NCBI GenBank assembly: GCA_964036665.1
Contig: OZ038527.1
Location: 9,083,835 to 9,147,834 of the forward strand
DNA length: 64,000 nucleotides
Origin: Gordius sp. MW1
Taxonomy: Eukaryota; Nematomorpha; Gordioida; Gordea; Gordiidae
Direction: 5' to 3'
Shown here: positions 1 to 64,000 of the stretch, in pieces
Numbering within the stretch: position 1 is the stretch's first letter
How the letters are laid out: each line of letters opens with the position of its first letter
Position numbers and translations under genes: made by a program
Notes under the pieces: model-generated
Databases searched by the model: none
Seen by the model: only the letters and a program-made list of their open reading frames with translations
What the model was told of the DNA's origin: nothing

Positions 1-99
1 GCATATTTCGCCCGTGCAATGTGAAAAATAGACTAGGGTTCCTGCCAAACTTACAACGAAGGCGGTTAAGGAAATTAGTTGTGGAAAGAATGCGAATAA

Positions 100-900
100 C
101 GTGATGGAATGTGGGAACGTTGACGGGGAAGAGCATCGCTGTCGCACAAATACTAAAAAGAAGAAGGGTACACATCGCCTGCCTATAAGAGACGAGGGAA
201 CGAAAACTCGGGAATTAGGAAAGGATACAAGCTTTTCTACAGTGGGTCACCAAATGGTAGAAACGGGGTCGGTATTGTTTTAAGCGAATCGTTCAAGGAC
301 AAGGTGGTGGAAGTCAAGCGTTGTTACGACAGCTAATTTGGGCCAAGATTGCAGTTCAAGAGGGCCTTTTAACCGTTATGTGCGCGTATGCTCCCCAAAT
401 TGGGTGTACGGAATCAGAGATAGACATATTCTATGATTCATTGGAAATGGAAATACAAGGAATCAGACAGGAAAAAAGTCTAATTATTGGGGCCGATTTT
501 CACGCTCACATAGGGAAAGACGCTTCGGATCCGAACGCAATCATGGAGGCTATGGGCATGGTCTGAAGAACAAAGAAGGGGAAAAACTTCTCCAAGTATC
601 CCAAGCATATGACATGGCGCTCGTTATCACCTATTGTCAAAAACGCGAAGATCATATTGTGACCTGTGGGAAGCATTTTAGTCAAATTGACTATTTGCTT
701 ATACGGCGAAAGGACTTATGGAGTATCAAGTATTGCAAAGTAATACCGGGAGAAGAAATAGCCAGGCAACATCGTCCCCTTGACATGGATCTTAACAGAA
801 GAGTATTTCCCGAAAGAGGAAAGGTCTATGAACCTCAAATTCGATATGAAAGGCTAAAGTATACGTTGACAAACGAAAAATACCATCAAAAAGCCTCCTC
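100..900 (+). pseudogene. RTE endonuclease domain, frameshifted
   Basis: Pieces in shifting frames spell an EEP (AP-endonuclease-like) domain: a stretch with VMCAYAPQIG, then SLIIGADFHAHIGK (the family's GDFNAHIG box, here with A and H substitutions), then QIDYLLIRRKD and the ARQHRPL segment holding the catalytic-site His region. The domain would nick target DNA for target-primed reverse transcription. At least two frame changes (near 566 and 600) and several stops show that it is non-functional. The better-preserved N-terminus of the same family is on the minus strand at 22676-22470. Confidence 0.8.
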
Positions 901-1419
901 ACTCTTGGGTGCATGAAGTTACAAAGGGACGTAGACGACGGTTGGGAGACGCTATCTAAGGACATAAAGAAAACAGCGATTCGTGTTCTAGGACAGACCA
1001 AAGGAGGCAAAGCTATGAATAGGGAACTATAGTGGTGGGATCAATCGGTTAGGGATTTCATCGAAAGAAAGAATAATCTATATAGACGGTGGCATAAATC
1101 AAAGAAGTTGGAGGATTATCTATAGGAAGGAATGCAAAGAGGGCCTCAAAAAAGGCCGTTGCAATAGCGAAGAATGCCGCCTACGCCGAGATGGCAAACA
1201 AACTGGATCATAAAGGGGCGATAGGCTTTTGTACATTGGCAAAGATAAGGGAGAAGAAAAGTCGCGATGTCGGAGTTCATAAAATAGTCAAAAACGAGAA
1301 GGGTCAAACCTTATTCAAGCCGAAGGAAGTGATGGGAAAGGATATTTTAAGAACCTTATGAATATTGCAAATGACAAAAATTCTCTTCCCAAAATTGAGC
1401 CAAATATAAGTATGGTCAA

Positions 1420-2760
1420 ACTCTTTTAGGGAGGATGAAGTTAGGACACACATAAACAAGATCCAAAAAGGAAAAGCAAATGGCCCAGATGGAATACGTA
1501 AGCATTGCTCGCATGTCGTGAAGAAGGAGTCACCATCATGACGAACCTTCTTAACAAGATATTGGTAGAAGAGCGAATTCCTAATCAATGGAGAGCAAGC
1601 ACGATTATACCCTTATTTAAATGCAAAGGAGACCCTCCAGACTGTAGCGATACAGAGGTATCAACCTAACTTGCCACTCCTTGAAGCTTATGGAAAGGAT
1701 CTTAGTAACAAGACTGAAAAACGAGGTGGAAATATCAGTTTACCAATTCGGATTTGTGGCCGGCAAATCCACAATCGACCCAATCTTCGCATAAGACAAA
1801 TGATGGATAAGTATGGTGAAAAGAAGAAAGACCTACATATGGTTTTTATCGACTTGGAGAAAGCTTATAACACGGTCCCCCGCGATTTAATATGGTGGTG
1901 CCTGAAGAAACAAAGTATCCCTGACGCATATATACGGCTTATGAAAAATATTTATGAAGCCTCAAACTCTTGCGTTAGGACGACAGTTGGAGACTCTAAA
2001 CCTTTTCGGGTTAAAATTGGATTACATCAAGGATCTGCTTTAAGTCCCTTTTTATTTAATATAATTATAGACACGATAACGAGGGACATTCCAAATCATC
2101 GCCATGGTGAATGCTATATGCCGATGATATAGTACTATGCGAGGAAACAAAAGGAGAAAGTATTCGAGCCGAAAAGTAGTTAAAGCGCTTAGCTGGATAT
2201 TTAAAGGTCAACCATCAAAAAACGGTATACATGGAAATGAACGTTACAGGCAGCCCATCGCTGGATGACCACCTAAAGTACCCAAAAGCAGATAGGTTTA
2301 CATACCTCGGCTCGATGCTACATCAAGAGGAAGGTTGCGCAACAGAAGTCAATGCCCGGATCCAAAAAGGATGGCTTAAATGACGAAGTACGGTGTAATG
2401 TGCGACAAGAAAATGCCAATATGGTTGAAGAGCAAAGCTTACAAATCCATCGTAAAAACGGTGTTACTCTAGGGGAAGTGAAACATGGGCATTAAACACC
2501 ACGGAAGGAAAGCTTTTACAAGCCACAGAGATGAGAATGATACGGTGGAGCTTGGGGTATACTAAGCTTGACCATATGACGAATGACTTTCTCATGACAT
2601 ATAAAGTATTCAACCTATAGCGGATATGATTAACGAAAATCGGCTAAGGTGATATGGGCATTTACTAAGACGGGGCACGAATGACTTAAATCGAAAAGGA
2701 CTGGACATGGAGGTACCAGGAAAGAGAGGAAGAAGACGCTCCCGTGTCACGTGAAAAGGC
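1420..2760 (+). pseudogene. RTE reverse transcriptase, frameshifted
   Basis: RT motifs are visible in order: the VFIDLEKAYNTVPRDLIW box (first catalytic Asp), GLHQGSALSPFLFNIIID (motif B), then a one-frame jump to LYADDIVLCEE, the YADD catalytic box, at 2117-2128. Beyond it are YLGSMLHQEEG, an ETWALNTTEGK segment and RLRWYGHLLRRG in different frames, the usual C-terminal part of these RTs. The break between the main open stretch (1671-2132) and YADD is a simple frameshift. Function is lost; family assignment is by motif reading only. Confidence 0.82.
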
Positions 2761-3036
2761 AAGTTGATAAAGTTATAAAACTAAAGAGATTAGTCAAGGC
2801 ATGGCACTCGCCCTGTCAAGACGGAAGAAGCTTATCGAAACAAACCCCACGACTATGGGACCAAATAACTGATAAAGAAGAGAAGAGTTCAATTAGTTAT
2901 TTGTCTCTCAAAAATGTCAAAATATTTTGGGAACTTTAAGCTGATTCCCTCAACATTATATCCCAATAATATGCATTGAAATCTGTTTCAAGTGATAAAT
3001 AAATCTTCATCTATTAGACATAAACTTATCCAAGCA

Positions 3037-3207
3037 CATGGGCGTAGCCAAGGGGGGGGGGGGCAGGGAGGGGCGGCTGCCCCCCTCTAAATCCAAAAAA
3101 TAGTGAAAATTTATTAAAATTATAGCTAAAATTTTAAAAAATTATCATTTTGCCCCTCCCTAATTCATTTTCGCCCCCCTCTAATTCCAAAGCTGGCTAC
3201 GCCCATG
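3037..3207. mobile_element. hAT-like MITE, intact TSD
   Basis: A 171-bp element with terminal inverted repeats CATGGGCGTAGCCA / TGGCTACGCCCATG and G-run/C-run subterminal tracts around an AT core. It is flanked by a perfect 8-bp duplication, tccaagca, at 3029-3036 and 3208-3215, which fits hAT-type insertion. It is the cleanest member of a family repeated about ten times in this window. Confidence 0.85.
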
Positions 3208-3215
3208 TCCAAGCA

Positions 3216-3820
3216 GACAAATTTTCTAAGGTTTGAGGCTTTCTGGATTTTCTAAATCATAGTTTTAAAATCTTTTGAATATTACAACTTATCCAATATT
3301 GTAATGTAATAGATAATGGCTGATTATAATGTACATCCATCTGCAAAGCAATTTAAAAAGGGCAAGCCTTTTTTTGGTTTTAATGTGGGGTGTGGTCACT
3401 AAACCGCTATCTTGATACCTTGAAACCCTACCATGAGGTCACGTTTTCGATCGTCAAGGAAAATGAAATAGGGAGGAGCTGTCATACATGACTTAGTTGA
3501 ACGACTACCATTAGATTTTGTCCCTTATAATTTATATTTTGATAATTTCTTTACAATTGCAAATTAGTAATTTGTTTTGCAGAAATAAATAGTGGAGCTA
3601 CTGGTACAGTGCGTTTAAATCGTCTCAAATGATCATTAATTAAAAGAAAGAGGATTCATTTCATTAGGAACAATACTAACATCATGGCACTACTTTGGCA
3701 CTATAATTTTAATGATTCTTTCAATTGTCATGTTGTCATGCCTATTAGATTTAAAATCATGACTCCTAAAAATTCCAGGAATCTTTTTGACTTAATGCGC
3801 AAAGATGTATATTAAATGTT
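3216..3820. other. AT-rich spacer
   Basis: No sustained coding frame, RNA gene or repeat pairing was recognised. It contains a short stretch resembling a PiggyBac-type transposase in fragments (around 3440-3560, reading roughly as a DLVERLPLDFVPYNLYFDNFFT-like phrase across frames), too degraded to call as a gene. Confidence 0.4.
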
Positions 3821-4946
3821 CATGCCCATGTAGCCAGGTTTTGGATCGGGGGGGGGGGGGGCTAAAACTTTAAAAATTCAATTAGGGGGGGGCAAAGCTT
3901 AAATTTTTTAAATTTTTGAGGGTTGTATTGAAATTTTTTTACCGCTCCCCCCCCCGCTCCCCTTGGCTATGTTTAGTGATGATCAAAACATAGGTTTTGA
4001 TCAGGCAACCTGAGGGTTCAGGTTTTCAAAAACCTGATAAGGTTTTTTGAACACCCGAACCTTAACCTGAGGTTCATCCCGAAAATCAACCTGAAAAACC
4101 TTCAGGTCAATTTTACACCCAACCTGAAAACCCAGGTTGACCTCAGGTTAACCTGGAAAATTCTTGTTTTTTATATGATATATATAAGTATAAATGTGGT
4201 ATTTTATTTTAAAGGTTTTCCTTTTTCAAGATGCATTAAACTTCTTAAATATTTACAAATTTAAATGAAAGAAAAATAGTATTTTGTTATTATTTAAAAA
4301 AGAAATTAAGATTTTTTTAATATACAAATGATTTAAATATTTACCATGTATATTTGGTGAATGCGGCATCTATATTTTAACAAATTTTCATAAATATGCA
4401 GCATAGCATACCCTACCCAGCCCCATAATTTTATCACACACCATACACTAAAATGCTATACTAGCTGCATAGTATATGCATGCAATGCTTTCCAACGCTT
4501 TATGAAAACTTGTTAAAATATAGATGCCGCATTGGTGAAATATACATGGTAAATATTTAAATCATTTGTATATTGAAAAAATCTTATTTTTTTTAAATAA
4601 TAACAAAATACTATTTTTCTTTCATTTAAAATTGTAAATATTTAAGAAGTTTAATGCATCTTGAAAAAGGAAAATATTTAAAATAAAATACTACATTTGT
4701 ACTTATATATATCATATAAAAAACAAGAATTTTCCAGGTTAACCTGAGGTCAACCTGGGTTTTCAGGTTGGGTGTAAAATTGACCTGAAGGTTTTTCAGG
4801 TTGATTTTCGGGATGAACCTCGGGTTAAGGTTCGGGTTTTCAAAAAACCTTATCAGGTTTTTGAAAACCTGAACCTAAAACCGACCTCAGGTTGGACCTT
4901 GGGAAAACCTGACCTAGGTTTTGATCATCACTAGCTACGTTCATAT
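3821..4946. mobile_element. MITE of the CATGGGCGTAGCC family, interrupted
   Basis: The left end CATGTAGCCAGG with a G-tract lies at 3827 onward. The right end, C-tract then TTGGCTA, stops at 3973, where a 960-bp hAT foldback is inserted, and it resumes at 4942. The outer MITE therefore predates the hAT insertion. No TSD was found for the outer element. Confidence 0.6.
3974..4933. mobile_element. hAT-type foldback element, 960 bp
   Basis: Two arms of about 420 bp are near-perfect reverse complements around a roughly 110-bp unpaired centre (about 4390-4500). The ends read TAGTGATGATCAAAAC and GTTTTGATCATCACTA, an Ac-like hAT terminus. The flanks carry gctatgtt (3966-3973) and gctacgtt (4934-4941), an 8-bp TSD with one mismatch. 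The arms are packed with AACCTGA/TCAGGTT repeats. There is no transposase, so it is non-autonomous. Confidence 0.88.
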
Positions 4947-6205
4947 TATAAGAATCTCTTTTCGGGGAGGTGCTTTCCATTATTTGGATTGGATGCTGCT
5001 TATCAAAATTCTTAGCAGCTCTATTGCTTCGTTTATTCTCTAGCTTATAAATTACATTTCTAGCTGTGTTGTTAATGGACCAATCAGTGTTCGTTTTAGG
5101 TAATCTTGCCAATACTAATGTTCAATCAATTAATTTTTTCTTAATTTTAACATAAAATGTGCCATTTATAGGCATTATAAGGAAATAATTATATTTATAA
5201 ATACGATGGACCACCTGAGATTAGTATCTACCTTTTAAACGCAGCGCTACAGATTTATATAAGTCTAATTATGATCCTTTGATTTTTAAAATCATTTTAT
5301 TTATTGATAGCGATTTGATGAGCTAAATGTATCATATGAATTTGTTTTAAATAATCCCTCCATTCCATAAACCCATTTAAACCTATAACTAAATATCCCG
5401 CCGAAAACTATTTGATTTTATAATATTTAAAGCATTGTATCAAATTAATCGTTTTGAAATGTTAAAAATAAGAGCGAATTGATATGAGTTTAAATTTAAC
5501 CATTGCTATTAAACTTATTTAGAAAGAGACTATCATAATCGTGTGGGTTAGCACCGATATTTATAATAAATCAAGATGCTCATTATTATTTCAAGAATTT
5601 TATATCTATGATTCACATCATTTATAAATTTATATTTGTACCTTAAAGATATAAAACACAATTAATATAGGAATAAGAAATAAGAGTTTTAAATACTGCA
5701 AAATAGATACACGATGGTTATGAGAATTTTCCTAATATTGTGATTTTGGGTAGCATGCAGTCCACGTAGTCAATAATTAATTCTATAAAATGTGTAAACT
5801 CGGCTTTCCTATCCATCAGAGCCTTTGCACAGGGGCTTATGGAAATACAAAAAAGGGATTGTTGTCTTTTTAATGGTAAATTATTCATAATATTTATACT
5901 AAAACATAATTAATATATTGAGTTTAAAAATGGTATCATAAAGTCAATACAAAAATCAATTGTTGGTGGTAGTTTTATAAAATCAAGTTTTTTGAGTTGT
6001 TCCGAGAAATGAGTTCGATGTGTAAGGTCATTTTTTAATTTAGATGTCGTAACTTAAATAATAATATAGTTTTATTTAAGCAATTAGATACGATTAACTT
6101 TAAAGCTAAAATTTAACAATACATTAATGTATTTTATACTATCTGACCCGGCAAACGTTGATTTGCTAAAAATACAATTTTCTTTAATATAATAAATTCG
6201 AGAAA
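4947..6205. other. AT-rich spacer, no gene seen
   Basis: Short frames only. Nothing with a recognisable domain, splice pattern or repeat pair was found. Confidence 0.5.
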
Positions 6206-6208
6206 ACT

Positions 6209-6770
6209 TCAGCCTTGTATGTATGACGTCATTATTGTACATGTTGCTACAAATGAAACTGGCCGGGAAATGTCCGATATTTTTAAAACTTAAATGAATT
6301 TTAGGATTCTAAAAAAGCTATTTTACCCCTGGCCGCCCTGGGCATCTATGGCTAAATTTTCGCGCGAATCGTGCCGGTAGTTTCAGAATTTAGCCCTTAC
6401 ATAACATTTATATTATACTTTTAAATATCTAATTCAGCCTTGTATGTATGACGTCATTATTGTATATAATGCTATAAATGAAACTGGCCGGGAAATGTCC
6501 GATATTTTTAAAACTAAAAGGGATTTTAGGATTCTGAAAAAGCTATTTTACCCCTGGCCGCCCTGGGCACTTATGGTTAAATTTTCGCGCGAATCGGGCC
6601 GGTAGTTTCAGAGTTTAGCCATTTTTTAAAACGTAATGTCCGATATTTTTAAAACTAACAGAAATTTTAGGATTCTGAAAAAGCTATTTTACCCCTGGCC
6701 GCCCTGGGCATCTACGGCTAAATTTTGGCGCGAATCGGGCCGGTAGTTTCAGAATTTAGCCCTTATCCAC
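6209..6770. repeat. Dispersed repeat in 2.5 tandem copies
   Basis: A unit of about 224 bp begins TTCAGCCTTGTATGTATGAC at 6209 and again at 6433, with a partial third copy from about 6640. Each contains GGCCGGGAAATGTCCGATAT, then CCCCTGGCCGCCCTGGGCA, then CGAATCGGGCCGGTAGTTTC. A further copy of the core lies at 29190-29330. It is GC-rich against an AT-rich background, and no coding potential is seen. Confidence 0.75.
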
Positions 6771-7474
6771 ATACATACACACATACACTTTACTTTATAT
6801 ATATAGATTATGTGCCCTTGATGTGGGATACATGTGCTTTCTTATAGACCTGTCATAAATTCAGAATCTTACTAGTTAATTTAATTGCAAATCAAAATCA
6901 GTAGCGTCTACTAACTTTATTTAATGATTAAACTACGTTAATATATAATTACTGTTTAAAAAATCATATAATTAATTCATTGTTAATATTTTTTAAGTAT
7001 GACTGACAATGTTTTTATCTTACACCTAAATTAACGCAGTCATCAATTGCAAATATGAAATATATTTATCACATATTAAAATAGATATAGATCGGGTGTG
7101 CATGGTGGTTCAAGATTGTGATGGCTGTTAAGAATGGCAAAACGGCTATGACAACAAGACAATTAAGGCGATTGAATTAGTCTTCACCAGTGACTATCTA
7201 CTTTTAAAATTTAAAGATTGATAACCTAATTAATGCTCGAGAGGTCCTAGTTATTATAGGTATTTTTTTATTCCAATTCATATTAAAAATAATTTTGAAG
7301 GCGTCCCTGAAGGTGAAATTTAGTTATTTTTAAGATTAAGCATAGGATGATAAATTTGACTAACATTCTACACATCTTAAATATCCTAAATAACCGTTAG
7401 TTGAGGACTCGGGTGTTCCTGCATAATATTTCTGCAAAAATCATTTAAAAGCCTTCACATATGTATTAAAGCCC

Positions 7475-7575
7475 TGCCAGCCTGCAGGCCCAGCTTGCAC
7501 AGTCTTTTGCTTTAAAATAAAACAAAGGGCCAGGCCTGGAGGGGCCCTAATATAACCTAGCGGGCTTCGACCGGT
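7475..7575. repeat. GC-rich hAT-terminus-like repeat fragment
   Basis: GCCCTGCCAGCCTGCAGGCC followed by an AAAATAAAACAA spacer and a CCAGGCCTGGAGGGGCCC block. The same layout is seen at 28105-28250, and the GC blocks resemble hAT subterminal regions at 10320-10540 and 15950-17087. Fragment only. Confidence 0.5.
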
Positions 7576-7726
7576 GTAATGTTCAATTCGCGTATCGTTT
7601 GATATCGCGGAAGTCAATCAAACACATCAATCATGTATTTCTGCACTATAATTGCAAAAAAGATTATTATAGGCTGGTATAAATGTCAATCAAAAATTGT
7701 GGTTTGTTATACAATAATTTTGTTAA

Positions 7727-7823
7727 GATTTTTTAATAAAGGTTTAACATAATATAAATTAAGTTCATTAAATATTTTTTTAATAAAGGTTTAACATAAT
7801 ATAAATTAAGCTTCATTAAATAT
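7727..7823. repeat. Short tandem duplication (about 50 bp x2)
   Basis: The segment beginning TTTTTTAATAAAGGTTTAAC and ending in TTCATTAAATATT occurs twice in direct succession with a single-base difference. Confidence 0.7.
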
Positions 7824-7829
7824 TTAATT

Positions 7830-8370
7830 TTAACCATTTTAAACAAATTCAATTTATATGTATTAAGTTTTTAAACTATTATAAAAAGTGGGGAACTTAA
7901 ATAATTATTTTATATAAAGGATCTTATAATCCCTGATGATCTTAGGTGTCATATATTTGGTTTTAATTCTTTTATAAGTGATCCAATTCCAATCTATATA
8001 AATTTAACTTATTAAATTTATTTTGCATCTGATAAAGCTGTTATAATATAAAATAATGATATTGATATTATTATTTTAATAAATATATATTTTTAGCCAT
8101 TACATATCATCTTTATTGGAAAAAGGCATATGTTTTGTCAAATATCATTAGACATTGAAATAAGAATAATATATTTTATTTAAAGTAAACATAAAGTAAA
8201 AAATAGTATAGTAACAATTAAAAATATTTTATAAACAACTATCAAATATATAGGAATAGTCCCATTTTTCATATAATCCATAATCTCAGCAAAACCATAT
8301 TCTTCCATTCTATTAAATAAATGCTAAATTAATCAAAGTATAAATTAAGTAGTTAATATTTATAATATTA
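7830..8370. other. AT-rich spacer
   Basis: Very AT-rich sequence with no supported feature. Confidence 0.5.
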
Positions 8371-8374
8371 GGGA

Positions 8375-8805
8375 CTTATAAGGCATACATCTAAAAAGGT
8401 AAATAACAAACTTTTGCATTAGCTTATATTTATAATCTTAGGAACTTACTTAACAAAATAAAAAGTTTACTACAATTTCAACAATTATAAAAGCATACAT
8501 CTTAAAAGATAAATAACAAATTTTTGCATTAGCTTATATTTACAATCTTAGGAACTTACTTAATACAAAATACAAAGTTTACTACAATTTCAACAATTAT
8601 AGAAGCATACATCTAAAAAGGTAAATAACAAATTTTTGCATTAGCTTATATTTATAATCTTAGGAACTTACTTATTACAAAATACAAAGTTTACTACAAT
8701 TTCAACAATTATAGAAGCATACATCTAAAAAGGTAAATAACAAACTTTTGCATTAGTTTATATTTATAATCTTAGGAACTTACTTATTACAAAATACAAA
8801 ATTAT
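8375..8805. repeat. Tandem repeat, about 115 bp, nearly four copies
   Basis: Units start at the motif GCATACATCT (about 8381, 8492, 8605, 8717) and run through CAAATTTTTGCATTAGCTTA and CTTAGGAACTTACTTA to TTTCAACAATTAT. The copies are highly similar to each other, suggesting recent amplification. Non-coding. Confidence 0.8.
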
Positions 8806-9115
8806 ATTGGTAAAAAAGTTTGCAAATTACGTGATCTCAAATGAATGTCATTACGTAAAATAAAATGTATGTTTTTCCGAAATTTGAACCAATCATGTTA
8901 CTCAAAAAAATCACGTGATTGACAAAACAAGTACTTTTTTCGTGTTTTCAACGAATGTGGAGGCGTGATTGACGATTACGCGATCTGAAACGCTACGTCG
9001 TCTCATACGTTACACCGGCATTGCTTCCCCATTTTTACTGTCTAGCAACATTAAAGTAAATTAATTCAATATTTAGATAAGCTTTATTACAGGTTTATAT
9101 AAGATTTTCTATATA

Positions 9116-9914
9116 CAGGGGAGACCAAGGCTAATCGGGGTTATTTTTTTTATCTTTTTTAATTATTTTTTAAAATAATGATCGCAATACTTTAAAATTT
9201 TATGTGTATTTTGTCATAAGGTATAGAGAAAAAAAGTTTAAAGGAGCCAGTAGTGGCCATGACAAAATTTGTATTTTGCTAGTTAAATTTTTTTGGTTTT
9301 ATATTTTAGACTAATTTAAGTTTCTTTTTTCATAAAAACTGTCTAATGATTAATTTTTTATTTGCAATATAACGTATTTAATTGTTAATTGTTTAGAAAA
9401 TAGAGGTCGTGGCTAGTCGAACAGTGACTACTGGCTAGTTCCAGCCATTCTTCATTGTGGCTTACCTCATAAAAACAAATGAGATTTAAAAGACAAAAAT
9501 TTCATTCAATAAATAAATTTATTGTATTGGAAGAGAAAGACTAAGAATATATATTAATATATTAGAAGAGTTTTTCCATTACATAATCTGTCTTTTAGGG
9601 ATACATAAGTCAGATTGTTATCTTGGTCCTTTTTTAATTATATTATATAAAATATAATCATATTGCATTTTTATTTTCTATGTAAAACAATCTTTTTTTC
9701 TATTTGATTTTTCATACACCTAAAAGAATGAACATGTAGGGGTTGTTCTATCCCCCGAACGGGATATGACCAGCCTTGTACATTTTAGTTTTAATTCCTC
9801 CGAATTTTTTTCCTATAATAAATAAAAATATATCCCAACAAAAAATTTAAAAATATATTTCGTTTTTTTCAACGCGATTTATTTTTATGGCTACTTTAGC
9901 CCCGGTCTCCCCTA
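9116..9914. mobile_element. Non-autonomous TIR element, copy 1
   Basis: Begins CAGGGGAGACCAAGGCTA and ends TAGCCCCGGTCTCCCCTA, giving imperfect terminal inverted repeats. Internal landmarks (a GGCTAGTCG..GACTACTGGCTAG block and a CTATCCCCCGAACGGG block) recur in the same order in the copy at 25897-26811. No open frame and no clear target-site duplication are seen, so the superfamily is unresolved. Confidence 0.7.
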
Positions 9915-10320
9915 CTCATTAAAAAATCTAAAAGAAAATTTTAAAAGATATTTCTCCAGCTTACTTCATAAAATATCACAGCTTCTGATTCCATTTTTCC
10001 ATACCAATAAAATCAAAGATCTAAAAAAAGCAAAGAAGCCGAGTAACTTTATTAAAAACATTTTAACCTTGTAAGGATTTTAAAATTATTGTATTTGACC
10101 TATATGATTTTATGTATCCCGACTATAAGTGCCACAAATTTGGGAAATATTATTACCTTTAGGTCGCCCCTTAAAAGAAGGAGGAACTCGCCTGACCGCA
10201 ATTTATTCATGATTTTTATTTTTACATGATTACTATTAACAATTGTAACACATAGATATATTCTTTAAACATTTCGGTAAAAAATTTAAATATAAAAATA
10301 ACAAAATAAAAATAATTTTT
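9915..10320. other. AT-rich spacer
   Basis: No supported feature. Confidence 0.4.
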
Positions 10321-10545
10321 TTATACGGGCCCGGGGCGGCTTTTCCTATATAAACTATTTTGACGGGCCTACATTTTTATAACGAGCGAACCGCCTGATC
10401 TAAACAGCCTCGTTAATCGATTTTTTTAAGGCCCGGCCCGGCCCGGGCCCGGAATTAAAATGGGGAAATAGGCCCGGCCCGGGCCCGTATTTTAGCATCT
10501 TCAAAAACAAGGCCCGAGCCCGGCCCGGAATTTCGGTAATTGCAG
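10320..10545. repeat. GC-rich (GGCCCG)n hAT subterminal region
   Basis: Clusters of GGCCCGGCCCGGGCCCGG separated by short AT spacers. Comparable blocks sit at both ends of the bounded hAT element at 15933-17087 and at 13325-13485, so this is read as the terminus of the hAT copy whose transposase remnant follows at 10640. Confidence 0.6.
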
Positions 10546-10639
10546 AAACTTAATCAAACTTAATTTTGGTAAATTTTTTTATTAAATAATAAAGCGCACA
10601 TGAAAAAATTATAAATGGATAAAAAACTATTTTGATGCA

Positions 10640-10905
10640 AAAAACACAGGCATCAAAAATTTCCATGTTTTAGATTTGTTCTCCGCTCTTCATAAATGCG
10701 GCCAGCTGACGAAAAACACCTCTCACTCGAGGCCAAATCAGGTGTCGAAAAAATCTTACAAACAAGAGGGCTAAGCGCTGGAAATGACCACTGTGGTCTT
10801 TCGACCAATCCGATAATTTTATTTTTTTCTCATTGATCTTTAACTTTGTGTTGGTGTTAACTTCATTTTCCTCTACCTCTTTCTTCATAGATGTTTCATG
10901 CCAAA
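10640..10905 (-). pseudogene. hAT transposase C-terminal remnant
   Basis: Reading the minus strand with one frame change gives WSKDHSGHFQRLA, then LASSERCFSSAGRIYEE and RRTNLKHGNF, the hAT C-terminal dimerisation region (SSERxFSxAG with the RxNL basic stretch). The frameshift lies between the two parts, near 10730-10745. Only this segment remains; the DDE core and zinc finger are not seen. It is adjacent to a GC-rich terminus, as in the element at 15933-17087. Confidence 0.75.
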
Positions 10906-11773
10906 TCCATTCAACAAAATTGGGCTATTATGGATATGAGAACTTTTTTGATTTTTTTAGGATTTGTAAGTTTTGTTAAAACAACTAGCATAGGTAATTG
11001 TCCAATTTTTATTTTCCTGGACTTCTTTACAGCATTTATGTTTTTGGAGATGGGTGTTCCATATTAAGCATTATCAAAACTAAAATAAATATTGCCTGAT
11101 GAGCATGAATTATAGCATAACACATTCCTGCAAATCTTAAAAACAAAATTTATTTTCTTATAATCTTTTCCATACTTCACTCTTTTCTCTATTTTCTTTT
11201 AATTTATAAAATTCTTTCTGAATATTTTCAGCTATTAGCAGTAGATTTTTTTTGTTACATACTTAATTGTTTGTATATTAGAATATAACTAGTTAAATTG
11301 CATAGCAATTAAAAGTAAACAACTTTTATTTATGTTTATTATATAATAGAAAACTCGGGCCTTCGGCCCTCGTGGGAAGAGGGAGGGGAGAAGGGGAGGG
11401 GAGAAGGGAAGGGGGGACGACTCATCTTTGCTTCGTATAAATGTATCATATTTGCTATGCAATTTATGGGCGAGAAAGGTGGGAAGGGGCGAGAATGCCT
11501 ATAGGGGGGTATCAATAGCCTAATGATTAATTAATTATTTATACAAATTTTCCATTTATAGGCAAAATGTAATATAGGCAAAATGTAATATAGGCAAGGG
11601 TTAGGGTTAGATTTAGTGCTTGCATCTAGTTGCGTATTACATTAGTTTTTACGGCCTTTAGTGATTATGGGTCTAACAAACATTATATTATAAAACATCA
11701 CAATGTTAAGAATTTGCAGAATTGTTGGGAGAAATTTTTGTTGAATTTGAACAATTTTTAATTAAAAAAATCA

Positions 11774-12855
11774 AAAATTTGGCGAATGGTCATTTTTTCT
11801 CCATTGGTCAGTACCAACAGATACTCTATAAGTCAATGATAGCCAAAAAAACGGAAAAAAAAATTTGATGCTAACTTTGGCCAATGGTCATTTTTTTCCA
11901 TCGGTCAGCAGCCAGCACACGGTAAAATGGATATAAATTCATAATAGTCAAAAAAAACGAAAAAAAAATTTTCGAATCACATTTTGGCCAATGGTCATTT
12001 TATTCCATTGGTCAGCAGCCAGCGGACGGCCAAAAAGTCATAATAGCAATGGTAGGAACAGGAACATTCATAATAGTCAAAAAAAACGAAAAAAATAATT
12101 TCGATTCACATTTTGGCCAATGGTCATTTTTTCCATCGGTCAGGAGCCAGCGGACGGCCAAAAAGTCATAATAGCAATGGTAGTAACAGGAATAATCATA
12201 ATAGTCAAAAATAAACGAAAAAATAAACTCGGATTCACATTTTGGCCAATGGTCATTCTTTTCATTTATCAGCAGCCAGCGGACGGCCAAAAAGTGTTAT
12301 TATCAATGATAGTAACAAGAACAATCGTAATAGTCAAAACTAAAACGAAAAAAAAACTTGGAATCTCATTTTGGCCAATGGTCATTTTTTCCATCGGTCA
12401 GCAGCCAGCGGACGGCCAAAAAGTCATAATAGCAATGGTAGTAACAGGAACAATCATAATAATCAAAAAAAAACGAAAAAATAAACTTGGATTCACATTT
12501 TGGCCAATGGTCATTTTTTTCATTGGTCAGCAGCCAGCAGACGGCCAAAAAGTCATAATAGCAATGGTAGTAACAGGAACAATCATAATAGTCAAAAAAA
12601 AACGAAAAAATAAACTTGGATTCACATTTTGGCCAATGGTCATTTTTTCTTTGGTCAGCAGCCAGTGGACGGCCGAAAAGTCGTATTAGCAATGGTAGTA
12701 ACAGGAACAATCATAATAGTCAAAAAAAAAAGAAAAAATAAACTTGGATTCACATTTTGGCCAATGGTCATTTTTTTCATTGGTCAGCAGCCAGCAGACG
12801 GCCAAAAAGTCTTATTATCAATGGTAGTAACAAGAACAATCATAAGAGTCTAAAA
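11774..12855. repeat. Tandem repeat, about 128 bp, 9 copies
   Basis: Units open with TTGGCCAATGGTCATTTTTT and continue through CAGCAGCCAGCGGACGGCCA and AGTAACAGGAACAATCATAA to a poly-A/CG stretch. Starts fall near 11778, 11878, 11986, 12114, 12242, 12371, 12500, 12628 and 12759. Long apparent frames run through it on both strands, but these are by-products of the repeat and not genes. Confidence 0.9.
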
Positions 12856-12959
12856 AAACTCCGAGATTCTAACCCAAACCCTTGTAGTGGAGGGCATAGG
12901 GTAATTATAGCAATTAATATCAATGTTACCCAATTCAAAAACGAATAGATATACTTATG

Positions 12960-13110
12960 CATTAATTTAACGTAGCAATTAAAACCCGACCCCGCCCGAA
13001 TAGGGAGATAGAGATGAGGGGTGGAGCACCTCTTAATTTAAAAAATAACACAGCGAGGGAGATAGAGATGAGGGGTGGGGCACCTCTTTCTCATGCATTA
13101 ATTTAAAAAA
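12960..13110. repeat. Local duplication (about 60 bp x2)
   Basis: AGGGAGATAGAGATGAGGGG plus TGGAGCACCTCTTAATTTAA is repeated 60 bp further on with small changes. Confidence 0.6.
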
Positions 13111-13136
13111 TCGATAACCTAATATACCCAATGCAA

Positions 13137-13181
13137 ATAGATAGGGATGGACGGACGGACAGACAGACGGACGGACGGACG
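13137..13181. repeat. (GGAC)n microsatellite
   Basis: About ten imperfect GGAC/AGAC units directly beside the terminal palindrome of the Helentron-like element. Its reverse complement (GTCC)n is in the same relative place at 28590-28622. Confidence 0.9.
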
Positions 13182-13324
13182 GACAACAAAAAACGAGCCC
13201 ATAAATTGCATAGCAATTAATAAGCGCGAAATGAATAAATGAGTGTTTAACAGATTCAATAACTTGTAATTAATTTTTTTGAAATATTATCGATTGTTTT
13301 AAACAGAATAAAAGATTACTTAGA

Positions 13325-13490
13325 CTCTTCTAAATTATTCCGGGCCGGGCCTATAATTTATAAATTAGGCCCGGCCCGGCCCGGAATTTGAAAGCCTAAA
13401 AATTTAAGGCCCGAGCCCGGGCCCGTCCGGGCCCGGGCTTTTCCGGGCCGGGCCGGGCCTCGGGCCGCCCGTGCAGGTCTCTATCTCTAA
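13325..13490. repeat. GC-rich (GGCCCG)n hAT terminus
   Basis: Dense GGCCCG/CGGGCC blocks ending in CCCGTGCAGGTCTCTA, close in form to the hAT terminus GCCCGTGCAGGGCTCTA at 17087. It may be the far end of the hAT copy starting near 10320, with the Helentron-like element nested between. The opposite TIR was not found, so this pairing is only inferred. Confidence 0.5.
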
Positions 13491-13649
13491 TATGTACTGA
13501 AGAAAACATTTTTCTCAATTTAACTTTGAGAATAGTATTAATTTGTGTAAGACCTATAAAATAGCGTAGTGCCTCAGCCCACGCTATCAACACCAGCGTA
13601 AAACATTTTCACGATATCTATTAATATCAATAGTGATATGATAATGTCA

Positions 13650-13775
13650 TGGAATGGACGTAGTCAGGGCCCCTCCCTAAATAAAATTTTTTAATTACTA
13701 AGCAATTTTTTCTTTAAAAAACAAATAGCCTTAAAAATTAAAAGCTTTGCCCCTCTCTAATTCAACTTAACTTAA
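13650..13775. mobile_element. MITE fragment (CATGGGCGTAGCC family)
   Basis: ATGGACGTAGTCAGGGCCCC followed by an AT core and a TTTGCCCCTCTCTAATTCAA tract. The right TIR is missing. Confidence 0.5.
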
Positions 13776-13929
13776 AGAAATATAATAGATAATTATTAGC
13801 GAGTTTACACGGAAATTTAATTTATTTAATGTAGATTAAAAGTTTTATTCAGAAACAAATAATTATAATTATGATATACACGAATAAAAATATAAAAACG
13901 CGCTATAACTAAACGGATGGCATTGATCC

Positions 13930-14680
13930 GTGCATGGAAATCGTGTTGGATTTAACGATATCCATTGTGATCTTTTGCCTGATAAAAAAGTATTCTTTGG
14001 GATCGTGAGTAATGGAGTTATATATTTTGAAATTTGTTTTAGGAATTGGCTGCCCTCGGGACCTAAGTTACCGAGGGTCGTAGCTACTACTGGTACGAAA
14101 ATAATATTGTTTAGGTATTTGTATTTATCCTCCTTCTTTCTCTCAGTAGAAGAGATGAGGTCGGGAGAGGCGTTAGATTTGGCGAATACGTCCCTTGCAG
14201 TGAAGTCCCAGCAGGCGTTTAGGCCACGAGCCCACGGGATGATTGTTACTCCATCGGGTCTTTTCCCGTCAGTGGAGCTTAGGCCAGTGGGTTCTAATTG
14301 TATTGGGAAAGCCGGCTTTCTTTAAAGATTGTCCGATTATTTTATTTATTGTGGCATGACGGGGATGCCGCCCCTTGCTGTATTGGCAGTGTAGAGGATG
14401 ATGGCCGTTTGCAAGAACGGGTTAGCGGCAGAGGTCGCAGTTGAATGGGGACACAATGTCGCAGCCGAGGCGTAGGCCTACAGCTATTCGTAGTTCCTCG
14501 CTCGACAGGTGTAACCCTAGGTTTTGGCTTGGTAGGGCCTCGAGCCATTCGTAACCCCCGGAGGATGCCCAATTGAAGTGGAGATTTTCCAAAGATAGGT
14601 TGTTTGTAGTGAGGTAATACGGAACGTGCTATCAGTGGTAAGTCCCATTCCTTTTGGGTCGTTCTATTTGGGTGAGTAGC
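13930..14680 (-). pseudogene. C-terminal domain of the LDD-type retroelement
   Basis: Across several frames the minus strand reads SEELRIAVGLRLG, DIVSPFNCDLC, NGHHPLHCQYSKGRHPRH, then AGFPNTIRTHW, and finally NIIFVPVVATTLGNLGPEG. The C-x2-C plus H/C cluster followed by a VPVxxETLGxxG-like segment is the tail usually found after this RT type. Function of the tail is unclear. Several stops. Confidence 0.65.
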
Positions 14681-14685
14681 GGAAT

Positions 14686-15649
14686 TCAGTTTGAGGTCTT
14701 CCCACGCCTGAAGGCGCTGTCGAGGTGCGGGTCTTGGGTTTGAGTGATTTGCATGAATAACTCATCCGTTGATAAACGAGATGAAATGAACCCTGCTAGT
14801 GAGAGTAGATGGGGGGGTCGGATGCCTATACCACCACTCTTGAAGGAAAGGGTGGCTTGGAGCCATTGGAGAGGGCTAAATTTAAGGTTTAGGCACCTTT
14901 CGACTAGCAATTGGATTTTTTTTTCCATCGCGTGGAGTAGGTTAACGGCTAGGAAGACGGGCGAAGCGCGTAATGCATAGTTAATTTTGGGTATTAGGAG
15001 GAAGTTTTTTAAGAGGAAAAAGGCATGGTGGAGAGTTAGACGCTCCAGGGTGTGGGATATGGAGTCAATGAAGTCAAAATGCTCTAAGAATGTTTCAGTT
15101 GTTTTGACGCCTCCAATGGGAGCGCCTAAGTAATGAAAGTCATCTCTTGATATGACTGGGAATGGGAGGGAGAGTTTGGAGATCTTTGGTGAAGATCTCA
15201 CATTTCGATGTGTTTAGGCTGAGTGATATATTGTCTGCGAAGCCATTGATGATCTGTGGGATTTGCCGGACTGCTTCGGCTGGGTCGACCAGGAATCCGT
15301 CATCAAGGTACCATAAATTGCATGAGAAGGCTCCTAGGGAGGAGAGTTTATCGATGATGGTTTGAATCGCCAAACAGAAAAGGGCCGGGCCCAAAGGATC
15401 TCCTTGTTGGATCCCTTGGGATGATTTAATTATTTGGTCCCCAAAGAGTAGATACGTTGGGTTCCCATAGCTATTTAACAGAAACTGATGGAATTCCGGA
15501 AATTGTTGTATGAACGGTTCGATAAAGGCTGCTCGGTTTACGCTGTTAAAGGCGTTTTTAAAATCGAGTTTCACCAGGAGGTCATTTGATGAAGAAGACT
15601 CAAGAAATGTTCGAGCTACATGGGAAGCAGCCTCGCATCCTCCTTTCAC
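14686..15649 (-). pseudogene. Reverse transcriptase fragment (GIQQGDPLGP, WYLDDG)
   Basis: 15649-15140 reads VKLDFKNAFNSVNR (first catalytic Asp), then GIQQGDPLGPALFCLA (motif B), then LWYLDDGFLVDP, where the active-site box is LDD where many LINEs have ADD, then LSLNTSKCEIF. 15201-14686 continues in another frame with DDFHYLGAPIGG, a helical thumb segment and KSGGIGIRPPHLLSLAGF. The LDD box and the GGIGIR segment are usual for a group of invertebrate RT elements. Broken by a frameshift near 15145-15200 and lacking its N-terminus. Confidence 0.85.
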
Positions 15650-15932
15650 GCCAAATTGAAATTGAATACTAAGATGAGATTCCTAATTGCGTTTTTATAG
15701 TCATTCATTTATTTCATATTTTAATATCAATTTAAATGGACATTAGAAATAGCTTTCGTAAATTAAATTGTAAGTTCTAATTTTGGAAAAATAAAATGTT
15801 TAATATAAAAGTATTTATGAATATGATAATTTGAATAGTGAAAATAAGGTTCATATGAAAAGTAATATTGAATTTTCCCAATGGTTTATAACGTGAATTG
15901 GCTTTTGAACTCTTTGTACACAGTGTCGTGTA

Positions 15933-17087
15933 TAGAGCCCTGCAAAATTGAATTTTATCGGCCCGAGCCCGACCCGAGCCCGAAACTTTTTTTTATTTTC
16001 TGCCCGAGCCCGACCCGAGCCCGATTTGTTTTTTTTACTCAGTCCTGACCCGAGCCCGAGCCCGGCCCGACTTTTGTAAAAATGTAAATTTATACCAATT
16101 TTATTTCAAAAATTTATTTATAAATATATTACGTATCGCGAATATTATGTGATTTAAAATATGAATAATTATGGTAAATAAATAAAGTGGAGTCTAATTT
16201 CTCGGGTTTTAACGAAGTCCTTCTCTCTTCGTAAGCTCGCCCAGCTGTAGAAAAGGCTCGCTCACTGCTAGCTGATGTAGCAGGTATTGCCAAATACTTT
16301 CTAGCCAAATTGCTCAAACAAGGAAATTCACTCTGATGCATCTTCCACCATTCCAAAACTTCCATACCATCAATATAATTCGTATTTAAATATTTATGTA
16401 ATTCATCTTCCTCAGCTTCGTTGTTATCTATTCTGGGCTCTTCTCAACTACTAAAATCTAAATATTCTTCCTCCATTATATTATCTAGAAAAATAATAGG
16501 TGCTTAATGCAAATTAGAAAATTACCATGCTCGACGCCTATACTAGGCGTAACTGTATTAATCGGAGGATTAGCCTTAATCCTTTCCTCCATAATTATTA
16601 ATTCGTATATGATGACAAATGTCATCAAATTCATAGCGAGGCAGCATTATTAAATTTCGATACTTTGGATTTAATAATGCGGATAGTTTATGAATAATAT
16701 CAAGTTCAAATTTTGAATTTAAAAACGAAAGGGCCTTTTTGGCCAAAGTGTTAAACTCTTCGCTAAAAAAGGGTTTTTTCAAACATTCGATTAGTCTGTA
16801 ATCATAGTCAAAGTCATACATAGCATAGATAGACCACGGCTAACCAAGAAATTAATATGAGGTGGTGGTGGGGGGGGGGGGGGGTAGTAAAATTCTAAAT
16901 ATTTATTTGTAGGGGGATTATCTTGTATTGTAATTATATTTTGGATTAATATTTATTCAAATTTTTTTTCGGGCTCGGGCCTCGGGTCGGGCTGGCCCAT
17001 CAGGCCCGACCCAAGCCCGAGGCCCGATTAATGTTTTAAAATTTGCCCGAGCCCGGCCGGGCCTCGGACGGCCCGTGCAGGGCTCTA
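15933..17087 (-). mobile_element. hAT (Ac-like) element, internally deleted, with TSD
   Basis: Termini TAGAGCCCTGCA at 15933 and TGCAGGGCTCTA ending at 17087, flanked by gtcgtgta (15925-15932) and gtcatgta (17088-17095), an 8-bp TSD with one mismatch. GC-rich CCCGAGCCCGACCCGAGCCC blocks lie just inside each end. The 1155-bp body holds only the C-terminal half of a transposase on the minus strand, so it is a deletion derivative that would need a transposase in trans. A poly-G tract lies at 16870-16885. Confidence 0.9.
16126..16821 (-). pseudogene. hAT transposase, C-terminal part
   Basis: 16821-16576 gives a helical segment with ECLKKPFFSEEFNTLAKKAL and SALLNPKYRNLIMLPRYEFD, part of the hAT RNase H-like/insertion region. 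After a gap and one in-frame stop (near 16447), 16365-16129 gives MEVLEWWKMHQSEFPCLS, LARKYLAIPATSASSERAFS and AGRAYEERRTSLKPEKLDS: the hAT C-terminal dimerisation domain with its conserved W, PATSAxSER and RRxxL. The N-terminal zinc finger and first catalytic residues are missing. Non-functional on its own. Confidence 0.88.
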
Positions 17088-17364
17088 GTCATGTATCCAC
17101 AATATTCTATATATAAATCTTATAAACATTATTTTCAATATAGCATTAGCGGGCAATGTCGTACTTATTCTCTCACAAAGCCATCGCTTATATATACGCC
17201 AATGGAAACAAATACATAATTTCATTTTTATAATTTCGAAATAAAAGACTGTTTAAATATTATATACATGTTTATATTAATTAATGATAAAGTTTTATGT
17301 GCGTTGAGGCGAGAGCATTAATTGAAGAGTAAAAATTATTTTATATACAATGTTTTTTTTGTTG

Positions 17365-17555
17365 ACACTCAAAATTTTTGGCCTCCCCCCAATCCAAATC
17401 CTGGCTATGCCCAGGTCCTTATTAATTAATTTAAGTTTTTTACGGGTTAAGGGCAAATTTCTGAATCGTTAAGCAAAAAAATACCGTAATTTTTTTAAAA
17501 CTTTCACATAAATTCCCCCCCCCCTAATCCAAAACCTGGCTAAGCTTATGGTCGC
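17365..17555. mobile_element. Two MITE end fragments
   Basis: CCTCCCCCCAATCCAAATCC then TGGCTATGCCCAGG at about 17380-17416, and a second end, CCCCCTAATCCAAAACCTGGC, then TAAGCTTATGG, at 17515-17550. Both are right-hand ends of the CATGGGCGTAGCC family without partners. Confidence 0.55.
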
Positions 17556-17639
17556 AGTGCAAATCTATTATTTACCAATGACTATCCCCTGTGGAATAAA
17601 TACTTGATAATGATTTTATAACACAGTTATAACTACACC

Positions 17640-18835
17640 ACCCTGTGTCAAATTGCGATTCAACTTTTACGGTTAATATTGAAACAAAATCAAATCGAAA
17701 AAACCGAACCAGAAGACGATGAAACGTGAATGCATTTCGATATGTACGTCCGAATAAGCTACCAGAGAATAAGGTATGCTGTTCCGACGACTGCTGAAAG
17801 AGGCCAACACTTGGTCGGAGGAAGTTATCTTGAAGAGGATGGTATTGTGGTTGCACGCTTCGCCCCCCTCTCTCTCTGTAAGATGCCGCGTGCTAGCGCC
17901 ATCTGAGCTAGCACCCACATGCGAATTTATTTCCGGAGGCTTAATGCCTGTAATGACCTGTTTTTCTGTTTTTGGCTATACGCCGTATCACCTCTAAGTA
18001 GGTTTAATGAGGTCGGATTTTCCGGGTGGGCAAATATTTTTGCTAGTTGAGCATGGTGTAATTTATATATTTGATTGGTTACAGAAACATCGCACGTGGT
18101 TCGATAAGAGGTAATACCATCGCAGTCCGGGCCATGATTACCGTTATGGAGTTCATAGCTCCCAGGTGATTATGGGAAACGGAGTTGCATTTTATGTGAG
18201 ATACACCTGGTGACAATTTTTTACAATTATTGATGTCGCTGGTGCCCGTGTCGGCGCCAATAGCTGATGTATGGTATAGCGACCTCACCGATAGTTTAAA
18301 GGAAATATCCTACTTTTATGGTAGAGAGGCTAGCAGATCTCATTGGGGAGCGGCCTGAGCGACTTACAGTGGTGAGGATGTTTCTGTCTACTCTTACTTG
18401 AGAGATCGCTCTCTTGAGGGAAAGCAAGGAAACTTCTTTGAGTTGCGTAAAACGGAAACATCGGGTCGAATATACTGAGCCCAACGACTTCTAGATATAC
18501 CTGGTCAATCGTTAGCCATAGATGTGACGTTATCTTACAACAACCCCATAGCAAGCTCGATAGGGAAGTGCGATTCAAATTTTGCGATGAATTATGATAA
18601 GAAATCAAATCGAAAAAACCGAGCCAAAAAAGGATTAAACATTCATTGCAGTTCGATACGTACGCCCGAACAATCAACCAGAGAAAAACATATGCTGTTA
18701 GAAATTCATGTTCGACTACCGTGCTGAGAGAGGTCAACACTTGAGTCGCAGGAAGTTATCTTGAAGAGGATGGTGTTGTTGTTGCACTTCCCCCCCCCCT
18801 CTCTGTAAGGCTGGCGCCATCTGCGCTAGCAAGCG
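17640..18835. mobile_element. Possible small LTR-type element (direct repeats)
   Basis: Two diverged direct repeats of about 260 bp, 17651-17910 and 18569-18831, share TGCGATTCAA, AATCAAATCGAAAAAACCGA, GGAAGTTATCTTGAAGAGGA and GCCATCTG(A/C)GCTAGCA in the same order. About 660 bp lies between them with no gag/pol. This could be a terminal-repeat retrotransposon in miniature, or simply an old segmental duplication. TG..CA ends and a primer-binding site could not be confirmed. Confidence 0.4.
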
Positions 18836-18839
18836 AGCA

Positions 18840-19840
18840 TTAATGGGATTAATCCTTCTTGTTGATTATACTTTACTTTCTCATTAAATATTTTAAATGA
18901 TTAATAAATTTTTAATCAGTTATAATATATTTTAAGTAAAAAGGTCCTTTTTATGCGCCACTGCTATGTTTATGATTAACAAGGTGTGTTATATTCTAAC
19001 CAACTTAACTATAGCAATGACAAAATGAGCAAACTACATTATTTAGTAATACAAATAACAACATTAATATTTAAGCAAGATTTCTCAGCACGTCCTGACT
19101 ATGTCAAATAATAAACCCATGGCAAGTTTGTATTTAATACATGTTCCCAATGAAATAGGATACCTGCATTGCACTGTTGCTAAATGACCATAGATTTATG
19201 TCACTTATAAAAGTAAAAATTTTGACGTCCATCTTGATTATTTAAATTTGATGCTTAGGAAAATGCTTTGACGCTTAAGGCTATTCTTTATATATAGATA
19301 AAAAAACGGAGTCTTTAATTGAAATATAGATAACAATAAAATAGTTTGTTTAGACTAAACTATTTTTTAACGGCATCTACAAATTAACTCTTTTATTAAA
19401 GCGAATTCTGCATACTTAGTTCGGTGATGAATTTATAAATTTATTAAAAGAGACATAGTTATTATATGATACACTATAGATAATAGACCATATAATCTAA
19501 TAAATCATATTCATTTATTTTAGACAGTCATGCACTAAGTGGCATACTTAAATTCTATTACCTAGCGTTAATACCTAAGTCAAGATTATTGAAAATTGTG
19601 TGTATATAGATCCCATAAAAATTGGCTCACAACTAGTGAGCTTGTTTTTAATTAGTGTATGACTGGTGCAACACAAATTAAAGGTTGAATCTGTGGACTA
19701 AGTGCTAGTATAAATTAGGCCACAACTTTATTATGTTCGAATAGAAGTTTTAAATTAAAGCAGATGATTAGGGTGATGGGGAAGATTATTACTTTTCGCC
19801 ATTAGGAACTGTAACGAATGCAAAAATCTTTTAAAAGACT
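18840..19840. other. AT-rich spacer, no gene seen
   Basis: No coding frame of interest, splice structure or repeat pair was recognised. Confidence 0.5.
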
Positions 19841-19844
19841 ACAC

Positions 19845-20960
19845 TCATAGCAGCTATATATAGACCAAGGGCGGAAGGGCGTCAGAGGCCCTGTTGGGGG
19901 TTTTGTCGTTAGGCCCGTATTATGTCCTTCGGACTTGAGCCTAGTTTGGGTTATTGCACTTAAAAACTTATCTGTACTCTGGCACATTTGCTATGCAATC
20001 TTAAGACGGAAGAGGGAAAAGAAAAGGGAGTTAGCGAGAAAGGGAGGGGGAACGAAGATGTCTATGAGGGGGGAGGATTTATATTGTGCTAAAAACAATA
20101 AACAGGGGTTAGAACGAATTAAATTAACATAGCGGGCATCAATCATTTTTAGGCATCAGAGGGCATATCATTTTTTAGACAAGCAGTACAAATTTAAAAG
20201 CAGGCCTAGTTAAAAGCAATGAACATCAATTTGCATGGCTTAATATTTGCTTAAACAGGTGTTATTAATTAATTATTAACGATGTTAAAACGTATAGGAA
20301 AAATTTAAACGCTTTTTTGATTAAAAAATTGGCTAGCCAGACAAACCAGAATTTTTATAATGAAACTGTGTTACAAACTCTTCACATCACAATATTGAAA
20401 TAACTAATTTTAGCAACAACATAAAAATCACTTAGATTGTAAATTCGACCGAATATTAAAACGATTTGTAGAAATGTAAATCTCATCTAAAAAGACTGCC
20501 AAAAAATGAGTTGCATAATGTTTTGTCGATTCTAATACTATAAAAAATTATTTGCTCAACAATTAATTCCCAATTGACATAAGCCCTAACAATGATTGTG
20601 CAGTTTGTTGCAACGACGCTAATGTAAGTGAGTGGTAGGGGGAAATGAGTAACGTAAAGGCGCGCATTTAGAGTTGGGGGAGGGAATGACGTTTGGAAAA
20701 GGCGGGAGAATGTAGGAAGGGTTGGGGGAGGGGAAGCCTTGTTACGTGCAAGAGTTTGGGTGAAGGGGGGTGGGGAAGAAGGGCATGAGGCGGCGCGCAC
20801 GCTAGCCCATTGATAAAGAAGAGGGGCGTTAGAAGCGCACTCTTGTGTAACAGTCAGGGGGGGGGGAATGCCTATGCTATTGGTGGATTTAAAATGTGCT
20901 AAATGGTAAAATTCTAAGCAGCGGATGCCTAAAAGTTAGCTACCCACAACAACAAATTAG
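19845..20960. repeat. Repetitive GC-richer patch
   Basis: Contains GTCCTTCGGAC (a small hairpin) near 19923, a Helentron-like head fragment TTTGCTATGCAAT at 19987-20000 followed by purine-rich sequence, and G-rich low-complexity DNA at 20630-20790 and 20855-20870. It resembles 11350-11520 in arrangement. No gene is supported; the proline/serine-rich minus-strand frame across 20800-20483 is a by-product of the G-rich DNA. Confidence 0.45.
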
Positions 20961-21377
20961 ACAATTTAACAAAAAAAAATTAAAAATCATGTGAGGTTCA
21001 GAAAGGGGAAAAATGGTGGTCTTTTGCCGGGGAACGATTATCATATTCATGTAACAAATTTTATTTTTTTGCAGGGAAAAGGTGTATTTGAAGCTATGAT
21101 ACCAAAAGCCAAAAGCTGCAAGACCAAAAATTAAAAAGGATGTGGCCTCTGGCCGGGGTGAGACAAGTGAATAAACAGCGGTCATGTTTATGGCAAATAT
21201 AACGGCTTCGCAATTATTCGTTATAAAGCAACAAACTAGACAAGGCGCCAAATATATTTATAAAAGTAATCAGTCAGGGCAGATAAATAAAAATGGAATT
21301 TGGGCTCGAATTCAAATTAAAGCCAAACAGCGGAGCTATTAAAAAATTGCATAACAATTTAAAATTATAAGCAGCAA

Positions 21378-22740
21378 TTAAAATTTGATAAAAGATTGCA
21401 CATGGTCGTGATTCTTTCTTTTTAGCATCCGAGCAATGCTTCTTCCATCTGGGCCATTAGTTTTTCTTTCTGATTCTTGTTGGTGTCCTAACTTCATCCT
21501 CCTGAAATAATTCGACCATACGTTTGGCTCAATATTAAAAAGGGAATCTTTTACATTTGGAATATTCATACGTCCCTTGAAATATTCTTTCCACCTTTCC
21601 ATCACCTCATTCGGGTTAAATAAATTTTAACCTTTCTCGTTTTTGACTATTTTAAGAACTTTGACATCGCGACTTTACTTCTCCCTTTTCTTGGCCAATT
21701 TGTAAATAGGCCTGACGCCTCCTTTATGTTCGATGGCTTGCCATTTCGGTGACAGCAATCTTCACTATTGCAACTGCTTCGATTCTTAATAATCCTCCGA
21801 CTTTTTTATTTATGCCACCGGCTATAAAGAACTTTTTTATCTGGATGAATTTTCTAACCGATTGATCCCATCATTATAGTTCTCTATTCAGAGTTTTGTT
21901 TCCTTTGATATTTAAGTCCCTAGTGTGCGTCACCGATTCTTTAGCAATTCGTATGAAATTTGAGATAAAATATCTTCTTTCTTGAATCTTCTTTCAAGAC
22001 CATAGCAAATGGACGATGTTGCCTGGCGATTTCTTCTCTCGGTTTTGCAGTATTTAATCCTCCATAATCTTTTCGCCGTATAAGATAGTCGATTTGATTA
22101 AAATGCTTCCCACTTCTATAAGTCACGATATGATCTTCTCGTTTGTGAATTAGGTGTTGACGATCGCCATTTCGTATGCTGGGGATACTTGGTGAAGTCT
22201 TCCCCTTCTTTATTTTTTCAAACCATGCCCACAGCCTCCATGATTTTGTCATATCAGTGGCGATCTTTTCCTATATTGGTGTTGAAGTCCGCCTAATAAT
22301 TAGCTTTTCTTTTAGTCCTATTCCTCGTGTTTCCTTTTCCAATTAATCAAAGAATATGTCTTTATCTGATTCCATACCCCCAATTTGGTAACCATAGGCG
22401 CACATAACGGTTTGGAGGTTTCCTTGATCCGGCATTAACCCAGTTATGCTGACATAGCAACGCTTGACCTCAACCACCTTGTCCTTGAACGATTCGCTTA
22501 GATAGAACGATACCGACCCCCTTTTTAGGATTTGGTGACCCACTGTAGAATAGTTTATGTTCCATTCCATTCCACCTCGTCTCTTGTAGGCAGGCGATGT
22601 GTACCTTTCTTCTATTTAGCATTTGTGCGACCTCGATCCATTTCCTATCATCATACCCACATACCCGCGTTAGCATTGTAATTTCCTTAACCGCCTTCGT
22701 TGTAAGTCAGGCGGTAACCCAAGTGATTGCACAGGGGGGA
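21378..22740 (-). mobile_element. RTE-like LINE, second copy, 3'-deleted
   Basis: Same family as 1-2940 in opposite orientation. From 22740 down: shared 5' sequence (TTACAACGAAGGCGGTTAAG), then the endonuclease start with VCGYDDRKWIEVAQML and HIACLQETRWNG, then QIDYLIRRKDYGGLN and ARQHRPFAMVL, and finally MMERWKEYFKG with KTNGPDGRS, the linker just before the RT. The copy stops at about 21378, before the RT catalytic motifs. Stops and frameshifts throughout. Confidence 0.85.
21941..22676 (-). pseudogene. RTE endonuclease domain (copy 2)
   Basis: The N-terminal EEP motif QETRW is intact here (22676-22470), followed by YSGSPNPKKGVGIVLS, while in copy 1 this part is scrambled. Downstream AYGYQIGGMESDKDIFFD and HIVTYRSGKHFNQIDYLI appear in other frames. 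The GDFNAH box is disrupted near 22290. It is a dead copy, useful for rebuilding the family's outline by alignment. Confidence 0.78.
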
Positions 22741-22744
22741 TATG

Positions 22745-23450
22745 CAGTACGCGTCGCTTGTGGAGGATGCTCTAGCTTTCTATTGTGAAGTTTTATTTAA
22801 AACTATCACGATTTTGAATTTGGTTTGCAGCCGTTTCCGACCTGACGCCAACCCTCCATTTTTTGCGCACGGACTTGGGACCTATATAGGTTATGTTTCC
22901 AACTATAGCTCATAATATTATCAAAGTTTAAATTCAGATTTCCAAATTACCATACGATTATTATCAAAGTTTATTCCATTTATTTTGACATAAAAGCGCA
23001 GTTCAAATTTTTTAAACTTTAAATTCCCCTGCGTGCCTATAATCCAAGTTCAATCATAAATTAACATATAAGGCAATTTAAATTTGATAATCAGAAACCT
23101 TAACAAAAGTAATGATTGACCGGGTACAGCCAATAATTAATAAAATCACCTTAAGTTTTATTGTGTTGTGCTTGACACTTTTAAATATGGATACCAATTA
23201 GGATCGTACGTTGATTATTAACATAACAGGCCAAACGACAATTTTGGAAGATATATATTACATATAACAATTTCAACAAATTTTTAACAGCGGCTTATAG
23301 ACTAGGCAACACTTATAAATTAGACAAAATACATATTAATTAACAAGTTCAGAATTTTTAATATATTTACATATCACATTAATAATAATATTGAGATGTT
23401 TTCTCCCTTATATAAGCATCTCGTTGCATCTTTAATCATAAGAGGCCTTT
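22745..23450. other. AT-rich intergenic/3' flank of the GPCR gene
   Basis: Downstream of the receptor stop codon on the minus strand. On that strand AATAAA overlaps the stop (23447-23452 region), a candidate poly-A signal only if another lies further 3'. No gene seen. Confidence 0.4.
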
Positions 23451-23451
23451 A

Positions 23452-23689
23452 TTAAACCATAGTTTCATGTTGTTTGCCCTCCTCAAATATTCTCAGTTTA
23501 TGCAATTTAAAGGCCTTTTCATTTATGAAAGATTGGGAACGATTCTTTGGGCCCGATGTTTTGATCCTAAAATTGTTTCGACGTCTATTTTGGCGTGTTC
23601 TTCTAGGAACCCCATTGGTTCCTTGCTTAATGGGCACATAATGTACGAAAGGACACCACCTGAAAGCACTTTTAAATCCTTGACGAAAT
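23452..23689 (-). CDS. Receptor exon E: helix 8 and C-tail
   Basis: Acceptor atctag|A at 23689 completes Lys and gives KFRQGFKSAFRWCPFVHYVP, the amphipathic helix 8 with a terminal Cys, then a basic tail rich in Arg, Asn and Lys to the stop TAA at 23452-23454. Confidence 0.85.
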
Positions 23690-26600
23690 CTAGATTAATA
23701 TTAAAGCACAGGTTAGTATCCTTTTAAATCACATGACCTATTCGTAAATATTATTTTAATGCTTACTTAATGTTTAACCAGTAATAAATCAAGGGGTTAT
23801 ACATGGAATTACTCATGCCAATCCAGTAAAGTATTAAAAATATATGTTGAGTCGCTTTGTGATTTGTAACATAAGGATATATTTTTTGAATCAAAAAGTA
23901 GGTTTGGTAGGGTAAATAGCACAAAGCAAAGATTAACGTAACGAGGATCATCATTTTCACAACCTAATTAAATAAAATTGATAATGACCGTATAATTTAT
24001 TATGTCTAATGTCTTTTTACCCTTCTCTTGGACTTGATATTTGATAGTTGCTTTTCTGTTTCTTCCCCTATTAACTCGCTCCACCATAGACTGAGGCCAA
24101 TTTTTATATAAACTATGGCTAGAATTATAACAGGCACGAAGTATGTTGAGATCATTAAAAACAATTCGTACCTTAAAGATGCAAGTTTAAAACAAAAAAC
24201 ATTACTTCCCTCATAAAGAATTCTATATAATTAAAATGCTTTTATAGCATTAAAACTAAGTAATAATTACTTGATTAATAAAACATGAATTGTTAGAAAT
24301 AGTGGCTTACACTTACACTATATTATTGAATTTTTATAAGTATTAATGTCTATTTGTATTATTTATTAATTACAAAAATAATTTTATATATAAATTGTGT
24401 TTGTTCTTAAGTCCTAATGTAAAAAAGCAGGCTATTCCTCTATATCACTTTATAATAAAAAGCGTGTTTAAAACCAGATTTTTAAATTTTTATAGGATTG
24501 CAATTTAGGAATCAACACAAATGTGTAATCAGAATGTATTATCTATATTTTAACGTTAAAAAAATTGAATAATTAAATTTTCTGCCTATAATAAGTTACA
24601 CAAACTTAAATTAAACCATGCTTAATTTAAAAGATGTTTCAACAATTTATCAAGCACACCTAAATGTAAATATTATTGTTTTATTTAAACGCTTTATATA
24701 TTTTAACGAGATCTTAGCCATTCTCTTTACATAACTTTTTTTGTATTTATAATATAACTTTAAAAAGTAAAAAAAATTCAATAACATCATAAACCCTTTG
24801 CTCTTCATGCTTACCCTAAAGATGCGGATCCATTTAGTTCTAGGTAACACACAGTTCTTTTAGAATTATCTTGATATACCCACGTGTAAGTTTTCGAATA
24901 TAGAATGTATGGTAATGATATAATAAACGAAACCGTCCATATGATGACGATGGTGATTACACCTTTTTTGAGGCTAAGTTTTTTGTGCAACACGTGAACT
25001 AATGCAAAATACCTATAAATACAAATTATTTTGTATTAGATCGTATAAAATAAATTTGTAACAGTTCTAAGTTTTATATACTGATTTTAAAATTATATTA
25101 ATTTTTCTGATATATATATATGCCTATAATTTCGTTTAGCAATGTTGTTTAAAGCATTATGCTATTTTCGACTGATATTCAATTATTTGACCGGAAAGAT
25201 TAGGACAAGAATGGAATTTTTAATTATAAAAATTCTAATTTAATTCCAATAGATCCATGCTGGCTTATTTAAGATATTTTAGAAATGTACAACTTTTTAA
25301 TTCTTTCCTTTATAATTTTGTTATTTCCAGATAACTTCTTAACCATAAAAAGTTATCCATATTTAATTAAATTTGACGCATTTAAGAACTTAGAGTTAAT
25401 TAAATATAGACATTAATATAAGCCAACCATATAATTAACTTTTAAGCCACGTAACAATTACTATCAAATAATATCTTTTGAAAATAATAATAATTGCAAA
25501 TTGTTGGCAAAACTTTGAATACATAAAGCATGGGGTAGAATCAATAAATGTTATAATGTTGATAAAAAATAATGATCATATTTCTTAGAAAGGGCATGAA
25601 TTTCTCAATAATCAATCATAAATTTGCAATAGGCCTCGAGATGTCGATATATATTTTATTTACAGGCCAAATGGTAGATATTTTAATATCTTCATTAACA
25701 TAAGCAAAAATCTAATGCAAACAAAAGTAATCTATTTGTGTATAAAAATGATTAAGGATGAAAATGTATTTTTTTTAGATTTAGCTTGCCAATACTTTTG
25801 GCAAAGGTAATAATTAAAAGCCATTATGATGTTAATACATAGGCCGGTTGCATATATTTAAAGAATAATAAATATCTGGGTGATTTCATAATATAGTAGG
25901 GGAGAACGGGGCTAGTCGTAGCCCGGGGTTACTATTATCTTTGTAATTAATTTTTAAAATAATAATAATATATAATTAAAATTTTAACCATATTTGTATT
26001 TTTTTATAAGGTATAAGTAAAAAAATTTTTCTTAATAAAAAATAAAATTTAAATTTTTATAAAGGAAAAACAATTTTTCGGGGTTCTTAGTAGCCTTGAC
26101 AAAATTTTGTATTTTGGACATAAAAATTTGTTGGCTGTATATTTTGGCCTAATTTAAGTTCTATCTTATAAAGGGATATTTTTTTATGAAAACCATCTAA
26201 TGATTACTTTTTTATTTGCAATATAACATCTTAAATTATTAATTGTTTATAAAAACAGGGCTCGGGGCTAGTCGGAGAGGGGCTACTGCTAGCCATTTTT
26301 AATTGCATAGACAATGTCAAAATTCAAAAAACAATAATTTTGTTTAATAATAATTTATCTTTGTGTAATTTGGAATATTAATAGACTATTTAAACATTTT
26401 TTCCATTGCAAATTATATTTTATGGGTACCTAAATCAGTTTGTCATCTTGACCCTTTTTATTTGTATTATGTAAAACATAACCATATTACATTTGTATTC
26501 TCTATGTTTTTTTATAATAAAACAATCTTTTTATTGATTTGAGTTAGCTACACCAATAGGAAGTGAAAACGTAAGGAATAATCTATCCCCCGAAAGGGGC

Positions 26601-29600
26601 TATGACTTGCCCCGAGCATTTTTTGTATTTTTAGGATTTTTTTTAAAATTTGATTTGTGAAAAAACAATTGATTTTTTCGATCCGAATTTTTTTCCTATA
26701 GTAAAAATAGACCTTAAAATTACGTTCCAACAAAAAATATGAAAAAATAATGTTTAGTTTTTATAACGCGATTTAATTTTTTATGGCTATTTAGTCCCCG
26801 GTCTCCCCTACAAGTCGCTCATACAATACATTAACAATTTAATTAATTTCAAAAGATAGTGCAAAGTAATATACATCCAATTAATGAGCTTAAAAATTCT
26901 TAATTTAAATTTTGCTAAAATAATTTAATGTTTTTTATAGCTAATGAGGATTCCAGTAGGACGACTTTTAAATTCATAAAAAAAAATTGTTAATAAATTT
27001 ATTTTTTTATTCTTTAACATCAAAATGATATTTTTGACGCATTAGTTTAATAATTCATTAGCTTTATTGTAGGGCATCTCACAACAATTTAATTGCGGTA
27101 AATTTGCGTTATCAAAATTGATTACCAATAAATTGGTATGCTTATCTAAAAAATCATAAGCGTCTTTTAATATCCATTACTTATTAGCCCTAGATTAAAC
27201 ATTCGTTGATTTGTTTGAATCTAAAATTTGTATGAAATAATTTAAGAAAGTATTTAAACTTTAAAAGATCATCAGCAATCTGTTTTTCAATGTTAAATTA
27301 ATAAATTTTATGCATCTCAAAAAATTTAAATGTCATAGTGTAAGTATGGAACTTCATTTCATCCGAACTTTTATAACATATTAGTTCTAAAAATAGCTTA
27401 TGAGTAATTTATGTCTTCCTATTGTGTCATTACCACACTTCAAGTCATAACTAAAGTGAACCTGTAGCATTGATCTTGCAATCTCAAGGAGTCGTGATTC
27501 CCACAAAATCCTCTCGACCTCGAGTCTTATGAAAGGAAAAAAATGTTTAGCCAAAATAAAAACAATCCTTACATCAATATGTATAAGTAGATTATACACA
27601 ACATAGGTGTCAAACATGACTCCTGATCTTATCAATCTACCGCACTACCAAACTAGCACTTATGAGTATGACAAATGTTTGAACATTGTAAAAAGGTCCT
27701 AAATAATACATTTGCCATATTAAGGGAGAGTTATTTTGAAATAACAAATTGTAATATAACACATTATTTATATGCGAATTGAATGTATAATTGATCCAAA
27801 AGCAACAGTTGAAACCATGGGTGTAGCCAGGGGTGGCATGGAGGGGCAGGAACCCCCCTCTAAGCACAAAATCCTTTAAAATTTAATATAAATGTAATTA
27901 AAAATTCAAAAACTATCCTTTTGCCCCCCTCTAAATCCAATTATGGCTACGCCCATGCCATGATTGACACTATGTAAACAATACTGTAGGGTCAACAATA
28001 TCCATTTATATTAAAAATAGACTAAGTTTGCTACAAATGAAATTTATAATAGAATATAATAATTGATAATTATAATCCATATCTATTTAAAAGCATAATT
28101 GTTATTAAAGACCTGCACGGCTCGGCCGGGCTTGGAAGGGCTTCTGCTAAAAAATAAAACAACGAGCCGGGCCTGGACGGGCCGTTATATAACTTAACGG
28201 GCTCGGGCCGGGCCTAGTTATACTTAAGGCCCGTTAAAAGCCCGTGATAAAATCAATTGGATTTAGTATAAACGAAGGTTTTTTATAATGTTTTAGTTTA
28301 TAATTATTTTATGTATATTAAATTAACAAAGAAAGTTAAATTTTATTTTTATCCTATATCAATATCTCAACCCGCATTATAAATGTTAAAGATAATTTAT
28401 ACACAAGATCCCATGGGCGGAGCCAATTGAAATTAGATGTGGGCAGTTTTTAGATAGGGCAAAAAATGTTTTTTACATCATTTTTGGATTTGGAGGGGGC
28501 AGCTGCCCATCCTTGCCCCCTTATTTATACCCTTATATTATTTAAAATTATCTATATTAATTGCTATGCAATTTATGGGCTCGCTTTTTGTTGTCCGTCC
28601 GATGTCCGTCCGTCCGTCCGTCCAACTTGTATCTTAATTGCTGTTTAGAATCCCGGAGAGGGCCAATTTTTTTTAAAATTAATATATTGTTCTTGTTAAT
28701 ACCATTGATAATAAGACTTTTTGACCGTGTCCTGGCTACTGACCAATGAAAAAAATGACAATTGCCCAAATTGTGATTCGAAATTTTTTTTTCGTTTTTT
28801 GAATAGTTATATTAGGTTAACATTGATAATTACCCTATGCCCTCCCCTAGAAGGGCCTATGCCTCTACTGATTGTGCCCCCCCCACAAAAGCCTATGCCT
28901 CTACTGATGTGGGTTCGAATCCCGGCGAGGGCAAATTCTTAATTTCTGGTTCGAATCCCGGAGAGGGCAAATTTTTAATTGCTATGCAATTTATGGGCTC
29001 GTTTTTGGTTGTCCGTTGATGTCCGTTGTCCGTTGATGTCCGTCCGTTTACCCTCCAATGTATATATTTAATTAAATTAATATTTTGTTCTTGTTAATAC
29101 CATTAATAATATGACTTTTTGACCGTCCGCAGGCTACTGACCATTGAAAAAAATGACCATTGGCCATATAAATCGAAATTTTTTTTATGAAACTGCCCGG
29201 GAAATTTCCGATATTTTTAAAACGAAAAGGTATTTTAGGAACCTGAAAAAGCTATTATACCCCTGGCCGCCCTGGGCACCTACGGGTAAAGTTTCGAGCG
29301 AATCGGGCCGGTAGTTTCAGAATTTAGCCCTTTTTTAAACTAAAAGGAATTTTAGGATCCTGCAAGAGCTATTACTTTAAATTTTATTTATTTAATTTAA
29401 ATAGTTTGTTAAACCCCAATAATTTTGACTGTATACTGTAACATTGATGTGACTTTTTGACCGTCCGCTGGCTACTGATCATTGAAAAAAATGACCATTG
29501 GCCAAATAAATCGAAATTTTTTTTTCGTTTTCGAATAGGTTAACATTGATAATTACCCTATATCCTTTCCTACAAAAGCCTATGCCTCTACTGATATGGG

Positions 29601-32600
29601 TCCCTGTGCCCCTACAAAAGTTTTAATTGCTATGCAATTTATGGGCTCGCTTTCCATTTTGTTTGTAACGCTGTTTGGTGTCTTGTCTTGTCTTGCACCG
29701 AATGTCTTGTCTTGCACCGAATGTCTTGATGACTTGCACCGAATGTCTTGTCTTGCACAGAATGTCTTGTCTCGTTGTTTACTTTCAATTCTTGTTAATT
29801 TAACTAGTTTTTGGGTTCGAATCCCGAAGTTTTTTTTTTACTCTTTGATTGTTCTTGTTACTACCATTTATAATAAGACTTTTTGGCCGTCCGTTGGGTG
29901 CTGACCAATGAAAAAAATGACCATTGGCCAAAATGTGAATCCAAGTTTTTTTTCGTTTCTTTTTTGACTATTATGATTGTTCCTGTTACTACCATTGCTA
30001 TTATGACTTTTTGGCCGTCCGTTGGCTGCTGACCAATGGAATTGTTCTTGTTAATACCATTGATAATATGGCTTTTTGGCCGTCCGTTTTGTGCTAACCA
30101 ATGAATAAAATGACCATTGGCCAAATTGTGAATCGAAATTTTTCTTTTTCTTTTTTTGAATTGCTATATTTGGTTAACATTGATAATTACCTATGCCTTC
30201 CCTACAAGGGCCTATGCCTCTACTGAGATGGGTCCCTGTGCCCCCTTTACAAAGGCCTATGCTTCTACTGATGTGGGTTCGAATCCCGGCAAGGGCAAAT
30301 TCTTAATTGCTAGTTCGAATCCCGGAGAGGGCAAATTTTTTTTTAATTAATATAATGTTCTTGTTAATACCATTGATATGGCTTTTTGGCCCTCCGCTGG
30401 CTGCTGACCAATGTATAAAATGACCATTGGCCAAAGTGTGAATCGAAATTTTTTTTTCGTTTTTAAATTGCTATATTAGGTTAACATTGATAATTACCTA
30501 TGCACCCCTTACAAGGGCCTATGCCTCTACTGATATAAGTCCCTGTGCCCCCCCCCACAAAGGCTTATGCCTCTACTGATGTGGGTTCGAATCCCGGAGA
30601 GGGCAAATTATTTTTATTTTATTTTTTAAATAATATATTGTTGTTAATACCATTGATAATATACTTTTTGACCGTGTCCTGGCTACTGATCAATGAAAAA
30701 AAATGACCATTGGCCAAAGTATAAATAATAATAATTTATTTATATAAATCATATTTTTGGATCAACATTTTATTAATTTAGATTTTCAAATATATAATAA
30801 ACTATAGAATTTATTTAAAATTTTGGATAGGCTTCAAATCAAAAAACTGATTTTAATGTAGAAATCATTTTCTAAAACCCCTTGGATTAGATTTAAACTT
30901 ATCGTATGTAAAAAAAGAACTGAACTTGAACTAGTTATCTTTGTAAAATTGAACTATGAACTTAAGCTAGTTTTTTTTTCCTACTTGTAGTTACTGTTAA
31001 AAAAATATGAACTTGAACTAATAATTTTAAATTGAACTATTAACTTGTATCATAGATTAACTTTAACAGCTCTAATTTTAATAGAGAATCGAGTTACGAC
31101 TTTGCCTCACCCAAAATCTATCTTAGCTCACTGAATCATGGGCGTAGCCAGGATTGGTTTTAGAGGGAGGCAATAATGATTTAGGGAGGGGCACAATGAT
31201 ATTTTTTAAAATTTCATAATTATATGAAAGTTTTAAGATTTTTTGGATTGGGGGCAGTCGTCCCTTTCTGCCGCACCCTGGCTACACCCATGTAATAATT
31301 GGTTGAATCTATAATGCTAAATATCTTTTGTGTAGGTCAATCTCACAAAAAAATTAAATATTATAACTACACTGATGTTGAAATAAAATTACTTTACAAG
31401 GCCTGGTGTTGTACCACAAAGTTTCGATTTCTATTCTTAAATGTGCTTAATAATTAAGGAAAATTTATAAAGAATTAAAATAAGAGCCCAAACAGTATGA
31501 ACGAAATACATGCAACCTGTTTCACTTAGCCATTTTCAGAATATAAGTATTGCTCAATTACCTTTGTTTAGACATGCAAATTTATACCTTATATAATTTT
31601 CATCGATTTACTTATGTCCTAAACATCGAATTTTAATTAGATCATATTGTAGTAGTAATAATGTATAATTTTATAAATTTAAATTTAACACATATACCAA
31701 AAATCAACTTTCAGTTTCCTTAATTTAATAAAGCAAAAATAAAATCGATATATTATTTTGCTTCTACATAATTTTAGAAATAACCAGAGGAGTAAAACAT
31801 AGTTTTTAATTATATATATTTTAGGACAAATTTATATTAACCATAAAAATTTTATTTTATATTCAATTTTAAATTATATTTTGAATATATAAAAAGACAT
31901 TTGTCTGTATAATCAATAGTGCTAATAAAGCTTCAAGGTCATTTTAAAATAAATACTTTACCTTAGTATGAAAGGCCATGGGCGCAGCCAGGGGGGAAGG
32001 GAAGTTTATTCTATCCCTTTATCGTTATTATTTTTGCCCCGCCCCAAAATTTATATCCTTGCTACATCCATGGAAAAGGTCACATAAATTTGTAACATTA
32101 ATGTAATTAAGTAATAATATAATGTTCAATATGGTCTAATTGATTATTCCCTATATTAAAAATTAAATCAAAAGAACACTAACAATAATGTTTATAAAAA
32201 CTTATCAATAATAACACATCAATATACAAAAAGCCTAGATAAATATTTTTAGCAATCGCCGACTTATTTCAGGCCCACTCAGGGCCGATCTAAAATACAA
32301 AAAGCGCTTATAGATTACAAATTACTAAATTAGTTAAAATGTATACATACTAAAATGAAGGCTATTCTGTAACAAAGTAGGCGCTAAACAACGAGATTTT
32401 TGTTTAGATTTTATATATCTTTTCTTAATATACCTACTAATACATCCACCGACCATCTCACCTTAATTATATTTAGAAGGTGGAATCGTTCAATCATTTA
32501 TGCTTTCCCTTACATTTTTACATTAGCATATACACAGAATACGACATATTGTCATATAAAATTCTTTTAGGTGAAGCTTAATCTTCGGTTAATGTGAAAT

Positions 32601-35218
32601 TATATAGAATTAAATATATTTTATTCCCTTGGCTGTATATGCCATCTCCTGTATCTCCTAAAAAATAAGAAACTCTCGCTGTGCACCAATAAAATATATC
32701 CGTGACAAGATTAATTAAATTTCAATTGCATTCTCACGCCTACGAACAAGATGAACGATGAGTTTGATCTGTTAGAGTATACATTACATATACATCTGCA
32801 ATACGGCTCTATTAGTCAAACAGCCAAATTAACAATTAGTTCGTCGAGGCAATACAAATTAATGTATGGGATCTCGAACAGACTCTCCTTTTAATTTTAA
32901 TGCAATGGCCTGCCAAATTTCCCACGTATGTATGTCGTAAATCATTTAAAGAGTGAGCCGTTAGGAGAATCAATAAACGGGTAGCTGGTCATGGTACACA
33001 AAATACGAATCAACTGCATTAATTTAATTTCATTAAAACCGCCTGAATTAATTGAATTTATATTAGAGCTCCGGTTCGTTTGAATCCACGAGCCTCTATT
33101 ATGTATTTTATGGCTGCATTTTTTAAAAGTATTCATTTAGCAGAAAATCGTTTACAGATAACTTAGTGCTAAAACATCCTAAATACAAAATTTTCAAATA
33201 TTCACCAAATCATATTAGGCATTAACCCACGTGTTTAATTTCTTCAATATTTCTTTATTTTTAACAATAATATGATGAGAATATACGAAAAAACAAGTGC
33301 TTATATCATCTTTCACTAATAAGTTTTAATGCAAAGTCTATCGTAAAATGGCGGTTTCTTAAATTTTTAAACTAGTCCACTTAATTAAGTTAATTCTGTA
33401 TACCTAATAAAATAAATAGTTTTCGTTTTAAGAAATGTAACAACGAATTTGCAAACTAGTATAACTTAAAGCGTCTCTTATTGTTATTTTTCTAAATGGT
33501 TGTGATAATTTTACCGTGTTTGATATATATGGGTAAGAGCAAATAATTTAAAAGCAAAATGTTTGTAAAAAAAAAAAATAATAATAAATTTAAAAGTATA
33601 TAGTGGGTAAGAATTATGGCAATTGGATTGCAATTATTATTGGACATTAACTCATTTGTCATTAGAGCGTAAGTAAATTAAGTCGAACAAAAAATAATCC
33701 CTGCGCTACAGTAAATGCAATCGACTGGAATAATGTGATAAAAAAGCGATCCACAGGGGGAAATTAAGTCCGCTTTCTTCATTTCTAATCATTTTTACGA
33801 GATGTTTTAATCGGCCTGAAGAAAATTAACTGCAATAAATTGATTTATCTATGCTCATCAATATATTCCATCCATATTTGAATGTATTTAAGGCCATTAA
33901 TATTTTGAATTTGAGTGCCATATTAACGAATCATTTTATAAAATATTTAATATTAAAAAAATAATTATATAAGTTCATTGTAATTCTGAAACATATAAAT
34001 TGTTAAATAAATTGTAAAAAGTCATAAATTGGTCAAATTTAATTTAAAACACTTAAACATGTTGTTGGTGTAATTTATTTGATTGCTGAATCAAACAACT
34101 TTGAACACGTTTCTATTTTGAGTTTTTTTTTATAATGGTCGCACTGGGACATTTATAAAATAGTTTAAAATCCATTAAGGATATAAAATTAGTTTTGGTA
34201 GTTGATAGACCACTTAAGATAGACCAGGCGCGTAGCCAAGGGGGCGGAAAGCGGGATTTTTCCTTCCCCTTGGCCAAAATTTAAATTTTTTATAAATAAC
34301 TAATTTAAATGGGTTTAATTAGTATATAAGGCGCTGATTGTTGAAGAGAAGAGATTTTTTCAAAGCTGGTTATAGCGCCTTGAAGTTTCGCATATATTGT
34401 ACGAGAAGTTTATTTTTGTTATATCATATATAAAAGTGTCGAAATTTTTTTGAATTTTTCCTCCCCCTTGAGAAAATCCTGGCTACGCGCCTGAGATAGA
34501 CAACTTAAGCTAAATGGTTTTAGTATTTACAAATAAGGAGTACATCAATTTAAATCTAGATGTGTAAGAGATGGATGAAATTATTTCAACCTTAAATTGC
34601 CAACCTCATTGTTCGCTTAATTTTACATGTATAGAATCTATTTTTTTTTAATTTACCTGTCGATACTGATTGCCACCAGGGTAAAAACACTAGACGTGAG
34701 AGTGACGTTCGAAACAAAATTACTAACCACGCAATATACTTGTCCAAACGGCCAATGACTATTCATCATGTAAATGAAGTTAAAAAATATGTTGAGGGCT
34801 GCCACCAGGGTATCCGAAACACTCATGTTCACGATGAAGTAATTTGTGGCCGACCTCATTTGCCGACGGCCCAGAATGATCCAAATGACTAAAGAATTTC
34901 CAACGGTCGAAACTATGATCAAGGCGCCAAAGATTATAATGTAGACCATTTGTATATACCACGGTTGAGCAAAAATGTTTTTGTTCATTGTAATCTCTTG
35001 GTTTAGGGTTAGCAAGGTACCAGGTCCCGAAGAGGAACGGTTTAAAGCCCATGCTGAACGGCAGGCAAGCTTAGAACCCCCTGCTTCACTACCAATGCCC
35101 TCTATCAGGCTATAATTGTAATAGGTGCGGTCGTAGGTGTTATTTGCGACACATGGCAAAATTGGAGACGTAAAATTTTTGACTGAAGCAGGGGCTATGG
35201 ACGAATTTAGTAGTAATT
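23452..35218 (-). CDS. Tachykinin-like peptide receptor (class A GPCR), five exons
   Basis: Plasma-membrane neuropeptide receptor; the closest pattern is the tachykinin receptor group (insect TkR99D/86C, vertebrate TACR), which usually signals through Gq. Exons (minus): 35218-34657, 25012-24815, 24171-24021, 23963-23767, 23689-23452. All four introns are GT-AG and the phases agree. Features: TM1 with GNSLVIW, MRSATNYFIVNMSVSD (TM2), WPFGQVYC (TM3 Cys), ISIDRYFALVH (DRY split by intron 1), RTVCYLE (ECL2 Cys), TM5 VPVIILAIVY, TM6 FALCYLPYQTYF, TM7 NSMYNPLIYYW, then FRQGFKSAFRWCPF with a palmitoylation-type Cys and a basic tail. The first in-frame ATG (34988) gives 371 residues, but upstream open sequence carries four N-glycosylation sequons and an acceptor at 35219, so a further 5' exon with the start is likely. 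Confidence 0.88.
23767..23963 (-). CDS. Receptor exon D: TM6-TM7
   Basis: Acceptor aattag|GTT at 23963 gives VVKMMILVTLIFALCYLPYQ, then ECL3 and TM7 with WIGMSNSMYNPLIYYWLNI. The donor ATTAA|gtaagc at 23767 mimics a stop codon (AAG TAA) if read through. Confidence 0.88.
24021..24171 (-). CDS. Receptor exon C: TM5 and ICL3
   Basis: Acceptor tttaag|G at 24171, then YELLFLMISTYFVPVIILAI and the ICL3 stretch GEETEKQLSNIKSKRR, matching the family's GExTxxQxxxxKSKRK pattern. Donor AGG|gtaaaa at 24021. 151 nt, too short to stand out as an open frame alone. Confidence 0.87.
24815..25012 (-). CDS. Receptor exon B: DRY to ECL2
   Basis: Acceptor ttatag|G at 25012 completes Arg and gives RYFALVHVLHKKLSLKKG, TM4 (VITIVIIWTVSFIISLPYI) and the disulfide Cys in RTVCYLE. 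Donor TTAGG|gtaagc at 24815. 198 nt. Confidence 0.87.
25013..25895 (-). other. Start of the large receptor intron (3' part)
   Basis: AT-rich intron sequence between exon B and the TIR element at 25897; no internal gene seen. Confidence 0.5.
25897..26811. mobile_element. Non-autonomous TIR element, copy 2
   Basis: TAGGGGAGAACGGGGCTA at the left and CCCCGGTCTCCCCTA at the right. Internal blocks (GGCTCGGGGCTAGTCGGAGA, CTATCCCCCGAAAGGGGC) match the order in copy 1 at 9116-9914; this copy is about 115 bp longer, with an AT-rich expansion near 26010-26080. Lies in the receptor intron. Confidence 0.7.
26812..27815. other. AT-rich intron sequence
   Basis: Short frames only on the minus strand around 27387-27867; no recognisable domain. 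Confidence 0.45.
27816..27957. mobile_element. MITE, CATGGGCGTAGCC family
   Basis: Ends CATGGGTGTAGCCAGG and ATGGCTACGCCCATG around C-run subterminal tracts. 142 bp, no clear TSD. Confidence 0.7.
28105..28255. repeat. GC-rich hAT-terminus-like repeat
   Basis: GACCTGCACGGCTCGGCCGG, then AAAATAAAACAA, then GGGCCTGGACGGGCCGTTAT and a GGGCTCGGGCCGGGCC block. Homologous in layout to 7475-7575. Confidence 0.55.
28408..28535. mobile_element. MITE fragment, CATGGGCGTAGCC family
   Basis: CCATGGGCGGAGCC at 28410, AT core, then GGAGGGGGCAGCTGCCCATC. The right TIR is lost. Confidence 0.5.
28912..30606 (+). repeat. Repeated GGTTCGAATCC (tRNA B-box-like) motif
   Basis: The motif GGTTCGAATCCCGG or a near match occurs at about 28912, 28948, 29814, 30276, 30312 and 30584, each within a CTACTGATGTGG..GAGGGCAAATT context. 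It equals a tRNA T-arm/B box. No A box or cloverleaf was found upstream, so no tRNA gene is called. Confidence 0.6.
29658..29785. repeat. Minisatellite, about 26-bp period
   Basis: GTCTTGTCTTGCACCGAAT recurs about four times with small changes, beside the Helentron-like head at 29627. Confidence 0.65.
31137..31292. mobile_element. MITE, CATGGGCGTAGCC family
   Basis: CATGGGCGTAGCCAGG at 31137 and CCTGGCTACACCCATG ending at 31292; 156 bp. No exact TSD. Confidence 0.75.
31977..32072. mobile_element. MITE, CATGGGCGTAGCC family, short
   Basis: CATGGGCGCAGCCAGGGGGG to CTTGCTACATCCATG; 96 bp, internally deleted relative to the 171-bp member at 3037. Confidence 0.65.
32080..34216. other. AT-rich intron sequence
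   Basis: Within the first visible intron of the receptor. No coding or repeat feature could be supported. Confidence 0.45.
34225..34493. mobile_element. hAT MITE with perfect 8-bp TSD
   Basis: TIRs CAGGCGCGTAGCCA and TGGCTACGCGCCTG; perfect duplication agatagac at 34217-34224 and 34494-34501. 269 bp, non-coding. It sits 163 bp inside the receptor intron from the exon A donor. The CAGG start and 8-bp TSD place it with hAT, and the GCGTAGCCA core links it to the CATGGGCGTAGCC family. Confidence 0.9.
34657..35218 (-). CDS. Receptor exon A: N-terminus, TM1-TM3
   Basis: Polypyrimidine acceptor ttcttcaag before 35218 and donor GACAG|gtaaat at 34657. Encodes an extracellular region with NFT, NNT, NYS and NRS sequons, then TM1 to TM3, ending inside the Arg codon of DRY. 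The frame is open back to a TAA at 35253-35255 without a Met before 34988, supporting a missing 5' exon. Confidence 0.85.
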
Positions 35219-38200
35219 CTTGAAGAAAAAGAATACCCAGTTTAGCGATTGCTTAACAAATATACAATTCGAAAGGTTAATCGGCAACTTCCTTTAGCTG
35301 AAATCATTTATGAATTCCATAGATTAAATGTTTTTTCGATCATGCTTATGGAATACGAAATCTATATAGCCATTTGACCACGCCTATATTTAACGGAAAC
35401 TAACTGAACCAGTGTCAAATGTTAAGATTAAAAAAATGATTAAAGGTAATTTCAAAATAAATTAGACGGCGGCCATCCAAATTAAACAAAAGTTTAATTT
35501 AAGTAATGGAAAAAAACATAATCGATTTACGAAGGTTATATTTCTGGTATATTCCTTGAATCCAATAAATTTTCATTATAGTAACTTTTTATAACTCAGT
35601 TGAGTGTGAAGCTGTTGGTGCAGAGGAGGTAATTAAAGAGTGTCAGTTTGGAATCATTACAAAATAAATTGTTATTTTGTTAGTCATTAAAAATATCCTG
35701 TTGCCCGAGCGTTGTCGCGTTGCATTTAGAAGATTAATAGGAAATGTTATTTTTTGGGGGAGGGCTGGGGTGAAAAATATTTTTTAATATTAATCAAAGT
35801 AGTAAGTGTATAGAGATATTATTGAGATATCGAAAAATGAATAGATGAGGGGGAAGGGATGCATAGTTGACCCAATTGGAATGTAAAACTGTGCGTGTGG
35901 TGTGTGGTGTATAAGTTTTAAACGAACGTAATGTGTTCATCAAGCCACGACGACACAGGCTGTGCCTACTACGCGCGTTGCCAGTTTGATGTGTTAAATC
36001 AAGACGTCTTGTCTTACCCGCACCTACTAACGCTTTTCGCAGGAAGATCCGCGTCAATTTATAAATTAACGAACCCTTCCTCCTACCGCCTAACACTGGA
36101 GCTCAGATTGATGATTTCATAGTCTATAACCCTATTATAACTATTTACAACTGAAATCATATATTGATTTAGTCGGGTTTTTACCAATTAATTTGTTATA
36201 TTTATGCCAAATCAGTTTATTAACAAAAATAAAACAAATTAATTAATTTACTTAAATTGATGGCACATCCGACTTATATTTAGGTGATTCACCTAAACTC
36301 AATTGTTTTAGACTTATGATATGTCTCATTTGACATGAGCAAGTGATCGGGAATTAACCTAAAAGATATTTAAGTTCTAATATTAATGTAAAAGCTCCCG
36401 AAAATTTTTTGAGATTAATATTGAGGAGGGCCAGTGAAGTGCAATTGTGCCTCAACTAAGTATACTTATTTTTACTTGAGGCTGGACATAATTCATCTAT
36501 TTCAGCAAATTATTGATCACGCTTATTTGCGCATTGCCCAGAATTACCCTTGCTAATTTCAGCAATCATTCAGTCATGCTCTTAAAAGTTGATAAAAACA
36601 AGAGATTATATTAATGAAAAGTGTTATCATAAAGTGTATAATTTTTTTTTGTATTTCCCCTCCCCTTTTAATGGTCACTGTGACGATAAACAGATCATTA
36701 AACAATTTTGTATCAAGTTAATACGTAATAATATCTTAACTCATTTATAAACATTGCAATTATAGATATTTTTTTGTGTGAGGTTGAATTTTAGGGATAC
36801 TTTTACAGCTTTTGATTTTATTTTTAGCACTTTAAGAGGTTTTGTTTCTTATTACATAAAAGAGAAGTTTGCGAGTTGACATCTATCCCTCAATGAGTGA
36901 TATTAAATCTTTCAGATTAACGGATTAGCGAAATTCCATGGCTTTTAAAGCGGTTCTTTAGCATTTCCAAAATCAAGAGTAAATCCAAAATTTTGACATA
37001 TTACGTATGGCATTGTATTTTTTAAATATGGGTGATGTATGAGTCTTTATCTGAAGTATGCTAAAGTTTAGTTAAATTCTTAAAATTCTGAAAGAATTCA
37101 TGCTTCATATTCATTTAATAAATGCATCAATTGCCACTAAAAAAATTACAAAAAATGTGTGACTCACAGCGAATTTTTATCGTTTAATTTTTTATTATTT
37201 TGTTGAAATTTTAACATGAGATTATTAGCATATAAAGACTGTTTCGGTAAATGGGTCAAGAAAAGAAAGTATATGCTATCGCGGCCTCTAATATTTTTTC
37301 TAAATATTTTTGACATTTATATAGATCTAATGAAAAGAATTTTAATACTTATTGAACAAATCAATTAACACTCACATCTAAGCTATATTTTAGATGAACT
37401 TTAATTTAGAATAGTTACATGCTAGCCTTTATTTCATAGGCAACTTTTAATGAACGATCTTTGACGGCATATAAAAAATAATGATACGTGTCTATTCTCG
37501 ACTTGCTCTCTTAACAGGACATATTTAATAATCACAAAAAATAGCAACTTTACGATATAGGCCTAAGCGGTCCTGAGAGAATGATTTTAAACATTATAAT
37601 TAATCGCAGTTTATTAGGATTTATAGTTTTAAAGTGACAATATTTGTAGAAACGCAATACATTGTGCTTTTAGATGTTTATAAACGCGATGAGCCTGGAT
37701 TCGCTAATTTTTTTAGGCAATTTACGGCATGAAATTTAAACTAAAACTACCACTTTGATCAATGCTTGACATTCGAGGTCAGATGATACATTCTAAGTCT
37801 AGGAAAATTAAACTGCGAAATCCCTAATCTATTTGAAAGATAATGCCAGGTACAATAACAGGTTAAACATAGTTAAACATGGTTTACATAAATTTAAAAT
37901 TAATAGAATATTTAATATTTTTTCTATTAAAACCTTAAAAATTAATCTCGGTTAAATTAGAATTAATTGGGCACAAGACGACATATAGGTTCATACATTA
38001 TTCCCCTTTCCGCGAGTCACAATTTTAGATAATTTAATTGTTAGAAAAAAGGACAAACCTTACTCCTATTTTCAGAATGACCACTTCTCGTCTCGTGAAT
38101 CTAAAAGTAATTGCTACAAAATTTCAAGATTTCGAACGCCTATAAATTTTGATAATTACCTAGGCGGGACAAAAGCGCAAAATTAATATACCGATTATAG

Positions 38201-41200
38201 TAGCATAGTCGTCATTAATTATTAACGGGATACATTTGGATTTATTATCAACCCACGCTTTTTTACAATAATAATTAAATAGTCAAGAGAGGGTATACGA
38301 CATTTAATTAAGCGCAATGATCAGATCAGATGGGGGGGGGGGGAGGCGCAAGATGGGCTGACTGTAACCTTGAGTTCCATTTTGAGTTAGAAGTGGTGGG
38401 TGTCGCGGGATTAATTAATTAAATTTTGACATTCCTTATATATTATTAATACGGTAAAGACAGTGAATTCACCTTTCGTTACATGTATAGATATTTAAAA
38501 TGTTGGAGACATACTCTACAGGTTGGGGAGGGGGGCGATTTGTCGTGGATCTTCCCTAATAATCTTTGTTAATTGCAAAAAATCTCAACGTTTTTTCAAA
38601 GTGTGAGAATAAAAAAGTATTTTTAAAGTAATTTTGGTGCTTAAAAAATATTGTTTTAATAATTATAAATTCAATATTGCGTTCTAATATCTTTGTTGAA
38701 GTTTAAGGATATATTATTAGTAAGTGTCTTTTTGTGATTGAGAATTCAAATGAATTTATGAGAATGAGATTTGCCCACAAAGCTAGAGACTTTTTTTTAA
38801 AAATTATTTGAGGTGTGAGTAAAAAATTAAAACGTTCATTAAATCTTCTTACAAAAAAATCAAATTCTTCTAATAATTGGGCGACAAGGAGATGACTTTG
38901 ATCCCATACCAGCCGATGTTGTATAAATATTCTCATTAGTTTGGAAAATTGCAATTTTTAGACATCATACCCATTAATATTTCTCAAAAATCAGACGCCA
39001 AACCTCGAACAAGCAATTAGTTAAACGGTAAAGCAATATTGATTGGTTTTCTATCGCATAAAAATTTATTTATTGGTTTACATTGCCTCCCCTCCCTCAA
39101 AAATAGTGGCAATTGATAGCATTCGCCAATTTCCCCCATTACACCCCAAACATTTTTGAGTAGAACGTTTTATAAATTAAACTAATGTCGGGGGAGGTGC
39201 AAGGATGTGTGGAAACTATGAGCAGCCGCAAAAGATTTACCCATCACCAACCCTTGCCTGTATCTAGGCACACATATTGGCATGGTGTCTTAAAATGACT
39301 TTTTATGATCCATTTACTCTAGTTGGGATATAAATTGTACCCAGTGCCCCCCCCCCCCCAAAAAAAAAAAAATCAGAAATATGTTGCAATTTCAAGGACC
39401 TTTTAACTAAATTTTGATTAGGAATTATTTATAAAAAGTTGTTGTTATTCACACGAAAGTCCCGCGTTTAACTATATACAAAATTATATTTTTTGCCAAA
39501 ATTTTTTATACATAATACGCATTGTCAAACTTTGAATTCAATTTAATTTATTTTTAATTCTTAATATTCAATAAGTACAATCATTGATAACTATCATGTA
39601 AGCCCATTTCGAGCAGGCAGAGTATAGTATACCCAACCATGTTTAGTGCCGTGTATTGGCTAAATGGAGCTTATTCACTTAACATAACAGTTCAAAATAC
39701 ATTTTTTGGTACTTAATAAATGATCTAAAAAATTTAGCAATTAAAATTGAGTTACTAATTATATTTATAAATAAAAAGAATTAATCGCACAATATGATTG
39801 CCTTTATATTCATTTTTAAAAATACGTTGTTTAGATATTAACGATGAAAATTTTTGCATTTAATTTGCCTTAAACTTATTAACGGTAACCTGAGATGTTG
39901 TATTCCGTTCAGGCAATTTGCAATAAAACTTATCTGTAAGCACAACAATAATTTTGAGACATACGTGCAATACAATCAATGTTTTTAGAATCAAATAAAT
40001 GAATATTTATTATTAAGGAAGCGGCTGGGAAATTGTCAAAGGAACATTGTTCAAATACGAATGATAAATTATGGAATTAATCGTTTTTCATTAGAATATA
40101 CATTTACTTTTATCAATTATGAACGTCTATATTCAATTATTCAATCTAATGATGTATTGTATTTCAAAAGATAGATGGATTGAAATTATATAAAAACGTT
40201 TTTCAAAAATATATGTAAATTTGAAATGTCATTACAACTTAATCATGATAAGTAATAAGTATCTAAATTTTAAATACTTTTTTAATATCAAAAAGTTAGA
40301 AACGTTTTGGTTTTAAAATATGTTATCCAAATAAGTTTAACATATACAACACATGGAATTATCACTTAGAGGGTTTAGGGAAAAGAGCCTAATTTAGGGA
40401 AATGTATCATAAAAGCCTTTATACGCCTTAAAATATTAATAGGATGCTTTTAGAGGCTCTTTTTTAATAAGGCCTTATCACCAGTAAATCATTTTATCAC
40501 ATAAGGACACGATTACTTAATACCGTCCTATATTAATAACTTTAATTATAAATGTGTTTATGTGTACCTTATCCATTTATATACCATGGTCATCAGCAAA
40601 TTTAATATCTCGTAATTTATTTATAGTTTATAAGTACAAAACAAATCATTAAGCAAAAAAATTATATAAATAAAACAAAGCTTTTAACGCATTTATTAAT
40701 TATTTAAGTTGGGTTTAATGACATTATAAGATTTCAAAATATATTAAACTCCAGTTTAATTAAATGTTCTACACCACTTTATTTTGATTGACACGTTTTA
40801 TAAAACGTGAAATGATAGAGTTACCTCTTTTTAAAGAGGAACTTAAAGGCTCAATATATTTTGTTAAATAATAATTAACTATTTTAATTTGTAAATTTAA
40901 ATAAGAGAGTGAAATGTTAGGCATAATGTGAGTAGTTTTTTAATAACAAAAATACTTTGTTATAAATCTATCAATCAAATTGTGCTTATATCATTTTTAT
41001 AATTATAACTGAATGACTGACTAAATTATCATGTAACTTTTAAATAATTTTTAAGTAAAACAAGTTACTTTTTTGTTGGCTTATATCTATTAGTAAAAGT
41101 ATCAGAATCTAAATTATTTATACATTCTTTAATCGTCTGATTAATCTTAAATAAAAACGATAAAATATTCAACTATGGTTTCAAGTTAAAACAAGGTTCC

Positions 41201-42300
41201 ATTATTACACGTTGCAAATGTGCTTAAATTTATTTTAAATATAAAGGCTTATTCTAATGGCTTAATTATTAACAAATTAATATTTATTTGAATTCCGTAT
41301 TAAGGGGCAAAAATTGTGATAGTTTTTCAAGAAATGAATTAAAAAAAATAAGCTCTCGTCAAATCATCCTCTTCAACTTTTAATGGAAAATCAATTTGTT
41401 TTAAATTAATTCAACCACCTACGAATTCAATTAAGATTTAATCGTAATTAAATTAACGACATATTCTCTAAAACATTTTATAAGGTAATGGATTTTTCCT
41501 ATATATTTCATAAAATATGATTAGGATTTTTGCAAATTTTAATAGATTTTTCAACAAACCAACATTCATTTGGCATGGATGATTTTTAAGAGGCTATTAA
41601 ATCTCACTATTTGAATATTTAATATTAATAAGTTTATTAAATAATATTATGTAAATATCACAATAATAGAAAGATTCATACATGCACATTAAAACTTAAA
41701 GCGTCAAACAAAAAAGAATGTAGCTTATCGGGGCAGTCTTCTAAAAGTGACCATACGGCAAAGAATTTAGATTTATATTTGACATTAAGGATGCCAAGTC
41801 TTTGTTTAATTAAAAAATCTGAGGAATGTATTGACGGCCAAGAACATCTTATTCACTCCATAAAAGATGCCAAAGCATGCGTACCAAAGGTACTACCGTG
41901 AAAATGTTGAGCATGCGTTTTGGAAGTATTGTTTTTTGATTCTTAACTTTATATAGAAATTTATCAATATCGATGAAGGGAGGAAAAAGTTGATCACAAA
42001 ATTAACTTAAGAGGCAGAGAATTCCAAGAAAATATGTAAGATCAAGGAATCCATAGGCTCTAAGATGGTGGATACTTTGTCATTTAAAAGCCCTTTGATT
42101 AACGACGTGGGGATTTGTTTTAAATTTTTTGCACAACAAGTGACTTGCAGTTGTGGCAAGTGAAAAGTATCAAATATTTGACACCAGTTTAATTATGATG
42201 GAATTTGAAGTTACAATATATTCAAACATTATCCCGCTTGGATAGACTAGGATAAACTTCTAATCATTATGACTTTAGCTCTTAATAAAATTTGACTTTA
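35219..42300. other. AT-rich region upstream of the receptor exon A
   Basis: Seven kilobases without a supportable gene. Presumably holds the missing 5' exon and promoter of the receptor, which I could not identify. Poly-G/poly-C tracts at about 38332-38344 and 39343-39359. Confidence 0.45.
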
Positions 42301-42369
42301 TTAAAACATGGGATTTTTATACTATAATCATCTGCTCGAAAGGTATTGAATGCCAGAAGTTTAATGTCT

Positions 42370-44200
42370 CAGTTCGTTGCTTACCTACTTCGACATGCGA
42401 CGCGAACAGTTGCATCTCAGGTCATTAGCTGTTGACCAACCCTGTAGGGAATGGCTAGAGGAATACCTTAGCAAGTTTTCTGGAATGCGTTTTGAGAACT
42501 CGATAATGTTGTTTAATATAGCGCTCCTCTTAGGTTGCATATATACGTCACCCTATCCCTGACGGCTTTGTATTCCCTTTTAGATGAGGAAGCGCGTCAT
42601 CCTCTGCAACCGTCAGATCCATCTCTTGGAGGGCTGATGGGCTTTCGTGGTTCGTCAATCGTTCCATGAGACAAAGACTTGTTTGTAAAATAGGACTACA
42701 CTTGTATCCATATTTTCGCACCCTCTTTGGATACCCTCTTACGATACTCATGATTCCATAGGACCGGTAGAGCATAGTAAATTTTTACAATTCTGCTTTA
42801 TTAGGAACCTCCATATTTATTCCCACTGATTCGTCATGCTCTTTTAAAACCTTAATAAAGCTAACCTATCTTGAAATGTTTAATAGTTTTTTACTCTGAT
42901 ATTCAATTGCCATTGCTATAGCAGAAATAAATTTTGATGGATCAAATGCCCATTCTTAAAGAAGATGAAGAAACTGACTATGCTTTTTAACTGTCTTATA
43001 TATTTATTTTCATTTTAATATGCTTTTTCATTATCATTTAACACTTTTTCATAAGCTTCACTTTCTGATGTTGAAACTACGAGTAACATTCCTTACCCCA
43101 AGATAAATTAAAAATAATATGATGTGGAAATTCAAAAAGTGAGATGTAAGAGACTAAAGATCGGTAGATAAGCGAATCCATAAACTACCCGATTTAGTTG
43201 TAAGGAAGCTTGTAGGTAGATTGAGTATGAAATTTGATGATTAAAATAGGTTTTAGTCTTTAGATTTTTTTATAGAGATAAATGAAATTTTATTTAATAT
43301 TGAATAATAATAATTTTACAACTTAGTCTCCAAATTTATACTATAAGTGCCTACAATAGTGTTTGGTCTCTGGTGCAATGGCAAACATGGCTGTTTACCT
43401 TTAAGTCACATGTGGATTATAAATATAATAGCATCGTACTCGAGTCCAGGGTTTCGTGGAGTTTATGGCTCCTAGGTGCGATGAGCGGTGATAAATTTTG
43501 CAAACTACGCCTAGTTCCCTTTCAGGACGATCATTTTATTAAGTTCTGTGGTAAGTTGGCTAGGAACACTTTTCGAACAAATTAAGGGCACTGAGATGGA
43601 GGCTTTTATTAGGTTTAGGGAGCCTGACCTTTAGCTTTGTCCCCCTTGCTACTGGCGAGTAGAGATTTGTCTTTGTCAAAATGGAGAAAGGGAAGGGATC
43701 AATTAGGGCACCTCCGCTCTAGTTTATAATCACAATTTTACTAACACGCCACCCTCCTTTTACCGACACCAGACAGTTACGAAAAACGTATTACAAGATA
43801 GATCCAGAGAACCCGATCGTAAAATAAATAGCCCAAAACAGAAAACATGTGAGGTCCCAATTATGTCTTCCAAAAAACGATATGCCATTGGGATACTTAT
43901 GTGCCAACAAGTTACATGAGGAAAATATCTGATATCTGTCGAGGACTCAGGGTCGCAGACCCTGCCGGTGATGAACATGCTAGCCGCCAACCGTTTGGAA
44001 AATGGGTTTAAAAGAAGATGGTATTGTGGATAGATTTGTGGGCACTTACAACCATTACTCATCCCTATTATAATTGTTACACGTTGTTTATAGAGTACGA
44101 TATTAATTATGTACCCTATTTATTGTTTACTTGTTAGTTATTACTATCGTGTAACTCTTTACGAGTTATTTCACCTCGTTGTCTAGCTTACAAATACCAA
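42370..44200. other. GC-richer patch, possible LTR-element relic
   Basis: Distinct in composition from its AT-rich neighbours, with several short frames on both strands. A segment near 43985-44035 (GCCAACC..AAGAAGATGGTATTGTGG) resembles the repeat unit at 17815-17850, which hints at a diverged LTR. No protein domain was recognised. Confidence 0.25.
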
Positions 44201-45189
44201 CAGTGATATAGAAGTAGAGAGATATTTTTATTACTATAATTCTTCTTATGCGATAAATATTTTCCTGTTTGCTGAATCTCTAGATGCCAATTGTACATAA
44301 TTTAGTGTCAGTAACAAATATGATTATTAAGCCTTCGAATTTAATTTTTATCATATTTGAATGCAATAATAAAGGCGACAAGATTGAAATCGAGTGAATT
44401 TTCGCCATAATTTAGCTTTTATATTTCTAAATACAAGAGGCAACCTTTTGCCACTTTGACCTAAAATTTAATAAACTAGACCTTTTGAGATGCTAAGACC
44501 AGTAAGGCCTTAGATTTGGTATTTTTTAACACACCTTTGCGTTGAACATACTTAATAGCAGGGTTTCTTTCAGGGGGGAGCCCGGGGTGTATTACCCCCC
44601 CCCCCCCAGAAATTTTAAATACCCCCCCCCGGAGAGTTTTGATTGAAGCATGAACTCAAGTTCCATCATGAAGTCATAAATTATATTAATAGGCTAAAAT
44701 TGAAATTCAATAAATTATTAATTTGTCAATAAAATAATATAAAATTGGCCAAATTAAATTTTATTACAAATAAGGTGGAAATCATTCATAGACATCATTT
44801 TTAACATCTGTGAACTAGTGTTGTTAATCTGCTAAATGGGTTCTGCTGGTATAGTGCTAAACCTGGTAATAGGCACATATCTCCTACCATTACCATCATT
44901 ATTAAGCAGCACATGCTGCTTAATAACCCGGTTACTAGCATGGCAGATTAAAGTTGCCATGGTTGCTTGGTTGGGAGAGATGTAAGTAACCGGGCATTTG
45001 GCAGATTGGATTGATATAACCGTGGTATTGAGCAGGCTTGTTTTAAACTAAACATGGTTTTTAGCAAATTTAATTTTAGCTTACTATTAGAGTTGGTAGC
45101 TGCCATATAATGCTAATCAATATTTCAATCATTTATTAATACAAAAATGGTGATTAAAAAATTTAAATATATTATAAATTTGCCCCGTT

Positions 45190-45800
45190 ATTTGCCCCCC
45201 CCCCTAATTTTTTAACCTCTTTCTCACCAGGGGGGAGGGGGGGGGGGTGTTTTGCCCCCCCCCCACACCCCCCCCCCCCCCTTATTTTTTAACCTCTTTC
45301 TCACCAGAGGGAAGGGGGGGGTGTTTTGCCCCCTCCCCTATTTTTTACGCTTTTTCTCACCAGGGGCGGTGTTCACCAGGGGGGGGGGGGTGTTTTGCCC
45401 CCCCCCCCCTAATTTCTTATCCTCTTTCTGAAAAGAGGGCAGGGGGGGGGGGGGTCTTTTGCCCCCCCCCTAATTTTTTATCCTCTTTCTGACCAGGGGG
45501 GGTGTTTTGCCCCCTCCCCTTTTTTTTACGCTTTTTCTCACCAGGGGGGGTGTTCATCAGGAGGGGGGTTTGCCCCCCCCCTCATTTTTTATCCTCTTTC
45601 TGACAAGAGGTCAGGGGGGGGGGTCTTTTGCCCCCCCCCCTAGTTTTTTATCCTCTTTCTGACCAGGGGGGGTGTTTTGCCCCCTCCCCTTATTTTTTAT
45701 CCTCTTTTTTACCAGTGGGCCTTCCCTGATTTTTACCCTGATTCTTAACCGGGGGTAGGAGAGGGGGGTCATTTGCCCCCCCCCCCCGATTTTTTACAAC
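45190..45800 (+). repeat. G/C-tract minisatellite, left arm
   Basis: Units of about 50-60 bp: a poly-G run, TGTTTTGCCCCC, then AATTTTTTA(T/A)CCTCTTTCT or ACGCTTTTTCTCACCAGG. About ten variable copies. Open frames through it are repeat by-products. Confidence 0.88.
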
Positions 45801-46140
45801 TCAGATGCGTGATAATTGCCCTAACAATTGTCAATTTTCAAGCTAATTCAATTTTTTAAACGTTAATCTAGTGGGGAAAAATTAGCTAAAACACAAATTA
45901 TATTTTGTTAACTTAGATGAGTGATAATTGTTGTAATTGTCAATTTTCTAGCTAATTTAATTTTTAAACGTTAATCTAGTGGTAAAAAATTATCTAAAAC
46001 ACAAATTATATTTTGTTAACTTAGATGAGTGATAATTGTTATAATTGTCAATTTTCTAGCTAATTTAATTTTTTAAACGTTAATCTAGTGGTAAAAAATT
46101 ATCTAAAACACAAATTATATTTTGTTAACTTAGATGAGTT
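45797..46140. repeat. 108-bp tandem repeat, three copies
   Basis: Units begin AACTTAGATGAGTGATAATT at about 45797, 45910 and 46018, with a partial start at 46127. They run to CACAAATTATATTTTGTT. This is the unpaired centre of the foldback. Confidence 0.85.
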
Positions 46141-46154
46141 ACAAAACCCTAACC

Positions 46155-46800
46155 CTAGTGGGGGGGGGCAAAACACCCCCCCCCCCCCTCCCCTCTGGTC
46201 AAAATAAGGATAAAAAATAAGGGGGAGGGGCAAAACATCCCCCCCCCCCCCCTCCCCCTGGTGAGAAAGAGGATAAAAAATAAAGGGGGGGGGGCAAAAC
46301 AGCCCCCCCTTCCCCCTGGTGAGAAAAAGCGTAAAAAATAAGGGGGGGGGCAAAACACCCCCCCCCCCCCCTCCCCCCTGGTGAGAAAAAGCGTAAAAAA
46401 TAGTAGGGGGGTGGCAAAACACCCCCCTCCTCTCTGGTCAAAATAAGGATAAAAAATAAGGGGGGGGGGGCAAAACCCCCCCCCCCCTACCCCTGGTGAG
46501 AAAGAGCGTAAAAAATTAGGGGGGGGGGGGCAAAACACCCCCCCCCCCCCCCCTCCCCCCTGGTGAGAAAGAAGATAAAAAATAAGGGGGGGGGGCAACA
46601 CACCCCCCCTCCCCTCTCGTTAAAAAGAGGATAAAAAATAAGGGGGGGGGGGCAAAACACCCCCCTCACCCCTGGTAAGAAAGAGGATAAAAAATTAGGC
46701 CCCTCCCTCCCCCCTGGTGAGAAAGAGGATAAAAAATTAGGCCTGCCCCCCCCCTCCCCCCTGGTGAGAAAGAGGATAAAAAATTAGGGGGGGGGGCAAA
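46155..46800 (-). repeat. G/C-tract minisatellite, right arm (inverted)
   Basis: Reverse complement of the 45190-45800 units: GAGAAAGAGGATAAAAAAT, poly-G, GGCAAAACACCCCC. About twelve copies, so the two arms can pair over more than 600 bp. Confidence 0.88.
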
Positions 46801-47381
46801 ATAACGGGACAAATTTATAATATATTTAAATTTTTTAATACCATTTTTGTATTAATAAATGATTGAAAAATATTGATTAGCATTATATGGCAGCTACCAA
46901 CTCTAATAGTAAGCTAAAATTGAATTTGCTAAAAACCATGTTTAGTTTAAAACGAGCCTGCTCAATACCACGGTTATATCAATCCTATCTGCCAAATGCC
47001 CGGTTACTTACATCTCTTACAACCAAGCAACCATGGTTGCCAGTGATAGCAACCGGGTTATTAAGCAGCATGATGCTGGTTATGATGATGGTAATGGGCG
47101 AGATGTATGCTACTACCATAGGTTATGGTAGTAGCATTTTGGCATTTTAACAACACTACTGTGAACCCTAATTTAAACGAGTTTTTAATAGGCATTTTTT
47201 ACAATCTTGAAAGTTACAAATTATCTTTAATTTAAAAATATCAATAGGTAAATAAACATAAATAAATGCTTTTAAAATTATTACATCACTATCTTACTTA
47301 TAAACTTAAAAAGAATTATTATTAATAATAGATACTATTGTTTGTTTTTTATTGATATAATATGCTTATTTTGTATTATAG

Positions 47382-47470
47382 AAGGGGCCGACCTTCCTAC
47401 TGAAGATTATCTAGATATGGCGATGAAGGAGTATGCCTTTAAAAAACAAAGAAGACGGTTACTTTCTTAA
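47382..47470 (+). pseudogene. Exon-like fragment in the outer element
   Basis: After a plausible acceptor (ttgtattatag) the frame reads EGADLPTEDYLDMAMKEYAF then KKQRRRLLS and a stop. It looks like the last exon of a protein gene, perhaps the C-terminus of the transposase of the outer element. The family is not recognised and no upstream exon was found. Confidence 0.35.
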
Positions 47471-47655
47471 AAGAACACTTGCCCGTTAAAATATTACATG
47501 TATTTATTTAATGACTAAGCGTGTATGTATCTATATATCATTTATATCACCAATAAAAATCAGTAAATATTATACAAAATGGCTTAGCAATTAAAAAAAT
47601 TTTTACCCCCCCCCCCTTCCCGGAGCATTTTATTTGAAAGAAACCCTGCTTAATA

Positions 47656-48700
47656 GTGTCGCACCTTAGCATATGGAGGCAGTCAAAAACTGTAAGATGT
47701 GTTGGGATGATAAATCCTAAAATAGGCATTGAAAGCTTAGTGTCTAAAAGTGAAGAAATTGGCGCCTAGCAAAGATGCGATAATATTGTATATTAAACTA
47801 ATGACTAAAATACTTTGCGTAGAAGTCGGACATCTAAATTTTGATTTACAATTTTTTGAGGGAGATAATAATTTCATTATGTCATACTTATACAGAGTAC
47901 GTTCTGTTTTTAACAGCTGGAAGAACAACTTTTAATGGAAATTTTGAGTTAGTAAAAAATTTAAAGTCAATTTAGATAATGTACACAACTTTGCGTTAGA
48001 GGTGCATTTTAATAAAATAGCTGGTAAATTGATGATAAGGAAGATTTTATTTTTGGATAAATTTATATTAATCAAAATTCAATTTGGGATGCTAGTAAGA
48101 TATTTGTTGTTCACTGATAGAGTATAGGCTGGTTTCTATTATAAGAATTGTACATACATGCTGGTAGAAATGACGGCATATAAACGGGGCAAGGATTTAC
48201 TTCTAAGCTTATGCATCGATAGCAATTTTATGGCCATAGCAACGAGCGGGGCCGTCTTTCCTATATGTTCGAATTTTGTAATTTTTTACTGGGTGTATAG
48301 TTGATTCAGGGCGCGTTATAATAGTGGTCCTCAAAATAAACAATTGCTACGAGTTACAACAATTATTTTATTGAAACAAAAGCCACTCACACGTTAAAAG
48401 GGAGTGAAACGGTTATTAAATCAATGCCCTATGCACAATATTTTACTCAAGCATCTTAAATAAAAGAGGCAACAGATTTAAATGTATTTAGCCAAATTCT
48501 ACACAACGTGAATGAAAAAAAGTTGACATTCACTAACAGACTGCCTTTAATGTTGTTCCCTAAAAATTAATATACTATTTTAAACTAAATTAAATTTTTT
48601 AAGTAATAATTTTTATAATAAAAATTAATTAAAATTGTTTATTACAACAATAGAAATCTAATAATAAATGTTAATTTTCTTGTAGATTTTGCTTTTTTGT
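47656..48700. other. AT-rich spacer
   Basis: No supported gene; short frames at 47737-47935 overlap on opposite strands without domain signal. Confidence 0.4.
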
Positions 48701-48878
48701 TAAATATAATATATATTTACAAAATTATAGGGGCCCGGGTTATATATCACGCTTTGAATTATTTGACCAGGCTACTACCCAAAAAAACGCAGATGGGCCG
48801 GCCGGGCTCGGCTAGCTTTAAAGGCAAGCCAAGATACCAAGATGGTCAAGCCCCGTCTTCGCCATCTAGGTAGTGTTT

Positions 48879-48939
48879 AGCGTTGAGTGGCTAGTCTTTC
48901 GATTCGCTCTTCAGCTGATTCGTTAGCTCGTGAAGTTGT
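48879..48939 (-). repeat. Inverted partial copy of the 69-bp unit
   Basis: A reversed unit (AGCGTTGAGTGGCTAGTC..CTCGTGAAGTTGT) sits 31 bp before the head of the direct array, so the start of the array can form a hairpin. Confidence 0.85.
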
Positions 48940-48970
48940 CCCTGAATGCATCTATAAGTTAATAAAAATA

Positions 48971-49822
48971 AGACTAGCCACTCAACGCTTACGAGCCACA
49001 ACTTCACGAGCTACCGAATCAGCTGAAGAGCGAATCGAAAGACTAGCCACTCAACGCTTACGAGCCACAACTTCACGAGCTACCGAATCAGCTGAAGAGA
49101 GAATCGAAAGACTAGCCACTATACGCTTACGAGCCACAACTTCACGAGCTACCGAATCAGCTGAAGAGCGAATCGAAAGACTAGCCAATAAACGCTCACG
49201 AGCCACAACTTCACGAGCTACCGAATCAGCTGAAGAGCGAATCGAAAGACTAGCCACTCAACGCTTACGAGCCACAACTTCATGAGCTACCGAATCAGCT
49301 GAAGAGCGAATCGAAAAACTAGCCACTCAACGTTCACGAGCCACAACTTCACGAGCTACCGAATCAGTTGAAGAGCGAATCGAAAGACTAGCCACTCAAC
49401 GCTTACGAGCCACAACTTCACGAGCTACCGAATCAGCTGAAGAGCGAATCGAAAGACTAGCCAATAAACGCTCACAAGCCACAACTTCACGAGCTACCGA
49501 ATCAGCTGAAGAGCGAATCGAAAGACTAGCCACTCAACGCTTACGAGCCACAACTTCACGAGCTACCAAATCAGCTGAAGAGCGAATCGAAAGACTAGCC
49601 ACTAAACGCTTACGAGCCACAACTTCACGAGCTACCGAATCAGCTGAAGTGCGAATCGAAAGACTAGCCACTCAACGCTTACGAGCCACAATTTCACTAG
49701 CTACCGAATCAGCTAAAGAGCGAATCGAAAGACTAGCCACTCAACGCTTACGAGCCACAACTTCACGAGCTACCGAATCAGCTGAAGAGCGAATCGAAAA
49801 ACTAGCCACTAAACGCTCACAA
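48971..49822 (+). repeat. 69-bp tandem array encoding 23-residue STPR-like repeats
   Basis: About 12.3 copies of a 69-bp unit (AGACTAGCCACTCAACGCTT at each start), nearly identical. 69 = 3 x 23, so the plus frame stays in register, each repeat reading AEERIERLATQRLRA then TTSRATES. This agrees in length and pattern with the score-and-three peptide repeat (STPR) known from the silkworm DNA-binding protein FMBP-1. The frame from 48887 is open to 49852 except for one nonsense codon (CGA to TGA) at 49283-49285. The reverse strand is also open over several units. No start codon, promoter or flanking domain is evident, so whether it is a gene, a gene relic or pure satellite is undecided. Confidence 0.8.
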
Positions 49823-50011
49823 ATTATATTTGATATAATCTTAATCTATTGAAATTTATCTATAAGATGATATATATTCTGCTAATACACCCGGGTAAAA
49901 CAACGTTTGCCGGGTTCAACTAGTCTAATATATATTTACAAAATTACGAGACTATAGCGCATTTAGCGCATGCATTTTTACGTGACAAAAATCTGGCTCT
50001 TTTGTCTAATT

Positions 50012-50267
50012 GTGAACCGGTCAAAGTCGCAGAAAAAAAGCAGCAGAATTAGTCAGAACTGGTCAGATCAAGATTGGTCAGTAGGGTTAGGGCTAGGGTT
50101 AGTGTTTTAGGTCAGCGTTTTAGGTTCGGGTAAGGGTTAGGGTTAGATGCACATCAAATTCCTTCCCCATTTGAGATTTAATTCTAATATATTGATTATC
50201 TAAAATCTTGATCTGACCAGGTCTGACCAATCCTGCTGCTTTTTTTCTGCGACTTTGACCCCGATTC
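50012..50267. mobile_element. MITE with perfect 8-bp TSD just upstream of the JMJD6 start
   Basis: Inverted ends share GGTCAAAGTCGCAGAAAAAA and GGTCAGATCAAGATT (left 50019-50076; right, inverted, 50202-50260). Flanked by gtctaatt at 50004-50011 and 50268-50275. The centre carries TTAGGG-like repeats (50083-50150: GGGTTAGGGCTAGGGTTAG and GGGTTAGGGTTAG). The element end lies 39 bp before the start codon at 50307. Confidence 0.85.
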
Positions 50268-50306
50268 GTCTAATTTTTGATGAAAAGCCTTTAATTTAAA
50301 TGTCAT

Positions 50307-50358
50307 ATGGATCGAGTAATAAAAAAAGTCAACCGCTCTAAGCGTGAAGTTAGAAGTG
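50307..50358 (+). CDS. JMJD6: JMJD6 exon 1
   Basis: [17 protein letters not shown], a short basic start like the family's. Donor G|gtatgt; the intron is only 42 bp and ends in a T-rich tttttttag. Without splicing the frame stays open, but the spliced form restores the RSELNF..W..NHY match. Confidence 0.8.
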
Positions 50359-53300
50359 GTATGTTTGATTTTTATCTAATTAAGGTAATTATTTTTTTAG
50401 AGCTTAATTTTCCGGGCGGCTGGAGTTTTAATCATTACGCAGATAAGTTTAACCCATTAAAATCAATCAATGACACATGTGAAAGAGCTGATGGTCGATT
50501 TTTAAGCAAAGAAGAATTTATTGAAAAATTCGAAAAACCAAATAAACCTGTTGTTTTGACTCATTTAACGGATAATTGGCTAGCTCAACAGAAATGGTCC
50601 CCAGAAGTAATCTTTATATAATCATGGTGATCATTTATATATACATAGATATTGAACACTTTTATAAAAGCACCTTAATAGAACATAATTAAGAAATATT
50701 TATATATATAATACTATTCATCACCTTTACATTTTTATTATAAAATTAAAATAGATTTTAGCACTACACACAATTAAGATAACCTTAAGTGTCTAGACAT
50801 TTTGGAAATTTTTATAAATATATTAATTATCTTTACTATTCTATTAAAAAGCCTTAAAATTTAACTCAAAAACTTTATTGTTTTGTATAATGTTGTTAAA
50901 GTCTCCTAAAAATATCTAGGTTCAGTTTATCATTCCAGACTTCAAAAAAAACTCAATCAATTAATTGTTCCTAATTTAAAAAAACAAGTATTACGTCCTT
51001 TTTAAAAAATTCTTTACATTAATATGTTATTCAAGGTTTGCCAATATACAATTTTTTTATCTCCAAAGTAGTTCAAATAGTTTTTACAATTTTATAAAGG
51101 CTCATTTTGAAAAAGGCTTGAATTAAATTAAAGCTGTTATTGGAATTGACAAATTTACAATAGTTTTGTTTTATTATTAATGGTATCTTGATCAAAGATT
51201 TCTAATGTCATTCCTTATCTTGTCTTAAATATGAGAAGCCTTAATTACTGATATTTTTGTTGGACATATCTCAGTTTGCTTGTTAATGAGGGTCAATACT
51301 AGAAGCTTAACTTTCTTTAAATTCAAATATTAAAGCTTAAAAATTTGAGTTTTACATCTAGATTACTTAAATCTTTGCATTTTTGAGCCCTTAAAGGCCA
51401 TATTTTAACAATAGGTTTGTATTTAGGCATTTATAGGTTAGACCAAATGTTTGATTATTTTCTTGTGTATACTTTTATTTGTTCATATCATTGAAGCAAA
51501 AAGTTATATAAATATTATTTTATAATTTAAGAATAGCACTATTTATTTTAAAAAATTGACATCAATAAGCTACAACGCAAAAAAAATTGAGGTAGCAAAA
51601 ATCATTAATCTTAATGCATTTTTTTTTTTTATAAAAACGATTAATTTCTATTTATAAATGATAATTAAACTTTAATATTTGGTTATTTATTATTTGTTAT
51701 TTATTTAAATCCTGCTGAAAACTTTAGTCATTAGGCTACAATTTTAATGCCTCACCATCTTATAGTAATGGTGTGATAATGAAATCGTCCCATCATTGAC
51801 GACTTTTTTAATTTTTATTTTTAACAGATAAATTTTAAAAGGCGCATCAATTCTTACCGGCCAAAATCCATCACAGCATTTTATAAAACTACCATGATAT
51901 TGGACCTACAAATCTACCATTATTTTCAGTCTAATAAATAAAAGAATTAGCCATAGAACAATTTATCCATAAAAAATTATTATAACTCCACCGAAATTCA
52001 TTAGTATCCTTTATTTAAATAACGAGAGATATTTATAAAATTATAATAAATGAGACTCACCTTAAAGAGGAGACATGTTAATAGTTTCGAATTCATAAGT
52101 ATTGAAATTTTTCAGTGTATAATATGTTATAAACATATATTTTATATTCCATAAAATCAAAATTACAAAGCTAGTCATTTAAGCGTTTTCCTTTGCCTTA
52201 AAACTATTTAGTTCCTGCGAATTCATTTTCAAAGGTATCTAGTGCAATTCCTCGAAAAAAGGTTTTAACAGCTCTGGTTTTAAATGATAAAAGCATAACA
52301 TATTAGTTTGATGTGTTTTTTTTATATATGGCGTCATCTTATAATTAAAAAATGCGTGTTCCAACCATATTTCTCTTGGGCGTAGCCCCTGCCACCCCCC
52401 TCTAAATCCAGAAATCCTTAAAAATTTAATATAAATATGGCTAAAATTTTAAAAAATTATCATTATTGCCCCTCCTTAAATCATTATTGCCCCCCTCTAA
52501 TCCCAACGCTGGCTACGCCCATGTTTCTATCTAAACTTATTTTGATATTTAACTTTTTACATTATAATTTTTAAGCTTATACTTAATATTATCTTTAAGC
52601 TAAGTTTTTCGTAGATACTCTCCTTAATAATGTATGAGATCATTCCAATAACTCCCAACACCTGATTGCAACTAGGCACTGGCTAAGCTTAGCCAACACA
52701 TGCATCCACAGCGTCTTTTGACGTGTTTTTTCAAAACAACTCGAAATTTGTAACATTGTGTCATTGACTCTAAGCCATACATGAGCGTTAATTAAAGTAT
52801 CAGAAAAAAGTTTTTTAGTTTAGCGTTTAGAGATAGTTATATTGTGATTGCTGAGAGTGAAGATTTACACTATGTTAACCTTGATGAATAGTTGTCATTT
52901 TTCTTACACTTTCGCACATAACAACGCTCTTACCCCATCGCGCGTTTCTTTACCTCTCCCAAGCTTAGATGTTCGCCTCTTGATTTTAGCATTGATTTTT
53001 TTAAACTTTTTTCAGGGTCTTTTTCGCATCTATGCATCCTATGGATCAATTGCTTTTCCTAGAAGGTTGATGCGCTATTTTATAGATTTTTTTAGACTTT
53101 TTGAGGAATCGCTTGTATCAAGTCATAAATATTTCCAACGTTTCTCAAAAAAGGGATTCCGGTCAAGCTTTTAGCATGTTAAGTTAAACTTTTACATTAG
53201 TAGATCTAGCCTTATTTAGGTTTGGCATTTAAAAAAGCTTTGCAGAATTAACATTAGAAAACGGCGAGCTGAATATCAAATGATAGTATCTTCAATAATT

Positions 53301-56300
53301 ATGAAGTCGTTCTCTAATTTTGCTACGATGATATAAGACAAATTAGGCACATGAGCAGGAATTTTTGATATTTTTGCTTTAAATTTACTAATTTATTCAA
53401 AATGATTGATTTTATGGTAGAAATTGGTGAAGAAGTATCGAAATCAAAAGTATAAATGCGGGGAAGATGATGATGGCTATAACGTTAAGCTCAAGATGAA
53501 GTACTACATCCCCTACTGCACACACCTTTGTCACTTGGACGACAGCCCCATGTATATTTTTGATGGCAGTTTTGCTGATGTAATACCATTCATACATATC
53601 TCATTTTTACGAGTTTACATACTCTTTTGACTTTATTTTTTATTTTTTTGCCAATTTGTTTGGGATTTATGTCGGTTATCTAAAATTACCTGGTTCATAA
53701 ATTTGAAGATTTTAAAAAATTAGAGCCTAGATTTTTTTGCGAAAGGTATGGATACTTATAATTTTGTGACTAAATAATGCTATGTTAGTAAATATGAAAT
53801 AAATTAAAATTAACAAATAGAGCATAAAAATTGGCTCCTAAATGACGTCTTTTCATATTATTTTCCAGGCTCGCTCAATACAAAAATGTATAAAATATTA
53901 AAATTCTTTTTATATATCGAAGAAATTTCAGCAATTGTTCACTCTTAGCTTAGAATATAGTAAATTTTAATTTGTGTGCAAACGACCCCAGATTTTTCCG
54001 TTTTCAATTGATCAAAAAGCAAAACATTTATAAATAATGTATGCTAGCAAGCTAAGAAGCAGTCGCTGTTGCAAGATTACGAAGTTCCGAAATACTTTAG
54101 CGAAGATTTGTTCAAGTACACGAGCGAAAGGCGCAGGCCCCCTTATCGTTGGATAGTTATAGGACCGACTCGATCCGGGACTGGGATACACATTGACCCC
54201 TTGGGCACATCTGCTTGGAATGCCTTGGTCAAGGGGCATAAATGGTAACTCAATTTTTTGCAATTTTAATGCATCTGACCTCTTTTATTTCGTTAATTCA
54301 CCCTACTAGCGAAAATTTAGTCTCAAATCATGTGACCATATTGAAATTGAAAATTTTGGCCATGGCAATGTCAATTCATCTGCTGATTTTGAATATTCAG
54401 GATCTGAAGATGACGACTATATAATAATATGATTGTCCATATTAACCTATAAACTAAAATATAATTAATAATATTAAATTAATAAAATTTAATCTTAAGT
54501 ATTCGGAATAGGTAATAGGAAAAAGGAAAAACAGCTGATTAAAAATTATATAAGTCTTTTTTTTTTATAAAAAATTCGGTGCACTTGTATATTTTTATAG
54601 CCATATCCAGCCTATTTTTATCCTTGACTCCTATTTAAATTTGACTTCTGAATAACAATTTAAATTCTGTGTCGCATCATAGCGATTTCGATTATGCAAA
54701 AAATCTTTAACCTAAGAACCTCAATAGTTTAATTTTTACTTAATTTATATCGTCAAAACACACCTTTCATTTACCTCAAAGGTGGGATTATAAACTGCTA
54801 CAAGTTTGCTCATACGAATCAATCAAGAAACTTTTAGTCCTCTATAACTATTTAAGCAACTCTACGAATTGTTTTACTTTCTTTATTTATATATATATTT
54901 TAATAATTAATTTGATGTTAGTTTTTTTGTATATATCTTAATTTATCCTTGGTCAAGTGATCATAATTTTTGTACGTCACTAGTCATGGTATTATATATG
55001 ACCCCGTGCTTGATTTTTTTAAGGTGGTGCCTTTTCCCACCCTCCACGCCGAAGCAATTGTTGAAGGTTAAATCGGCAGAGAATAAGAAGAGTAAGGGCG
55101 AAGCCATAACATGGTTCGACGTCATATACCCCCGCACGAAACGACCTGATTGGCCCGGACAATACCCACGGGTATGTGATTATTCTGTGCTTTTATTTCA
55201 TCAATTATTCTTTCTATGTTGCCTACATCTTTGTTTTTAAATTGCTAGGTTTTTGTTCCCTCCCTCCCCCACTCTCAGAGAAAACTTTTATTTTCATGTA
55301 TTAAGTAAAATTTGTTCGAATAATGACTTTGAGCAATTTATATCTATTTATTTTATAATCGACGTCACTTTTGCCAGTTGAAATAGCGATTTTTATGGCA
55401 GTCCATAATGCTTTGCATATTATCTTAAGCTTAGATTTTACTCAAATTTTTAGGCTATCTATATATTCATATGTGGAAAAGTTAGTCCCTTCTGCCTCGA
55501 GCAAACTCTTTATTAACATTAATTTATCGCGAGGATCGTGATATTTTACATTTATAAGAACTTTCACTCAAGGCGAGCACGACTAACCTCTTGGTATATC
55601 GAATATGGCAGTAATAATAATTTACCTTTGTTTTCTATGGACTCGTACCTAAAGATGGAAATTTTGCAAAAACCGGGCGAAACCGTTTTCGTACCTTCGG
55701 GTTGGTGGCACGTGGTTATCAATTTGGATTTCACCGTGGCCGTAACGCAAAATTTTGCTAGCACCACAAATTTTCCCATCGTTTGGGTCAAGACTGTCCG
55801 AGGCAGACCTCGCCTATCCAAAAAGTGGTACGAATCGCTGAAGGTCAGTCATTTATAATTATGACATTGCTTTATTGTCCCGCCCGGCCTATTTTTATTA
55901 GCGTCTTGCACCCATGTTGATGCGTCGTAAAAAATTTGGGCTGTGTTTAGTCGACTTTTGGTTTAACTAAGGCTAGCGGGCGACTTAACGAAAACAGACC
56001 AAAATCCTCTGGTTTATTTTTCAAATTTCGACTAAGCCTTGAGGTCGATTAAACAAAAGCCAGGCATTTTATTTTCAAATTTCGACTAAGCCTTGAGGTC
56101 GATTAAACAAAAGCCAGGCATTTTACAGCATTGGTTGGAATTAGAGGGGAGCAATAATGATTTAGGGCGGGGCAAAATGATCATTTTTTGAAAATTTAGC
56201 CATAATTTTAAGGAATTTTTGGATTTAGAGAGGGGCAGCCGCCCATCCCTGCCCCCCCCCCGGCTACGCCTGAATATATTGTGTGAGGGTCTAATGCAAA

Positions 56301-58254
56301 TTTTTTTGACAAACCTTTTTTATCGAGTTGTTTATATTTTGTGATATGGGACGGTCGATAGTACGGGCCGACCCTTTGAATAGGTTTCGTTTGCCTTTAC
56401 TTTGCAATGTTAAAAACGTCTTAATTAATAACGAACATTAACTCTTCTAAGTTCAAAAAATATTTAATGTAGGCCTACCGCCCCGACCTGGCGGCCATGG
56501 CGGACGAAATAGACCGAAGACCCGATAGGGGATTGTCTTTGCTAAGCATTCAATCAGACGCCAGCTATTCGTCGTCATCTTCATCTAGCAGTAGCAGCAG
56601 TAGCGAGGACAGGACTAGTCGAAGTTCTTCCGTCTCGTCCACACGCAGCGATGGAACATCTCTCAATAGCGGATTAGTCAACGGTTAATAAATATTACCC
56701 ACTTTATAAATTCTCCTTATGGATGCTATTTTAAGTCACTCCCGGAGTCTTTCACCTTTTAGATTCTTTTTCAAAAATTTATTTCTTGTTCATTCTAGTT
56801 AAATTTTATAATGAATGATAAACTCAGAGTGAGAATCAAATTGGCAAAAACAACGTTCTTTGACGATAGGCGTTGTGCGAAACCATTAATAGTAAAGTCC
56901 TTAGGTGTGATTGTAAATATTTGGGTTCAGTTTTTTGATTTTCGAATCTGGGTCTGTGTTGCATATTTAGACTTAACTTGGCTTTAGCCAAGGCTTTGGG
57001 CATGGGTTAAATATTTTATGCCTACCTTGATTTAAAACTAGATATTTTTAAGATTGGCCGTTAATCAGGTCCGTTCTGACTAAGAATTTTTAGCTTGTAT
57101 ATTATATAAATCGATGGTTTAACCGCTAATTTTGATTCAGCAATAATTAATCGATGTTTTATTAAGCTTTCATGCAAGTCAATGACTCTCGTTGTTAAGT
57201 CTATAGATCCTTATTTGCCACGTATTTAATAACTAAAATGAAGCGGAGAAGGGTATTCACCAGGACCTGCCCAATGTCATTCGCACCCTTTATTTATAAA
57301 CTAGATTGTTGTAAAACTGTGTTAAATACTCATAATTTCCATTCTTTAAAATATTTTATCTTTCTCACCTTTGCCTATCACACTTAGGTCACAATCAGCG
57401 TTGGGTCAAGAAGAACGGCTCCAACATAGAAGCCGCTCCTATAGCTAACGGTGGCGCTACAACAGCCAGCAATGGCACGAGGAGGAGGAAAAGGACTAGA
57501 AAAATTTCCAACGCCTTAGCTAACGGCATCTACCAAAATGGAACTACGGCCTTAGGTTTTAACAAAGAAACCACGGTCTCCTCATCTAACGAAGGTCATT
57601 TGTCGCGCTCTCATCCCAATAATAACAACATTAGCTATTCTAGGTCGGCGGGTGTTAATTCTCGAAAGCGAGATACGCCTCCTTCCTCATCTTCTCACTC
57701 TTCTTCTTCCAGCACTTCTTCATCCGAATATTCTCGGTTAGAATCTTTACCTTTTTTAAAGCAAAACACTCGCCCAATGAGTTATTAAGTTGGGCACGGT
57801 TTTAGGGCTTTATTATAGACCAAACTTTAAACTCGCTCACATTTTTAATTTGGCTTTCTAAGAGATAATTTATACGAAGGAAACTCGAGTTTTAGGATGT
57901 AAGATTTACACTTTATTTGTCTCACCCCTTGGGCCTATTTATCGTCACAGCTTAATTAATTTCTTATGAGGCTGTTCTTCAGGAATCACTTTGACGGTAA
58001 ATAATTTTACCCGTTTTAAAACGGGTTTACGTTTTTGTACATGTCAATTTTATCCCCTAAAAATGGTTTATGTTCTAACGGTGATCAGAGCTGATTCTCG
58101 CTTATCCCGCGGTTCTAGTCGTTCCAGGCGAACGCGACGTCGAAGGCGTTGTTCTTGTAACGAATGCATACCTCCCGCTGCTGTAAACGTACCAACGAAT
58201 AATCATAACCAAAATTCTGACGAAGTCAAAAGTATCAGGGATAGAAGTAATTAA
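50307..58254 (+). CDS. JMJD6: JMJD6-type JmjC oxygenase, about nine exons
   Basis: Nuclear Fe(II)/2-oxoglutarate dioxygenase; family members hydroxylate lysines of splicing factors (arginine demethylation also reported). Exons: 50307-50358, 50401-50606, 53421-53579, 54048-54244, 55024-55171, 55655-55843, 56473-56683, 57388-57736, 58089-58254 (558 residues). All introns GT-AG and in phase. The core aligns with human JMJD6 without gaps in the modelled part: [52 protein letters not shown] (H187, D189), K204, [14 protein letters not shown] (H273), TQNFAS (T285, N287), [14 protein letters not shown]. After it come a 12-Ser run, then Ser- and Arg-rich sequence with RRTRRRRR, as in the family's poly-Ser/basic tail. 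The core is certain; the last two introns use weak GTTA donors, so ends at 56688 or 57788 are possible alternatives. Confidence 0.93.
50401..50606 (+). CDS. JMJD6: JMJD6 exon 2
   Basis: Encodes [38 protein letters not shown] and [20 protein letters not shown]. Donor CCAGAA|gtaatc at phase 0. Confidence 0.9.
50607..53420 (+). other. JMJD6 intron 2
   Basis: AT-rich, 2.8 kb. Holds a MITE at 52375-52523 and an open plus-strand stretch at 52848-53174 with no recognisable domain. Confidence 0.6.
52375..52523. mobile_element. MITE, CATGGGCGTAGCC family
   Basis: CTTGGGCGTAGCC to GGCTACGCCCATG with the family's CCCCCTCTAATCCCAA tract; 149 bp. A 5-bp tttct repeat abuts both ends, but no full 8-bp TSD. 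Confidence 0.75.
53421..53579 (+). CDS. JMJD6: JMJD6 exon 3
   Basis: Acceptor ttttatggtag; [19 protein letters not shown] to [10 protein letters not shown]; donor GAT|gtaata. 53 codons. Confidence 0.92.
54048..54244 (+). CDS. JMJD6: JMJD6 exon 4 (HxD motif)
   Basis: Acceptor tatgctag; [17 protein letters not shown], then [16 protein letters not shown] and [19 protein letters not shown]. Carries the iron ligands H187 and D189 and K204. Donor AAATG|gtaact. Confidence 0.93.
55024..55171 (+). CDS. JMJD6: JMJD6 exon 5
   Basis: Acceptor tttttttaag; gives [16 protein letters not shown] (human has RWCLFP) and [20 protein letters not shown]. Donor CGG|gtatgt. Confidence 0.92.
55655..55843 (+). CDS. 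JMJD6: JMJD6 exon 6 (distal His)
   Basis: Acceptor cgtacctaaag; [20 protein letters not shown] with H273, then [18 protein letters not shown] and [18 protein letters not shown]. Donor AAG|gtcagt. Confidence 0.93.
56030..56128. repeat. Tandem duplication (about 58 bp x2) in JMJD6 intron 6
   Basis: AAATTTCGACTAAGCCTTGA through AAAAGCCAGGCATTTTA is repeated once, almost unchanged. Confidence 0.8.
56135..56275. mobile_element. MITE fragment in JMJD6 intron 6
   Basis: Family core (GGGGCAAAATGATCATTTTT, GAGAGGGGCAGCCGCCCATC) with the right end GGCTACGCCTGA. The left TIR is not recognisable. Confidence 0.6.
56473..56683 (+). CDS. JMJD6: JMJD6 exon 7 (poly-Ser)
   Basis: Acceptor taatgtag; [16 protein letters not shown], then [10 protein letters not shown] and a run of 12 serines with mixed TCN/AGC codons, so the run is not a plain triplet slip. 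The end is the donor G|gttaat or, if unspliced, a stop TAA at 56686 that overlaps an AATAAA. Confidence 0.85.
57388..57788 (+). CDS. JMJD6: JMJD6 exon 8 (Ser-rich tail)
   Basis: Acceptor cacacttag; [35 protein letters not shown] and a Ser-rich part. Either spliced at 57736 (TCTCG|gttaga) to exon 9 or read to a TAA at 57786-57788. Both choices are in frame with exon 7. Confidence 0.7.
58089..58254 (+). CDS. JMJD6: JMJD6 exon 9 (Arg-rich tail), probable
   Basis: Acceptor ggtgatcag; [20 protein letters not shown] then CSCNECIPP and a stop. Joined to the 57736 donor it gives [15 protein letters not shown], a natural continuation of an SR-rich tail. Confidence 0.6.
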
Positions 58255-58343
58255 ATATGCTTAAATTCGACAAATCTTTAGTTGTTACGTTAGATGACAT
58301 AAACTGTCACACTAAAAAATTTGCGGCGATGGCGTTCCCTTTT

Positions 58344-58349
58344 AATAAA
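58344..58349 (+). promoter_or_regulatory. Candidate poly-A signal of JMJD6
   Basis: AATAAA 90 bp after the exon 9 stop codon. Confidence 0.5.
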
Positions 58350-58645
58350 GGAACACTGTGAATGTGATTCCATAAATTAAAGAAAATTTTTATTATTATT
58401 TTAAATGTAAATTACAAAAAAACGTTTGAATTAACAAGGGTGACATAATTATACCAATATTACTCAAAGAATGCTTTCTAAAATTGTGTGTGATTAAGTA
58501 TTTATAATCTAAACTAAGGAGGTTTATTAATGGTCTCGTTGGATTGGTAAAAATGGTAAGAAGATAGGGCTTTTAAATGTAAAGTTTGAATAAAAGATTA
58601 ATTACATTATAAAAAGATTTCTTGCCTTGACCAAAGGTCTGTTGA

Positions 58646-58772
58646 ATATACTCAGAAATAATCAATCCATTATATAAACTATGGGGTTTTGTCATTAATA
58701 AAACCCCCTAGTTTATATAATCTAACAAGATCATTATAGTTTATGTAATGGATTGATTTTTTCTGAGTATAT
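58646..58772. mobile_element. Small palindromic element (127 bp)
   Basis: ATATACTCAGAAATAATCAA at 58646 pairs with TTGATTTTTTCTGAGTATAT ending at 58772; a second stem GGGGTTTT/AAAACCCC lies at the centre. The arms are about 37 bp. No TSD beyond TA. Confidence 0.65.
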
Positions 58773-60446
58773 TTATTTAAAATCTCTTTGAAAATCTTAT
58801 CACGCTTAGGCATTTTATAAATAAATTTTGAGATTAACAATATATTATAAACAATCGCCTTGTGAAGAATGGCTGACGACTGCGTTATTTCCCGTGGATA
58901 GACAGTCTATTTAATCTTAGGGTTTTCAAAGCATTAATTTATGTTTAGTAATTAAAGTGTTTTCCTACGTGTTGGGATATTATGCATAGTGAGGGAAGCG
59001 GAAGAAGCCAAAAGGTTTAGGGAGAGTGGGAGAAACGGTGTACACGAAAGCGTCAAATCAATTGGAAACGGTTCCATATATAAGAATGGCTACCATTGAA
59101 GTATTCCATTAATAAAAGTTTTATTCTATTAAAATGTTCCTCATTTAAACACAACTAATTTTAGATTTTATATAATATTTCAAATAGGCTGTATAGTTTG
59201 ACTGAATTTTTACAATAAGTCGATTAGAGTGTTTCTCAGCAAATAATTTTGTTTCGGCTCCAATTGTTGCTGTGTTAAAAAAAGTATGGAAAGGTTCTGG
59301 GGGCCAGAATGGTTGTCTTGTAGATAATAAATTTATGTTTAAAATCTTTAAATTATAGATAGGTCAGCTAACAATAGGAATATTTTGTAAACAACAACTA
59401 TCATTGGTGATTCTACATTAGTCATTTTTGGAAAAGACGACTAATAAGTTCAATTCCTACACCCTTAACAGGACTTAGGATTTAAAAAATATTAATGGTC
59501 TGCGTTAATAATATTTAGGGTTATTTTAATATTAGAAGAATAGGGCTGAGGCATTATTTAAATTAAATGCAAATATATAATTATGTCTATATTTGTCATC
59601 GCGCAACATAATCACCGCTAGAAAAGGTTAAAAATCACAAATTAGTGCGCATATTTTTTCGTTTTACCAAAATGTTGCGTTATGACCATTTGTCCCAAGA
59701 CAATTTTGATTTTTTAAAACGTCAAAATACTGCAATGTTTTCTACAAATTTGAATAGATAGACGAATTTTCCTTATGAATGTTGCATAAAATATTGTGTA
59801 TTCACATGACATTTTTATTACTTAAATTTATTTTGTTAAAACCTTTATAGATTTTGGTAAAAAAATCATACATCAGCAAATTGTGGCACCTTTTTCATCA
59901 CGTTTTAGTGGGACAGTTAGCAAAATGTATGTCTATATATTCGATAATCATTGTCTCCATATCTTAAATACCATTGATTATGTTAGTCAAACGCCGAGTG
60001 TAATGTATTTTGAAGAGATAGTGTTTGTAATTTATATTTGCTTTTCCCCGCGATTCATTGTATTAAATTTGGGAATATCAATAAACTCAGCTTAAATTTG
60101 TTTTATTTTTAATATTTTTGTTGAGATGCTTTAGACATGGTGTATAAAATGTTTTTGGTAGTTTAATTTGATATACAGCATTCAATTATATTTGCAATTA
60201 TTTATTAAATTATTGATTAAAGTAAATTGTTGTCATGAAAAACAAAATTTATTAAAATGTAATGAACATGCCATAAGGGGCATACCTTTTGCCATGAAAC
60301 CCTAATTTTCATATTTTAGCAGTGTTGATTTAATTTTTAGTCCTTGACTCATTTTAAGACAAACATTTTGCTAATTTTTAAATTCTTTTATTGTTCATTT
60401 TAAATAGTTATGAAATTTGCTATTTATATATGAGAACAAATTATTG
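58773..60446. other. AT-rich spacer
   Basis: No supported gene. The open stretch at 59883-60095 (plus) has no recognisable domain. Confidence 0.45.
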
Positions 60447-60603
60447 TGCTCAGTACTTAATTCAATTTTTGCTCAGTAGAATATTTAAATGCTTAGTAGA
60501 ATAAACAAATGCTCAGTAGAATAATTAAATACTCAGTAAATAATTTAATGTTCAGTTATTTAATTATTATTTGTTCAGTTTTTTATTCAAATCTTGCTCA
60601 GTA
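60447..60603 (+). repeat. TGCTCAGTA motif array (left)
   Basis: Motif every 20-25 bp: four perfect or near-perfect TGCTCAGTA, then ACTCAGTA, TGTTCAGTT twice and a last TGCTCAGTA at 60595. Confidence 0.85.
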
Positions 60604-60829
60604 ATTTTTTTATTTATGCAAAGTAACTACGAACTAGTTTTAAAACCAAACTCTCGAGCCAGATACGAACACGAAATATCTAAGTAAGAGTCTTGCGTGT
60701 TTCCCATCGAGTCAAAGTGCTCCGCTGAAAAATGCTTTATTTTTGTTTATATGTTAATTAAAATAAATTTTATTCCATAAACTACTTCCTATTTGGCACT
60801 CATTTTAAATTCAACTCCTCGGAAGCTAC

Positions 60830-61804
60830 ATTCTCTGTTTATCAAACTCTGGAATCTTATGAATCTGACAGCGAAGAAGTTGTTGTAGATAAAAAAAAGA
60901 ATCGATTGCCACGTAAACGCACCAATATTATTTGGAAGAAGATTGCCACCTATGAAAATGCAGAAGAAGCTAAAACTTTTGTGGATAAAGCCTAGGGCTA
61001 TTGGTACAAAAATAACACTTGGGAAGGTATGAAAGTTTATTACAGGTAAAATATTTTTACCTTATATAATGATTTTTAATTTTTAAGGTGTAACAAAGCC
61101 AAATACAGAGGTCTGCAATGTGCCGCAAGATTGTACATTTGGTATGAATCTATATCTGATAAGGCGAAAGCTTATGCTTCAAAGTCATTACATACTCATC
61201 AAGAAGATACTAAAAATACTAAACTAAATACTGAAGGCCTAAATCAATAATTTATAATCTAAACAAAATGGTTTACAAAATTTCAATGTCCCAACTTAGA
61301 AATACATTAACAGCTTAAAGAAAGGAAAAATACGGTTTATCAATAATTAGTTTAGGAGAGTTAGAACAATGGCTAATTGATTATTCCTTAATACCCTCAG
61401 ATGAAGATGAACCCTTTATAGTTTCTTATATGGTGTGCTATGAAGAATGTACTTTTAAATTTTTATGTTAACAAAGAGGTATTTTATCATTTTTCATCTG
61501 TTAGTTTTAGGCTTTTGGGGAATAGTGAACTTTCAGATATATTGCATGCTGATGCCACCTATAAAATCACTTTGCACGTCTTCCCACTTTTAATAATTGG
61601 TACCACTGATTATGATAGACATTTTCATTTTTTGGGAATGTCTCTCTGTACAAACGAAAGGAAAGACTTCATATTTCTTTTTAACGGTTTAATTCTTGAG
61701 CTGAAGTCTTTAGATAATACAACTCCTAAATGTGAGGTTTTAGTTACAGATGGAAGAAAGCGAGGCAGACCCTTAAAGGCTAAATCAGCCTTTATTGTTC
61801 AGTA
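60830..61804 (+). pseudogene. Mutator-like (MULE) transposase, broken and internally deleted
   Basis: The first part (about 60830-61250) is an FLYWCH/WRKY-GCM1-like zinc-binding region: WKKIATYENAEEAKTFV, then KVYYRCNKAKYRGLQCAARL and a C-terminal HTH, with a 42-bp intron at 61046-61087 and an in-frame TAG at 60993-60995. Then ISLGELEQWLIDYSLIPSDED. The last part (61440-61804) is the start of the catalytic domain: LSDILHADATYKITLHVFPL, IIGTTDYDRHFHFLGMSLCT and DFIFLFNGL, where HADATYK holds the first catalytic Asp. VLVTDG is then followed directly by RKRGRPLKAKSAFIVQ, the element's usual AT-hook-like C-terminus, so the rest of the catalytic domain is deleted. Confidence 0.82.
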
Positions 61805-62306
61805 ATGGTAAGTTTAGATTATTTAACATAGATTATATAACAAATTTTAGGTTTTTGAAATGAAAGTTGTCTCCAGCAAAATTTGTCTATTTTTTCATTT
61901 TAAATTGTTAATTATTATTATTATTAATCTGTATTTGTAAATATTTGTGATTATATCCAAATAAAAATTTAATATTTTCCCTTTACAAAGTTGAAGATTG
62001 ATAAATCTCAACAAAATTTGCAAAAAAATCCATTATAAACATGGAAAATTAAGAAGGGAAAGGCATAGCATTTAGAATTGGAATTATAGGTCATTACTTT
62101 TTATAGCTTTTTTAACTTGCCATTTATTTATTTGAATGGAGAGAAGGGAGGACTTAAAGGGAAAAAATTCAAGACACTAAGATACGTGAAAATTTCTATT
62201 TAATTTAGCCAAAATAAACTATTTCAATTTCCACACACTCAATTTAACTTTTTTTTACAAAATACTAGTGCTAAATAGATTAAGATTGAGTATTATTTAT
62301 TAAAAT

Positions 62307-62533
62307 TACTGAGCATTTTTTTTGAAAATACTGAGCATTTTGGATTTATAACTGAGCAATATTAAGATTATTTACTGAGCATTTTGGATTTATAACTGAG
62401 CAATATTAAGATTATTTACTGAGCATTCTGGATTTATAACTGAGCAATATTAAGATTATTTACTGAGAATTTTTGAATTTTTTACTGAGCACATTAATAA
62501 AATACTGAGCATTTTTGATTTTTTTACTGAGAA
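62307..62533 (-). repeat. TACTGAGCA motif array (right)
   Basis: Includes three copies of a 42-bp unit (TTACTGAGCATTTTGGATTT + ATAACTGAGCAATATTAAGA) and flanking single motifs; reverse complement of the left array. Confidence 0.85.
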
Positions 62534-64000
62534 TTTAAATAACATCCTTTATATATTATTATAATATATTGCTACCTAAGAATTGAAGTGCTATATCTGC
62601 ACAAAACTTTGAACGGAGATAATTGAGTTCTAAGTTTGAAATGCTATAAAATCTAAACTTATTAATAATATAACTTTTGTTTATTTTCTTAATAATAAAG
62701 GACATTTTTAAGTTTAGATAGAACAAAGTTCTAAATTTGTTGAGGTTTTAGTTAGCAACTTTGTTCTTCATTGCAAGTGTAAAGGTTTTGTTGACATCAG
62801 ATTATATTTAAAACTAAAATAATAAGTAATTATTACATAGTTATTTTATATAATGACTATATTACTACAATAACTAAAATTTATTATAAAAAAATTGTGG
62901 TAAATTTGAGTTGTGTACCTTATATTAAATTATAATACTTTTAAATATCTTTGAGGGCATAAATGTATATAATTAAATTTCTTAAACAATCATAATGATT
63001 TATATACTTTATACAGCTTAAAATATTTACTAAGGCCAATTTGTATCAATCATACTATGTACAAAAATATTATTATAAAAATTTATTAATTATAATTTAA
63101 ATATTACATGCAAAATAATATCAAAGAGAAGTACAAAAAATTATTTCTATTTTTTGAACAATAGCATCATTAAAAATTTACCTATAGACAATCTTAATTA
63201 TTCTCTTTTAAAAATTCTTTTTTTTGTGTTACTATCTCTCGAAAATTTTCTTTTTTGGCCATAAGTCATCCTTTTCCTAGAGCAATAATGTACAAAGCCT
63301 AAAATTATTAGTACTAATTATTGTTTTAAGAAATTTGTCTGATTGCAACCATAATAAATAATTTCTTGATCTATTATCTTAAAACTTTTATAAAAGTTAG
63401 GGCTGTATTTTTATATTTAATTTTACTTATCTTCATCCGAAATAGTTTTTATCTTATCTTTGCCATACCACAGTTATAAAGTAATTGTAGGGACATTATG
63501 CAAACTAAAATTTAAAGGAAGATGATTTATTCATATGAGATAGTTGCAGATAGAGCAAAATAAGAACCTTAATAAAGAAGCCCAAAATTTTTTATTCTTT
63601 AAATGGTTCATGATAAAAATATATAAGATTCTATGGAATAGCACTTTTATCTTAAAATTTTCAAAAAATTTGAAGATAGAACACTCCAATTCTTAGGTGA
63701 AAAGTTTTAAAAATATTACTAAATTCAGGGTTAACACCTGTATAAAATAAGCTTTAATATTAACCTAAAAATTATAAGTTAAAAATTATCAATAGTATAG
63801 TTACTATTGTCAACATGTTAGATTTTAAAAAAATATAGTAACAGAGCTGTTAAGAAAAGTCTCATAAACTGTGGACTCTACACATGTCCTAATTCTTATG
63901 GTAATTTTAACAATTTAGTGAAACAAAGATTGAACACAACTATCATATGTTACTATTCATTTATTTAAAAGTTTGTAACTTATAATTAAAATAAATTGTA
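62534..64000. other. AT-rich end of window, nothing supported
   Basis: No coding frame, repeat array or RNA gene could be recognised. Confidence 0.5.

Follow-up and report, generated by a model that had tools for sequence, protein, structure and literature searches.

The 64,000 nucleotides of the genome of Gordius sp. MW1 analysed here (the window) contain a tandem array of 69-bp units, each of which reads as a 23-residue peptide resembling the STPR repeat, a DNA-binding domain of uncommon type known from work on FMBP-1. The question arises as to whether this array belongs to a gene, and if it does not, how DNA that reads as a protein repeat came to be multiplied at this site.

TRF places the array at 48970-49817, with a period of 69, 12.3 copies, 94% matches and 0% indels. 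Aligned unit by unit, it consists of 12 full units, each with 0 to 4 differences from the consensus (mean pairwise identity 95.4%), followed by a 13th, partial unit that can be traced for 25 nt, up to 49822, with 4 differences; the array breaks off within this last unit. Identity between units is flat at lags of 1 to 7 (94.5 to 95.7%), which rules out a higher-order repeat structure. The consensus unit translates in one frame of the plus strand as ESAEERIERLATQRLRATTSRAT, with variants between units. An inverted partial unit of 61 nt ends 30 nt ahead of the array, and pairs (98% complementarity) with a segment of units 1 and 2, leaving a gap of 58 nt. The original prediction had described a 69-bp array of 23-codon units in constant register, the translation of the unit, a single nonsense codon in an otherwise open frame and an inverted partial unit heading the array; TRF and the unit alignment agree with its coordinates, and each of these descriptions was confirmed. 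Concerning non-coding genes, the Rfam scan of the window gave no family at the gathering threshold, and the tRNA search of the window found none. A sub-threshold match to MIR162_2 (38.3 bits where 103 are required, E 4.4e-06), on the minus strand at the inverted repeat, was taken as a hairpin artefact.

One frame of the plus strand is open across the array save for the TGA of unit 5. This openness is unremarkable, because 38.6% of 69-mers shuffled at constant composition have a given frame open (and 95.9% at least one of the six), and it is not significant by itself. The array frame contains no ATG between 48887 and 49849. Among the units, 15 distinct changes are found, comprising 2 synonymous, 12 missense and 1 nonsense (CGA to TGA), and 12 of the 15 hit a G or a C. 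When each change is placed randomly on sites bearing the same base, so as to obtain a neutral, composition-matched expectation, 3.66 synonymous changes are expected (P(<=2) = 0.22). The distribution over codon positions, by which the original prediction proposed to judge the array, is indeed uneven (5, 9 and 1 changes at positions 1, 2 and 3) and at first sight resembles positive selection, but when placement preserves the base change in each case, 3.49 changes are expected at position 3 (P(<=1) = 0.08), and we do not claim positive selection from this split. We observed no sign of purifying selection on the units either. Given the lack of an in-frame start, the nonsense codon and the neutral substitution pattern, we reject a live coding array, and the proposal that the locus encodes a DNA-binding protein is not supported: judging from these features, the array is probably dead and makes no protein now.

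In contrast to the openness of the frame, the profile match is significant. The Pfam profile STPRs (PF21107, gathering cut-off 27 bits), run separately on the two stop-free pieces, gives 38.8 bits for 48971-49282 and 39.2 bits for 49286-49840, and all other Pfam families stay below their own cut-offs, the nearest being Ribosomal_L27A (20.8 bits against 21.5). Since repetition inflates profile scores, four copies of the consensus unit, which score 37.8 bits, were compared with periodic controls of the same composition, consisting of eight column-permuted versions and one reversed version. None of the nine control peptides reached the PF21107 cut-off, and STPRs was listed for one only, at 9.9 bits. 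A single unit alone gave no Pfam match. Because both pieces pass the cut-off and no control does, we consider the unit to be related to STPR-coding DNA, from which it would descend or which, less likely, it would mimic. Its other STPR feature is the 23-residue tandem unit itself, kept without indels in 12 full copies, and the STPR resemblance proposed in the original prediction is supported. In FMBP-1, E4 and R9 of each repeat are described as forming a salt bridge (PMC4821344). Both are present in the consensus if numbering starts at ESAEER, a register that we assume, and a hand count finds the pair intact in 9 of 12 cases, the arginine being replaced by lysine in units 6 and 13 and the glutamate by lysine in unit 11. 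Other searches gave little: one stop-free piece, compared with the sequences of solved structures, returned one weak match (E 0.11), PHROGs one weak match to a family of unknown function (19.5 bits), and a database search for close protein relatives of the array 20 pattern-matching stretches with 0 confirmed. The array DNA had 0 matches in a collection of viral contigs (viral_contigs), and tblastn of plasmids gave no match.

What, then, is the array part of? Helitrons are described as having 5'-TC and 3'-CTRR ends, a 3' hairpin and A/T flanks (excerpts of PMC4344730; the A/T insertion site and hairpin also in those of PMC5714489). Around the array, a 3' end of CTRR type (CTAG) is followed by T (49920-49924), and a hairpin (49889-49915) ends 4 nt before it. 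At the left end, A is followed by TA (48704/48705), the TC mark being absent, and the insert is filed as Helitron-like only for this reason. The left end is formed by a 23-bp repeat, TMTAATATATATTTACAAAATTA (M = A or C), which occurs again after the CTAG, where it does start with TC; its exact 21-bp part lies at 48707-48727 and 49926-49946. The repeat may be the 5' terminus, which a second head-to-tail element or a partial copying round would have doubled. From these marks we infer that the ends at 48705 and 49923 may have worked as Helitron ends. The combination of hairpin and CTAGT is weak evidence when taken alone, 6 of 91 CTAGT sites folding at -10.5 kcal/mol or below against 76 of 3000 random positions.

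Table 1. Features of the window, with the marks on which each was recognized
Feature	Position	Strand	Evidence and remarks
Transposon remnants: two reverse transcriptase fragments, hAT dimerisation domain, weak sub-cut-off MULE transposase match	1569-2129, 15143-15682, 16132-16443, 61422-61802	+, -, -, + (in the order of the positions)	Pfam
Helitron-like element, 669 bp, A/TCTATATATATAAAG...CAACGTTTGCCGGGTCAGATAG/T, with 225/141-bp tandem repeats inside	6139..6807	-	TC start, 3' ATAG/T, TRF
129-bp tandem repeat family	11939-12859; inverted relative ~17 kb away, ~29860-30100		TRF
Rhodopsin-type GPCR part	34656-35252	-	7tm_1, 82.6 bits
Unusual arrays containing homopolymer blocks of G and of C (e.g. 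GGGGGGGTGTTTTGCCCCCCCC), period mostly 47-77 bp	45195-46789		TRF
Probable decayed non-autonomous Helitron-like insert, array inside	48705..49923	+	Preceded by A; 5' end AT-rich, with TA instead of TC; hairpin and CTAG/T at the 3' end; 3' 15-mer common with 6139-6807
5' terminal repeat copy TATAATATATATTTACAAAATTA	48705..48727	+	23 bp, 1 mismatch to 49924-49946; 21 bp exact
Inverted partial array unit, hairpin arm, 61 nt	48879..48939	-	98% complementary to 48998-49058
69-bp tandem array, 12 full units and a partial one; 23-residue STPR-like frame	48970..49822 (TRF end 49817)	+	TRF, unit alignment, PF21107 matches
In-frame TGA, unit 5	49283..49285	+	Reading of the frame, unit alignment
3' terminal hairpin and CTAG end	49889..49923	+	The 36 nt preceding CTAGT fold at -11.0 kcal/mol
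Second copy of 5' terminal repeat, TC start	49924..49946	+	Directly after CTAG
MITE-like element, 57-bp terminal inverted repeats (95% complementary), telomere-like GGGTTAGGG stretches	50019-50260		Between array and JMJD6 gene
Frames with JMJD6 gene parts	50295-50618 and 55523-55855	+	PDB JMJD6, best E 1.9e-11 and 1.2e-33

A further mark links the insert to the 669-bp element of Table 1. The 15-mer CAACGTTTGCCGGGT of the insert's 3' end, which was chosen after a BLAST match, occurs twice in the window, with 0 occurrences expected from shuffles. Its other copy, on the minus strand at 6146-6160, is near an end of the 669-bp element, and both copies have TAGT within 11 nt downstream. As regards a possible family with common termini and variable insides, the two elements have this 3' 15-mer in common, and both contain tandem repeats. 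A repeated 15-mer ahead of TAGT is not a specific mark in general, because 44 of the 45 listed cases belong to two other repeat families.

As to the source of the STPR DNA, a relaxed two-unit STPR pattern found a single stretch in 84,980 prokaryote species genomes (genome_contigs), on LWTN01000175.1, a contig from the MAG of a sponge symbiont. This contig most likely comes from the sponge host or another eukaryote. It carries, in this order, an STPR-like piece at 2-235 (18.6 bits, below the cut-off of 27), a DUF6570-like piece (19.4 bits, also below cut-off), Helitron_like_N and PIF1, the last two exceeding their cut-offs (63.1 bits against 28.9 and 73.9 bits against 25.9, respectively). An architecture combining STPR with Helitron Rep/Hel exists among animal proteins. 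On the contig, the STPR piece has its own open frame, cut by the contig start, and the later parts lie in other frames; a single protein may have joined STPR, Helitron_like_N and PIF1. When seven pieces of the contig were compared with the window, the STPR piece was alone in matching, besides a chance-level helicase match (E 0.67), and all its matches fell in the array (37.7% identity over 77 residues with the array translation; E 0.005 for a search of the 64-kb window without low-complexity filtering). Helitron_like_N has one match in that MAG, on this contig, and none in 14 control genomes; a second STPR match of the MAG is on a different contig and below cut-off (23.4 bits). The guess that the array might be transposon-borne, made in the original prediction, is supported from two sides, by the Helitron-like ends and by this single contig of Helitron type, on which STPR-like repeats precede the Helitron parts. 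The STPR resemblance alone cannot fix the source, because 63 stretches in IMG/VR match the same relaxed pattern. A stricter STPR tandem pattern found 0 stretches in viral_contigs and 0 in genome_contigs, the 3'-end pattern had 0 matches in viral_contigs, and a search of viral_contigs for relatives of the contig's Helitron_like_N protein gave 1 pattern-matching stretch, with 0 confirmed.

The 63 viral stretches (L001-L063) hold STPR-like arrays of 23-residue repeats (ETPEERE..RL...), for instance L036:1139-1540 and L001:2325-3392. Three of four such proteins pass the PF21107 cut-off (85.8, 154.4 and 41.7 bits) and one fails (22.2 bits); in PHROGs, 2 of 8 (L049 and L024) match endonuclease VII.

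The explanation that we favor, with a probability of roughly 0.55, sees in the array a tandem repeat carried as a passenger by a decayed non-autonomous Helitron-like element. Its monomer would derive from STPR-coding DNA, most likely from the STPR region with which the Rep/Helicase gene of an autonomous partner begins. Such a segment would have been captured and then amplified at the DNA level, slippage, unequal exchange and rolling-circle copying being candidate mechanisms, and this amplification would have left the inverted partial copy at the head of the array. The element would have moved by its terminal signals alone, and a copy would have landed some 0.5 kb ahead of the first JMJD6-matching stretch (~50415), then decayed. 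The JMJD6 and GPCR matches speak for an animal genome.

Other scenarios have to be considered, some of which differ on the vehicle and some on the nature of the repeat. The same Helitron-like insert may have taken its STPR segment from a host gene, a relative of FMBP-1 or ZNF821, instead of Rep/Hel. Capture of host DNA by Helitrons is known (excerpts of PMC8268682), and FMBP-1 and ZNF821 are STPR genes of animals (PMC4821344, in part); however, the sole relaxed-pattern match in genome_contigs belongs to a contig of Helitron type, although this collection, being prokaryotic, says little on host genes, and we hold a host origin to be possible but unlikely. The main rival of the Helitron reading itself is that the exact 21-bp repeat is the target-site duplication of some other element, such as a LINE-moved copy. 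Such an event would account for a direct repeat flanking both sides of the insert, and two reverse transcriptase fragments are present elsewhere in the window. However, no poly-A tail precedes the right copy of the repeat, and the repeat, taken one mismatch further, starts right after the CTAG behind the hairpin, whose 15-mer recurs at the end of the other element, so that a target-site duplication appears rather improbable.

With regard to the repeat, an STPR-coding exon or gene still alive, its array kept by selection, would agree with the profile match and with a frame open but for one stop. Against it stand the missing methionine, the nonsense codon, the predominance of missense changes (12 of 15) and the lack of any sign of purifying selection, and we give it hardly any credence. 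A non-coding minisatellite resembling STPR by chance is conceivable insofar as almost all shuffled units are open in some frame, a single unit finds no Pfam match, and repetition inflates scores enough for the unrelated Ribosomal_L27A to be weakly matched; the failure of all nine periodic controls of the same make-up, the best listed of which is far below the consensus, makes such mimicry extremely improbable.

To our knowledge, little is known about how Helitron transposases recognise their own ends. If STPR were the transposase module that binds the AT-rich 5' end, non-autonomous elements might carry amplified STPR DNA of the transposase gene, an idea that we consider very doubtful. FMBP-1 binds the 9-bp site ATNTWTNTA (PMC4821344, in part). 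This motif is present in all three 5'-end stretches (48705-48727, 49924-49946 and 6785-6807) and in neither of the two 3'-end stretches examined, but it also occurs in 14% of the 12,463 similarly AT-rich 23-bp stretches of the window. The motif support for end-binding is weak, because the first two stretches duplicate one another, the comparison was devised after the fact, and the window as a whole is enriched in the motif (213 occurrences against 128 expected).

Internal tandem arrays are already known in Helitrons of oyster, C. elegans and Drosophila virilis (excerpts of PMC8268682, PMC4595182 and PMC3833285). As far as these excerpts go, the non-autonomous Helitrons and Helentrons with arrays (C. 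gigas satDNAs, C. elegans families, D. virilis Helitron-2, lepidopteran Hel-2) resemble the Gordius insert in the 3' hairpin with CTAG, the A/T flanks and the central array. They differ from it in that the Gordius monomer reads as an STPR protein repeat, its left end is TA and not TC, and a single decayed copy is seen in the window. With the STPR domain of FMBP-1 and ZNF821, the array shares the 23-residue unit and an above-cut-off score and, if its consensus is numbered from ESAEER, may share the E4-R9 spacing; unlike that domain, it is made of 12 almost identical units, is interrupted by a stop and lacks a start codon, and its product is putative. The sponge-MAG contig is similar in its 23-residue repeats of ESAEQR..RL type and in the identity given above, whereas its repeats, about three in number and diverged, lie at the contig start ahead of Helitron_like_N and PIF1, which are in other frames, and score below the cut-off. 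A literature search for Helitron together with STPR found nothing combining them; for STPR names, the matches listed dealt with FMBP-1, with ZNF821 or with unrelated subjects, and no phage paper was among them. No description of an STPR-coding monomer inside a Helitron was found in these searches.

The evidence at present consists of one decayed element. If the explanation is true, STPR repeats at the start of Rep/Hel, together with STPR DNA recycled as a central array, would point to a role of STPR in transposons that can be tested, and the locus would be a clear case of coding repeat DNA becoming a minisatellite.
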